From Dolomedes plantarius (taxonomy: Eukaryota > Arthropoda > Arachnida > Araneae > Dolomedidae): a stretch of 64,000 nt of DNA. Below, in pieces: positions 1-64,000 of the stretch (within the stretch, counting starts at the first letter, position 1; every line of letters begins with the position of its first letter). Where the stretch lies: assembly GCA_907164885.2 (NCBI GenBank), contig OU015496.1, positions 105,896,315 through 105,960,314 of the forward strand. The letters are read 5' to 3'. Position numbers and translations under genes: made by a program. The notes beneath the pieces were generated by a model. The model saw only the letters and a list, made by a program, of their open reading frames with translations. It made no database searches and was not told the DNA's origin.

Positions 1-1
1 G

Positions 2-484
2 GGGAAATACCTTGGAGTTTACTTGGATAGCAGGCTAACCTGGAGAAAAAATATTGAATACATCATTAGAAAGTTCTTTATGGCACGTAGGGATATCGCA
101 CACCTCTTGTATCAGAACCAAATGAGTATTGATAATAAACTTTTATTGTATAAGACTGTGCTTCGCCCAATTCTGATGTATGCTGTTCCGGTTTGGGGCT
201 CAGCAGCTGACACTCATATCCAGAGACTGCAAACTATACAAAACAAGACTCTTCGTGGTATCAGGAAGGCGCCATGGTACCTACGTAACGCTCTTATTCA
301 TAGCGATCTGGCTATTTAACCAATTCGGCATCATATTAAAGATCTGGCTACGAACTTTTGCAATAGGATATACTCAATTAATAACGAAGAACTTGCTAAC
401 CTGCCTGATTATGATCCTAGGGTGTGCTTTAGGCGCCCGAAGGCTACTTTGGTTATGAACCCCGGCCTTGTTCCTGTTCTGTAA
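2..484 (+). pseudogene. 3' end of a jockey-type LINE reverse transcriptase ORF
   Basis: The frame entering at base 2 encodes the C-terminal part of a non-LTR retrotransposon reverse transcriptase. It begins with the YLGVYLD-type motif, followed by the thumb-like block RLQTIQNKTLRGIRKAPWY, which is typical of arthropod jockey-clade elements. An in-frame TAA at 317-319 interrupts it. The same frame then continues with related-looking sequence to a final TAA at 482-484, so the copy is dead. The 5' part of the element lies outside the window. The clade call rests on motif style, without an alignment. Confidence 0.8.
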
Positions 485-1374
485 TTCCTTTCCTCCTTAT
501 CAAAATTAAAAATTACAATAGCCCAGCTACTTCTGGTTTCTGACCTGTCTTTCTTTTTCGATCGTTCCTCTTTCTACCATGCGATTCCCCCTCGGACCAG
601 CGGTTTACTGGAGATTAACCTATTCCCAAAATTCCAATCCTGCTTGCTTTCCTCTTTGATTTCGCTACTCGCGTCTTACGGACCTACCGCCCTTTCGTGT
701 AACTTCCACTAACTTGTTTTTTATCCCAATCATATTCGAAATTTTCCGTCTTCTAGTTTTTGAATTTCTTTTTATTTATTATTACTATTTTTATTTATTT
801 ATATAATCTCTTGTTTCACCCATTGTTTAAATTCTCCATTATCATTTAAGTTAGCCATGCCACATTGGTCACTCGTACTCGTTCTAGTTAATAAGTTGAT
901 TTTTCCACCAATTAATTTATTCTTTCTCCCCCAATCATTGTCAACACTATTTGAAACTTGAGAACGGTTAATCTTATGTCACGTACTAACCTTGATACTG
1001 AGGATAAGGAGTTCTTGCTCCCTGGTGCCTCTATAGTGTTTTATGTCAGTGTCAATGTTAAATATATTTCAATACTTTAACACTCCGCTACCGGACTTCT
1101 ATGTGAACAGGCCCTTATGCTCGCTACGCCACTGTGTCAAGATCTTAGTGGGATTATCTTCCGAGCTTCTCTAAACATGGCCAAAACCATCTTAATCTAT
1201 TACTACGGATGACTCGTGGCTATCCATATTTCCTCATTCTAATATTACTTTGAATTCATAGTTAGATTGCATATTCTCTTTCTTTTGTTTATATTTAAAA
1301 TTTCTTTTTAAATGGACATAAACATCTTGCCAGACAACAGAATTAAAATTCTATAGATAAAATTACCCTCTTCG
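485..1374. other. Probable LINE 3' untranslated sequence; otherwise nothing seen
   Basis: AT-rich non-coding DNA after the LINE stop codon. No long ORF, RNA gene or clear poly(A) tail. The first few hundred bases are probably the LINE 3' UTR; its end is not visible. Confidence 0.4.
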
Positions 1375-1740
1375 GGGCCCGAGGTAAACCAGTGATAGCG
1401 CATTGGGCTTGGGACTGAGGGTAGCTCAGTTCGTTTTCCTATGAACGCCATTACATACTATCATGTCCAGGCCGAATATGGGCACGTTAAATTTATAGAC
1501 TGGAAAATCCTATAATAGTCCCAGTTGTCACCCTTGGGGTTATTCGGTCGAAACTGAGTTGGCTCCAGGGGGTGGTGTTGGTTCACCTATACTTTATGAG
1601 CCCCCCCCCCCCCCCCCTTCTCAAACGCTGAAAGCAACCAACCATTCTCGCAGCTATAGTGCGAATGTCTTCATTGACAAGTGCCTCGCATTGCTAAACA
1701 ACATCCTCTTCTTTCAAAGATCGATGCTTTTGATCTTACG
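1375..1740 (+). repeat. SINE-like element, copy A
   Basis: A tRNA-like head at about 1375-1450 (box A-like TGATAGCGCATTGG, weak box B-like CAGTTCGTTTTCC) is followed by a body starting GGCCGAATATGGGCACG at 1470. The body recurs at 51541 and 60108. Shared blocks include the CTTGGGGTTATTCGGTC segment and, near the 3' end, AATGTCTTCATTGACAAG, which is also in the 51.5-kb copy. A C17 run at 1601-1617 sits inside it. The tRNA head is diverged, so Pol III origin is an inference. Confidence 0.6.
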
Positions 1741-2426
1741 TCAAAAAATATTTCCTATACGACTTCTATACAGAATATAATTTTAAAAATAACGCTTTTT
1801 TAATTCTAATTCACACTTAAAAGTTGTAAATAAAAATATTCATAAATTTCATAGATTTTTCAATGCTAGCTCAAAATAAGATTTTAAATCCATTTTAAAA
1901 ATGCGCACGTCTGTCTACTTGGTTTAACGTGTTTCTGGTTTGATACGTAAAGCTTTTTTCCCCCTTTAGCCCAGTTTGTCACATTATTGAGCAAAATAAT
2001 AGCAAAAAAAAAATAAATAAAAATAAAAAATCACCGATATAGTTTAATTACTTAGTCAAACATAGAAGAAATATTTATGCGGAGACTAGAATTCTTGCAT
2101 TTTTTACTCTTCATCAGTTACGATGGCCTGAATTTTTAAATTTCCTTTTATTTTCCCAAGTATGTAATTTTCATCTGCTTCGAACGTTTCCTTTTTTTCC
2201 TCTGTGCATTTGATTGCAACACAGAACAATTTTGTTCAACATGTCATTAAAATTATTACTAGAGAATGAGGGTCAACAAAGGTAAATAATTTTTGACCCA
2301 GATCATCACTCAACAGATCAATATTTGAGTAATTTTTGATGTCAATTATCATTCCAAGATGTATACATATTTGCTTTCGGGTAGTTATGGAGATCGCTTT
2401 TGAAACAACATAACATCCAGACCACG
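1741..2426. other. Nothing recognised
   Basis: AT-rich sequence with short A and T tracts; no coding, RNA or repeat signal that I can support. Confidence 0.4.
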
Positions 2427-2434
2427 GTCTAGGT

Positions 2435-2782
2435 CAGTGGTTCCCAACCTGTAGGAGTTTACAGACTGCTAAGCCAGAATTTGAACCGTATGTGGCCCCC
2501 TCCCCCACTGACTTGAGGGGGGGAACCTTCCAGGGATATAGAACATCCCTTAAGCAAAAGGGATTAACATACTTACATTCTTATGTATCATATTCTAATA
2601 CTAAAATAATTATGTTAAACTTTTAAGAAATTTTAATTTAACACCTGATAGTTATCAGTTATATTCGGCCCATCCAGTTCAATGAACATTGCTTTCTAAA
2701 TCCCAATTTATTTGGCAACTTTTTTATATGTGGTGCCAGACCACTCCCGAGAATCTCGCGGACCACCAGTTGGGAACCACTA
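2435..2782. mobile_element. hAT-type MITE with perfect 8-bp target duplication
   Basis: The ends are inverted: CAGTGGTTCCCAACCTG on the left and GTTGGGAACCACTA on the right, a classic hAT terminus. The element is flanked on both sides by GTCTAGGT (2427-2434 and 2783-2790), a perfect 8-bp duplication as hAT transposases make. At 348 bp and without a transposase frame it is non-autonomous. The intact duplication suggests fairly recent insertion. Confidence 0.85.
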
Positions 2783-2889
2783 GTCTAGGTAGATCATGCT
2801 TTGATGTAGGTCCCATTACATGTGGTTTGACAACTTATTTATCCTTGCAGGGGCCACATGGTTGGCAAACTGATGACCCTGCACCGGAG

Positions 2890-2962
2890 ATGACGAACAT
2901 CATGTAGGAAAATAAAGGCCCTTGTATTTTTAAACGGAGATAGATCAATCAATACTCATTCA
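2890..2962 (+). repeat. 73-bp direct repeat, copy 1
   Basis: Identical by eye to 4796-4868, and it starts ATGACGAACATCATG. The two copies are 1,906 bp apart and in the same orientation. They flank the unrecognised ORF at 3190-3612. Confidence 0.85.
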
Positions 2963-3189
2963 AAACTGTACATATAACGAGGTTAAGACCTAAGGCACTG
3001 TACAGCTATGGTGTTTTATATAATCCAGCAATAGAGATTCTGCGAGACTGCTGATCCACAACACAATTTTGTTACAGTGTATTCTGTTACATAACCTGCC
3101 TTCTGTGGCTTGTATACACACACCCTCAGATTATTTTTTACTGCATAGTGTCAAAAATTCAAATACTGTGTGCATCACATCATTTGGTT

Positions 3190-3612
3190 TCACCAAAAAT
3201 TGATGCCTATGCGAGTGGCCAATGCATAAATACAAATGAATACAACTAAAAGAGCACAACTTTGATTTTCAGCAAATCTTGAAAGAAAGGGGCTAAAATT
3301 ATAAGGCAGTTTGAAAGACAATATTCCAGTATAGCAATTAACATACCACACCATTTTCTCATGATCACAAGGCAAGTTTAATGACCATTCATGGAAAGCC
3401 CGATTATCTATCATTATTTCTGAATTTAAGTATCTATATACATATACTGTTGCAAATATTTCTAAACATTTGTAAATATTCTTCTCCCTAATTGGTTTAT
3501 TTTGTATTAAATATTGTTTAATTACTGTCATTGCATGGTATATTTCAACACGTGACTCTGGTGGTATTTGCAACAACTTTTTAGGGTGTTTGGAGAGCCA
3601 ATCAAATTCCAT
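3190..3612 (-). CDS. Unrecognised 140-codon ORF
   Basis: I do not recognise this protein. The first about 95 residues look coding: mixed charged and aromatic residues, with blocks such as EFDWLSKHPKKLLQ and HAMTVIKQYLIQNKPI. The last about 45 residues are hydrophobic and could be translated intron. A CTAG directly precedes the ATG, so this could be an internal exon entered by splicing. No partner exon was found, and the nearest gene on the same strand (hnRNP L) ends at 5319. Two identical 73-bp direct repeats at 2890 and 4796 bracket it, so it may belong to a mobile or duplicated segment. A chance ORF cannot be excluded. Confidence 0.25.
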   Translation of the reverse strand: MEFDWLSKHPKKLLQIPPESRVEIYHAMTVIKQYLIQNKPIREKNIYKCLEIFATVYVYRYLNSEIMIDNRAFHEWSLNLPCDHEKMVWYVNCYTGILSFKLPYNFSPFLSRFAENQSCALLVVFICIYALATRIGINFW

Positions 3613-4522
3613 CTAGGTGATGGCTTTATTGAGTTGTAGCATTTCCATTTCTAGAACAATCGAGAATACTGTCAAGGGTATATAACACCCACCGAACTTG
3701 GCTCCCAAGTTTTCAAGCACATGACAAAATGTATACAGCATGTACAAAATTTAGAGCACATGAAAAAATGTACACAGCATGCCCTGCTGGGCAGCCCATA
3801 GCAAATACATACATACATCTTCATACACTCTTAAGTTGTGTACCACATTTCGTGATAGATGATGGTTCTCTCCAAAATGGACTGGTTTGAGGCCGCGGTT
3901 GAATGCACTCTCTGTCCCCAGTAAAAATTTAAAGAAATTCTGTATTTGGTACTCCTTTCCACCCAGCGTACTCACTGATCATGCCTTGCTGAACCAAGGG
4001 GGAAACTCAGGTCCTAGTATGCTGTATGTTTTTACAGTTGGATGGAAATGTTCTTCAGAAGGACTTTTTTAAAGCAAAGTTTAGGTTACACAGTAGCTTT
4101 ATACATGATGATGCTTGGATGGACATATATAAAAATAACAATAAAAAAATTAAGAGAGAAAACAGAAACTAATCAATTATTAAAGAATTTGGAGAAAAAA
4201 AATTACATATCGAATTTATATCTCTAGCAGTAATATACAGCTAAGTGTGGAGAAAAGAATATTAATTCGTATGAGCTTTAGTAATAGTACTAAAGCACAC
4301 AATAAAGCATGCCCCCCCCCCCCCCCCGGGCTTTCTGGAGTTGTTTTTAATACTTTTTTAAAAAATTATAAATGTCTTCATTAAACATGTGATGTAGTCA
4401 CAAGCTATTTGCCTTGAAAAAAAAAAAAAAGTCAAGAAAACTGCATTTGTGTTCAGAGAGAAATCTTTGTAAACATACAAAAGTAATTTTTGAAAGCAGA
4501 ATTTTTTTCAATTATTCATAAG

Positions 4523-4571
<49 letters not shown>

Positions 4572-4795
4572 TTTTATTATATAATTCTTTGCCTTTGGAA
4601 ACTAATTTTAAAATTTTTCCTACAAAATTCTATACTCCAGTTTAAACACATTTCTTTGCATGTGCACAATTTACAAATATATGATTTGAACTACCAGGTA
4701 CACCATAATGGATACTGATTAATAATGTTTCTCTGTCAATTATATTCACCAGTGTAAAAAACAGCAACAAAAATTACTCATTTTCTCTCTCACAC
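3613..4795. other. Non-coding stretch with simple repeats
   Basis: Holds a C16 run at 4312-4327, an A14 tract near 4418 and a (TA)n microsatellite at about 4523-4565. The short ORFs here have no recognisable content. Confidence 0.5.
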
Positions 4796-4868
4796 ATGAC
4801 GAACATCATGTAGGAAAATAAAGGCCCTTGTATTTTTAAACGGAGATAGATCAATCAATACTCATTCA
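4796..4868 (+). repeat. 73-bp direct repeat, copy 2
   Basis: Identical by eye to 2890-2962. Just downstream, at about 4874-4929, a short tandem repeat containing GCACACAAAAGTTGTGGTGG appears twice. Confidence 0.85.
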
Positions 4869-5109
4869 TTGATGCACACAAAAGTTGTGGTGGTTGCACT
4901 TCGCATGCACACAAAAGTTGTGGTGGGGAAAAATAATCACTTGATGTGCTTAGGAGAGGAAATTATTTTATATTAGTATACAATAGTAATTAATCAGCTT
5001 TATTATGCATTACACATTTATATCAGCTCACAATACTGAGCTGAATAATACTTAGATTTGAAGAAAAAGAAACAAGAAATCCTTGTAAAGTCAAAATAAA
5101 TGTATTCAC

Positions 5110-5115
5110 TTTATT
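5110..5115 (-). terminator. Polyadenylation signal of the hnRNP L gene
   Basis: AATAAA on the minus strand, about 204 bases after the hnRNP L stop codon. It is the first canonical hexamer downstream and implies a 3' UTR of roughly 220 nt. Confidence 0.55.
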
Positions 5116-5318
5116 GAGCATGCTTCACACTGGAAATAATTCACAAAAAGTAAAAAACGAAACAAAAACAAGTGAAGTAACTATGCACAAAAAATTGGCC
5201 TGCAATGCAGTACACTCTCAACTATAGTTGACTATGGAGGAGTTTATTCCGTATGCAGATTAAAATCAATGACAGCTTGTAGAATTACTCAAATAATGTG
5301 TTGTCCCATTACAATTTC

Positions 5319-5398
5319 CTAATAGGCACCACCTCTAGGTCCCCGTCCACCACCAGTAGAGGAAAAGCACAGTTTTAATATGTATGGGAATTTGCCAT
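5319..5398 (-). CDS. HNRNPL: hnRNP L exon 14 (C-terminal)
   Basis: Encodes the last RRM4 strand and tail: GKFPYILKLCFSS, then GGGRGPRGGAY and a TAG stop at 5319-5321. The acceptor is CTTTCCAG. It joins exon 13 to give NPNGKFPY, matching the family's NPNGPYPYTLKLCF. Confidence 0.93.
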
Positions 5399-5939
5399 CT
5401 GGAAAGAAAGAAATTTTTTCAAATACAAAACTTACATACTACCTATATAAAAAAGAGAAGGAAATAAAGTCTGTCAAACAAATTTGAATTTTTTTCCTTT
5501 TTAATCAGGTGATTTTTGTACCTTTGAAATTTAATAAGTAACAAGTGAAACTACACAGCATAAACTTTCAGGTAATGCTTTAATAATAATAATAATAATA
5601 AAAAAATAAATAAAATAAATAAAAAAAACATTTCTAATAAATTGGGATACAGAGAAAGGTGAAGTAAAGCTTTATTTTTCAGACTAATTAACAAGAATCA
5701 ATTACTGCAGATTTACCTATAATCTATATATACACTGCTGGCCACTGTAAATGCAACACCCTGAAGGAAACATGCAAATAACATGAAATTTACAACATGC
5801 ATTAGCGGAGGTGAGATATGCAAATGATTAGAATTTCAGCACAGATGCACATCACGCGCGCCTGTGGCGCCACTTCAAAGCGCTATTTAAGGCTTGGAGA
5901 ATTCGACGATTTCAAGTTCGGCAATTGTGTTTTTCTTGC

Positions 5940-5984
<45 letters not shown>

Positions 5985-7792
5985 ATCGATTATGCCTCGT
6001 CGAAAACAGCGATAATCTTTTGATCAAGTACCCGAGTTCGACAGAGGAAGGATAGTGGCCTACCGAGATTGTGGATGGATCTTTCAGGGAAATCGGTAGC
6101 CGTGTTGGACGAAACCAAACAACTGTAATGCGGATATGTGATCTTTGGATGCAGGAGGCTATGACGGACCGACGGTGTGTTCGATCGCATCTACCTCACG
6201 TGATGACAGGCAAATTGTGCGCATGGCAGTGACGGATCGCTCAGTCCCATCACGAACCATAGCACAGCACATGCAGTCTGTAACGCATCATCCAGTGTCT
6301 GCACGTACCATTCGATGCAGTTTACAGCAGAGTGGTCTGTCCACAAGACGTCCATTGCTTTGTCTACCCTTGACGCAGAACCACAGACGTCTCCGCCGCC
6401 AATGGTGCGATGACAGAAGGATGTGGACAGCAGAATGGAATGAAATTGTCTTTACTGAAGAGTCACGCTTCTGTCTGCAACACCACGATGGTCGCATTCG
6501 AGTCTGGAGACACCGTGAAGAGAGGATGCTGAACAGCTGCGTTATGCACCGCCACACTGGTCCTGCACCGGGTATTATGGTATGGGGCGGTATTGGATAT
6601 CACTCTCGCACACCTCTAGTACGCATTGCTGGTACTTTAAACAGCCAGTGCTACATCTCCGAGGTGTTGGAGCCAGTTGTCCTTCCTTACCTTCAGGGCT
6701 TGCCTACAGCCATATTTCAACAGGATAATGCACGACCACAAGTGGCACGCATTGTCCAACGGTTCTTAGTCCATCGCCAGATTGAATTGCTTCCCTGGCC
6801 GCCTCGCTCTCCGGATCTTTCGACGATAGAAAACATGTGGTCCATGGTTGCTCTACGATTGACCCAGATTCCATCCCCAGCTGCCACAGCAGATCAACTT
6901 TGGCAACGTGTGGAAGCTGCTTGGTCTGCTGTACCCCAAGAACTCATCCAAAGTATCTTTGAATCAATGCCGAGGCACGTGGCAGCGGTGATCTCCAACA
7001 ATGGCAGCTACTCTGGCTACTGATTTTCCCAGGAACCACACTTCACAGAAGTCTATAAATTTAATCATTTGATACTTGGTCAACATGTTATCTACAAAAT
7101 AAATTTTGTTGTGATATCTCTTGTCTTTCTTGGTGTTGCAATTTGGGTGGCCAGCAGTGTATAAAACAGTTCCGTAACTGACTGACTGACAGACAATGCA
7201 CAGATCAAACCGCTGGACCTAAAGGGCTGAAATTGTGCATGGCAATTCTTCTTATAGTGTAGGGGTCACTAAGAAAGATTTTTGAAAAATTCTTAGATTT
7301 TTTAAAATTAAATTTTTAAGCTGTTTTAGTAACTTTTTAAAGTTTGCATTTAAATTAATAATTTGAGGGTTATGAAATTTATATCACAAGAAAAATAATA
7401 AAAATTCCTTTAAAATGAAATCTTTTTTGAATCTTTACCTCCATTTTCTGATTTTTGGTGAATTTTTAAAGATTAATTTTTAGAATTTAATTTACAAAAT
7501 GCTGATCATGTTATTTCTTTTTCTGGTACTTTAAATTATTTTATCGTCACGTGCATAACAACGAAATAGACAATTTATCTTTTTTTCTCCTTGCTTAATC
7601 TTTTTTGAATCTTTACCTCCATTTTCTGATTTTTGGTGAATTTTTAAAGATTAATTTTTAGAATTTAATTTACAAAATGCTGATCATGTTATTTCTTTTT
7701 CTGGTACTTTAAATTATTTTATCGTCACGTGCATAACAACGAAATAGACAATTTATCTTTTTTTCTCCTTGCTTATGCAGCAGATTGGAAAT

Positions 7793-7828
<36 letters not shown>

Positions 7829-10800
7829 AGTCGAACCTCCATATATCGAAGTAGCAAATTGCCCGAAAAAAATTCGATATATAGAAATTTCGATATATAG
7901 AATTGAGCTTAGTCTTATGATATTCTCCTAAAAAAAAATATTAAAGCTAATTTTCGTATATGAAACTCCATTTCTAATATATATACGAATCCCATTAAAT
8001 GAAAGTTAATAACTAAAAAATGAATTAATATGAAAGATTTATTGAGTACTACATACCTTTAAAAAAAAAACAATAATGCAGACAGTGGTTACAATGATCA
8101 CAGTTACATTCTTTAAAAAAAACTACGAATATCTTGCTGAACAGTTAGTTTTGCGGAAAGTTCAAAGAAATGTTCGTATTTATTCAGTCCACGAAAAACT
8201 TCATCAGGGACATTTTCCGTGAATTGAAGTCCACGACGTATTGTTTCAAATGCCAAAAATTGGGAGATTTTATTCTAAAGTGGTATAAAATCTCCCAATT
8301 TGTCTTGAAAAAAATTTCGATATATAGAGATTTTTTCGATATATAGAAACAATTTTTCTATGTAATGAACATGGAGATTTGCTAAGAGTTCGATATATAG
8401 AAAATTTCGATATAGGGAAGTTCGATATATGGAGGTTCGACTGTATTAAAATACAGTAAAAGATACGTTCCTCAAACTGTACTATATTCTTTAGTATGTT
8501 CTATTAGATTAAATTTGAATATTTTCTTCTACATTATTTTGTCTATAAAAATCTCCATTACGATTTTTTTTATAAATATATTTTTTCGTTTTTTATTTAA
8601 ACATCAATTGCATACATTGATCATTGTATTTATTATAAATATATTTATACATATTTTTGGCATTAATTGCATACATTGACCGCTGTATTTAATTTGAATG
8701 TACTCCATAGCAAAGTACAGGTTTTCAGCTAGCTTCTTTTATAAAGTTTTTGGGGATTAAAATTATATCAACCTTAAAAATAAAAGATTTACATTGAGAT
8801 CACACATGCAGTATGCATCTTTCTTTCAGCACTCCATGAAAAAGCCTCTAGTGCACTTTACAAACATGCAAGTCTGTTCTAAAATACATCCAGTTTAAAT
8901 AAGTACTAATTGTTAATAAACTTTTCATATGCAAAAAGTGCTCAATATCATAACTTTGTTTGCCTCTTCAAACACATGATAAAAAGTTTCCTGTACACTA
9001 ACATAATTCAACTGATTTTTAAAAATGGTATATTAAGCTGCAACATGTATTCTATTTCTGCCTTTATAGAAACTTTTATATGCCAATTTGCAAATATTAA
9101 CTGATAAGAAATCAACTTTAAAAATATACCTATCTTTCAGAAAAAAAAAAAGTATATTAAGCATGACATCCATTTATGTCCTCATAATCAAATTATCTTG
9201 GCATAACAGTACCTATAATTTACAACTTAATTTGCATAATATTCATGGAGAGAAAATAAAATATTAGTTTTGTCAAAGTCAATCATACTTAAACTATGTT
9301 AATGTGACCCTATAACACAAATATCACCGAGAAACAGATATCCAGTGAAAGCAAACATAAATCAATCATTATATGATTGTGCTTCACTCAGAAATATTTG
9401 CATATTATCAAATTTAAACTATATTAAGCTGCTTAATAAAACTGATCTTTTGAATAAAATGATTACCACAAACTTCAACAAATATAGTAATTTCTTTTTT
9501 TACCAATTATCTCACTTTTAATCCTTTCAGTGTGGAGGAGGGGGGGGGGGGGAACTGATTCCTGATTATTGGGTGTTGTTACTGGCTTGTTAATAAAAGA
9601 ACACTTCAACTAATACTCAAGCTGACGCTTTTCAATGAAAGATAGTGGAATTCTTCATAGTAGAGAACCGAGAATCTAAATAGAAAGCATACCAGAACTT
9701 TTCCATTATTAGTAAAAAAAGAGAGAAGAGAATTTTAGTAAATAAGTGCAGCTAAGAGGGTTAATAAATGAAGAGTTTTTCAGGACATCTTTTGGTTTTA
9801 TGTCAAAAATTCAGAGCATCAATGGGCATGTTAGATTAATGAGTATTTTTTAAAAACTATTGAAAAATTTTAAGAGTGCTTTTTTAAATTTGAGGGAAAA
9901 CAAAATAAATATGTACATGTAGGTTACAAACTGATTATTACAAACAGTATTCAAACTTACTTGGATTTGATATGGGTACGTGATTACAGAGAGCCAGCCC
10001 TTCCAGTGCTTCAGAGACAGAATCAAATTCCAACAGCCCAGATGAGCTTCTTTCAGCTATTAGAAGGGAGGAAACATGAAGCAATTTTAGTAAAATACTA
10101 CTTATAAAAATAATATTTATGTACTATTAATTCAACAAAATTGAAAATTAGTCCATCTTTTCATGAAGTTGAGCCCCCCCTCATTTAATTACACATTGCA
10201 TTTGTGATAGTTGATTCAGAGGTTATAGTAATTTTAAAAGCAGGTGTAAGTATTCTTATATATACAGTGATTTCCGCTTATAAGAATCACGTTTGTTATT
10301 ACTGTTTTTGATTCTTATAGCCGAAATTTAGGCTTTTGGACAGGCATACACACACCTATATATACATATATTAGATAATTTACCACAAAATACTCTTTAA
10401 TTTACGTTAATTATCTTTTATTAAAATTATTTTTCATAATTTTAAAAAATCAACTTAATTTCTAGACCTATAAGTAGATACACATGATTATAGTAAGAGA
10501 AGAAAAAATCCAATATTTGTTACAACATACCTGCTTAACAATTTTAACATTTCAACTACAGGAAGGGAGCAAGAAAAAGTTTTCTATGGTAGTTCAACGT
10601 AATGAAGTTTTCAGGAGGATGTTTATACCTCTTTCAATACCAATAGTCTCAGACGAAGATTCACCTTCTAGCTTACGTTTCACGGTTTGATAACGTGCTG
10701 AATCTACTAATGTCACGTTTGCCTAAGTGATAGTGGACACTTCGCCGAAGATTTATGTGTTTCAGCATCCAGGAAGCCGCAACCAGGATGTGGGAGGTGG

Positions 10801-10992
10801 GATAAAAGAGTCCCTATTTTTGTTTGTCAGTGAGAAAAGTGAAATTGGACCCGGACGGGTAAAGATGCCCCTAGGTCAAGCTAATAGGACAGTGTTGTGC
10901 TAAAGTGTTTAAGGGGAAACTATTATGATATGTCTAACAAAGAAAGAGATGAATTTTAAGACTATATACCATCCCATCTTATCAATCTTTCT

Positions 10993-11032
<40 letters not shown>

Positions 11033-11218
11033 CTTCGTGCCTTTTGAGGGTTTAAGCGGCATTTTTGGAAAAATGAAAGGAAAGCAAAGAGTGTCAACTG
11101 ATTCTTAAAAAACCGGTAGATTTATTCTTTAAAGCAAAAATTTTAACATGGAAATGATACATTTGTTTTTGCGATATTGATTCTTATAACCACTGATCAC
11201 TATAAGCGGTGATTACTG

Positions 11219-11303
<85 letters not shown>

Positions 11304-14300
11304 AAGTAAATAAAAGAATTAAGGGTCGGAATTAAAAAAAAAAAAAATTTTGGGGAATGACATTAAAATTAAAACTAAAGAAGACCTACATTTTGCTAAA
11401 GCAGCCTCTTGGATGGGGGTGGTGGGGTGAAGGGGATATGTTATTACTTATCCCTTCAGAACCTATGCAGGGAAATTGATGTACTTCATTTTCCCTACAT
11501 TTATGAGAAAAATATCCATATAAATTCATAGAGAAAAAAAATCCAGACCTTGGACTGATATGTGCCCCTGATAAAATTTTGAGGCTATTCTAAAGGTGCA
11601 TGGTTAAAATTTTTTTCTACCTCATTTTTAACTCTCAATTATACTCTACAGATCAGGTGACATTTAATTATTTCAACAGTTGGCTGAAAAGGCAACAGTC
11701 AATTTAAACTATGGTAAAAATTAAAGAGTAATTTCTCCTTTTTTCTCTTATCAGCTTTTCATGCTGACCATTCACAGTGAGGACAAAACCAAGGCCTAAC
11801 AATGTTGTCAAGCATGCAAGAGATATATGTTCAAGCACCGATGGATGGACGAACTTTTTTCAATCTACAACTAATTAACTTATTTACATATATTAAGATT
11901 TCTTTGAGAAAAATTCTTATACTCTGAAAATATCCTTAGAACTTCTAAACTTTCCCAACTAGGTAAATTACAAGAATTTAATGTTTAAAATAAGAAATGT
12001 TTAACGTATGACTTACATTTGTTTTTTGACTGGAATAATTTGACAGTAGCAGGTGCTTTAGCATCTTTATCTTCAAAGACCTGAAAAAGAATTAAATGAG
12101 TAAATGACAACTTGGAATGACATTATAGGAACACCCACACATACAAAAATGAAAAAAATGAGAACAGAGAGGGAAATTTCACAAACCTTTTTCATTTCAT
12201 CTTCAGAAATACCAAATGGTGCATTGAAGAAGTGTAACATCTTTGATGGCGGGAGAATTCTGTTCTTGCTTGCTGCCTCTGGATTTGTGAAGCGATTGTT
12301 ACGATTGCCCATATAGTCTTTAAAAGATGGTGTACCATCAGGCAAAGTAAATGGTTGTTGAACATCATTGAGAAAAGCCTGTTTTGAATACCTGAAATAC
12401 AGTTTATATTTTTTATTCATTATAAGAATACTTTTGTTATTATTTAGTAAAACAACAAACATTAATTTTACTTAAGATGGAGAGACTAATAATAACATAA
12501 ACAAGCCAGAATTCAACAACAAAATATTGGTTAATCTTAAGATATATTAAACCTATAAATTTTTTAGATGGCAGTTAAAGTTTGCAATAACTTAAGTACT
12601 CTATATATTTTATATAGAACAGATAGATGGCTGAATACAGCATTAAAAAATGCAATAATATAAAGATTACATGAAGCAAGATAAAGAAAATTTAGTGAGC
12701 AAGTTATATAAAAACAACTATGGACAAAATTCATTAGTCCTTTTTTGAGCAACATCAACAATTTGTAAAAGCCCCCTCAAAAACACCCTGTCAGATGTGC
12801 AATAGAATACTCTAATCTTAAGAAGAGTCATCACCTTTACTTTGTAGTTCGAACTTCTATAACTTCTTTTGTTATTGTCCATTATACATGAAATTTTCAG
12901 TAATACTTCTCTAAACTTTATAGATTATGTTCCCTGAATTAATTTTATTACAAGTAAATACGAGTTTTATTTATGAAGAAAGAAGTGCATTTTCTGAAAA
13001 TTTCAAATTTATACTGATATACTGAGTGCAGACTTACAATAACACTAATGAAGTTTCAATAATAATTTTTGCATTTTAATGATGTAAAAGTATTAGGTAT
13101 AATTCTACATCTATTTAAATTTTAAAACAAAGACTTTTTGCTTCTGGACAATCAGATTTAAAAAAACTGAAAAAGCACATTAAAATTACTAGTCAAATGC
13201 TATAAATTCTAAGAAAATTTTTTTTTAAAGAAAAAATTAGGTGCATATTTAAGGTAGCATAATTATACACTTACCCTGAAAATTTGAAACCAATATCTGC
13301 AGTAGTATCTTTTATACAGAACATGCAAGCATGAAAATCATCATTACGAGAAAAAGGGTTTTAAAGTTCCCACACTGGTAATGTTTACATCAGAATTACT
13401 TCTTTCATGTCATAGTTTAGAATGTTCTAATTGGAATATTTTAACATGGTTTGTTTTAAATGATTCAGAAATGGTCAAATATTCTAAAAATGCAAATAAA
13501 ATAAAATAAAACAAATTTGATTTTTTTTGAAGATTTAACGTGATGACTCCTCTTAAATATATTCAGTGGCTACATACACTAAATAAACAACAAAATTAAC
13601 TGACACCACATGGAAGAGTTAAATTACATGTGCAAAGAATTATGGAGTCAAATACAGAATTACTGAAGAAAAGATTTTAGCTTACAAAAAAACCATGATA
13701 TTTACAGTTAAATATAAAAAGGCTCAACAACATCATAACTATTCTTAGAGGGGACAGTGCATTTTCCTCTCTATCATTTGATTTAGAGAGAACTTTTTCA
13801 CATTACAGTACTAATAAACATTTTAGATAATTTCATATATAATAATTACACGAGCTAACAAATTTATTTTTTTATTTCTTTAATAAATCTGTTTTATTTT
13901 AATGTAAATAAATCTTGAACTTTACACTTTGAAATTCTTCATGGTATGGTACATCTGGATTGGTTTGTTTTAGAGCGCTATGGTCAAATTTTGCTACATT
14001 ACAGCTAATTAGACTGGAACCTATGGTACATCTTGGGAAAAAAAAAAAAAAAAAAACAACCTTCTATAAGCATTCTTGGCTTATTTGGTCAAATGCCACT
14101 TGTTTGATGTTTCGAAACCAACCTACACGATCCCCCCTTTCACCTTTTCTCATTACGTGAAGCTTTTCATGTCTCCATAAGCAAATCCATTGTAGTTGAT
14201 GAATATATCGCTGTTCCGGAAGAACAATGACGCAAGTGCAAAATGAAGATACATTGAGTTAAATGCATTGATGAATTTCACTTGCGTCATTGTTCTTCCG

Positions 14301-15422
14301 GAACAGCAATATGAAGATCCTTATAACAGAGACAATGGAGTGGTGGCATATATTATGAGTGTCTCTGTAGCTGAGCATATAGAATTATGGAATATATTAT
14401 GGGTGTCCCCACAGCAGAACCAATGTAGTGCTAAAACTTAAAATATTCAAAATAAAAACTATGAATTTTAGGACAAGTGAACTCTATATTTGAGATTCCC
14501 CTCGTTTGTGATCCAGTGTCAAAATCCCCTAATTGGCTTGATGCTCAGCAGCTATAAATTAATTTTCAGTTACAAGACCTGAAAGAAACTATTCCGGCTG
14601 TTTTTATAGACTAAACAATTTTGCTCTTAAGGTAAATGCACCTATAATGGGCCACCCTTTAGAAATGTTGAGAAATTAAGGGTCTATTGTTACCTTAGGC
14701 AGTGGAAGGGTTGAGGGTCATTGGCTACTACCAACGAGGATACCTTGGCATTGGAATTCAGTTCATTCCTTTACTTTGTGCGAAGTGTAAGGTGTATTCT
14801 GCTAGAGAGAAGTAAATTTGTGTTTGTTTTAACGTCTGCTTAGGAAATCTGTTAAGGTAAGCGAATTTTTCAAAATTTTTTATTTAAGTACTATAATCCC
14901 TGTTTATTGACTTAAACTATTCTTCATTACGATAGTACGTATAATTCAAATTGTACAGTGATTAAATGACAAAAAACTTAAGATTCCATTGTCAAAATAG
15001 CGTGGCTCATCATGGGATCACAAATTGTTACACTGTCCCTGTATTGGGCCAGCCCGTGTACTGGTACAAATTATTTTTTCGGAAATGTCAATATTTGCAA
15101 CAACATACCAGCTGTGACAATTTAAGAGGTACATCACCAGCAACATTAACCACAATTTTTAAGTAAATTTAATTTCAGATGTTTAAGTTAATAAATTTAT
15201 ATTTCAATTATATTTCAGTTTTTATATATTTAGTGTAGTTGTACTGTAGTTATAAAATGAATAAACCGGTTTAAAAATATATATCATGTTTTTAATTCCC
15301 TTTCTTTCCAATTTTATGATATTGTAGAATTAATTTTTGTTCCATAACAGATAAAATAGATGGCCCATTATGGGTACATCAGATAAAATAATGGCCCATT
15401 ATAGGTGCATCAGGTTGGTTAT

Positions 15423-15476
<54 letters not shown>

Positions 15477-18400
15477 GACAGGCGTGTGGTTTGCCTGTTC
15501 TCACATTAATTTGCAGTCATCATGTTAATACTGGTGGCGAGTGGAAAATAGTCTAAATCCAATAAACAAACATAGTTCCAACGAAATCAAGTCAATTTAT
15601 TTCACCTTCCAGCAACCACTGATCCAAGTAGCGCATATTTGAGCGCTTGCCATTTGCAAATTGTGGACCCAGTTGACACGCGTCCACTAGCAACGATTAA
15701 ATCCCGCGTTCTGACAAAAATTTGCGGGCATATCCGCGCGTCAACTCTCCCTGCACATGCGCAGAGCCCAAACCAGACATCTTTCAAGGATAAATGTAAT
15801 GTTTCCTCCTCGACTGCAAAACCCACAGGTGCGCCAAGATTACATAATGAAAAGGGGAATTTCCCTTTCCCAATTCTAGTCTTGAAATACGAACAATTAG
15901 AGGCGAATTACGCCACAAATATAATTTAATTCCCCAGCCCCCTTTAATTTTAAGGTAATCATTCTTTTCCCACTTAAATTCTGACATAAATATTTATTTT
16001 TATGAATGCAGCCAGTGTGCTCCAATTGCTACTACAGATGTCAGACAGTTATTAAAATGGCAGGTAAAAATTTGGACCAGTTTGCTTTATAGCTGTGCAA
16101 ATTCAGATTTGCTTCAATTTTTCTCTTACCCATTACTGGTGCGTTTACCTTATATTAATTAATAAAAGAACATTCTGTGACAGACTCTGACTGTGTGCTC
16201 TGAAACCAACAGAAAATTATGCATTAAAAATAAAAATCTTACCCTAACTGCAATTTACAGTCAAAGAACACAGAACCATTAAGATTTGATACAGCTCGTT
16301 CAACAGACAAAGGATCTCCCATTTGAATCATTGCACATCCTTCCTTGCTTTTCAAGAATTTAATCTGCAACAGATAAATTACTAATGTTACAGGGAAGTA
16401 ATCAAAAAGCATTAAATCCTAAGCATGATAAATATCCGAGATATTTAGTTTATACTTGAGAGAGCATAGTGCGAAAAAAAAACCTTAATTATACAGTTAA
16501 AAGAAATTTTTCCAATTTTAAAAGGTAACATTGTAAATTTAATACAAATATTGATTTTAAGGTATTGGCATTTGCTTATTTTATATTTGAAACTGTATTT
16601 TGACAAAAAATTCCCATTACTTACATTTTAGATTAATTTTTAAATATTAATTAGTTAGTAAGCTAGATTACACAGTTACAGAAATAACAACTCTTGTATA
16701 AAATTATTTACATAAATAATTCCTTATTTCCTTTTTATAAACACTTACTAGCTCTAACACTTAAATTAATTATATTGATTCAGACTTTATAGGGGTGAAG
16801 GGAGAAGAATATTTTTCACTCACCCGCACAATATTGCCATACAAGCATAAAATATTAAACAATCTGTCAGCATTCATCTTCTCATGACTCAAACCATAAG
16901 CCATCATAACAGCTCCTTGTTGGTTAGCTCCAGGAGGATTCATTGGACCCCCAGGCCCATAACCAGGCCCCCTAGGAGAAACGGGGGGAGGTCCATCTCC
17001 ACGATAGGGATCTCTTCCAAATCTGGAAAATTAAACCCTAAGTCTATATAACAGATATAAAGCAGAACTAAAATATAGTCTTGAAAAATGATCAGACATT
17101 TATGCTTTTCATAATGATATTTCAATTAAATCATAATTCACACATAAAAGTGTTTTGTGTGCCTATTATGTCTAATTTTCTACCTAATAAAATTATGTAC
17201 ATTTCATAAAAATAACGAAGTACAAACTGAAAATAAATAGTGTAACATATTAAGGTGAAAGAAAATAGTCACAATGATCAGACATTTATAGTCTGATCAA
17301 ATTAAAATAAAAAAAGTCTTATTTTTTAGAATTTTACCATTAATTAGTAGGATTCGTAATTAAAACTATCTTAATAGCACAGACCTTGGATGTTGCTTTG
17401 TGTGTGTGTATGTGTTATTTTTGGCTTACATGTATATATATAAGAGGCTAATACTGCTCCTTAGCTTTATGACTACATGTGTCCTAAATAAGCCAATATC
17501 GAGTTCAATTTTGAAAGATGAAGTTTGAAATAGCTGGCAACTTAACTCTGTTTTTGCATTACCAATAAATTTTTCTTAATGCCATAAGAGAGCCATATAT
17601 AGTAACTTTTTTTCTAGAATAAAACTTATTTCTTTTGTTCTGTATTTAAAGATTCACCTTGTACATAATATAAACTGTATTATGAAATATTTTAAAGATT
17701 AAAAAGATACTTCAAAAGTGAAGCAAATCATACTCAAATGCCATAATTTTTTTTAATTATAATTTTGTTTCTCAGTTCTAATAATTGAAATACTTGATTA
17801 TAGACAATTAAAATATTACCAAGGTAATGACATAAGAAAAATAACCAGATAAGAGTTATTCATAGGTTTCTGTCTATGAGTGTTATGTTAATATCGCTCA
17901 TGTTTGTCAAATCAAACAATAAGATGCAAGGACAAACATTAAAAAAAGTTGGCATACATTTTTCTGTTCCCGTTTTTAGTCACGGCCGACTTTATGTGAT
18001 AACGTTCAGAGTATGGTGATCTGCCGATATGAAAATCGAAATTATTAGTGGCATGGAACACGGAAAACTGGTAAAAGACTCTGAGAAGATTTACTCAAAA
18101 AATGTGGTATATAATGAGAGATTTGTGAAACAGGAGTTGTATTAAGTTTTTATTCTCCTTCTTTTGAGCCAGTAGTCGATTCTACATTTATGGGATAAAT
18201 GATGTGCAGAATTAAACCACTGCCTCCCCCCCCCCCCCCAAAAAGGGGTCCAACATGATTTTACTCTCATTTTTCAACCCATTATTTTGACGGGCTTTTA
18301 ACTGGTTACTGGATAATTAATTAAAATACTTTTAATGAACTATGTTAGCAATTTAACAGAATTTCCTTTTAAAAAACATATTAAAAACTAAGAAATTTGT

Positions 18401-21400
18401 AATACTGTTTCTTTTTGTTAATCATGACAACTAAACAAACAAACAAACAACCCCCCCCCCCCCCCCAAAAAAAAAAAAAAAAAAAATAAAAAAAAATTAG
18501 TGTTGCATAGTGTTTTTGATCCAAAATAATACAATTATGTTTTATATTTTTTGCAGATGAATGCATTTACAGTCTCAACTAAGTTTAAAAACTTTAACAA
18601 TATTAATTTTCCTTGCTCAACTGAAAATGTTAATATGAAATTTGAAATATTATTTTAAGAAATAAAAACTAGCATAAAACAAACACCAAGTAAATGCATA
18701 CTTAAATGAAACTGAGAAGTTTCAGTTAAAAACTATTTAAGATATTATTTTCAAAAATGTCCAATCACTTCTGTGAGACAGTCTCTAATAAAAAGAAATG
18801 TAATGTACGACAGTGTTTCATAACAAAAGTATATTATTACACATTATATAATCATTAGTAAAATTTATTTAAAAGAAAATGTATAAATTACTTGATCTTT
18901 TAATAAAAGTGCTCTGCATCAGAGGGAAAAAGAAGAGATTGTTTAACAAGTATCTATGGCTTTTAAACACAGTTTTAGCCCCTTGTAATTCAATTTTGCT
19001 TCATTGTGGGCTTTAATAACTAACCTTATTATTAAGATAAAACTTTTAATATACATTAATAATGCTTTTAAAATGAGAAACTTACCGTTCAGGAGGAGCA
19101 GGTCCTCCATAGGGATCACGGCCAGGGGGCCCATAAGGATCGGGTCTCGGTCCTCTGGGCATATATCCATCATCATAACCACCATCATATGGCGGAGGTC
19201 CTCTACTATCTGTAACATAAATTTTACATAAGAAATCACACAGAATTAACATTTCTTAAATGTTAGAGGAAAATTATTTAACATATACAGGTTCCAGAAA
19301 AAATTACTAAACATTTTTTTATTACTAATAATCTGCCAGAGCAACTATGCATGTCACAGCTTTCTTACAGTAAGCTATTTGTGGGTATGTGTTTTTTAAA
19401 AACAATTTCCTTGATCTTTAAAAAGTCAAGTATACTCATCAAATGCAGCAAAAATGCACCTGACTTTTATATGATTTATTTTTTGTATAGTTTAGGCCAA
19501 TTTGGTCACCATGTAAATGCACTTGTTGCATATCCAGTACAGCCAGAACATAATATAAGGTATGCCCTATCACTAAGAGTATGAGCAATTTTAGCGGGTC
19601 TAGATACAGAAACAGCTGCTTGCCTAACACAAACATAAGATCCTGTTAAAATCCAAGAGGTCATTACTTGATTCCAATGGAATATCTAATAAATAATTTT
19701 AATTTCACCTAACATAGCAGGTACTTAGTTCCAAGGACTTAGACTCATCCGCACCAAGAATTTGTTGGCATTACAACTTCTGTCAAGGTTATAATTTCCC
19801 ATTACTTCTTGACACCTTTATAGTAGGAGCACCCTTTATAGTAGGAGCACCCAATAAGTGAAACAACACTGTTCCCCCATGAGTGAACTGTACTGGAAAT
19901 CCATGCCTTATTTGGGATTCGAACTCCAGCCCACTTTGTAGAAGCTTGAGATGCTAACCATTATAAAACATTGGCAGTTACAATAAATAACTGCAGGCCT
20001 ACATGTGCCTTGACACATGTTGCTAAAAAAGTTGGGAATACATTTGCCTATTAATTGCATCTGTAATTGACATATTTTAAACAATGCATTACAGCTTCTG
20101 TCAACAAGGCTACTTCAACATTTCCAATTATAATTTTTCCATTACTTGTATATAGATTATATTGTCATAATTCACTATAAAATTAAACAAAATTTAACTT
20201 CTTTAAAATGTTAAAATTTCCTATTTAACACAAAATTTGATATTTAATAGTTGGAGAGCAAATAATCATCTACAAAGGTTTCTTTTACAAAAGGGCCTGT
20301 TAAGTTACATTCTAACTAAGCAAAAAATTACTTTAGCAGATGAAAGGTATACATACAAGATACAGTGAAACCTCGATCGATCATTCCCCAAATTATTGTT
20401 TTCCCATATGTGTCATCTATTTCATTCAGTTCCGGTGATTATATTTATTTGATATGTTTTAGCATCTATCGTTCAGAGGAATAAGTCCCTTCAAAAACGA
20501 TAGATCAAGGTTCCACCACATTCATATAATTATCAAGATAAGGCAACAAAGTAAAATAATGCTTCAGACTGTGAGTTCTTATTTTGATCTGTCTCTTAAA
20601 AATAAAAATTGAGATTTTTTCCGCTGCAGGATTCCTGCTCTGTCACTACTTATTTGAAATAGGCTATTTATATTAAGATTACTCAAATATATCATTTCAA
20701 GATTTAAATTTTTCCAGTAAAGATTAGAGACTTATTACCAGGAGGTCCATAGCCACGAGGAGGTTCTTGCAGAAGTGCTGGGCGTTCACTACCAGATGAT
20801 TTACCTAAAATAAAGTACATTTATTCGACTATAGTATTTACATGATTGCTCAAATAAAAAATCAATTATCTTAATTTGATAGTTTAAACTTTTGATAAAA
20901 AGTTTTATACTTTAACAATATACTTACCATAATTACCAATTCATTGAAATAAAAATACATTTTCAGTTTGAAAAGATAATAAACCTAAAAAGTTTACAAT
21001 GATTACTATTGAAAAAAGTTTACACCCATTTATTCTTTTGTTAAATTTCTTTTATAAAACATATCAAAATGATTAGATACAAATAATCATGTGTCAGGTA
21101 AAATCAATAGTTTACAGAAAAAAAAAAAAATTATCATGTATTCATTTCAATGCATTTACAAAGAAATTCTAAAGAATTTTCAAACTAATACAGACACCCT
21201 GACACTTTATTAGCTTTTCAAACTATTAATTTTCAAAAGTACAGCAATGTCTCTTAAAAATAAATAAATAAAATAATGCATTTATTACAAGGTTTGAAGC
21301 AGCCAGACCCAATTTTAAAATAATTCAGACAAGGAGCAAACCTTCCTGTCTTTGCAATAATCCCAGCAACTTATAGAGAAAACGAGCTTGCAGCACAGTG

Positions 21401-24400
21401 GAGATAGTATCTGTCAGAGAAGCTCGCTTCAAAGTCGAGTTGACAAGCACACAGCTCCAAATGTTCTCCTGTATACAAGATTCACAGCATTAGGGTTACA
21501 AAAGTAATTACATATCACTTGTTTGGTTGTGTTTTTGTCTTGTCCATGTTATCTTCTCTTGGTCCATGTCATGCTTGTGCTCTTGAGTGACTGGTAATGG
21601 TGAATCATATTTTGCATGTTTTGTTCCATGTGGTTTTGCAATTGTTTTCACTCTTTACAATCATAAGTTGATCCAAAAGTTCAGAGGCAGCAAGATCTGT
21701 TTATGTTTCTCAACATAGCAAAACTTATGTTTTCATTTTATTATATGTAGTTATTATTGCCAGTGTTATAAACAGTAGTTTTTCAATTAAGTAGCAATGA
21801 ATTTTTTTAATGTAATTTTTCTCACTTTACTCAATACTAAGAGTTATCCACTTTGCTCAAGTTATTCACGATGTATCACGCAACCAAATTTAAGACATAT
21901 CACTAAAGAACTATTTGATTCTACGCAGCAGAGTAACTTGAGATTGAAAATTACAGACTATGTGAGGATTCTAAGGCAACATTTTGTGTTTTAAACACTC
22001 AATCATTGAAATATATATTTGTTAGATGAAAGTAAATTTATTTAACAGAAGGGACATTTTATTTTGGGGAGTACATGAAAATGATTTTAGCTGATTTAAT
22101 CAGATTTTTTCTCTAACTATATGATTATGAAGCATCAACAACCACACATTAATAAGTATTATGTTATTAACAAAATTTTGTTCTTTAAATCTGTATCTTT
22201 TAGGCTCATTGTACAGCACTTTATCTAGCCAGTTATGAAAACATTAAGTTCAAGGTCAGTAATGATTTTGGAGCATATTATTATGTAAGAAAAGGATAAA
22301 ATTAAATATTGAGACGAAAATGTAAAATTAATAAATTCTCTTAATAGTAATGTGAACTTTTTAAAGCCTTAAATGTTCGTATTCTTTAGAAAACATTTAA
22401 AAGTTATGAATGTGCAATTTAATATTTCTATGTTACAATAAATTTCTTTCAAACCATTTGTGTAGTATAGCCATTATTAATAATATTCATAATCCATAAG
22501 CATCAATGTCCATTTTCAATGTACTGCTTTGCATTTCCCCAGCTTTATATACATGTAGGCCATCTTCACGAATCTTAACAGTGTACCTCATAATTAAATG
22601 AAGTTTCTTGACCACAAATGAACAAAGAACTTCTTTTTCATATGAGTTTGTCACATATCATTGTTTTATTACAATGGATCTTTCCAGTGTTGGTTCATCT
22701 GTCATGTATGTCACTTTCATTGTATATATGATAGTATTTCAACAATGTTGTAGAGCTTAGTGAATGACGTTTGGAAAAAATAAAAATGTTAATGATGATG
22801 TTGAGTTAGAATGATAATATGAAGTAAATTTGTTATGTAAACAGTATTATCCATAATAAAACAAATAAAATTCAAGATAGCATTATCAATGATAATTTAT
22901 GAAAAGGTCACAGATGAGAATTTAAGAATCTCATAAAAAAGAATGAGATCTGACTAGATTATAATCAGCTTTATAGATTATAGTCAGAGAGTTACAAGAA
23001 TTAATTTTAGAAACTAAAATAAAATTTAAGTTTGAGAAAAAAACAATTTAACATACTTAAACAGATTTTATATACTTTTAAAACTAAAAATTTCAAACTA
23101 TTAAATATATTAGAAATGCATTTTTAGCAGTTAAAAAAGATGTAGGATAGGAAAGATCTCTATATAAAATAAACTAAATGAATTGAAAAATATATATTTA
23201 CTTTTGCTTTTGTTTTATTTATGATAAATTTTTTTCAAGAAAATTTGTATAATTAAGATTTTGAAGTTAAAAGAAAAATATATAACATACCTAATGAATT
23301 ATTAGTATAATCCCAGCTTTCATTATCATTTTTATAGACATTCAGCCTTGTAGGCTATAAGAGGAGAGAAAAATAAGCTATATTGAAAAAGTTTTAAATT
23401 CTAACATTCTTTTCTCAAAACAATACATACATTAGAACACTAACAATAAAAAAATTTCATCATAAAACGAACAGTGAAGTGCATACCAATATGTCAAATG
23501 CCCTTTTAAACTTATGTCTTTTCCTCAGAAATTCCAACATCCCCAAGAGACTAAAGCCTTGTTCACATTGCACCTGGAGTGCTGCGTTGCAATTCTAAGG
23601 TTGTTGATATGACTTGTGACTAGTCTGACATATCACATGGTCAATGATTTGAGCTCTGTGATTGGTAAAATTTTTTTTCACACAAAATATGCAACACTCC
23701 AGAAGCAATGTGAACAAAGCCTTAGAGATGTGTTTCAGAATTGTCTGATTTTTAACAAATAGTTTATTATAAACTAGCTGAAAACTCGTCAATGTATGAA
23801 ATTAATGCCAAAAAAAAAAAAATATATATATATTTATAATAAATGCGATGATCAATGTATACAATTGATGTAAAATATATATATATTTATAAAAAAATCG
23901 TAAAGGATATTTATTTATTTTTTTGGATAATATCCAATTGTCTGCTGCATTAGAAAGAAAAAGAATATTTTTTTTGTCTATTTAGTTGTTATGCACGTGA
24001 CAGTAAATTTATTTAAAGTACCAGAAAAAGAAATCACGTGATCAGCATTAAATAAATTAAATTCTAAAAATTAATCTTTAAAAAATTCATCAAAAATCAG
24101 AAAATTGAGGTAAACGTTCAAAAAAGATTTCATTTTAAAGGAATTTTTATGATCTTTCTCGTGACATAAATTGTATAACCCTCAAATTATTATTTTAAAT
24201 GCAAACTTAAAAAAAGTTACAAAAACAGCTTAAAAATTTAATTAAAAAAAAATCTAAGAAGAATTTTTCAAAAATCTTTCACAGTGCACCCCTACACCAT
24301 AAGAAGAATCGCCATGCAAAATTTCAGCCCTTTAGGTCCAGTGGTTTGGTCTGAGCATTGCATGTCTGTCAGTCAGTCAGTCAGTGACGGAACTGTTTTA

Positions 24401-24710
24401 TACATATAGATTATATTTTAATTGTTTTAAAAATGAATAATATTTATAGTGTTCAATATAAATTATACACAAGCATGTCAACAAAAACTACACATAACAT
24501 CAAAATATCTCACTGTAAAACTTCTCTGTACAGTATTTTGCATCTCAGTGCAAACTTGACTTTTGAATAAATTTAATATTTCTTTTCAATTTCAGAAAAA
24601 TTTCCATGAGTTGTTCTTAAAAATTAAATGTTTAATGTACATCAAAACTTTAAGTAAACCCTTAATCTTTCTGTACTGCTATTCATAATCTGATGATCAA
24701 TATATTACTT

Positions 24711-24744
<34 letters not shown>

Positions 24745-24838
24745 CAGGTAGTCTCTTCTAACAAAATTACCGCAGATTGTTAACGTAGGATTACTTATCG
24801 TTGATAACCTCTTTTGTATGTATATATGTATGTATGTG

Positions 24839-24895
<57 letters not shown>

Positions 24896-27800
24896 CAAAA
24901 TTTTGACAATAATGATAACAACAGATTAATTTTTTGCTAAATTTGTTATTATTGTGATTCGCTAATAGTGTACAGTTTTGTCAAAAATATGTATTTTGGA
25001 TCACCCTAGCATCATAATCTGAAATTAATGCTGTTGGCATTAGTGGGAGTAGATTTTTTTAACTATGACTATCCTCAATAGAGAAGCCCACGCCTCAAAA
25101 CGACCACTTTTTATCAGTACTATGACTGGCTATCATAGAGAAGTTTCACTGTATACTACAAAACCTTTTTTCCTTACAAAAAGCTATTCTGCCTATTTTC
25201 TAATGTAATGCATTAGCAAAATCCAAAATAATTTAAGTGCCATACAGAATTTTTGTCAACTTTAGTGTGAATAATACTTTACCTGTAGAAAGCTAAGTTT
25301 CAAAGCTACAAAAAAGAAAATACATGATAATTAGGATTTCTAAGTGCAAGGAACTATAGAAAATATCCCCTGTAAATGTCATAAATGACATTATTTAACG
25401 TTAATACTTTTATATACTGTAGCTTATCTAGCAACAAAATTATAGATACAGATATGAATATGCATATATACATTCATTTTCCTTTTTTAGGTGCAAATAT
25501 GTTAGGAACTTTTTAAAAAAAGCTGCAGTACACTTCTAGGTCTAAAATTTTTTTGAAATTGAGTATTTTGACACATGAAGAAGCTTATGTGAGGCTTTGC
25601 CTATTCATTTTATGCCCATTTGGCATTAGACGGGTTTTATAGCAATATATTTCTTTCAAATAGTTTAGTACACCTAGACAGAAACCATCTAGATTCATTG
25701 AAAAATTTATCTACCATAGATTCATCATACATTTCTACAATTGAGGTAAGTTGCATTAAAATTTCTGAGATATGCAACTATATAGATTAATTTCCTTTTT
25801 ATTAATAATCTTTTTTATCACTTTAAAATCACTACCATAATCTGGGAGATTTAGAAGTGTATTAGGACTGCCTTTTCTCCCTTTAGTAAAGAAATCAGAA
25901 GGGTATGGCTTATAACATTAAATCAAAACTTAATTGCCAGATACATATACTGTCAATAAAATGTAGATATAAAAACATATTACAGACATGTACTAAGTGA
26001 AAGTCGTTTGCCTCCCAAAACTATGTAACATTTACGTATTTCAACAAAATTTTAATTTAAAAGACAGTATTGGCATAACAGAACTGCCAATCTCATAACA
26101 AAAATATTACTTCATACAATACCCCTTAACATGTATTGACAGAACAGTTTTATTTAATCCACACATAATTAAAAAAACGACTATGGAATACCATTCTTAA
26201 AGAATAACATAAAACAAATATGATAATTAAATATGAAAATTTAACATTTTATTTTTATACAGACCTTTGCAAATTCAATTTTTAATGTACAGCAACCAGA
26301 ATAAATATCACATCCATTTAATGATTGTTTCGCTCGTTCAGCAGCCTCCAAGCTATCAAACTTAAGAGTTAGTTAAGGAAGGAAAAAAAAGTACAAATGA
26401 AGAAAATGTAATCATTTAACTTGTAAATTAAGAAGTCAGACATTTTTGGAAGTTTCATTTTTCCATTTCATGTAGCAAAAATGTAATGTATATATAGTCT
26501 AAGAATTCTAGAAACAATTTTCATATTAATATTTAACTACTAAAATTTGTTTTACAGAGTAAAACAAGTTCATTTTCCTTCTGGATTTAAGCAGGGAAAT
26601 AAAAGTACAAATGAAGAAAATTCAATCAATTAACTTGTAAATTAAGAAGTCACTCAAATTTCAAAGTTTTGGATATTGGCCCTTTTTGTTCCAAAGTACA
26701 GATATAATCTAAGAATTCTAGAAACAATTTACATATTAATATCTAACTACTAAAATTTGTTTTACAGAGTAACATATGTTCATTTTCCTTCTAGATAAAA
26801 ACAAAATTTCATACTCATTTGACAAGTTATATAGGTGGGAGTCGGATCAATTTCTATTAAATAGCCTTGTCTCCCATTATTCAGTCAAGAACTAAGTTTT
26901 CGAAAATAAAAGACTAAACATAACAGCAGTCAGAGATATCTAAATATGAATTTGTTTCATAAAATTTCATAAGTAAAATGGGGAGAGATTTTAGTTTTTT
27001 GGCATTAACCCCTTGAGGACCAGCACACGGAGAAAGAAGCACAGTCACGGGACCAAACACTCCGAAATGGAGCGTCGCCACCGGCCCACGCGTTTTCAGA
27101 AGTTAAGCCTAATTTTACAAAAAAATTCATATAAAATCATCATTTTAATATTATGACTCCAATATTAGATGTTACGTATATAATATACTACTTCTTAATA
27201 TGTATTAATATAAAGAATATAACTTTAATAGAAATAATATAAAAGTGCAAAATACAAAATTTATAAACATACACAGGGAAACAAATACTATACACATGAA
27301 ACCAAAGTTATAAATACGAAATTAAAAAAAAGAAAATTAAGCAATAATTATCTGTAGATAAGTAAATTCTAAATTAAAAATTCTGTTGTGTGTGGTATAG
27401 TTCAAAACAAGGATCGACACACAGTCCTACGTTGCATATTTTGCACTCATATGATGTTTGTTTTCGCTTTTCCTTGTTTTTAGCGAACACAACGCATCGC
27501 CTTCTACCTTTGTTATCTTTTCCCTCAATGTAAATTTTCGGAAAATGTCTTCCAGATAAACGGAAAGGTTGAGTGCCCGGTGATTTTGGATAAATCTTTA
27601 AGTTTCTTGTTTTTGTGTACTTATCCATTATTTGATGAACAATTCTGGTTCTAAATTCCAAAGAGGATATTTTGTCTCCTTTTACCTTTGAATATATTAT
27701 ATTTGCATTTAGAAGTGTCATATAAAATAAAATAAAATAAAATAATAAAATTAAAAAAGCTTTTTGTACCATTTTACTGTTTTTCTAAATGCTCGATAAT

Positions 27801-30800
27801 GATGCATTATAGAATCCCCAGTGTCAACACCTCCCATATTGTGATTATACTCTACAACGCAGAGTGGCTTCAAAATGTCCATCCCAGTCTTTCGGTCTTT
27901 TTTACCCATTGGCACAATAACATTGTCATGTATGGTTGATAACATCAACACGTTTTTCTTTTTGTCCTTAAATGTAAATAAATTCACTGAATTTTTTTGC
28001 AAAACTACAGTTTCATCCTTCTTGATATCAGGAATGACTTTTGGCATTCCTTTTCTGTTCCTCATGACAGTCCCACACGTTTGTTTTATTTTCAAGAAGA
28101 AAAGAAGCAAGGTTCAGTGATACAAAAAATCGATCCAAGTATAAATCATAACCTTTACCTGACAGAGTTGATAGTAACGTTTTTACTACACGCTCACCGT
28201 ATAGACCTCCAGTTTCCAAAATCTCCATATCCTTTACAGTATATATATAGAAGTTCCATATACATCCCGTCAGCGATTCGCATAATTTATATATTTTAAT
28301 TCCGTACCTTTTTGAGGGTATGTACTGGCAAAAACCTAAAATTCCTTTCCATCCAAAGAAAGTTTCATCAATACATATATTTCTTTCAGGTGTACCGACT
28401 TGAAATTTTCTATAAGTATGGTTAGTACTGATATAATTTTCTCCAATTTTTTAGCTTCAGGATTGGAACTGAAATGCAAGAATCGCAAAATTTCTAAAAA
28501 TCTGTTCCTTGGCATAGCCATACTAAAAAAGGGTGTTGATAACATGAAGTTTGAGGAAAAATACATTTTTAAATTCGGTTTCTTAATGATGCTCATCAGA
28601 ATTACTAATGCCAGAAAAATCATCATTTCATCCTTTGTTAAGTTCTGGAAGGGTTTCACAGGGCAGGTAGTTGAGGGTCCAGGTTCATTTTGCTTCTTTT
28701 GGAACATTTTCTGTGCAAAATCATTTGTCTCATTCACAATGATATCTATAATTTTATCAAAAAACAGATTAAAAATGTCCAGTTCACACTCTGTTTGCAC
28801 ATTGTTTAAATTTGGTCCAGGTATCACTATAAAGTCCATCTTCCGTAGCAATTTTATTTCAGAAGACCAACTAGCTGCAGGGTCAGTGCAAGCATCTAAT
28901 GGAGACTCCTCTTCAAAATTATATTCCTCTGTGTCTGAGGAAAAGGAATCACCTGATTCACTGTTAATACTTAAATCACTATCACTATCTTCACTAATCT
29001 CAGAATCACTTTCATTCATATTTGTACATATTTCACTCTCAGTGAGGTATCTCGGTCTCTTAGCCATAGCTAACGGAATGAAACTGATAACAGGCAAATG
29101 TTTAGCGACAAAGTGCCTCCGCGTTCGAGGAAAAAATATATACATATATATCCCCAAACATCTACAAAACATACCCAGAAACATTTCACTCTCATACCCT
29201 GCAATAGTCAGCTGTACACACTTCACCATATTCTCCTAAGGAAAAAAACAAAGCAATAAACAAAAATGCCGGTGTCCCTTTAACTCATATCTGCACTTTT
29301 AAAGAGCCACGATTCCCCAATTTGTTTACACCAATAAATCTATCAAATCCAGAGGCATACAACAGAAACTGATGCCCGTACATGAAGGTCAAATGGCATG
29401 ACTCGACCGTTGTGAAAACCGTTGCCTTTTAGCGCCATCTACTAGCATTTTAAAAATTCAAACAGATCGTTCCGTTTTCAAATTACGCATACGCGACACT
29501 GGGCTCCCCGTGATGTTGAGAGTTCTTCGCGCATGCGAGACGCTAGGCTGATAACAGTGGAATCGTTGCATCGTGCATACGGGATGCAGGTTGTGAACGG
29601 GTTAACAAAACTGGTGCTCAATTAAGTAAAAATTCACTACATAGAAATAAAGAGCTTTTTATGATCCATTACACTGCAAAAAATTCCCAATTAATTTTAG
29701 ACTGATTGATATTATTGACCTTTACCAGGTAAGAAAAGCATTTTTTGCAATAGTCTAAATCTTTGTGTCTGCTTGATATTAATAAATGCATTAAACAAAG
29801 TCAATTATAACTAGTAAAATGTATATAATTCAACAGATAAAGATATTATATAACAAGAAGAATGCAATGACAGTCAAACAAAATAAAAAGAAATCCTATA
29901 CTTAGAGCTAAACACATCATAAATGCAAGATTCTGTAGCAGTAAAAAGAAACATACAATCCTAAAAAGAACACAAATATAAAGACAGAAATACAAAAGGC
30001 ACACTCACCCTACCCCAATAAATTGTACCACTGCAGCATAACTACAGCGCCATACCCAATTGGAATTTAAAGCAATAAGCATTGAAAGAAATTGTGAAAC
30101 CAGAAAACCCTATCTTAATTATCCTTAAAATACACCCGAGTCTATATACCATTTTTTAAAAATACTTTTATATTACAAAAGTTACTGTGGAAATTGTTCT
30201 TATGTAGGTTTTCCTCGAAACTATTACATGCCTACAAAATTTTTCACTGTTATTGAAAATGCTTTTTATTCTATTTAGTTGCGAGTGAAAGATTTTATAA
30301 TAAATTTTAGTTTAAATTGCTATGGAAATCAGTAAATGTAATAACCTCAAAGCTGATATCTAATCTTTTATCATATATACTTAAAACTACCTTCGGTTGT
30401 ACACATTAAATCTAAATTTCTACCAATTAAAGATTGTTGGGTAATCGTTGTCACTTAAAAAATACCAAACAACGTTAAGGGATAATGTTTTAGAATTTCT
30501 AACGAATTTGTAATGATTTAGAATTTCTAAATCAAATCTACCGAAAGGTATTAACTTTAAACAAAACTAAGGAAGATAATCATTATGCAGCTTATCTGGA
30601 TATTAAAATTAAAGATAGCGAAATAAGAATCAGGATATATGATAAAAGATTAGATTTCAACTTTGAGATTACATTTACTGATTTCCATCGCAATTTAAAC
30701 TATAAAATTTATTATATCTTTCACTCACAACTAAATAGAATAAAAAGCATTTTCAGTAACAGTGATGATTTTTTTGAGGCATGTATCAGTTTCAAAGGAA

Positions 30801-33800
30801 ATCTACGTAAGTACAATTTCCGCAATAACTCTTTTAATCTACAAGTATTAAAAACACAGTATTTAGACTGTGGAGTATTTTAAGGACAATTACAATACAG
30901 TTTACAGGTTTCAAAATTTCTTTCAATACTTGTTGCTTTCAATTGGGTGTGGAACTGTAGTTATGCTGCAGTGGTACAATTCTTAAGGTTAAAATTGCTG
31001 ATTTTTAGTTATAACCATCACTTCACAATTTATTGGGATAGGGTAAGTGTGCCTTTTGTATTTCTGTCTTTATATTTCTGTATTTTTTAGGATTGTTTCT
31101 TTTTATCGTTGCAGAATTTTGCATTAAGCTCTAAGTGCAGGATTTCAGTTTATTTTCAATTGGTTTGACTATCTGTTTCCATGGGGAACTCGGGATGTCT
31201 TTTGGCTAGACCTGCATCCTATTCAGAAAGTTCCCCCTTGAGGTAACTGATTTGGTTAGGCCTCCTGATGAAGAGACCAGTCAGTTGCCTTGTTATATGG
31301 TTTAGTTTTTATACTGCTACAGAATCTTGCATTTATGGTTTGTTTAGCTCTAAGTGCAGGATTTCTGTTAATTTTGTTTGACTGTCATTGCATTCATCCT
31401 GTTATATATCTTTCTCTGTTGAATTATTTATACTTTACTAGTTATAATTGCCTGTTTTTTCAGTATGAGGATTTGTAGCAACTGCATAATCTTTTATTGA
31501 AAAGTTTAAAATTATTCAAAGCTAGTGCAGTTTTTCTATTAATTTCATTCGGCTGTCTATGCCTTCTTTATGCATTTTTATTTCTTATTTTGTGTTGAAT
31601 TATTTACAATGTATAAGTTAAACAAAGTCAATCAATTATACTTTGTCAAATTTCTCCAAACAGAAAATATAAAAACATTGTAAAATGTCACACACTGAAT
31701 TGTGCATTAATATATACAAAGTCTCTATATTGACTATAGAAAAGAAATACCTATTCTTTTATATAGTCATAAAATTCTTGGTTGATGCAGTAGAATCTTT
31801 AATATTTACTTATCTGATTTCTATAAAGATTTATGCTTTTTGATAAGCTTGTAACAAAAGAAACTGAAAGTTAATAACCCTCTAAAATGCTTTTGCTACT
31901 TTTTAAATAAATATACAGATTACTTTATTTGCTTTTACTTAGTGGAAAATATTGAGAAAATATTTTAAAGGATATTCAACCATGGCTTGTACTCCATTCT
32001 TCTTAAATATAACAATGCGAAGGACTTTTCCACTTGGACTGCAAATTGTATGAATAACATCCTATAGAGAAATGAATTCTGAATTATTTAGCTAAAATAT
32101 TTTAAGTAAGCCTAATACATTACTTGGGTTAAATAACTTCTCTTACCGTAGTGATAGGATAGGCTGGATTCATAACAGTTATCAGTAAAATATGATTAGG
32201 CTTCTCTTCAAAGCTGTCCAAAAGCAAAATAAGAATTTAGAATAGACCTCTCTGTCTAACACTCCCGCACACACGTATACACACACACATATATATCTAC
32301 ATAACATACTAGATCATATGAACAAACATTGAACTATACATATATATATATACTTGGTATAAAAATGAAATTTTTTTTTATAAATTTACTTTCTAAGAAC
32401 ATATAACATTAATATATATATATACATATATACAGTGGAATCTCGATCGATCGTTTTTCCGTATGTGTCGTTCATTTTATCCAGTCCCAACGATCATATT
32501 GCTTTGTTATGTTTCCGCATCTATCGTTCATTTCAATTGGTCCCTTGAAAAACGATAGATCGAGATTCTACTGTATATATATATATATATGTAATATATA
32601 TATACACACATAAATTATATATTAAAAAAAAAAAACCCTCTAATAAGCTGGGAACAAGCTTGGATAGGAGAATTTAGTATTTTCAAAGAAAGAAAGAAAA
32701 AAAAAGCATGTTAGTTTCAGAAATAACTTGCTCTCATACACACTACTCTCAGGTAGCGTTTTCCAACCAGGGTTCCCCGAAACATTGTTAAGGGTTCCTC
32801 AAGAAATAGGGAAATAACACTACATCATAAAAGGGAAAACAATATTTTCCTGATTCAGTACTGTACTCAGTTAACTTCGGTGGGGGAAGCAGATGTGACT
32901 GTGTGCATTAGTGATGCGAGAAGTGTAGGATCATGTGGTTGGTTAAACATAGTGCTAGAGAGTATTTTTTATTTTACTACCTTATTAGTATTTTATTCGG
33001 TTTTGTTTCTTATTTTTTAATTCTTCTACAGATTTGAACAGTTAAAATGTGGTGATACTTGAAGACAAACAATCCATATAATTCTGAAGAGACTAAGTGA
33101 TAAAGATTTAGAACCTCATACAAAATTTCAAAAGACTGATAAAGAAAGAGGTGCAAAAAAGGTTCGTCATTATATGAAAATTATTCATCAATAAGCTTTA
33201 CATGGACTGGTAATCCAGAATGTCCTCTTCCATTATGTCTCGTTTGTGGTGAAAAACTTTTGAATACAGCAATGGCTCCAACAAAATTGAACAGACATTT
33301 CATGATAAATCATACTAATATGAAAAATAAAACTGTTGATTATTTTAAAACTCTGTTAAAATCTGAAAATAAACAGAATATAGCTTAGGTAAACACATTT
33401 ACAGTTAGTGAAAAGGCTCAGGAAGCAAGTTATTTGGTAGTAGAGCTTATTGCACAGAAAAGGATAAGTCACATAGTTAGTGGGAATCTGATAATGCCCA
33501 CATGTAAAATTATAGTGGGTAAAACCTTGGAAGAAGATGCAGTTAGAAAAATTGAAAATAATCCACTTTCGAACAATACAGTAAGTTGACGAATCAGTGA
33601 TATATCACATGATGTTGATGGAGGTTTTGTGTGATGAACTGAAAAGTGGCAATTTTCAATTCAAGTGGACGAGTCGACAGATTTAACCAACAAATGTTAT
33701 GTTCTAGCATTTGTAAGATTTGTTAATGAGAAATTCAAGAAAACTTCCTCTGCTATAAAGAATTGAGACAAGCAGAGGAATAGATATATTCAATATTTTA

Positions 33801-36800
33801 TCTGGATATTTGGAATAAAACTTTCTTGGAAGAATTGTATTGGCATTTGTACCGATGGTGCTGCTTCCATGGTTAGTTCCACAAAAGAATTTATTAATCT
33901 TGTAAAAGAAAAAAATGCTTATGTTGTTTCCACTCAACATTTTATTCATAGAGAAGAGTTGATGTCAAAATCTCTCGGCAATGAACTACAAGAGGTATTT
34001 GATGAAGTTATAAAAATAGTAAACTTCATTAAACAGAAGCCACTTCACCAGAATTTTTAAAAAGCTCTGTGGAAACATGGATAAAGAGCACACAAATCTA
34101 TTGTTATACACTGATATCTGGTGGGGAAGTAGAGACAAGAGTTTTTAATAGGGTTTTTCAGCTAAAGGATGAAATGCATGCACATTTTCAACAAGATGAC
34201 AAACAAAATTTTATTAAATGCTCTGAGGATCAAATGTGGGTATAGATGCTAGCTTTATTTAGCAGATATTTTTTATCACTAAATCAACTGAATAAGTTTC
34301 TGCAAGGCGGTGGAGAAAATATATTAACTTAAAGTGACAAGATTGTTGGATTTAAAAGAAAATTAAACTTATGGAAAAATCATGTTGTAAAAGGGAATCT
34401 TGATAAGTTTGAATTACTGGCGGGACGTGAAGATGGATACCAACAAATTTCAAGTTTTATTGTATCCCACCTAGAGGAGCTATCAAAGAAAACTGATTAT
34501 TGTTTTCCCTCACTGTCAACAGAACTATACAATTGGGTGAGGAATCCATTCTCTCGCACTTCCATTCATCCTCAGAACCTAACTTTAAAAGATGAAGAAT
34601 TTTGTGACTTACAATCGGATGGTTCATCGAAAATGAGATTTAACAACATGGTTTTGGTCAAATTCTAGATTTTCATTGAAAGTGAATATCCCACAATTCA
34701 TAGGAAAACAATTAATATACTGCTGTAGTTTTCAACATTGTACATGTGTGAACAAGCTTTTTCTTGTTTAACAAGTATTAAGAGTAAGGATAGAAATCGT
34801 CTCCTTTCTGTGGAAGATGAAATCTGCATATGTATATCGAAAATCAGACCCTGAATTCAACATTTATGTTACAAAACACAGGCACAGATTTCACATTAAT
34901 ACTTATTATAAATTGTTATACTAAAGAAATTTATTATCTATACCTAATTATATTTAGAATTATACCAATTGCCTGTAATTGCATTTTTTGTTTGTTTTGA
35001 AATAAATGACTAAAATGATAGTAATTTTTTAGCAATTTCCATTGAATTGTAGTCTTCTAGTATCATACTATACTGAATCCCATGGTTATTTTTGAAGTTA
35101 TTAATATATCCTATTCTAATGTTTGATACTTTGAGTAAATGAATAAAATTGGCAATGGAGTCAGTATTGATTTGAACTTATAAATAATTTAACAAGTTCC
35201 TGAAATATACTCTAATTTAATATTGAAAAAAAAAAAAAAAATTCTAACAAGGGTGCCCCGAGTATCTAATCTCACTCCCAGGGGTGCCACAAACATAAAA
35301 AGGTTGGGAAGCACTACTCTAAGGTATCTAAAAAGAGTATTTTTAATTCAAAATGATTATTTAAAATAAACTTCACAACTTTATGTATAGGTTGGTTTAC
35401 AGTACCAGAACAAATAAACTGTGTAATATTTCAATATACAACCTAAAGGGAAAAAAATTAAATATGAAACAAATTATATCCATAACCAGATTATGGTTCA
35501 TATTTGATATCAAAATATATATTATTCAGATAATATTAAAAATACTTCTAAAAAGTGTTAATTTAATAAAACTGTCAATGCTAGGTTCAAAAAGATTGTA
35601 TGCCTTATTGAAAAAAAAAAACATTAATGCAATATATTACATATCTTCTTTAAATATCATATTAACATTCCTCGTTGTTTTATGAAAGAAAGTTAGGGTT
35701 TTGTTGATTGTTAAATAAAATATATTAGTCGCCCCATTGCTCGACATTGAGCAAATTTCATTTAATTTTTGCAATAACAAATGCCGTTCTAACTTATGCG
35801 GCTCAATGCTTATTGAACTTCAGCATTTCAGTCTGCATTTAATGATCAACTTTAACTGATTGTACGGGCACTCAAACTGAACAGCCAAGCAAGCTTCTTA
35901 GTAATGAGATATTTTTAAACTTTGAACACAGATGCCTCCTCCATAGATGCAGTTTCTTCTGGCCGAACATCAGGAAAAAGATTTTGTTTAGTTTCAATGA
36001 AGCAACTTGGCTGCAAACCGTGATGTTGGCAAAACTGGTACAAATAAATGTTTTTCCATGCAAAAATAATAATGTACACCTACACAGATGTTGCCAATAA
36101 AGAAACTCATTGATGATTTCACAGAATAACAAAAGCAAACAATTTTAAAATTTAAAAGTTCAGTGTGATTGATAATGGTAAAATAAAAAAAGGTTAGCAC
36201 ACATGCCATCTAGGGGAAGAAATTCTTTTTATGTTTATATTTCAATTTTTAAATAAACAATAAGATGTGTAATTCTAGATTAACAATTTACATGAAGTGG
36301 AGATCTTAATCTTTAAATAGTACCTCATTTATCAATTTTGGATCAGTATGAAGAGAAAAAAAGGGATAAAACAAAAAACACCTTTTAGAAATAATATATA
36401 TAGATAGTGAAGAAAATGAAATGTATATCCTAGAGTACTAAATGTGTAAGGTGCCAAATAACCCGAAGAGTCCATGATTGTCTTTTATAATTTTATTTAA
36501 TACCACACATAACAAAACATATAACGATTAAATTAGACTGAAATTAATGAAACCTGGCACGCACTGCCAAGATGTGCTCCCTACATATCAAAACCTAGCA
36601 AGATGAGCGGAAAAAAAAAAAAAAAAAAAAAAAAAGAACAACAAAGTTTTGCAGCGTTCCCCCACATTTCACTCGATTCACAACAGATAGAGCACTGAGC
36701 AGTAGGAAAAATGATAAAACTTAATTTCAAATGAATCTACAAGTGCTAATATTTAAATCCCTAATTAGATAACAGATCATATTATTATTTATTAATAATT

Positions 36801-39800
36801 AAGAAATATAAACACTTATTAGTCCATGTTTATATATTTTTGATAACAGGGAAGGAAGCATACACAAAAGGAAATTAGGGTACTTTGTTCAGAAAGTTAT
36901 ACAATGGATCATTTCAAATCATGTTTTTTTTATATGGTAAAAGTAAATTTTCAGGAGAATTAGGTTACATGCTTGATTATTGAGTAGTTATGACATTTTA
37001 CTTTAAATAATAAATGTGTGAATTCTCTTAGTTTTATCAATGACAAAAAAGTTTTAAAAATAACTCTTTCATTAAAATGTTCTATCTTTATAAACCAATC
37101 AAAACACTTAAAAGAAGTTTTAAGTTAGATGATCCAAGAGGGGGGGGGGGGGGGGACGACAAAATACGTTTGTAAACCAATTTATACTTCAACAAACAGC
37201 ACAAACTGAAAATTTGTAAACCACCACAGAAAAAGGTAAAATTTCCCCCTAACCTAATTTAGGTAAGAGTTATGTTTACTAATTAAAAAAAAAATCAGTC
37301 AAAATTATGATTTGAAAACAAAGAAAGGGTTCTGGTAAACAGTGGAAACAGATCTTTAACCTATAAGAAGACAGAATATATTGAAAACTAAATACCCAGC
37401 TCTGCCTCCTCCTCCTCCACTATTTCGGTTACTATAATTATAGTAATTTCCTCCATTACCATTGAAATTTTCCTGAAAGAAAAACATTTAGGAAAATGAA
37501 TGTAGCTGAATAATCAAAAAAGCATAACTTAAATGAATAGTTAAAAAAATGACTCAGTTTTCATTTCAGTCTCATACATATATGTATATTTTGCTCAGAA
37601 ACTAAAACTTTTGAGAAATTTCACAACATTGGATTTTTGATTTCAAATACTTAAATACAAATAAAATAAACACAGATATTAGTGGCTGACTAAAAAATAA
37701 GACAATCTGCATCAATAGTTAAAGCCAAAGATACGCTATATTGATTTTTTTCTAGCACAGAGAGAGAGAGAGAGAGTCTGCACGACACTGATAAAAATGT
37801 ATTAATTTTAGAAACCCCACTGAATTTCTGCAACTTAGTATGTTTACTTCTGAAACTCTGTACTTCATAAAGTTGCTTGAAAAATTATTAAATTATATTT
37901 CATACTAAACTAATCGAAAACATAGTTTGTGATCCAGTTTAATTACTTTATAACTACTTTGAAAGGAAGTTCCCCAAATCTGTTTAGATAATCATCTTGG
38001 ATATCATGTTTCCCATCAAAGTAATGAATCGGCTTCTGCATGTAAGAAACTGAAAGATTCCTTTTGAAATACTGTATCACTACATTTACCACAAAATTTA
38101 ACTTTTAAATCTGTTTAAGCTATAGCTTATCTATCTAGAATAACATAATAGTTTTACCTTCACACATTAGGTGTTAGAACATGTAAATGTTATTTTACAT
38201 GTTTCTTTGATGGAAAACATGATATCCAAGATGATTATCTAAACAGATTTGGGGAAGTTCCTTTCAAAGTAGTTATGAAGTAATTAAACTGGATCACAAA
38301 GTATAACTGAGTAACTTGACTCCTTAAAGTGCTTGGCACCTCTGATTTTGATTTATTTTCAGAAATAGAAAATGGATGAATTTTTTTAAACAAAATTTTA
38401 TATTTAGAGATAAAATGGACTGAAAAGTGAAAAATGCTTTATTAAAGAAAATTATTTAAGTTATAATCTATCCTGAATTTCTGAAAATTATTTTTACAAA
38501 ATACCTCGGAATCTGAGTAAGTGACCCCTATTAAATTCCTCTCAGGAACTCAAATTTAAATAGTGAGCATGATCCCAGAACTTGTTTACTACACACTCCT
38601 ATTCTCTTCCTCTATATTTCTGTTTTCTTACATTCTTAACATAGTAATTCTGATTGCAAAATCTAATTACTGTCTGTGAACTGATAATTACTACCATAGG
38701 TTGGCTATAATTAAGCATACTTAAATACCTCATTAACCCTTTGAGGGGTGCCATTTGCACAGTGCAAACGCCTAAATCTAATCTTTTTCTCACTTGCTTT
38801 CAATGTATTCCAGTTAAATGAGCAGAAAAATATTTAGTACTGCCATCAGTTATCAGTTTAAAGAAGTAAAAACATTTTACAACCTTTAATTGGAAAAAAA
38901 TTTCAAGATTTTTTGGGTTGAAAAAATTGGGAAAAATATCTGCACTGTGAAAACGTTGCAGGTTGTTGCCCCTGAAAGGGTTAAAGAATACAAACATAAC
39001 TTAAACTTGATTCGCTTAAGAAATCAGACAATGTCCGAACCATGTGATAAACACCTATTGCTCAGAATGTACTACTAATAGGATAAGGTTATTTTAAATT
39101 AACAAATAATACTGCATCAACAGAGTGTAATGTTTTGCATTTAATATTTGTTCAAAAGGATAGAGGTTGCATAGAAATATTTGCAATTTTCAAGTTTTAC
39201 AGAGGTCTTTAAACCCCTGATCCACATGGAGGTGAGGCTGAGTATCAGTATTCATTAATGTATAATTATATTATTATTAATGGGTATATAAAACAGAAAA
39301 TATTAATACAGTTGGCTCTCTGTTTAACGACTTTCAAGGGACTGTGAAAAATCGTCCTTAAGTAGAGATCACCCTTAAACAGAATTTGTGAAAAAATAAC
39401 ATTTCTCATAACGTCGGAGGGGCCAGGACAGGGAAATATCGTCTTAAAATAGAGATCGTCGTTAAACAGAGAACCAACTGTATCATCAATGCAGTGGGCA
39501 GACTATTATTTCAGTGATTTTCACTGTACTTTCACAAATAGCATTACAATATTTTAAGTAGATGTTTATAATAATAAAAACATGATTTAATTTTTTTCTT
39601 TTCGCATTTTGATTTTCTAAAATCAAGTTCTTTATCAGTGGGTAGATCCTACTCAGATAATACAGTAATCTTAAATTTAAATCATGACATTGGTTCATCC
39701 TGAATTGTCATTTTACAAGTAACCATTATTACATCTAGAAATAATTTACTTGATTTTATTTTAAAAATTGACAAGCCCAGTAAAAGCTCCAAGTGGAATG

Positions 39801-40294
39801 CATTAAAACCAAGGAAACAAATCGCAATTGGGATGCAAAATTGCTCACAGGATAGAATTTCTACAGCAAGATTTTATTGAAGCTTTAAATTAAAAGGCCA
39901 AGTTTGTGCTGTCCAACTTTGTTAAATTTAATGAACTGGGTCTAAATTATTTCAATGGGTATATATTATAATTAGTAATATTGACAGTATATTGTTCAGA
40001 ATGCGATATACACACGCCTAATTAAGCAACAGGGTATTCAGAAAATTTTTAAAAATTACAATTAATATGTCATTAAATGTCAGTTATAACACATAAACTA
40101 CAAAAAAAAAATGTGACATGTGACTTGAACTTAACGTGTTCTCTATTTTTAATTTAATCATAGCCCAAAATGAAAATGGCGCAACCGGCATGTAAAGTAG
40201 TGCATTTATATTAGAAAGATGCGCTGACGCTCACTCTTCCTCCTTCATTATCTGTCCTTTGTCTTTTAGCAGCATGTCCATCAAACTGTGCCAT
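5319..40294 (-). CDS. HNRNPL: Heterogeneous nuclear ribonucleoprotein L (14 coding exons, assembled)
   Basis: A nuclear RNA-binding protein that binds CA-rich RNA and regulates splicing and mRNA stability (family knowledge; Drosophila smooth is the homologue). I joined 14 exons, 1,407 bases, into one open frame of 468 codons plus stop. All junctions are GT-AG except intron 4. Residues 1-20 hold the KRQRTDNEGG nuclear-localisation-like start and 21-46 a Gly/Asn-rich stretch. RRM2 is about 47-133, a Pro/Gly/Tyr-rich linker about 150-245, RRM3 about 250-326, and RRM4 about 371-456. The tail is GGGRGPRGGAY. The human protein is longer (about 590 residues), mainly because it has RRM1, which I cannot find here. 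Intron 4 looks like a U2/U12 twintron. The gene starts head to head with RpL9, about 620 bases apart between start codons. Confidence 0.93.
5733..7159 (+). mobile_element. Tc1-like transposon, 1,427 bp
   Basis: Terminal inverted repeats begin CACTGCTGGCCACTGTAAAT, with the complementary ...GGTGGCCAGCAGTG at the right end. TA duplications flank it at 5731-5732 and 7160-7161. The interior carries a broken Tc1 transposase. It sits inside the 5' end of the Helitron; the uninterrupted Helitron copy at 24.4 kb shows the empty site. Confidence 0.9.
5992..7023 (+). pseudogene. Tc1-family transposase, frameshifted
   Basis: A cut-and-paste DDE transposase of the Tc1 type common in arthropods. It starts MPRRKQR at 5992, is stopped by TAA almost at once, and changes frame at least twice before 6200. 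From about 6190 the frame is open to the TGA at 7021-7023 (about 277 codons) with the family signatures MVWGGIGYH, FQQDNARP and SPDLSTIENMW. The second catalytic Asp (QQDN) and the final Glu (IEN) are present. The first, normally in a DESRF motif, reads FTEESRF, so Asp has become Glu. Frame breaks plus this change make it inactive. An A38 run at 5944-5981 lies just before the start codon. Confidence 0.88.
7419..7774 (+). repeat. Perfect 178-bp tandem duplication
   Basis: Two head-to-tail units, 7419-7596 and 7597-7774, look identical by eye. The second Helitron copy (23774-24410) has the unit once, so the duplication is local and recent, or an assembly artefact. Confidence 0.85.
7828..8443. 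mobile_element. pogo/Tigger-derived element with long repetitive TIRs
   Basis: The left end begins CAGTCGAACCTCCATATATC, and the right end is its reverse complement, ...GGAGGTTCGACTG, followed by TA. The subterminal regions repeat the motif TTCGATATATAGAAA in both orientations. The middle keeps a transposase remnant on the minus strand. The left flank is an A31 tract, so the left TA is not readable. Confidence 0.75.
8121..8255 (-). pseudogene. Tigger/pogo transposase C-terminal fragment
   Basis: About 45 codons read FETIRRGLQFTENVPDEVFR and continue with an acidic-aromatic stretch (NKYEHFFEL). This resembles the C-terminal tail of Tigger/pogo transposases, which follows the catalytic core. 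The DDE core itself is gone. The identification is by style only and is helped by the pogo-like termini. Confidence 0.5.
9961..10056 (-). CDS. HNRNPL: hnRNP L exon 13 (RRM4)
   Basis: Encodes SERSSSGLLEFDSVSEALEG and onwards, the RRM4 beta2-beta3 and helix 2 region; the human protein has SERSSSGLLEWES here. Acceptor CTAATAG, donor GTAAGT. Phase fits exons 12 and 14. Confidence 0.95.
10265..11218. mobile_element. pogo-type element, 954 bp
   Basis: The left end is CAGTGATTTCCGCTTATAAG. The right end, in reverse complement, is CAGTAATCACCGCTTATAGT. TA flanks both sides (10263-10264, 11219-11220). The inner motif TTCTTATA recurs in both ends. An A-run lies at about 10998-11030. The interior has only short remnant frames, such as VKRKLEGESSSETIG on the minus strand. 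It lies in hnRNP L intron 12. Confidence 0.7.
11226..11302. repeat. (TA)n followed by (TG)n microsatellite
   Basis: About 57 bases of TA repeat, then about 20 bases of TG repeat, in hnRNP L intron 12. The rest of this intron, to 12016, shows nothing recognisable. Confidence 0.9.
12017..12080 (-). CDS. HNRNPL: hnRNP L exon 12 (RRM4)
   Basis: Encodes VFEDKDAKAPATVKLFQSKN, the first helix and beta2 of RRM4. Acceptor CTTTTTCAG, donor GTAAGT. The 106-base intron 11 separates it from exon 11. Confidence 0.95.
12187..12391 (-). CDS. HNRNPL: hnRNP L exon 11 (end of RRM3, start of RRM4)
   Basis: Contains the family hallmark block FKDYMGNRNNRFTNPEAASK and then LHFFNAPFGISEDEM, the first RRM4 strand; human has YKDFSESRNNRF and LHFFNAPLEVTEENF. 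Donor GTTTGT, acceptor ATTTCAG. Confidence 0.97.
14205..14312. repeat. 34-bp inverted repeat with 40-base spacer
   Basis: Left arm 14205-14238 and right arm 14279-14312 are reverse complements with one mismatch. The core reads GCTGTTCCGGAAGAACAATG. The arms are more GC-rich than the surroundings. Could be a tiny foldback MITE or a hairpin RNA. Confidence 0.85.
14628..16153. mobile_element. Candidate TIR element enclosing a GC-rich patch
   Basis: TAAGGTAAATGCACCTATAA at about 14629 faces a diverged inverted copy, GGTGCGTTTACCTTA, ending at about 16153. The subterminal motif GCACCTATAATGGGCCA also occurs inverted at about 15362-15377 and 15390-15407, so the true right end could be near 15410. 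About 15600-15950 is clearly richer in GC and CpG than its surroundings. I see no transposase. Confidence 0.4.
16243..16364 (-). CDS. HNRNPL: hnRNP L exon 10 (RRM3)
   Basis: Encodes IKFLKSKEGCAMIQMGDPLS through CKLQLG, covering the RRM3 beta2, beta3 (RNP1-like) and helix 2. The human equivalent is VKFMKSKPGAAMVEMAD. Acceptor TTGCAG, donor GTAAGA. Confidence 0.96.
16824..17022 (-). CDS. HNRNPL: hnRNP L exon 9 (linker and start of RRM3)
   Basis: Starts in the Pro/Gly-rich linker (RFGRDPYRGDGPPP) and ends in the first half of RRM3: MMAYGLSHEKMNADRLFNIL then CLYGNIVR. Human has LMVYGLDQSKMNCDRVFN and CLYGNVEK. Acceptor TTTTCCAG, donor GTGAGTG. Confidence 0.97.
17023..19085 (-). other. hnRNP L intron 8; simple repeats only
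   Basis: AT-rich intron with a C14 run at 18226-18239 and a C16 plus A20 run at 18451-18486. No element or conserved stretch recognised. Confidence 0.8.
19086..19209 (-). CDS. HNRNPL: hnRNP L exon 8 (Pro/Gly/Tyr-rich linker)
   Basis: Encodes the low-complexity linker between RRM2 and RRM3: SRGPPPYDGGYDDGYMPRGP, then two DPYG repeats. Composition and position match the PPP/GGY-rich linker of the human protein. Acceptor GTTACAG, donor GTAAGT. Confidence 0.95.
19735..19985 (-). repeat. tRNA-derived SINE-like element (minus strand)
   Basis: On the minus strand, TGGTTAGCATCTC (box A-like) and GAGTTCGAATCCC (box B-like) are correctly ordered about 35 bases apart, giving a Pol III tRNA-type promoter without a good cloverleaf. 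The body contains a short tandem duplication (TTTATAGTAGGAGCACCC twice, plus strand about 19815-19852). Its limits are approximate. It lies in hnRNP L intron 7. Confidence 0.55.
20363..20520. mobile_element. pogo-type MITE, copy of the 32.4-kb element
   Basis: Begins CAGTGAAACCTCGATCGATC after TA. Its right part contains AAAACGATAGATCAAGGTTC, the inverted partner, with a decayed last few bases. It aligns by eye along its whole length with 32433-32573. Confidence 0.75.
20739..20804 (-). CDS. HNRNPL: hnRNP L exon 7
   Basis: A 66-base exon encoding KSSGSERPALLQEPPRGYGP at the start of the linker; human has NKRQRQPPLLGDHP around here. Acceptor TTTTAG, donor GTAATA. Its phase fits both neighbours and its length is a multiple of three, so it could be skipped without breaking the frame. 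Confidence 0.9.
20805..23290 (-). other. hnRNP L intron 6; nothing recognised
   Basis: About 2.5 kb of AT-rich intron with scattered homopolymers; no element, RNA or coding signal found. Confidence 0.75.
23291..23354 (-). CDS. HNRNPL: hnRNP L exon 6 (end of RRM2)
   Basis: Encodes PTRLNVYKNDNESWDYTNNS, nearly the human PTRLNVFKNDQDTWDYTNPN that closes RRM2. Acceptor CTTATAG, donor GTATGT. Confidence 0.97.
23554..23723. mobile_element. Short MITE with 'CCTTGTTCACATTG' inverted ends
   Basis: About 170 bp. The left end AAGCCTTGTTCACATTGC and the right end GCAATGTGAACAAAGCCTT are inverted, and the similarity continues inward (TGGAGTG). The flanks share AGAGA within what may be a decayed 8-bp duplication, so hAT is possible. 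It is in hnRNP L intron 5. Confidence 0.6.
23774..24410 (-). mobile_element. Helitron-like element, copy 2 (inverted)
   Basis: Reads TCTATATGTATAAAACAG at its 5' end (24410) and CTAG at its 3' end (23774), flanked by A and T as Helitrons insert. It matches 5723-8732 minus that copy's nested insertions. The 3' hairpin seen in copy 1 is deleted here. Confidence 0.6.
24411..26264 (-). other. Distal part of hnRNP L intron 5; (TA)n and a possible MITE end
   Basis: Contains an A-run at about 24712-24741, a (TA)n tract at about 24847-24890 and, at about 25125-25156, a solo sequence ending AAGTTTCACTGTATA that looks like one pogo-type terminus. No partner terminus was identified. Confidence 0.5.
26265..26361 (-). 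CDS. HNRNPL: hnRNP L exon 5 (RRM2)
   Basis: Encodes FDSLEAAERAKQSLNGCDIY, then SGCCTLKIEFAK; human has FDSVQSAQRAKASLNGADIY and SGCCTLKIEYAK. Donor GTCTGT. The upstream edge is uncertain: 26360 for U2-type AG, 26361 for an AT-AA cut that restores the family residues VEFDS, or 26367 for AT-AC. All three keep the frame. Confidence 0.95.
26391..26815. repeat. Diverged 214-bp tandem duplication next to the U12 branch site
   Basis: The unit starting GTACAAATGAAGAAAAT at 26391 recurs at 26605. Shared blocks include AACTTGTAAATTAAGAAGTC and GAATTCTAGAAACAATTT. It abuts the polypyrimidine/branch region of intron 4. Confidence 0.8.
27005..29605 (-). mobile_element. piggyBac-like transposon, 2.6 kb
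   Basis: TTAA at 27005-27008 and 29602-29605 flanks an element whose ends start CCCCTTGAGGACC and, inverted, CCCGTTCACAACC. That is the piggyBac TTAA duplication with CCC-starting termini. The interior is a broken piggyBac transposase on the minus strand, antisense to nothing and parallel to hnRNP L, within intron 4. Confidence 0.85.
27374..29067 (-). pseudogene. piggyBac transposase (PGBD4-like), frameshifted
   Basis: A DDD transposase that cuts and pastes at TTAA. The likely start is MAKRPRYLTESE at 29067, followed by a very acidic Ser/Asp/Glu region as in PGBD proteins. At least three frame changes break it (around 28385, 28030-28100 and 27770). The catalytic Asp positions are recognisable in separate frames: IDETFFGWKG near 28375, DLYLDRFFVS near 28150 and HNMGGVDTGDS near 27830. 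The C-terminal Cys-rich finger is intact: YECKICNVGLCVDPCFELYH, ending QQNF and stop at 27374. Overall it covers a near full-length protein of about 560 codons but cannot encode one. Confidence 0.88.
29901..31140. repeat. Large inverted repeat, arms of about 490 bp
   Basis: Left arm about 29901-30388 and right arm about 30633-31140 are reverse complements over most of their length; blocks such as AATGCTTTTTATTCTATTTAG and its complement pair. The right arm has an extra block of about 45 bases. The spacer is about 244 bases. Part of the right arm (GCTCTAAGTGCAGGATTTC) recurs at about 31345-31365. No transposase is seen. It lies in hnRNP L intron 4. Confidence 0.85.
31141..31960. other. Imperfect short repeats; otherwise nothing
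   Basis: A unit of about 180-200 bases (TCTAAGTGCAGGATTTC...TTGACTGTC) recurs in decaying form near 31130, 31345 and 31530. No coding content. Confidence 0.5.
31976..32061 (-). CDS. HNRNPL: hnRNP L exon 4 (RRM2)
   Basis: Encodes DVIHTICSPSGKVLRIVIFK then KNGVQAMV, the RRM2 helix 1, beta2 and beta3; human has DVLYTICNPCGPVQRIVIFR and KNGVQAMV. Acceptor CTCTATAG. The downstream edge is 31976 for the U12 donor or 31981 for the U2 donor. Confidence 0.96.
32147..32213 (-). CDS. HNRNPL: hnRNP L exon 3 (start of RRM2)
   Basis: Encodes FEEKPNHILLITVMNPAYPI then TT, the first RRM2 strand; human has LLFTILNPIYSITT. Acceptor TTGGACAG, donor GTAAGA. An 85-base intron separates it from exon 4. Its first base completes the split codon left by exon 2. 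Confidence 0.95.
32433..32573. mobile_element. pogo-type MITE, 141 bp
   Basis: CAGTGGAATCTCGATCGATC at the left and GATCGAGATTCTACTG at the right, with TA on both sides. Same family as 20363-20520. It sits in hnRNP L intron 2, between TA-rich microsatellites. Confidence 0.85.
32754..35316 (+). mobile_element. hAT transposon (FAM200/ZBED5-like), 2.56 kb, degenerate
   Basis: The left end is TAGCGTTTTCCAACC and the right end GGTTGGGAAGCACTA, inverted with a few changes. It is flanked by CTCTCAGG (32746-32753) and CTCTAAGG (35317-35324), an 8-bp duplication with one mismatch. The inside carries a decayed transposase. It lies in hnRNP L intron 2, in the opposite orientation to the gene. Confidence 0.85.
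33170..34860 (+). pseudogene. hAT transposase remnant with BED finger and dimerisation domain
   Basis: The N-terminal BED-type zinc finger is recognisable: CLVCGEKLLNTAMAPTKLNR followed by HFMINH (C-x2-C...H-x5-H) near 33235-33310. The C-terminal hAT dimerisation helix is also visible: MCEQAFSCLTSIKSKDRNRL near 34744-34805. Between them the frame changes repeatedly and contains many stops. The arrangement is that of FAM200/ZBED5/SCAND3-like hAT proteins. Non-functional. Confidence 0.75.
35317..37395 (-). other. Distal hnRNP L intron 2; no RRM1 exon seen
   Basis: This is where the RRM1 exons would be expected (with 32214-32753). I found none. A coding-like minus-strand patch at about 35930-36060 (PSCFIETKQNLFPDVRPEET) resembles no RRM and may be a transposon fragment. 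An A-run is at about 36610-36635 and a G16 run at 37140-37155. Confidence 0.5.
37396..37472 (-). CDS. HNRNPL: hnRNP L exon 2 (Gly/Asn-rich)
   Basis: Encodes ENFNGNGGNYYNYSNRNSGG and GGGRAG, comparable with the Gly-rich stretch before RRM1 in human hnRNP L. Acceptor TTTCTTTCAG, donor GTATTT. It ends with two bases of a codon that exon 3's first base completes (GGC, Gly). Confidence 0.8.
37925..38301. repeat. Foldback with 97-bp arms
   Basis: Left arm 37925-38021 and right arm 38205-38301 are reverse complements with about three or four mismatches; the core block is AAACAGATTTGGGGAA and its complement. Spacer about 183 bases. No target duplication recognised. Confidence 0.9.
38737..38980. mobile_element. 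piggyBac-type MITE, 244 bp
   Basis: TTAA on both sides (38733-38736, 38981-38984). The termini are CCCTTTGAGGGG and CCCCTGAAAGGG. Subterminal GCACAGTGC/GCACTGTG motifs are inverted relative to each other. Too small to code; presumably moved by a piggyBac transposase. Confidence 0.8.
39309..39480. mobile_element. pogo-type MITE, 172 bp
   Basis: CAGTTGGCTCTCTGTTTAAC at the left and GTTAAACAGAGAACCAACTG at the right, with TA on both sides. Only one position differs in the outer 20 bases. Confidence 0.85.
40235..40294 (-). CDS. HNRNPL: hnRNP L exon 1 (first coding exon)
   Basis: Encodes MAQFDGHAAKRQRTDNEGGR; human hnRNP L has a similar APKRLKTDNAG basic stretch near its start. The ATG lies in GAGACATGG, a good context. 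Donor GTGAGC. A TTTTCTTTAAG just upstream could be an acceptor for a further 5' UTR exon. Confidence 0.85.
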
Positions 40295-40915
40295 GTCTCC
40301 AGATTCACCAATGATTATCTTAAAGAAAATTACTCAGTGTCAGTTTTCTAATGTAATAATTTGTTTCGTTGTTTCGATTTCAGAGAGTACGATATAAGAT
40401 AGTTTGGAGTTGAGGTGTCGAAGTGCAAAGCACTTTGTACTGTAAAGGCGTAAAGGGAGTTTAGGAGAGAGGGTGGGGGTACATTATTCATTTTTTAAAT
40501 ATCTTTAATTCATCAAGTTTCATAATGTAAGGTTGCCTGTATAATTTTTTTTATGTTTTTTATGTATTCGAGGATTTTCAAAGGATCCTAAAACATGGTT
40601 TTGGATAATTCTCCCACCTTACTACCTGCGGGCAAATAGAATTGTCAAATATTTATTAATCACTTAACCTATGTTTCAGGATTTATTAAAAGATAAATAA
40701 ATATAAAATCACGAAATAAGTGGGAAACTACGTAAAGTTAATACAAAATTCTTAAACCTTTTTTATTCGAAGGTACAGTACTTTTCCTCTCAAATTTGGA
40801 AGTGGCATCACTAATCTTTACGGTTAACGGCAACGGCACGTGTTTTCGTCCACGTTACGCTGCGATCTAATAGCGTGGGTTCTACAGCATTAGGGACGAA
40901 TTAAATTAATTCAAA
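40295..40915. promoter_or_regulatory. Divergent promoter region of hnRNP L and RpL9
   Basis: 620 bases between the two start codons, which point away from each other. On the RpL9 side, CTTTTCCTCTC at 40781 fits a 5'-TOP start (a C followed by pyrimidines), as ribosomal protein mRNAs use. A CACGTG box lies at 40837-40842. No TATA box is convincing. The exact starts are inferred. Confidence 0.55.
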
Positions 40916-41485
40916 ATGAAGACAATTATTGCAAGTCAGACAGTAAAAATACCGAAAGGAGTAACCATCAATGTTAAATCTCGAGTTGTTGCAGTTCGAG
41001 GTCCTAGAGGCCTTCTAAGAAGAGATTTTCGTCACGTCCAAGTTGACATGGAACTCGTTGGCAAAGACAAGTTAAGAGTGCAGAAATGGTTCGGGATTCG
41101 CAAAGAACTTGCTACTGTACGTACTGTGTGCTCCCACATCGAAAATATGATTAAAGGTGTAACGAAAGGTTATTTGTACAAGATGAGATCAGTGTATGCT
41201 CACTTTCCCATCAATATCACAACTTCAAAGGATGGCAGTTTGGTTGAGATTCGTAACTTCTTAGGGGAGAAGATCGTCAGAAGAGTTCAGATGCAACCAG
41301 GCGTTGTCTGTCAAAATTCAACAGCCCAAAAGGATGAATTATTACTTGAAGGGAATGATGTCGAATCGGTTTCTCGTTCAGCAGCCCTCATTCACCAATC
41401 TACATTGGTTAAAAACAAGGATATAAGAAAATTCCTTGACGGTATTTATGTATCAGAGAAAACAATTGCAGCAAAGGATGAGTAA
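40916..41485 (+). CDS. RPL9: 60S ribosomal protein L9 (uL6), intronless
   Basis: A component of the large ribosomal subunit (uL6 family), acting in cytoplasmic translation. The 189-residue frame is complete and of normal eukaryotic length (about 190). It shows the family opening [20 protein letters not shown] followed by [11 protein letters not shown], then a [19 protein letters not shown] block, [20 protein letters not shown] and the [11 protein letters not shown] motif near residue 120. The start is fixed by homology. There is no intron, whereas most animal RPL9 genes have several. No poly(A) tract or flanking duplication marks it as a recent retrocopy, and its own promoter signals lie upstream. 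It diverges from hnRNP L on the other strand. Confidence 0.97.
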
Positions 41486-41505
41486 TGTAAATCAATTTCT
41501 GTGTT

Positions 41506-41511
41506 ATTAAA
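41506..41511 (+). terminator. Likely RpL9 polyadenylation signal
   Basis: ATTAAA 21 bases after the RpL9 stop codon, implying a very short 3' UTR, common for ribosomal protein mRNAs. Confidence 0.45.
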
Positions 41512-41532
41512 ATTTGACGCAGGTATTTGTAT

Positions 41533-43500
41533 TTGTTTTTTATCACTAGTTTTACATTTCCTTTCAGTGAGTCATTTGTCTGTTTTTTATCATTAGTTTT
41601 AATTTCCTTTTAGTAAGTCAATTAGAAAATCTATCTGATGATTTAGAATGTTTTGGTTGAAATAAATTAAGATGAACAGATGACATGTATAGTACCAAAA
41701 CGGTTTAGCCAATCTTTCAACAGTTAGGCCTTTTTTTTAGTCTTTGGGATGCATTTAAGCTTATAGGAAAATTGGAATTTCAGCATATTATGTTTTGAAA
41801 TCAACAATGAATTGAAAATTTCATATTGGATGTATTGTTATTTTTATAAGTCTTGAACCTTTGTCAATCCTGTTAAATACTTCTTGCTTAGTTTGGAGCA
41901 TATGATGCTTTTAAAATTTAAAAAAGTAAGGATTTCTTTATATGTAGATTGTAAAATTGTATAAAATTAAAGCAATATTAATGTTTCTATTATCAATCTA
42001 TCACAAAATCAAGGTATGGTTATTTTGTAACATTTTTTATGTAAAATTTCTTACACTAGTGTGTTTGTTTGTCCAAAATGACATTATTTGAATGGTTTCC
42101 AGTGGTGCTCAACTTTCAACATGAGCTCTCGAAAGATACATATATAATTATCGCATGAAAGAGACATTAAGGAAATTGGAATTAATTAGGCTCATTTATT
42201 TATAGGCACAGTAATATGGAAATGGATTCAGTCTATTCCTATTTAGGTGTTTGGTAATTAAAATAATGATTTGTTCATCTGTTACAACTAATTATAGTAG
42301 CAATTTTATGTAAATTTATGCTCATTCACTCAGCTAATAGGCTGGTGTAATATACTCATGATATTTTGGCAAAATTTTTACTCAAAACAAGTTTGCCAGT
42401 TTTAATCCTGTATGCTTATTTTTAAAAATATAACTTTGATAATGGTTGTATCACTCTGACAATTTTACTTTTTAAAAATGATGCCAAAATTTATCATATT
42501 CAGCGTAAACTACAGTTTAATTCTGGCAAACAAAAAAAATCTAATTTCTTTTCATTTTTACGTATAAAATTTAAAAATTATTTAATTTTTGGAAAATTTC
42601 TTTTGCTTTCAGAAATTATCTTCAAATTCTCTAAGTATAGCCATCATATAAACTGTTTACACTAAGTCTATATGAAATGCTTTGCATAAATCTGAACTCT
42701 GAAATTACCACCTCTCTGCAATGCATGGAATTAAAAGAAATTTAGAGTTTGTAAAACACTACTTTAGAAGAATTTTTTTTTTTTAAGCTGTTGTCAATTT
42801 CTGTAAACTGATTTGTTTTGTCGGCTTTACTTATTAATATAAATGGCTATATTTTTATTTTAAGTGAATAAAAATTTGGTTCCTTTGGTGAGAAAGAGGC
42901 TAAGAACTGCAAAAACACAAATTTTTGGAAATTTTAAGCATCTATTTTTTAAAAAAAAGTTTGATATCCACTATTTATAAAAGAAAAGAAGACTAAATTT
43001 TATCAAGGAGTTCTGAAACTCATTACCTTAGGAAATTGTACGAAACATCACACAGATTTAAAAGTCATAAAATATGTTGATTACATGAAAATAGAAAGCA
43101 AAAAATGTGAAATGCATAGTTTTCTCGATGCCTGAAACATGATAAATGCATCTCACAGCCATCACATTGTGAGGTGTTTAATATCCCAGAAAGACTATCT
43201 CAGGGCTGTTCTGTCAGGATGTGAACTATACTTATGAATGCCTTAAAAGGTTTTTTGGGCTGTCTAGATTAATCAGGTGCTGTTCATGGTATTCACCACG
43301 TAATTTCTGATAACGAAAATTAAAGATTAAAATTTTGTTAAATCCACAGTAATTATTTTTTAGGGTTAATTACAAGATTTTGTGCAACAAGAATAAATCT
43401 CTTCATCAAATGTTTTGAACATTAGATGAACAAATCCTAAACATTAAGACAATTGTATCTCAAGCACTGAACACTTAAGGGTTAAACCACTTGAACTCGA
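41533..43500. other. Intergenic; short tandem repeat, otherwise nothing
   Basis: Starts with two diverged 44-bp units (TGTTTTTTATCACTAG... at 41533 and 41581). The following 1.9 kb is AT-rich with no recognised feature. Confidence 0.6.
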
Positions 43501-43879
43501 AACAGTGCATATCTTGGATAAAAGAAGCTTTTACGACTGGAACTCATTACTAGCATTGTTACAAGTACTATTGATTCATTTCAGGATGAAAGATTTGAAT
43601 ACAGCAGTACATGATAGTAATTTTGTCACAGAAAAATTTTACACAGGAGACCTTAATTTGTGTTTTATGGTTCTGCATGCTAGGAAACTTTAAAAAAGCC
43701 CATAATAAAGTGGGTTAGTGGACACATTTTGAGATTTTTCTTAAATTTTGACAAAAATTACCTTTTTGTAACAGGGATAAGTGGACAGACCTGCACTTTC
43801 CGGATTTATCCCGGTAATGCCGTATTTTTAATGCATCTTCCAGGTTTCCGGAATGGACACTTATTACCGGATACTGAAA

Positions 43880-44095
43880 CGTGCAAAAAAGTAACAGGTT
43901 TTAACAATCCCTCACAGTAATGTGGAGTGTGAGAGGATTTTTAGTTACATAACAAAAATATATACTCAGTTCAGGTCATCTATGTCAAGGGAAACCTTAG
44001 AAAATTTGCTAATATGCAAATCGAACCCACAAGGACACTGTTATGAAGAACAATTTCATGAATTTTTAAAAAGGGCAAAATCAGCTATAGTAAAT
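43880..44095 (+). pseudogene. hAT dimerisation-domain fragment
   Basis: The frame from about 43922 reads ECERIFSYITKIYTQFRSSM, then SRETLENLLICKSNP. This is the C-terminal hAT dimerisation motif (ECER-FS...L---LE-L). Upstream frames (43505-43920) may be other decayed parts of the same protein, but I cannot confirm this. The DD40D element at 44100 inserted immediately after it. Confidence 0.5.
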
Positions 44096-44099
44096 ACTA

Positions 44100-45394
44100 C
44101 AGAGGCTGTTCACACATTTTTTAGACGATGTATATTGTATTCACAAAACTAAATTACAAAAAATTCTTGTGTTTTAAATGTTCTATTTGACATCCCTTAT
44201 TCTGAACTATTTTTCGACACTACAATTTCCAGGATAATGCCTTTTGAAGTGCCAGAAGAGGTATTCTATCCTATTCTTCCTGAACAGCTTTCCAGAGTCC
44301 TGTAAGGGTTTTGGGACGATGTTTGGATAATGCAGATTTTAAAAGTCCGAAAGCACAAAAATCCATAGGTGATAGATACATCGGGAGATTTAGTAGGGAT
44401 ATCAGTGAAGCCTTGATACCAGTTTTTTGTTCCATTTCTTTTAGGAAATTTACAGTGGATTTTGATGTGTGACTGCTAGCTTTGTCCTGATGGAGTCTCA
44501 CAGATTGATGGCACTGTGGGTAAAGCGATGGTATTTCATTCAGAAAAATTGGCGATAAAATATGTTCCTGATAGTATTTGGAGTTAATCTTGACATATTT
44601 TTCCACTCTCTTTATTTTTAACTTGCCATTATAAGAAAAACCAGCAACAATCATGAATCCCTTAGAAAAACTTTCTTTCGATTCTTTGAACCATGTACTT
44701 AAATTTTTTTCTCCCCTTTTATGATAATAAATGGCTCTTTTTTTTTTGTTGCAATCATTTAAATACACCCATGATTCATCTATTGTGACAATTGTTTTCC
44801 ATTTTTCTTCGGATAAGTGTTTCTCATATAGAATTATGCAGCGTGTCCTGCGTTCAGTGATATGATTTGGAAAGAGATGATGCACATTGCGTTTTTTCGC
44901 TTTCTTAAGATTTAAATCAATGTTTATCATTTTGTTTACAGTGGACACCGAGCATTTTAATAATTTTGCAACTGTCCTTTGACTATGGGGATTTTCTTTT
45001 AACATTAAACAATGTACCTTTGCAATAGTTGAAGATGTCCGTTTTTTCCTTGGATACTTGTTTGGAATTTTTGTTCCACTTGAGGCTCCAATTTGACGTT
45101 TTTTTCTTTTCTTGTTGATGATATTACCTAGCGACGCTTTAGCACAAAACCATGACTCTCGCATCGTTTTTGGATAACGGAGTATGCATATTTCTCTTCG
45201 GAAAGAGCATAAATGTAGCCTTCGAACCACTGCTTTGTTAAAAACGCCATTTAGAAAGAAAAAAAAACTTTCAAGCCGCAGACGATAATTTTGACTTTTA
45301 AAAACATAGTACAATGGCAATTATTTCTTTTGCAGCAAACGATTTTTTATTACCGCTTACCAAAATCGTCTAAAAAATGTGCGAACAGCCTCTG
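44100..45394 (-). mobile_element. mariner-superfamily transposon with 30-bp TIRs
   Basis: CAGAGGCTGTTCACACATTT at the left and, inverted, CAGAGGCTGTTCGCACATTT at the right; the 30-base ends differ at one position. TA duplications at 44098-44099 and 45395-45396. 1,295 bp, carrying one nearly complete transposase on the minus strand. It looks young. Confidence 0.92.
44220..45320 (-). pseudogene. Tc1/mariner transposase, DD-about-40-D type, one premature stop
   Basis: The open frame runs 349 codons from 45320 to a TAG at 44271-44273. The same frame then continues 16 sense codons, beginning DRIPLLALQKALSWKL, to TAG at 44220-44222. A Trp (TGG) would be normal at the first TAG in this family (QEEW), so it is probably one nonsense mutation. 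A helix-turn-helix (TVAKLLKCSVSTVNKMI) precedes the core. Catalytic Asps sit in TIDESWVYL, HQDKASSH and SPMDFCAFG; the last two are separated by about 40 residues, not the 34 of classical mariner. The true start codon is uncertain; a Met about 50 residues in (MRESWF) is an alternative. Confidence 0.85.
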
Positions 45395-45774
45395 TACAAA
45401 AATTCCAAGATTTTCTGCAATTTATTAAAACAAACATAAAGATATCAAAGTACTAAAAATATAGACTGCTAGGGTCCATGCTAGTGTAAATATGATGTAC
45501 ATTAAAATGTATAATTACAAATTTCAAATATATAACTTGTTTAATATTATAATTTCAAGATGAGCTGAACAGTAAGGAAATATTTTGAACTATGTAATAT
45601 TATCAAAGAGATCCTATAAAATGTAAGTAAGTATACATTATAATTCTTTTATTATAATTTTTTACTATACAGTTTTGTGTTATGTCTATTTTATGCACAG
45701 TAGAATATTGCAGGATTTTGCTCTTACTGAGGTTGGCAGATCTGAGTGTAGGCAAGGAAGATGATTTCAAATTG

Positions 45775-47415
45775 CAGTGGCTCCCAAAAATGTTCGTACA
45801 CTTACGAATTTCCATGAAATAGGGGTCTATCCATTAATTAAAATGAATATTTCAGAATAGGTATTTAATAATAAGATCTATAATCTATTCTTAACAAAAC
45901 TACATGAAATATTTTGAAAACATAGTAAAACTTTATTTTTAAGAAACCAGTAATCAAAAAGTAACAAAAACTTTATCTCACAAAAGTCATCGTACACTGA
46001 AATATTTTCGGATAAATTCATAATTAAAATTACCGTCTGGCGCTTTATTTTTTTTTTTTGAATTGTGGTGGCATTTAAAATATCATTTGGCTTTAATTTT
46101 TGCTTGCCTACTCCGTAATATTCTATTTATTATTTAAAAATGGCTCGTAGTCGTAAAGAAACAACAAACAGCATTCGAAAATTGATTATTTTTCATCATA
46201 GTAGTGGTAAATCAGTTCAGAATATTGCTAAATTACTTAATTTATCCCATTCTACTGTGCAGTATGTGAAAAAACGCTTTAAAGAAGAAAATTGGATCGA
46301 TAACAAGGTAAGAAAAGTCCGTCCGGCAAAGTTAACAAAACGTGATCAGAGATTTATAATTAGAAAATTTGTGAAAAATTCATGTTTGAGTGCTGTAAAA
46401 GTTTCTGCAGAATTCAATAAAACATTTTCTACTTCAGTTTCACCTGAAATTTTTTGACGAGTTCTCAGAACAGCTGGATTACATGGGCGTTCTGCCGATA
46501 GAAAATTTTTTGCGAGTGAGAAAAACAGAAAGTTTAGGCCTCCCTTCGCACTATCAATGATAAATAAGCCCCAAAAATATTGGAATAATGTCTTATTTAC
46601 TGATGAACAGTTTTGGTGCTGATGGGCGTATAATTGTATGGAGAAGAAAAAAATAAGGAACTTAATCCCAAGAACTTTGTAGGAACAGTTAAGCTTATCC
46701 TTGTGTGGGGGTGCATGTCAGCATCAGGACTAGGAAATTTGGTATTTATTGATGGCACAATGAATCATGCTGTTTTTATAAATATTTTAAGAGACAATTT
46801 AAAATTATCAGCTCAAAATTTGGGTATTGGAAACAACTTTGTTTTTTATCAACATAACGATTCTAAGCACACGGCTCTCAATGTTCGCATCTGGTGTCTC
46901 TATAATTGTCCACAAGTTTTGAAAACACCACCTCAATCGCCAGATTTAAACCCAATAGAACATATTTGGAGAGAACTGGAGGTTCGAGTACGAAAACACG
47001 ACATTCACACGAAAACGATCTAAAAACAATTATGATGGAAGAATGGATGAACATTGATGCAAAAATTACAAAAGAACTAAAGCAATCTATTCCCAGACAT
47101 TTAAAAGCTGTTTGGATGCTAAATGATATCCTACTAAATATTAATTTAATGAAAAATTAGAATATTTACTAATATGTAGAGATTTTTGACAAGTGTACAA
47201 TGACTTTTGTGACATAAAGTTTTTGTTACTTTTGGATTATTGGTTTCTTAAAAATAAAGTTTTACTATGTTTTCAAAATATTTCATGTAGTTTTGTTAAG
47301 AATAGATTATAGATCTTATTATTAAATACCCATTCTGAAATATTCATTTTAATCAATGGATAGACCCCTATTTAATTGAAAATCGTAAGTGTACAAACAC
47401 TTTTGGGAGCCACTG
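45775..47415 (+). mobile_element. Tc1-like transposon with about 220-bp IR/DR ends
   Basis: The ends start CAGTGGCTCCCAAAAATGTT and the mirror-image terminus closes at 47415. The inverted similarity extends about 220 bases inward (to about 46000 and from about 47190). Each end holds CGTACACT twice (or TGTACA variants), near the tip and near the inner edge, the IR/DR architecture known from Sleeping Beauty-type elements. The right flank is TA; the left flank reads TG, probably mutated. Confidence 0.88.
46140..47160 (+). pseudogene. Tc1-family transposase, broken
   Basis: It starts MARSRKETTNSIRKLIIFHH with a clear paired-like helix-turn-helix (GKSVQNIAKLLNLSHSTVQY). A stop occurs at 46455-46457, a frame change near 46620, and another near 47020. 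The core motifs survive in separate frames: NVLFTDEQFW (first Asp), LVWGCMSASG, YQHNDSKHTA (second Asp) and SPDLNPIEHIW (final Glu). The C-terminus ends ...MKN and stop at 47158-47160. All three acidic catalytic residues are kept, so the damage is in the reading frame only. Confidence 0.85.
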
Positions 47416-47510
47416 TATATAGTTGACAAATTTTACTTCCTTGCTCTTGACATGATGAAGGCATTTTTGTGATTTGTGCATGCACAATAATTAAACCCAG
47501 TACCTTGCCT

Positions 47511-48440
47511 GGGACTACTCTAGATTTGTGTGCACGGCCGCCATCTTGGATTTTTTTTTTGCGCCAACTTGGCGATTTTACCGTGTTTTTAGGAGTGGAA
47601 AAATTCTCGCCAATGTGTTTTAAGCGGTGTTTAAAAATTATTAAAATTCAGCTTTGAAAAATGTAAAATAATTATGAACCCATAAATTTATGGTGAGTAA
47701 CCAGATCCCCTCTCTCTCTCTCTCTCCATTGTGGTAATGAAATTTTACTTCAGATTTGACCTTAACCAAATATTTGGTGCATACAATAAAATCGGGACAA
47801 GGATTATTTGACCATTTATCCTGCTGTGTTGGAAATAAGAAAAAAAACCCTTTTCCTAAACCAATAACTTAACCTTAACTAACTTTTTAACTTAGGTTCC
47901 TGGGGAGAGAGAAGTTGAACTTCAGTTATTTAAATTTAAATTTATCTGTAATCCACTACAACTTGGAATTATAAAATATTTAAAAATATATTGTATTTAA
48001 AATGTATACTGTATTTTACATTTTACGAAAAAAAGATGGCAGATAATTTTTACTTCAAATAAATGAAATGGTGTATCATTATAGTATACTAATTGACAAT
48101 CGATAAACAAAATTAAAAGCAACTTAAATTTAATAAGTTAACAAAAAACTGATAATGGATTCAAAAATTTTCAACAAAAAGACTAAGTTTTAAAAATAAT
48201 TTACTGTTTTGAGTATAGTCAATTTGACTCAGATTTCCAGGTCAAGGCCGCGATCTGACCTAAAATTATTATACTGTAATTAAAAGATCACATCAGAAAT
48301 AACTGTTTGATCTTAAAATTTAAGAATTTGACATTGGGTTATTTTTACCAGAATGCAATAATTATCGCCATGTGAAATGCGCCAAACCCTGGCAGAAAAA
48401 TCCAAGATGGTGGCCGTGCACACAAATCTAGAGTATCCCC
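47511..48440. mobile_element. Non-autonomous TIR element with 8-bp duplication and YY1-like motifs
   Basis: About 45-bp inverted ends: GGGACTACTCTAGATTTGTG at the left and, inverted, GGGGATACTCTAGATTTGTG at the right. Both continue with GCACGGCC(G/A)CCATCTTGG. It is flanked by a perfect 8-bp duplication, CCTTGCCT, at 47503-47510 and 48441-48448. 930 bp, no transposase. The terminal GG and 8-bp duplication fit Merlin; hAT and P also make 8-bp duplications. Confidence 0.85.
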
Positions 48441-48478
48441 CCTTGCCTATTGATCTCTTTCAAATTTAATGACAAGGT

Positions 48479-51076
48479 CAGGGGCATAGCTACCGTGGAA
48501 CAATTGGAGCGAACTGCTCCAGGTACACAACTCATAGGGGTGCAAAATTTGAAAGAGTGAAAAAAAAATTTGTGAAAAATTTTCGATTTTTCATTTTTTC
48601 TGTAAAATATACAAAAAATAAATGAAATATTTTTAAGCAAATAAAACTAAGCACCTAAATATATTAGAATGTACTTGACATATCATAGTTTTGACTTCAG
48701 AAAATTTTCATTATAAATTTAACACTATATACCTCTAATAAACCTATAAAAATGTATGATGATTGTTAAGAATGTTTAAAAGCACTACTATAGGCACTTA
48801 CTATACATATTATAAGTGGTGTTTTACTGCAAAGAAGTTTCATGTATCCAGTGAATCCCACGAGCGCCAAATATAAACTTTTTTATATATCCGGTTCTAC
48901 TAGTGTGAGGGATAACATAAGATCACTCTGTCCATTATGTAAGGGCGATTCTGTGTTTGCCTGGCAAATAACTCATCCGACTGAAATCGAAATTATAATT
49001 CAAAATATTTGCAATATCACCCCAAAATTTACTGCAATCATCTGAGATTCAAGGTTTTCTGAGATTAGTCTTTTTAATACTAATTTCTCATTAATAAAAG
49101 TGAAGAAGAGAAGAAATATTTTGTTGGAAAACGCATTTCAGCACTGCTATTTCATTTGTCAAAATTCCTGGAGTATACACGCATTCATCGTTTTTGTTGG
49201 AAAAACTCCCCGTACTTCGGAGTAGTTTGCACAGTTGAATCCATTTCAATTACATCTACTGAATGATAAATGTAACAGAATGTAACAAGTTATTTTGGAA
49301 AAAAATCAACTTTCAAATATTAAAACTAGTATTGCTTATGACAGATTAAAATACTTCCGGTTTCACTATTCTGCATTTAAACAGTCATTTAAAAGAGTAA
49401 TGTTATAAATAATATTTGTAGACAAAGCAGTGTTCAATAATATGAATAATTAGTTAAACTTTACCCGTATTAACCGAAAAAGTGGCAAAGTACAAAAACA
49501 TGATCAAATATAACATTTGTGATTGACTTTCAATCACAAATGTTATACTTGCAATATCAGTGCAAATTATATGCACTAAAATTGTAAATGAACAGATGTA
49601 ATTATTTTTGTGTTGTTTTTAGCATAACTATCATAATTCAGGGAATTTTAATCCCGTTAACACGACCTAAATCAATTACATGTTTAATCGGGTGCAACGT
49701 GCACCCAAATTCCAAAATGTAATCATAATAAATAGAAATTAAGCTAAATTGTAATAACAGTTTTCAGTTTTACCTTAAACTTTTCTAGTTTTGTCGATAA
49801 AATAAGTTTTTGTTAGGAAAACGACTGAAAAAAATAGTTGCATTTGGGCAAAAATGGAGGCAAATAATTTTATTAGTAGTAGAATTAGAGTTCAATATTA
49901 AATTAATTATAAAAATCAGAACAGGTTTACGTTTAGTCAAAACATTCGAAATTAAAGAGAAGTTAAGACTTTATGACCGTCTAAATGGAAATTTTGTCTG
50001 TCAGTTTATAAATTTTTAAAAAAATTCTCACATAAATAGTATCACTAATCATTTCTAAAACTGTCTTTCAAGTTCATCTTAAATTATAAGAAAAATTAAG
50101 AACGAATCAATGAAGATTTTGAATGTGTTGAACAATTTCATAAATGCATTTGAAAACTGTTCATAGAGTCAATCATACATTATACACCGTGCCCCGATGC
50201 CTGAACTACATCAATTAGTTTGAATTGAGTTGCCATTATTAATTTGTATTGTGAATTTTAAGAAGCAGTGTGTCATGGTAAACATGCAAGTAATTAGGTA
50301 TGTTGAAACAAAATTGGTTTAATTGAAAACTGTTAAATAAGTATATGTAGTTTACCGTGCAAACCAGTCAGAAAACACACATAAAAACAGATAATGTCAA
50401 GTGAAAACGTCTCATTTTTATCTGAACCAAATATCTTACCCGAAAAATATTTTAAAACTTTTTCTGTAACATAAAACTGAGAAATAGAAAAATGATGTGT
50501 TTTATTTTTAAATTTAATTTTTTTCATTAGCATTTTATAGTGTAATGTTCATTTAGTGTAAATGCTCATTTAAATGACTCTTGAGAGTTTTGTATTCTTG
50601 TTGGAACAAAAAAAAACCCTCTGAAGTTCAAATATATATATCAATCAAAGTTCAAATATATATATATATATTATATATATATATATCTTTAATTTATCAA
50701 TAATCTTGTGAAAGCCTGTCTAAATTTTACTATTATACTTCGAGCCGGACCGATCGTAGGATGCGACTAGAGTCTGATAAAACTTTTTTTTATATGGAAA
50801 CTGAACATGCATAAGTACATTTTGTCAGTACAGTTTATAAAATATGTAGTTAATATTAGTGGGCACTCCATACTTAAAGAATTATAATTTGTTTTATTAT
50901 TATATTTATATTTATTCAATTGAATGTCTTGAATTTCAAATAAATTGTTATTAAGTAAGGTTTTAAATCGAAATAAGATTAGATAGAAAACAAATTCCGC
51001 CAGGACTCTTCCGAGAAACAAGTGGGAGCACCGATTTTACTTGCTACAGGACGCTGAATATGTAGCTATGCCACTG
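48479..51076. mobile_element. hAT-like element, 2.6 kb, non-autonomous, perfect 8-bp duplication
   Basis: The left end is CAGGGGCATAGCTACC and the right end GTAGCTATGCCACTG, inverted hAT-style termini. GACAAGGT flanks both sides (48471-48478 and 51077-51084). The interior has only short frames with no hAT motifs I recognise. It also contains a perfect 18-bp hairpin at 49509-49547. Confidence 0.85.
49509..49547. repeat. Perfect 18-bp hairpin, 3-base loop
   Basis: TATAACATTTGTGATTGA, CTT, then the exact reverse complement. Inside the hAT-like element. Confidence 0.9.
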
Positions 51077-51540
51077 GACAAGGTAGGTATGAATTCCATT
51101 ATTGTATGTAATTTGCATATTTTACACACAATTCAAAAAGGAATCGCTATTCTGGGCTTGTACCAAAAAAATATGTTTGGAAATTATTTTAAACTGTTAC
51201 AGTCATTAATCTTCAGAGAAAAAAATATTAAATGATTTGTCCTATGCATTCAGTTTTTAGAAATGGATTTTTTTGGCATCAAGCTTAGTGTTGAGTTAGC
51301 TTACCTCAGCCTTCATGGCAGCAAGTGCTCCTGACTAGTAATTAACCTTCGCCGTTCCCTTTTAAAAACATAAAAGAAAATTTTTCTAGTTATGTTTTTA
51401 ATGAAATGAGTATTTATAACTTTGTTAATAAACACAATTTAAATGTAAATTGTCTCCCAGTGAAGCTTTTTCTTAAATAAAAATGCAGTTAATTATTAAA
51501 CTACTTTGTTCTTTGGCTGGAAATATTTTTTTATAAACCT

Positions 51541-51760
51541 TAGGCCAGATATGGGCATGCTAAATCTGTAGAGTCCTATGTGGTCAGACAGGATGGGAGA
51601 ATGTATGAGCTCCCCAGATGTTGCCCCTGTGGGAGGGGAGGGGTTACTCAGTCAAAATCAAGGTAACACCAGTGTCCCCATAGAAAGCAACCCATAATTC
51701 TTGTGGTTAAAGTGTGAATGTCTTCATTGACAAGTGCCCTGTTTTTCCAAACACATTTTG
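51541..51760 (+). repeat. SINE-like element, copy B
   Basis: Starts AGGCCAGATATGGGCATGCT, contains GGGGTTACTCAGTCAAAA and ends with AATGTCTTCATTGACAAGTG. Related to the copies at 1375 and 60108. Confidence 0.6.
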
Positions 51761-53085
51761 ATTAGAACTCACTAAACACACTACAACATTTACTTTAAAT
51801 ATGGATGAATGTAACTTCCAGGAACACTGTCCAATACTATTTTTTTTTTTAACCTCTCATCTTTTCCCATACTAGTTTACTCAAGAGACTAAGTCCACTA
51901 GATGACTAAGAGTCTTGAGGACAGCCCTAAAAATTTTAACTTGTGGAAAACAAAAGGAAGAGAATATCTCAGTCCTCAAACTGATGTTGAGTCAAAACAC
52001 CCATCTGTTTACATTCAAAGTTATAATCTATTTGGAAATATGATAATAAAAATACCTGCTCTGCTGCTTATTGAAATTAGCATTAACAAATAATGATACT
52101 AATTAGAATTCTCATATTTGAAGAATATAATTCAAGAGAAAACAGTTGTTACTCAAATCTATGAAAACCTACAAAATATTTGTTAGTGAGATTTCATATT
52201 GCAAAAACAAAATCGTATACAAATTTATTTTCTTAATTTATTGATGGTGTTATACATTTACTAGGAGCAAATAGCTGAATATTTTCATAAACCAGTATTT
52301 TAATTATTTGTCCAAGGAGTTCGTCTATTATTGCTTATCTTATAAGTTCTCACTATCCCACTTGTATAGCTATTAACCCTCTAATGCATCTTGAAACACA
52401 GACCTAATTTCAATCTGAAATAGAATCGTAATCTTCAGTGTTTTCTCACAGGTCACTTATGATATCCTCAAGATATTCTCGAAATATTTTGAGAATTTAG
52501 CCATCATATATCCATCGGGATGCAGCAGTCTGAGCTTGGGGCTGAGCGATCTAACTTGACATTTCCTTGTCATACAGATCTGGCTAAAAGGTGAACAAAA
52601 ATTAATTTTAATTACCTTTGTTCTAAGATTAAATTTTTAGACCCTAATGGCTGACCCTTTGTGCAAGAGCCAAAATATATAACCCAACCATAAAAGTAGC
52701 TCATTTTTATTAATTTGGATATGTTGATCCTGAAAAGGAATAAAAATTTATGATTAGCTTGTTTTTGAGAGATAGAGGATGGAGATAAGCACCGAGATTG
52801 TATGGTTTGATGTTCCTAAAATGATAGAAGTAGATTGAGAAATTGTAAAAATATACATACATTCAGTGCATCTTATGTAGGCTTGAATAGGATGATGCAA
52901 TCATTACAGTCATGATATCACATTGTCTATAGTCTCCATTTGTTTTCGAAGTGCTCAGTGAGCATTAAAATTCTGCCCAAGATACCTTGTCAATTATTCC
53001 TTAACTATAATGACAATTTTTGTTTTATATATGTGGAGAGATCACTCGATATATATACCAAAAGAAATTAGCAATATGAATTTAT
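51761..53085. other. Intergenic; nothing recognised
   Basis: AT-rich sequence. The TTAACCCTCTAATGC at about 52374 resembles a piggyBac-type end, but I found no partner. Confidence 0.5.
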
Positions 53086-54107
53086 GGCCGATCCTTAAGG
53101 AGCATATCTAGCGAGCTGAATTACCCAAAATTGACAGTGGCCTATGTGATTCAGAAGTGGAAGGTGAGTGGTGATTGTAAGAATGTGGCCCGAGTCAGCA
53201 GACCCATGAAACTGGGAGATAGAGACCGACGGGTGCTGTCCAGAGAAATTTGAAAGAGCTGCACCCAACCGATGGCCCACATACTCCAGGAGTTTCAACA
53301 GTCATCTGGGAGTGATGTTTCAATGAATACCATCCGTAAGGAAGCACATCTGCTTGGTTTTCATGGTTGTGCTGCTGCCCATAAGCCTTTGGTCACAAAT
53401 TCCAACCGCTCTGTTCGGTTAATGTGGTGCAAAGCACATTGCAAGTGGACAGTAGAACAGTAGAAAAGGGTTCTGTGGAACGACAAATCAAGGTTCACCC
53501 TCTACTGTCCGAACAGCTGGGTCTGGCATCTGCCTGGAGAATGTCTCCTGCCAGAATGCATTGTGCCCACAATAAAGTTTGGTGGAGGTGGAATTATGGT
53601 CTGGGGATGTTTCTCCTGGTATAGACTGGGACCCTTGGTTACAATTCATGGCAAGCTCAATGCCGATGTGTACTGCACTATTTTGGATGACAATGTGCTT
53701 CCTACGTTGGGGCAGTTTTATGGGTTGGACCCATGTTACTTCCAAGACGACAACACTAGTTGTCATGTTGCAAGGCCCACCATGGATTGGTATGGTGACA
53801 ATTAGGTTAACCGAATGGACTGGCCTGCCCAGAGCCCAGATCTGAACCCTATCAAGAACCTCTGGGATGAGTTAAATCACCGAGTTAAGGGGTGCAACAA
53901 CCGTCTAAAATCGGTGAAGGAACTTGCATGTCCTCTCCAAGCTGAGTGAAAGAAAATACCACTTGCCGTCATACATGGACTTGTGGAAAGCATGCCCCAG
54001 AGGGTTAAGGTTTTAATTGCCTTTCTTGGAGGCTCTACCAATTATTCAATATGAATTTTGTTTTTCTTTTCTATTACAGGTGTCCAAATACTTATTGGTA
54101 GATAGTG
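53086..54107 (+). mobile_element. Tc1-like transposon, 5' end lost
   Basis: The right terminus reads GGTGTCCAAATACTTATTGG then TAGATAGTG before TA, a Tc1-type end. No matching left terminus is present near 53000-53090. It carries a decayed transposase. Confidence 0.75.
53089..54053 (+). pseudogene. Tc1-family transposase, decayed
   Basis: Segments in order: RDRRVLSREI (about 53220), MAHILQEFQQSSGSDVSMNT (53272), [11 protein letters not shown] (53470), [12 protein letters not shown] (53580), [12 protein letters not shown] (53740), [16 protein letters not shown] (53830), and a C-terminal end near LVESMPQRV. Several stops and frame changes separate them. The first catalytic motif, usually DESRF, reads NDKSRF (Glu to Lys after the Asp). 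The final catalytic Glu of the PIE motif is Lys (PIKN). Inactive and older than the two elements at 44-47 kb. Confidence 0.85.
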
Positions 54108-54200
54108 TATAACAAATAGCTTCATCAACGGAATTCTTGCCAGTGATAAATTACTTTGTGTTTTTAATGTTATGTTGACATAAAACAAAAATTTGTTGAC

Positions 54201-54454
54201 ATATCGCTCATTCGTTTCAACAACGTCATATCGTAAAAATCAGCGATTTTTAGTTATGCTTGTTTTCAGAATGCCCTGAAAGAGTAGTATATCCTTGCAA
54301 GATCATTATATCTCACCGCTCAATATTTAGCCTCTAGAGTGCAGAATTAAAATTTATTTTCAATACATTTCAATGTACTTTTAAACTTTCAAATCACTCT
54401 CCTGAAAAATCTTGTTTTTTGAGATATGACGTTGTTGAAAGGAGTGAGCGATAT
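54201..54454. mobile_element. MITE-like inverted repeat, 254 bp
   Basis: The 32-base ends ATATCGCTCATTCGTTTCAA and, inverted, ATATCGCTCACTCCTTTCAA differ at two positions overall. No clear duplication beyond TA. Superfamily unknown. Confidence 0.7.
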
Positions 54455-55128
54455 ATACCACTCTGAATTTTGCTTGGTAGAAGTTGACTTGTTAAGTTGA
54501 TATCTAAAAATTTACAAACATAAAAAGTAATATAATATGCTTAGGGGGATATTTAAAACATTCATGAGGTTGTTTCATAAATTTTTATTAAATTCACTTC
54601 ATCATACTCAAATTTTAAAAATATACTCTTTTTTTTTTTTTTTTTTGGGGGGGGGGGGGGAGGAGGGACAAATACTAAAATTTTAGTTCAATACAATTAA
54701 GATTTAAAAACATGTTTAATTTTTGATAAGAAAGAAATTAACCTGTTTGGGGTATTCTTTTTGAAGAGTTTCCATGTAAGTATTCATTATTCTTTTTTGT
54801 AAATGAACAGAACATTTTTTAGAAAATAAATGCTTTTAGACTGCATTGTTGAAATTCAAATAATACAAGACATTCTATACAATTCACTCTATATTACTTC
54901 GCATTTTTGTACGTTTTGGAAGATATTATTCAGCATATGCATGTTAATTTAACACCATAGTCTTACAAAATATCAATATCAGATTCACTGTAATGAAAAT
55001 GTTAATAAAATTATCAATACTTGTATAATGAATAAACTTTTGCAAAATAAATCTGTAAATATATATCATTACTAGGAAATAATATGAAAAGAAAACACAA
55101 AAATTTACATTCATTATGCAAAATTAAA

Positions 55129-55134
55129 TTTATT
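55129..55134 (-). terminator. Likely Nup88 polyadenylation signal
   Basis: AATAAA on the minus strand, 119 bases past the Nup88 stop codon. Confidence 0.5.
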
Positions 55135-55252
55135 TGCAATTTCAAATTTATGGTTATCTACAGATGAGAAATACCATGCATTCCAATGATAAAAAAGAAC
55201 ATAGTTTAAAAAAAAATTTTTTAAAATTAATATCGGAGCATAAGATCTTCAG

Positions 55253-55319
55253 TTATCCTAGTCCTAACTGCTTTTTTAGTAAATTTACACTCTCCATGAC
55301 ATCAGCTATAGACTCGCCT
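55253..55319 (-). CDS. NUP88: Nup88 last exon
   Basis: Encodes the C-terminus EGESIADVMESVNLLKKQLG plus LG and a TAA stop at 55253-55255. Acceptor TTTCTGTTTAG. Completes the split Glu codon left by the previous exon. Confidence 0.85.
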
Positions 55320-58300
55320 CTAAACAGAAAGGAGAAAGAAAAAAAAAATTATACAAATTATTAGAACTTTTGAGTTTTGTAAAACAATTCAATACATTAA
55401 TATACAGATATAACATAACACCCTTAATAAGGTTAATTCAAAATTTAAATAAAACTTATTTAAAAAGACACAACTATTCTGTCCCCTACACTTATTATAC
55501 TATGAAGCAAGCACAATGGAGAAATATAATTTCATACAGAATAGAAAAAATTGAGTTATTAATAACTTTTAATATAATTCATGGATACACTATAATTTAT
55601 GCATTATAATTATATCACTTATTTACCTAGGTGTTAAATAACTTAAAATTTTAACCTGCATTTGTATGGTTGAGATAACAAATTAGAATATTATATAAAT
55701 ATTTGACAAGATGGTTTCTAAGAAGTGTTTTTGAAGAAAACATGCCATAGTTTAGCTTTTATAGAGAATGTGTTCAACCAGCTTTTTTATAATAACATAA
55801 GGAAGTTGTATTAAATACAAGAGACCAAGATGATTTGTTCCACAATGTGATTTTTTAAAAATGTACATTTATATGCTTTTCGGTGATAGAAATTGTTGGT
55901 GTAAAATAATTCCATGCAATTAAAAAAAATATTCAACGACTTAGAAATAAAAAAAGTCTACTTATTAATTGCAACTTATCCTAGTTTTATTTATTTCTGT
56001 CTATACTGAGTAAAGTTAGATCAACTTTTTATTAATAGTTTGAGAGGTTCATTCTGTAGACATAATTGCACAATATATAAACTTTTTATTACATAATATA
56101 GATGGAGTAAAGTATGACATGAGCTAAAGGAATCTCAGAGACTTCAGAGAGACTGCATATCTGAGGTGGTCCCAGTTATAACTGCAAACGTAGAAACTGA
56201 AAATTCTATTACATGGTTGTAACTTTGTACGCACCAAACCATAACTAGAACTAAAAACCATCTTAACCTTTAGCTTATGGGGAACGTTTTTGTAAATTGC
56301 TCTTTAGGATAGAAAACTTTTACCTACTGCCTACCCCCCATTTTACGAATGGTCAGTGGAAAAAGTGGTTAATTGCTTTCTTACTGAAGTGGGATATGTG
56401 GAGAAGAATTTTGTCTTTCCCTAAATTCCCTACATCTGGAGCTGGTTTTAGTAAACAAATTCCAGATGTTACAAAAAAGGAGCGTTGCACATTTTCTTTG
56501 CTTATGATAGCATATGTTCTGTAAAAGCTTTTATGAATGAGGAATTTTTTTCATGTGACTTTTTAAGAAGGAAAAGGAATTTAAATTTTGAAATAATTAT
56601 AGGAAACTGACAAGAAAAGGTAAATCAAATGTAAAAAAAATCTGTCAAATATTAGAATTAATTTTTTTTTTCTAATTTCTGAACAGGTTTTCACACTAAA
56701 AGTTAATTATCTGCATATTTTGCTCATATATACTGTAAATATGAATTTGTATTCTCAAGGATAGTATAAATGTTCTTAAGTTCCATTTCAAGTCATTGTC
56801 AAGCCACCTGGACCTAGAAAAAGATTATATTTCCTAATTTTCCCACCTTCTTTAAAAAACGTATTCTAGTAAATAAATGTAAGCAGGTAAATTCATGCAC
56901 AAATGTAATAGTTTAAACTGAAATCGTTGTAATGAAGGTACACAAATTCATGATCTAATGTCTTCTTTTCTTATCAACAAAACCAAATGATTCTGTTCTC
57001 ATGATCTTTAAGATAGCCATACCTTAGTACAGGGCAATACAATCTTCTAAAAATTAGAGTAAAAATGTCCTCCAAAGAAAAAGCATTTATTGTGTACGAA
57101 TCTTGTTAAATCAGACAAAAGGAGACACACACACAATCACTAATAATATATACACACCCGATTCTCCTTTTTGCACGGATTTGAAATAACACGGTCCAAG
57201 AAAAAGAACCCATTATTCTTTTATACTTTTTTAATACTCTAACATGGTTTAAAAATCTCAAAAGAATAAAAAATATTAAATGCAATATTATCGAAGAGAA
57301 TTTCAATGAATGAAGATGATGTTTATAGTAATAATGATGAAGGTGTGGTTCCACTATCTGCAAGCACAATTCTAGAAGGCTTCCAACTAGCCAATAAACA
57401 CTGAAATCATTTCCTTGCAAATGATGGCAAAGTTGTACAAGCTGTGTCATACCAACATGATTTAAAAATGATTACGGCACGTTATACAGAATCTTATAAA
57501 GAACTAACAAAAACAAAATAACACTTTCTAATAACCGAATTCGTATTCAAAACCAGTGAAACGAATGAAATGCAAGATGTTCATTTTGTTCCAGATATAC
57601 TTGCAGACATGTTGCCACTCAATATTTCCATTGACAAGAGGAATTTTTCGCCACCGAAAAGAAGCAGTAAACGGGAACGTTTATCATCCAGTAGTGAAAC
57701 TGAATGACAGAATGTTATACCTATGGATGTATAAATAAAAAAAAATCTATTTTTAACCACTTCCGACTGCCGTACTTTTTCAATTTAAAAAATAACCCAT
57801 ATAAGCATAATTAAAATAAGATTTGTGGATTTGCTCTTACATATTTTTTAACAAATCCAAATTTCATGTGAAAATCAACATTTTTTATCATTAAGTATAT
57901 TTGAATGGAACATATCTCCCAATTTTATATGTTAGTTGTATCTCTTTTTTATACGGTAGTCTCTGGAACATATCTCTCGTGCAAAAAGAGAATTCTGTAT
58001 ATTTATATATATATTAAGTTGAAAGTGAAGTCCAAGACATGTAGGCATCCAAAATAAGAAGACCAGAAATAAATAGTTTAATAAGATTACTCTGGAAATG
58101 ACAAATTACCTGATTTGTCATTTCCAGATCCAAATAATTATAAATCTGAACCATCTTGGTATAACTTTTTTTAAAAACCCACCAAGACACTAAACAAAAT
58201 AATTTATTTTTAATAACCTGTGCTTGCTTTCGCAGAATATAGGCTGCAACTGATTAATTCTAGTTTTTTTTAAAATTATGGTATATAAAGAAAGCAGTAT

Positions 58301-61300
58301 CTCATTTACTTATTGTCTAATATATACCACTGTACTAAAAAAATTATTAGCTAAATTCTTAAAAGTGTCATGCATTGCATTATTACAATTTACTTAGAGT
58401 ATTGAGTTAATCACATTGGCTTCTGAAATAAATTATTTATTATTCAATGGCGATAAATTTTTTTGTAATTTTAGTTGTGTTAAACGTAATTATCAAGGAA
58501 ATTTATATTAAATACAAAAAGTTAAGCATTAATAAAATGATTTGGCATTAAAATTTTTAAAAAATTAACAAAAAAGAAACTGCTCTCTTTGGCTTGTGAA
58601 CAGTTCTCATATCACGTAGTTTAATTATAAAAACATTAAAACAGTAATGACACACACATAAAATATTAAAAGGAAAAAAATTACATAAACTTAATCTACT
58701 TACTCTTGAGATAATAATTCCTTTAAATGCTTCATTTGTGTCTCATTAAAACTAACATTTTTCAAATCATCTTCATATAGTAAACCTTTTCCAGAATTAT
58801 CAGCAAATTCCTGTAATTTTTCTTTCTGATATTTAAGTTTTTTCTTAATTTGATCTAAAGCACCCTCAAAAGTTTTTAAGTTTTCCTCATAGGTCAATAA
58901 AGTTTGCTTCATTTCAATTTCTGCTTTTGAAAGATATGGCAAATGAAGTTGCAATTTTTTCAAAACATTTTCAATTCTAAAAATAAAAAGAGAGAGAAAT
59001 TGCACCATAGCATAAAATTATACAAATAATTAAAATACATATATTTAAAAAAAAAAAAAACACTCTTTGAATCACAATTATAAATATTTTGCTAGAAATG
59101 CTTATAACAATATTTTCAAGTAATGCAGAAAAGGAATTTAAAATAAATTGTAAATAATACACTTCAGCATTTCAACTCCTTCCTATGTCAAACATAAATA
59201 TATAGATTTTGACTTTTAAAATCAATATCATATAAGTATATGAAAATTTTAATAACAAAATTTATAAATAAGTGTAGCAGAAAATTCAAATTAACAAAAT
59301 GTTTTAAGTGTGATTTAATTGTTAGTTCTTCAAAAACTAGGGTTCAAACAAATTTTTGGAAAGTAAAATTAAGAAATTTTAAATAGCATCCAACGAATGT
59401 TTGAGCCCCCCCAAGCAAAAGATATTTTTAGCTGCTTTTATGTTTTTTTTCAAATGCATATTTGGTGATGGTAAGTTATGTACTAAATTTTTGTTTAATT
59501 ACATAACGTAAAATATTTTTAGTCACAAAATCCATCATGCAGTAAACTAATTATTATGAATACAAAAGACTTAATTTGCTTTGAAAATAATGATATTCTT
59601 ATCATCTGTGAACTCTTTATATTCTCACCTGAATCAACTCAAATGATCAGCTATACTTCTGCCAGTATTTTAATAAACAATTTAATATTTCATCAATGAA
59701 AAAAATAAAAGACTAATAAAAGACCAAGGAGTAAAGAGACAAGACATTGTGAAAATGTATCTAATTCAGACTGATATTTGATGAGGGTCACTGGGTTAAA
59801 AGCTACATTTAAAAAAAATCTTTTACTGTTTACCACACAATTATAATTAAATAAAATGAACTGAATCTGAACACATTGTTTACCTACATACAAAAATTTA
59901 TCTAAACAATCAACAAAAAATGCAAAAACTGAATTGATTTCATACAACATGTTGGTTTGAGTGCAAACATTCCACCGATCAGAGAAAATAAAATTGGAAG
60001 ATTGGTTACACATGGTTTGCTGTGCTAGTAAAAGACATGAAAAGAAATTAAACAGAGCAGATATTTTGATCAAATCCTGATGAGTACAATTGAATACCTC
60101 TGTGTCTAGGCTGGATATGGACATGTCAAATCTGCAGACCAGAAAGTCCCTCTATGAGGTCAGAGAGGGTACGATCCTCCCAGCTGTCTTTCCTGGGGTT
60201 GCTCGGTCAAAACTGAAGTGGCACCTGGCTAAATCAGACTCTAACCCTTGTGGTGCCATTGTAAACTAGAGCTGCACCCTTCAGCCCACTAGCCTACATG
60301 GACCTATTCTGGAATACTTCCAGCCAAGGGGCATTATAAACAACAACAGAGCAGGTATATTGGAATTCTTAGAAATTTTAAAGAATACACAAGGTTGATT
60401 CTAAAAAGCATGAGGTCCAAAATTTAATTCTAAATCTCAAACAGATGAAATTTGAAGTAAAGGAAATTTTAAGCACCCTATGAACTTTGAAAAGACAGTA
60501 GTGTTAGCAATGGCGGAGGCCTTGACATTTCAGATTTACCATGTGTTCTCATCTCTGTGGGTTCTTCCCACAGCAATCACCATAAGTTGAACATGATTAA
60601 TTATGTATGGTGTGCATTTCTATTCTTTTAGCAGATCAAAGCAGAGCATTTTGTCGGAACAAACAAGCTGACGTTCCAGAGTTAACAATGAGTGTATAAT
60701 TTATGTCAAAGGCAACAACAAATCTTGTCTTTACTTTTTAAATGGTTTTAAAATAAAAGAAGTGTAATGCTCATTCATCTGGTCTTCATTTTCCCATTCT
60801 CACCCTAACTTTACTTCATCTTTTAGAGGAAGAAAGTTACCCTTCATGTAATAAGTTGTTCCAACCATAAATCTCAAGATTTTGTTTTTGATCTTGCAGA
60901 ACTAAAGTATACATATTATATTCCTAGAATTATAAATTTGACAATGCTTTTGTAATTCTCTGTAAAAGCTGATGGTTTCATTGCATATTAAAAATATCAC
61001 ATTTCTTCACTGAAACTTGTGATGTAAGACATTCTTTCTCTCTCTCAAGATCTTTCATAAGTGAGCTGCTAATATGAGTTATGGCAAAAGCCTTAAAAGG
61101 TAGCTTGAACACTTTGACTCTTACATTGTACAGTTAAAACTGAATTGTTCAATAATGATGCCCCAATGTAAATCATGGGTTGACCCTCTAAATAAGTCAT
61201 TTTGAGAGTAACACAAACAAAAGTTTTCTTCTCATGACAGTTCAGATACAAAATGGTTATTCATTTGAACAACACTTAGCAATACATATTATTTATCATA

Positions 61301-61726
61301 ACCTTTTCTGAATAAATAAAACTGTTTACTGTAAAATCATAATCACATTTCAAACAATAAAAATTAAATTATTTTTCACAGAAAATTTAAAGACTTTTCA
61401 CATTTCCTTATTTATAGAAGTTTTAATAATCAGACTTTGAAAATGGCCAGTTAGAATGTTTCATTTTGCTACAACTTAGTTATATTTTAACCGTTGCAAA
61501 TAATCATGGATTGCAATCATTAATGTCAAGAAATACTGCAAAACTTAAACAATAATAAGAAATATGTTCATTTTCATACCTTTTTTGTAAATCTTGTTGA
61601 GTAGCTTGTGCATCTTCAAACTTTTCTGCTAAATGTTCTACACCTCTCCTTAGGTTTTCCTTCTCTTGCTCACAACGTTTAAAGTCATTTAATTGATACT
61701 CTTTCTGCTGAGCTAAAATTTTAATT
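55253..61726 (-). CDS. NUP88: Nucleoporin Nup88, C-terminal part (3 exons, 161 residues)
   Basis: Nup88 is a coiled-coil nucleoporin on the cytoplasmic face of the nuclear pore. It anchors Nup214 and takes part in CRM1-dependent export (family knowledge). Three GT-AG exons join in frame: 61580-61726, 58704-58976 and 55253-55319. They give a mostly charged, Gln/Lys/Glu-rich coiled coil. KRCEQEKENLRRGVEHLAEK matches human YCREERKSLREMAERLADK. LQLHLPYLSKAEIEMKQTL matches LHSFHSELPVLSDSERDMKK. The end, LKELLSQEGESIADVMESV, matches LKEEGEHIREMVKQIND. The N-terminal beta-propeller exons must lie beyond 61726, perhaps beyond the window; I see none up to 64000. I rate the family call as strong because three separate exons match in order. 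Confidence 0.87.
55320..57300 (-). other. Nup88 last intron, distal part; nothing recognised
   Basis: About 2 kb of AT-rich intron without a recognisable element. Confidence 0.6.
57306..57735 (+). pseudogene. Probable processed pseudogene of an unidentified protein
   Basis: From ATG at 57306 one frame reads NEDDVYSNNDEGVVPLSAST and continues through FQLANKH, a TGA, HDLKMITARYTESYKELTK, a TAA, HFVPDILADMLPLNISIDKR and SPPKRSSKRERLSSSSETE. Each stop lies where one base change would restore a sense codon, and the frame does not shift. It is intronless and is followed at about 57733 by ATAAATAAAAAAAAA, an A-rich tail. It runs antisense to Nup88 inside its intron. I do not recognise the parent gene. 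Confidence 0.5.
57740..58703 (-). other. Nup88 last intron, proximal part
   Basis: AT-rich. Contains a 15-bp hairpin at 58092-58127 (CTGGAAATGACAAAT and its complement with a 6-base loop). Nothing else. Confidence 0.6.
58704..58976 (-). CDS. NUP88: Nup88 penultimate exon (coiled coil)
   Basis: 273 bases encoding RIENVLKKLQLHLPYLSKAE and on to LKELLSQE. Acceptor ATTTTTAG, donor GTAAGT. Without splicing, the frame would end at once in TAA (GAGTAA); the good donor and the matching last exon argue for splicing. Confidence 0.9.
58977..60107 (-). other. Nup88 intron; nothing recognised
   Basis: AT-rich intron without recognisable elements. The 143-codon minus-strand frame at 59693-60124 has no coding character. 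Confidence 0.6.
60108..60350 (+). repeat. SINE-like element, copy C
   Basis: Starts AGGCTGGATATGGACATGTC, contains CCTGGGGTTGCTCGGTCAAA, and ends in an AAACAACAACA tail. It is the best preserved of the three copies in the body. It lies in a Nup88 intron. Confidence 0.65.
60351..61579 (-). other. Nup88 intron; nothing recognised
   Basis: AT-rich, slightly less so at 60480-60900, with no frame or repeat I can support. Confidence 0.55.
61580..61726 (-). CDS. NUP88: Nup88 antepenultimate exon (coiled coil)
   Basis: 147 bases encoding IKILAQQKEYQLNDFKRCEQ and on to QQDLQKR. Acceptor ATGTCCATCAG, donor GTATGA. It aligns with human LLCDQKKKQLEDLSYCREE. Confidence 0.88.
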
Positions 61727-62308
61727 CTGATGGACATAGAAAAAATTAGTAACACATGCCAGTAACAAAGAGAAAAAAATAAAGTTTTTCGTTTTAATAT
61801 TTAAGTTGAAAATGATGTACTGATCACATCATCAGGCACAGTTTGATTTTTTTAAATCCGAGTTCAGTATAACATTTTAATCATTGTCATTTACTGAATG
61901 TACAGAAACAGAGGCTAAAACTACTCTATTAGTAGATAAAATTATATATAAAGGTATACAATAAATAAAATATTTATTTAAGTTCTTTTCAAAAGGGTAT
62001 GAGGGTATGATATTTTGAAAACAGAAAAAAGAGGATTTTTTTTTTTTTCAAAGTACTACTAATTGCATGCAATATAAAAAGTGAATCCTTAGAATTTTAG
62101 ACAGGTAAATAATAATGAATACCTCAGGAAATTGTCAAATTAAAACCAATACAGGATGAAAAAAAATTATCCACATATTTAAATTTTTTTCCTTCAATAT
62201 AGAACAAAATTAACAATAGTGAATTTGCAATCATATCAGACTTATGCAGAGATAGAGTACAAGCCTGTTCTACCTATAATTCCCAGAGACACACTTATAA
62301 TATATATA
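61727..62308 (-). other. Upstream Nup88 intron sequence; nothing recognised
   Basis: AT-rich with short A and T runs; no further Nup88 exon found. Confidence 0.55.
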
Positions 62309-62310
62309 TA

Positions 62311-63270
62311 CTCGTATAGTCAATAAGTTCGGGGACTACCCTCCCCCCTCATGCCTGGTGTGTGGGGGAACCGAAATAACGATGTGGTTTGCAAGTCTGG
62401 TTATCTGCGTATGCGTGACACATCACATGATGCTTTGCACAACTGCTAAGGCACGCAGCTCACCATTTGGCTGCAGACTGTCAGCCTATGATGTTGATGT
62501 AGCAAAATGTCCTTTTTGGAGCAACGTTCCAACATTAAATTCTGCTACAAATTAGGAAAGACCACTGCAGAAACGTTACGGTTACTGCAAAAAACGTATC
62601 GAGACGAAGCTATGTGCATATCGAAAGTTTTCAAATGGTACAGCTTGTTTAAAAATGGGAGAGATGCTGTTGCAGATGATCCGCGAAGTGGGTGGCCAGT
62701 GACCCCCACAAATGGAGGCGAACATCTAACAGGTAGGAGCAGTGGTTGGTTGATTGAAGTTTATGGGCGCAAGGTACAGAAAGGACAAACTGTGCCAAAC
62801 ACAAGGTAACATCGTCAACAAATGGTATGTACAGGTTCTTTGTTGTCTCTGGGAGGCAATCCGTGGTAAACGTCCACACGTTTGGAAATCCAACATGTGG
62901 ATGTTGTTGCCTGACAATGTTCCAGTGCACCGATCCCTGATGGTGCAACAAGCCCTTGCTAAACACGGCACCACAATTCTGCCACATCCCCCGTATTCCC
63001 CAGACCTCATTCCTTGCGATTTCTACCTGTTCCCGAAACTGAAAGATCACATCAAGGGCAAGCGGTTTGTAAATGCCGAAGAAGTGATGCCAACAGCGAC
63101 AACCGCTCTACGACAGCTCTCACGCAACGGTTTCCAGAAGCTGTAATAATGCTGGCAGATGTGTATAGTTGTGGAAGGACATTATTTTGAAGGTGATTGT
63201 GTTCAGAAGACTTTGTAAGTGTATTCGTTGTTGTAGTAAATAAAGTCCCCGAATTCATTGACTGTACGAG
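62311..63270 (+). mobile_element. mariner transposon with internal deletion, 960 bp
   Basis: CTCGTATAGTCAATAAGTTC at the left and, inverted, CTCGTACAGTCAATGAATTC at the right; both continue GGGGACT. TA on each side (62309-62310, 63271-63272). Full-length mariners are about 1.3 kb, so roughly 350 bases are missing. Confidence 0.9.
62508..63147 (+). pseudogene. mariner transposase, internally deleted
   Basis: The N-terminal helix-turn-helix part is clear: MSFLEQRSNIKFCYKLGKTT and FKWYSLFKNGRDAVADDPRS. After about codon 65 the sequence jumps, via a short unalignable stretch, to the C-terminal catalytic region in another frame: EAIRGKRPHVWKSNMWMLLP, DNVPVHRSL (second Asp) and PPYSPDLIPCDFYLFPKLKD (third Asp). 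The segment with the first catalytic Asp is gone. It could at most serve as a substrate for another mariner. Confidence 0.88.
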
Positions 63271-63272
63271 TA

Positions 63273-64000
63273 CACACACACATATATATATATATATGAA
63301 AGATATAAAATTTAAGTTGATCCCCTGTAAATTTTCTTCCCTTCCCATGCTTAAGATCGCATTACCAAATTCTGTTTTCAAGAACCCAGGAATATTTTTC
63401 ATAGCGTCAGCAATTCCTGGGCAAGCCACGAAACTGTACGACTACTTTTCTATGCCCAAATAAGGTAATCGTCCTGCACAACTGATGCAGCTTGCAAAAA
63501 ACATCTTTGGTCAGCAAATTCTTAACTCTTATAATTTCTAAAATATTTTATAAAGATGAGAAAATATTCATGTGGATAATTTAAAGACTCAAATGCAAAA
63601 AACATTGATTAAAACATGGAAGAGAAACGAAGAAAGAACATACATCATACAAAATGAAAGAAAGCAAATTTAACTTTTACGCGACTTATTTTTACAGAGG
63701 CTCCGAGAAATTATATTTATTTATCACTCATTATTGAGGCGAGAAAGGAAAAAGACATTTGTTCATCCACAAAAATTTTCTTTTGAAGTGGCGGGAGGAA
63801 TTTGTTTTAACCTCCTTTCCAACTTCATAGTCGGCATTCCTCAGCAAACGTGAGGATACACGGTTGTTTGAGAGAAATGTGATTTGTTTGTTAGAAGTAA
63901 GGTATGTTTCAGGTATAAAATGTGTATTGCTATTGAAACGAATTTTGATGTAATGAAGTTGTTTTATTAATGTAACAGTACTTTGAAGAAAAAGAAGAGA
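63273..64000. other. End of window; one coding-like patch, otherwise unassigned
   Basis: At 63330-63430 both strands are open. The minus strand reads ACPGIADAMKNIPGFLKTEF and the plus strand LPNSVFKNPGIFFIASAIPG; neither is recognised. The stretch at 63780-63905 is less AT-rich and ends near a GTATG donor-like site at about 63901, so it could be a non-coding first exon. Unproven. Confidence 0.25.

What the first reader, a model, noticed from the sequence alone, without database searches (positions are those of the whole stretch)
26361..31981. Candidate U2/U12 twintron in the RRM2 of hnRNP L
Intron 4 begins, on the coding strand, with ATATCCTTT, the exact minor-spliceosome 5' splice consensus. 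Near its end is TTCCTTAAC, the exact minor branch-point consensus, 11-12 bases before the acceptor. A major-type GT lies five bases upstream of the minor donor, and an AG ends the same intron one base after a possible AA end. U2 splicing gives AMFDS (two residues missing from beta3). U12 splicing gives AMVEFDS (AA end, equal to the family sequence) or AMVDLKFDS (AC end). All are in frame. So one intron could yield RRM2 variants with a short or normal RNA-contacting strand, chosen by which spliceosome acts. Such overlap is known from Drosophila prospero; whether it is described in this gene family I do not know.
Basis: partly seen in the sequence, partly recalled or inferred. Interest (0 to 1): 0.82.

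Follow-up and report, generated by a model that had tools for sequence, protein, structure and literature searches.

The report
AT-AA minor intron in hnRNP L

Summary
The letters are as described. Intron 4 of an intact hnRNP L-like gene (minus strand) starts ATATCCTTT at 31975; TTCCTTAAC (26380-26372) lies 11-12 nt before an AA end. Chance of both, about 1.5e-8. The genome, a spider's by its closest relatives, holds at least 9 U12 snRNA loci and a CENATAC-like exon.

Best reading: one U12-type AT-AA intron (31975-26362), joined GTTGA|G to give AMVEFDS, the family sequence. AT-AA is the commonest non-canonical minor ending in animals (PMC10639083).

The twintron part is not supported. The GT is part of the Val codon; as a U2 donor it ranks at the 45th percentile of GTs, seven real donors at the 95th or above. 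AC lies 5-6 nt from the branch adenosines. Of 194 listed relatives, 189 have M[VLI]E[FY][DE]; AMFDS occurs in one cluster, a Caerostris annotation, probably an artefact. A vertebrate HNRPLL twintron is published (PMC3564746). No RNA reads were available, so rare U2 use is not excluded.

The parts
31976..32061 (-). Exon 4 of hnRNP L-like gene (RRM2), ending ...ATG GTT GA
   Evidence: DVIHTICSPSGKVLRIVIFKKNGVQAMV(E)
31967..31975 (-). U12-type 5' splice site ATATCCTTT (intron begins at 31975)
26362..31975 (-). U12-type AT-AA intron, 5614 nt
   Evidence: product AMVEFDS equals the family sequence
26372..26380 (-). U12-type branch-point sequence TTCCTTAAC; branch adenosines 26374/26373, 12/11 nt from the AA end
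   Evidence: only copy on the minus strand of the window
26362..26363 (-). AA end of the intron (U12 3' splice site)
26265..26361 (-). Exon 5, beginning G|TTT GAT AGC (G completes the Glu codon GAG)
31979..31980 (-). Proposed U2 donor GT (ATG|GTTGAA); first two bases of the Val codon; judged non-functional or cryptic
   Evidence: score -5.15, 45.5th percentile of 3279 GTs
26361..26362 (-). Proposed U2 acceptor AG (last A of the AA end plus first G of exon 5); the stretch before it is pyrimidine-rich (0.82)
26368..26369 (-). Alternative AC end; only 5-6 nt from the branch As, judged unused
5322..40294 (-). The hnRNP L-like gene, 14 tblastn matches from MAQFDGHAAKRQRTDNEGGR (40294) to the C-terminal match (5322)
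   Evidence: with the Stegodyphus protein P0001

Best explanation
Intron 4 of this spider hnRNP L-like gene is a single U12-type (minor) intron with AT-AA ends. U11-48K/U11 snRNP reads ATATCCTTT, U12 snRNP pairs with TTCCTTAAC and leaves one of its two As as the branch point, and the AA 11-12 nt downstream serves as the 3' splice site, giving GTTGA|GTTTGAT = AMVEFDS. A CENATAC-type factor, which favours AT-AN minor introns in human cells, probably assists. The nearby GT-AG pair is a consequence of the codons and is at most a weak cryptic site when minor splicing fails. Shown: motifs, spacing, frame, intact gene, U12 snRNA loci, one CENATAC-like exon, near-universal protein form in listed relatives. 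Inferred: the actual splicing and the factor roles in this species.
For: Exact donor and branch motifs at the boundary, joint chance about 1.5e-8; spacing 11-12 nt, within or at the 11-13 nt optimum (PMC3584512, passages); AA gives the family sequence, AT-AG a frameshift and stop; 189 of 194 listed relatives have M[VLI]E[FY][DE]; four close unnamed relatives (P0002, P0005, P0006, P0008; 80-84% identical to the query), encoded whole on contigs of at most 1611-1795 bases and so probably spliced transcripts, have MVEFDS; U12 snRNA at 9 loci above cut-off, a lower bound; one CCDC84/CENATAC exon, profile positions 277-320 of 330, 44.1 bits, cut-off 25.3; AT-AA the most common non-canonical minor ending in animals (PMC10639083, section 30 read); CENATAC depletion affected 92% of A-type minor introns, a class that includes AT-AA (PMC8280824, section 10 read); a pseudoscorpion gene model reads through the site as AMVEYPLMG, which fits GAATATCCTTTAATG (inference from protein letters).
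Against: No RNA reads from this species. The stretch before the AG is pyrimidine-rich (0.82), a trait U12 introns usually lack. One spider annotation (Caerostris, P0007) carries AMFDS. No other genome's DNA at this junction could be read. U6atac was asked for but did not complete; U11 and U4atac were not searched.
Confidence: 0.88

Rival explanations
1. A working twintron: the major spliceosome uses GT(31980)-AG(26361) for AMFDS and the minor one AT-AA for AMVEFDS, as a regulated switch in RRM2.
For: Both pairs exist and keep the frame; pyrimidine fraction 0.82 before the AG; Caerostris extrusa model P0007, in a cluster of two members, has exactly AMFDS; a vertebrate HNRPLL twintron with slight RRM change is published; AlphaFold of P0007 still gives strands and helices of an RRM2, though such models are insensitive to small deletions.
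Against: Donor ATGGTTGAA at the 45.5th percentile of GTs, seven real donors of this gene at 95.2-99.8; 10 of 17 other GTs nearby score higher; the GT follows from Val GTT and the AG from A|G; AMFDS in 1 of 194 listed relatives and in none of the four short-contig ones; Pfam RRM scores fall in the AMFDS form (RRM_8 50.1 to 40.4 bits).
Confidence: 0.06
2. Minor splicing with the U2 pair as an occasional cryptic site, used only when the minor spliceosome is limiting (compatible with the best explanation).
For: In HeLa cells CENATAC depletion raised retention or activated major splice sites, or both, for 92% of A-type introns (PMC8280824); pyrimidine stretch before the AG.
Against: Better-scoring GTs lie nearby, so a cryptic event might rather use those; no read data.
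Confidence: 0.25
3. U12 splicing with the AC end (AT-AC), giving AMVDLKFDS.
For: AT-AC is the common A-type pair; in frame.
Against: Branch As only 5-6 nt from the end, optimum 11-13; no such insertion among 194 listed relatives; lower Pfam RRM scores than the AA product (RRM_8 43.9 against 50.1 bits).
Confidence: 0.03
4. Chance motifs in an ordinary U2 intron.
For: A GT and an AG are present.
Against: Joint chance 1.5e-8 and a donor of random strength.
Confidence: 0.02

Closest known systems
AT-AA subtype of U12-type introns (PMC10639083; A-type introns of PMC8280824)
   Same: ATATCCTT donor, branch-point consensus close to the end, AA terminus; AT-AA is the commonest non-canonical ending in animals
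   Different: No difference found; one more case, in a 5.6-kb intron of a spider gene
HNRPLL twintron of vertebrates (Janice et al. 2013, PMC3564746)
   Same: Same gene family; a U12-type intron with a U2 alternative that slightly changes an RRM (537 and 536 aa)
   Different: Position not verified as the same; one residue in total there, two here; the review PMC8329584 calls it an outer U12 and inner U2 intron, whereas here the GT-AG pair lies outside; the paper's tables of sites and expression were not seen
PRMT1 twintron of mammals (same paper)
   Same: U12-type AT intron with unusual AA end
   Different: Its U12 product is an NMD target; here the AA product matches the family protein
prospero twintron of Drosophila
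   Same: Idea of two spliceosomes sharing one intron place
   Different: There the U2 intron lies inside the U12 intron, gives a 29-residue longer protein and has a known enhancer; here the GT-AG pair lies outside by 5 and 1 nt and no enhancer was looked for

Membership tests
U12-type (minor) intron | 5' splice site consensus (here ATATCCTTT) at the exon border | tested here: met
U12-type (minor) intron | Branch-point consensus TTCCTTAAC 11-13 nt before the 3' end | tested here: met
   26380-26372, 11-12 nt from the AA end; optimum from PMC3584512
U12-type (minor) intron | Usual trait, not a defining feature in the review: no distinct polypyrimidine tract | tested here: not met
   0.82 pyrimidine in the 22 nt examined, which overlap the branch motif; the review names donor and branch point as the defining features
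U12-type (minor) intron | Host has a minor spliceosome | tested here: met
   U12 snRNA at 9 loci; one CENATAC-like exon; U6atac request not answered, U11 and U4atac not searched
U12-type (minor) intron | Spliced by the minor spliceosome | not testable with these tools
   no RNA data or knock-down
U2/U12 twintron | A usable U2 donor and acceptor at the same place | tested here: not met
   donor at the 45.5th percentile of GTs by a recalled human matrix; acceptor stretch acceptable
U2/U12 twintron | Both spliced forms seen as transcripts | not testable with these tools
   AMFDS only in 1 of 194 listed relatives, a genome annotation
hnRNP L / LL | RRM2 closest to hnRNP L among solved structures | tested here: met
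   7evr (4.4e-36) and 2mqm (5.2e-36) best of 8 matches

The most novel reading that the evidence does not exclude
Spiders keep a near-coincident twintron in which the two spliceosomes' sites differ by only 5 and 1 nt, so that an AA-versus-AG choice trims two residues from the third strand of hnRNP L RRM2; the AMFDS model of Caerostris would then be a real isoform, and the arrangement would parallel vertebrate HNRPLL by convergence or deep conservation.
Probability: 0.06. Interest if true: 0.6.

Novelty: new member of a known kind. Interest (0 to 1): 0.27.

Why it matters
It adds an animal AT-AA minor intron whose AA end is fixed by protein conservation, in a splicing regulator. It also points to a practical hazard: the same junction seems to have misled gene models in three arachnid genomes (Caerostris lacks two residues, Trichonephila lacks most of exon 4, Cordylochernes reads through), so the apparent twintron isoform is more likely an annotation product. 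If a real switch were shown, RRM2 of a splicing factor would be tuned by minor-spliceosome capacity.

Tried and rejected
Considered and rejected: AT-AC end (too near the branch As); AT-AG end (frameshift with a stop); a working U2 pair. AlphaFold models of P0007 (AMFDS; alignment A1, 36 of the 194 proteins) and P0001 (AMVEFDS; A2, 35 of the 194) both gave an RRM2, and a Foldseek search of the P0007 model matched hnRNP L: not decisive, because such models react little to a two-residue deletion. Val and Glu are invariant in A2, but I picked its rows among regular sequences, without P0007, P0010, P0027, P0037 and P0188, so I do not use that as evidence; 11 of the 120 proteins have Leu or Ile in place of Val. 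The genome-wide pattern search with 20-50 nt between the motifs (12 matches, 8 in the reversed control) asks nothing about a 5.6-kb intron and was dropped. Retrocopies of the spliced hnRNP L mRNA in the own genome, which could show the true junction, could not be sought: that request did not complete. Rfam on the window: no match. Paper searches; no listing pointed to a description of this intron in spiders, but only the held open library was searched and most listed papers were not opened. Tables S1 and S2 of PMC3564746 could not be read. The U2 weight matrix is recalled human frequencies, not a tool's.
Full report
What was checked. The minus strand of 26000-32400 was read. Exon 4 (32061-31976) ends ATG GTT GA; ATATCCTTT follows at 31975. 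At the other end TTCCTTAAC (26380-26372) is followed by TAACTCTTAAG and then TTTGATAGC. Four splice combinations were translated: AT-AA gives AMVEFDS, GT-AG gives AMFDS, AT-AC gives AMVDLKFDS, AT-AG shifts the frame and stops.

The gene and the organism. tblastn with the Stegodyphus dumicola protein P0001 finds 14 matches on the minus strand from 40294 to 5322, 68-100% identical, which together cover nearly all of that protein, so the gene looks complete and intact. The ten best relatives are six named spiders (Stegodyphus, Argiope, Uloborus, Caerostris, Parasteatoda, Trichonephila) and four unnamed proteins; the window is therefore taken to be from a spider, in a genome of 2.78 Gb. RRM2 is closest to the solved hnRNP L RRM2 (7evr, 2mqm).

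Is the U12 signal more than chance? 200 first-order Markov simulations expect 0.91 ATATCCTTT and 0.475 TTCCTTAAC per strand of 64 kb; both exact within 13 donor and 11 branch positions (ranges I chose) of one given intron have a chance of about 1.5e-8, or about 2e-7 over the gene's 13 or so introns. TTCCTTAAC occurs once on this strand of the window, ATATCCTTT twice. The branch adenosines lie 12 and 11 nt from the AA end, 6 and 5 nt from the AC end, and 13 and 12 nt from the AG end. The review PMC3584512 (passages seen) gives an optimum of 11-13 nt, says that donor and branch point define the class, that either A of the consensus can be the branch point, and that AT-AG is disfavoured. The genome has U12 snRNA at 9 loci above the curated cut-off, a lower bound, 8 of them within 15 kb of contig C12, and one exon of a CCDC84/CENATAC relative (profile positions 277-320 of 330, 44.1 bits, cut-off 25.3). 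The U6atac request did not complete; U11 and U4atac were not searched.

Is AA a believable end? The pan-eukaryotic survey PMC10639083 (section 30 read) says AT-AA is the most common non-canonical minor-intron ending in animals and that non-canonical endings make up about 3.8% of orthologous animal minor introns. PMC8280824 (section 10 read) groups AT-AC, AT-AA, AT-AG and AT-AT as A-type; 92% of them responded to CENATAC loss by retention, by use of alternative major splice sites, or both. So one U12 intron with an AA end explains what is needed.

Is the U2 pair more than a by-product? In this gene exon 4 encodes Met-Val-Glu; Val codons are GTN, so a GT five bases before the AT follows from the Val. 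(In 11 of the 120 proteins the Val is Leu or Ile.) The AG is the last A of AA plus the G that completes the Glu codon. Only the frame match is not forced (one in three). With recalled human donor frequencies, ATGGTTGAA scores -5.15, at the 45.5th percentile of the 3279 GTs on this strand; seven donors of the gene score 1.38 to 6.16, at the 95.2nd to 99.8th percentile. Between the start of exon 4 and window position 31700, 10 of the other 17 GTs score better. In favour of U2 use, the 22 nt examined before the AG are 0.82 pyrimidine, against 0.50-0.86 for seven other acceptors of the gene; they overlap the branch motif.

What relatives show. Two protein searches listed 194 distinct proteins (the 120 best of 1451; the 120 best of 288, the second made with the AMFDS form over residues 34-73 so that such forms would rank first). 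Of the 194, 189 have M[VLI]E[FY][DE]; two models of one pseudoscorpion genome (Cordylochernes, P0027 and P0037) read AMVEYPLMGLL...; one (Caerostris extrusa, P0007, a cluster of two members of which I saw one) reads AMFDS; one bivalve (Tegillarca, P0188) reads AMVTFE; one (Trichonephila, P0010) lacks most of exon 4 and the start of exon 5. The pseudoscorpion read-through VEYPLM fits GAATATCCTTTAATG, that is, the U12 donor left unspliced, and its re-entry ATFDS, like Tegillarca's VTFE, fits an intron ending AC|G; these are inferences from protein letters only. They suggest AT-AC in outgroups and AT-AA in at least some spiders. Caerostris AMFDS needs AG|TTT, so its intron too may end A|G. Four close unnamed proteins (P0002, P0005, P0006, P0008; source tag lgn) sit on contigs of at most 1611-1795 bases that encode 471-474 residues, with no room for the introns, so they are probably assembled transcripts; these four read MVEFDS, as do the models of Stegodyphus, Argiope, Uloborus and Parasteatoda. 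Limits: the database is clustered at 90%, so isoforms within clusters are hidden, and only the best 120 of each search were listed.

Explanation. The most likely mechanism is ordinary minor splicing of an AT-AA intron. The twintron reading is left at about 6%. A weaker version, in which GT-AG is an occasional cryptic site when minor splicing fails, is more plausible (about 25%, and compatible with the main reading), following what is seen in HeLa cells, though better GTs lie near.

What is known. Janice et al. 2013 (PMC3564746; parts 1 and 2 of 3 read) list human HNRPLL as a twintron gene (U12 form 537 aa, U2 form 536 aa) with slight variation in the RRM judged insignificant; PMC8329584 (passages) describes it as an outer U12 and inner U2 intron, the opposite of the nesting here. 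The same 2013 paper notes a U12 intron with an AA end in PRMT1. So both the idea (twintron in this family) and the end type are in print. Whether the human intron sits at the same codon was not verifiable here. My searches listed no paper that I recognised as describing the spider intron.

Verdict. Observation confirmed; the U12 half of the interpretation supported; the competing-spliceosome half not supported. A new member of a known kind, with interest mainly as a clean AT-AA case and as a trap for gene prediction.

Noticed in passing
window 27005-29605, minus: A DNA transposon inside the intron, piggyBac-like by my recall of its domains: TTAA at both ends (read by eye), transposase domain PF13843 and zinc finger PF13842 on open frames split over several reading frames, so apparently inactive.
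   Followed up: partly
window 29793-31459: A roughly 1.7-kb imperfect palindrome of nested inverted arms (mostly 80-95% complementary) in the same intron, perhaps a foldback or MITE-like element.
   Followed up: partly
window 40916-41485, plus: An intronless 189-aa open frame with ribosomal protein L6 domain (PF00347), L9-like by eye, head to head with the hnRNP L start codon 622 bases away; retrocopy or true gene not decided.
   Followed up: partly
G000:C12:66641437-66656467: Eight U12 snRNA copies within 15 kb, seven of them spaced 1.63-1.64 kb apart (a tandem array) and one 5.1 kb off; one more on C11.
   Followed up: no
proteins P0001, P0003 and the window gene: The spider hnRNP L-like forms start with a short Gly/Asn-rich stretch directly before RRM2; a recalled human RRM1 found no match in the window.
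   Followed up: partly
window 6145-7023 plus; 46140-47160 plus; 62507-63146 plus; 44271-45320 minus: Transposase-like open frames. The first has Tc3-type HTH and DDE_3 domains; the last had no Pfam match at 0.001; the other two look mariner/Tc1-like by eye and were not tested.
   Followed up: partly
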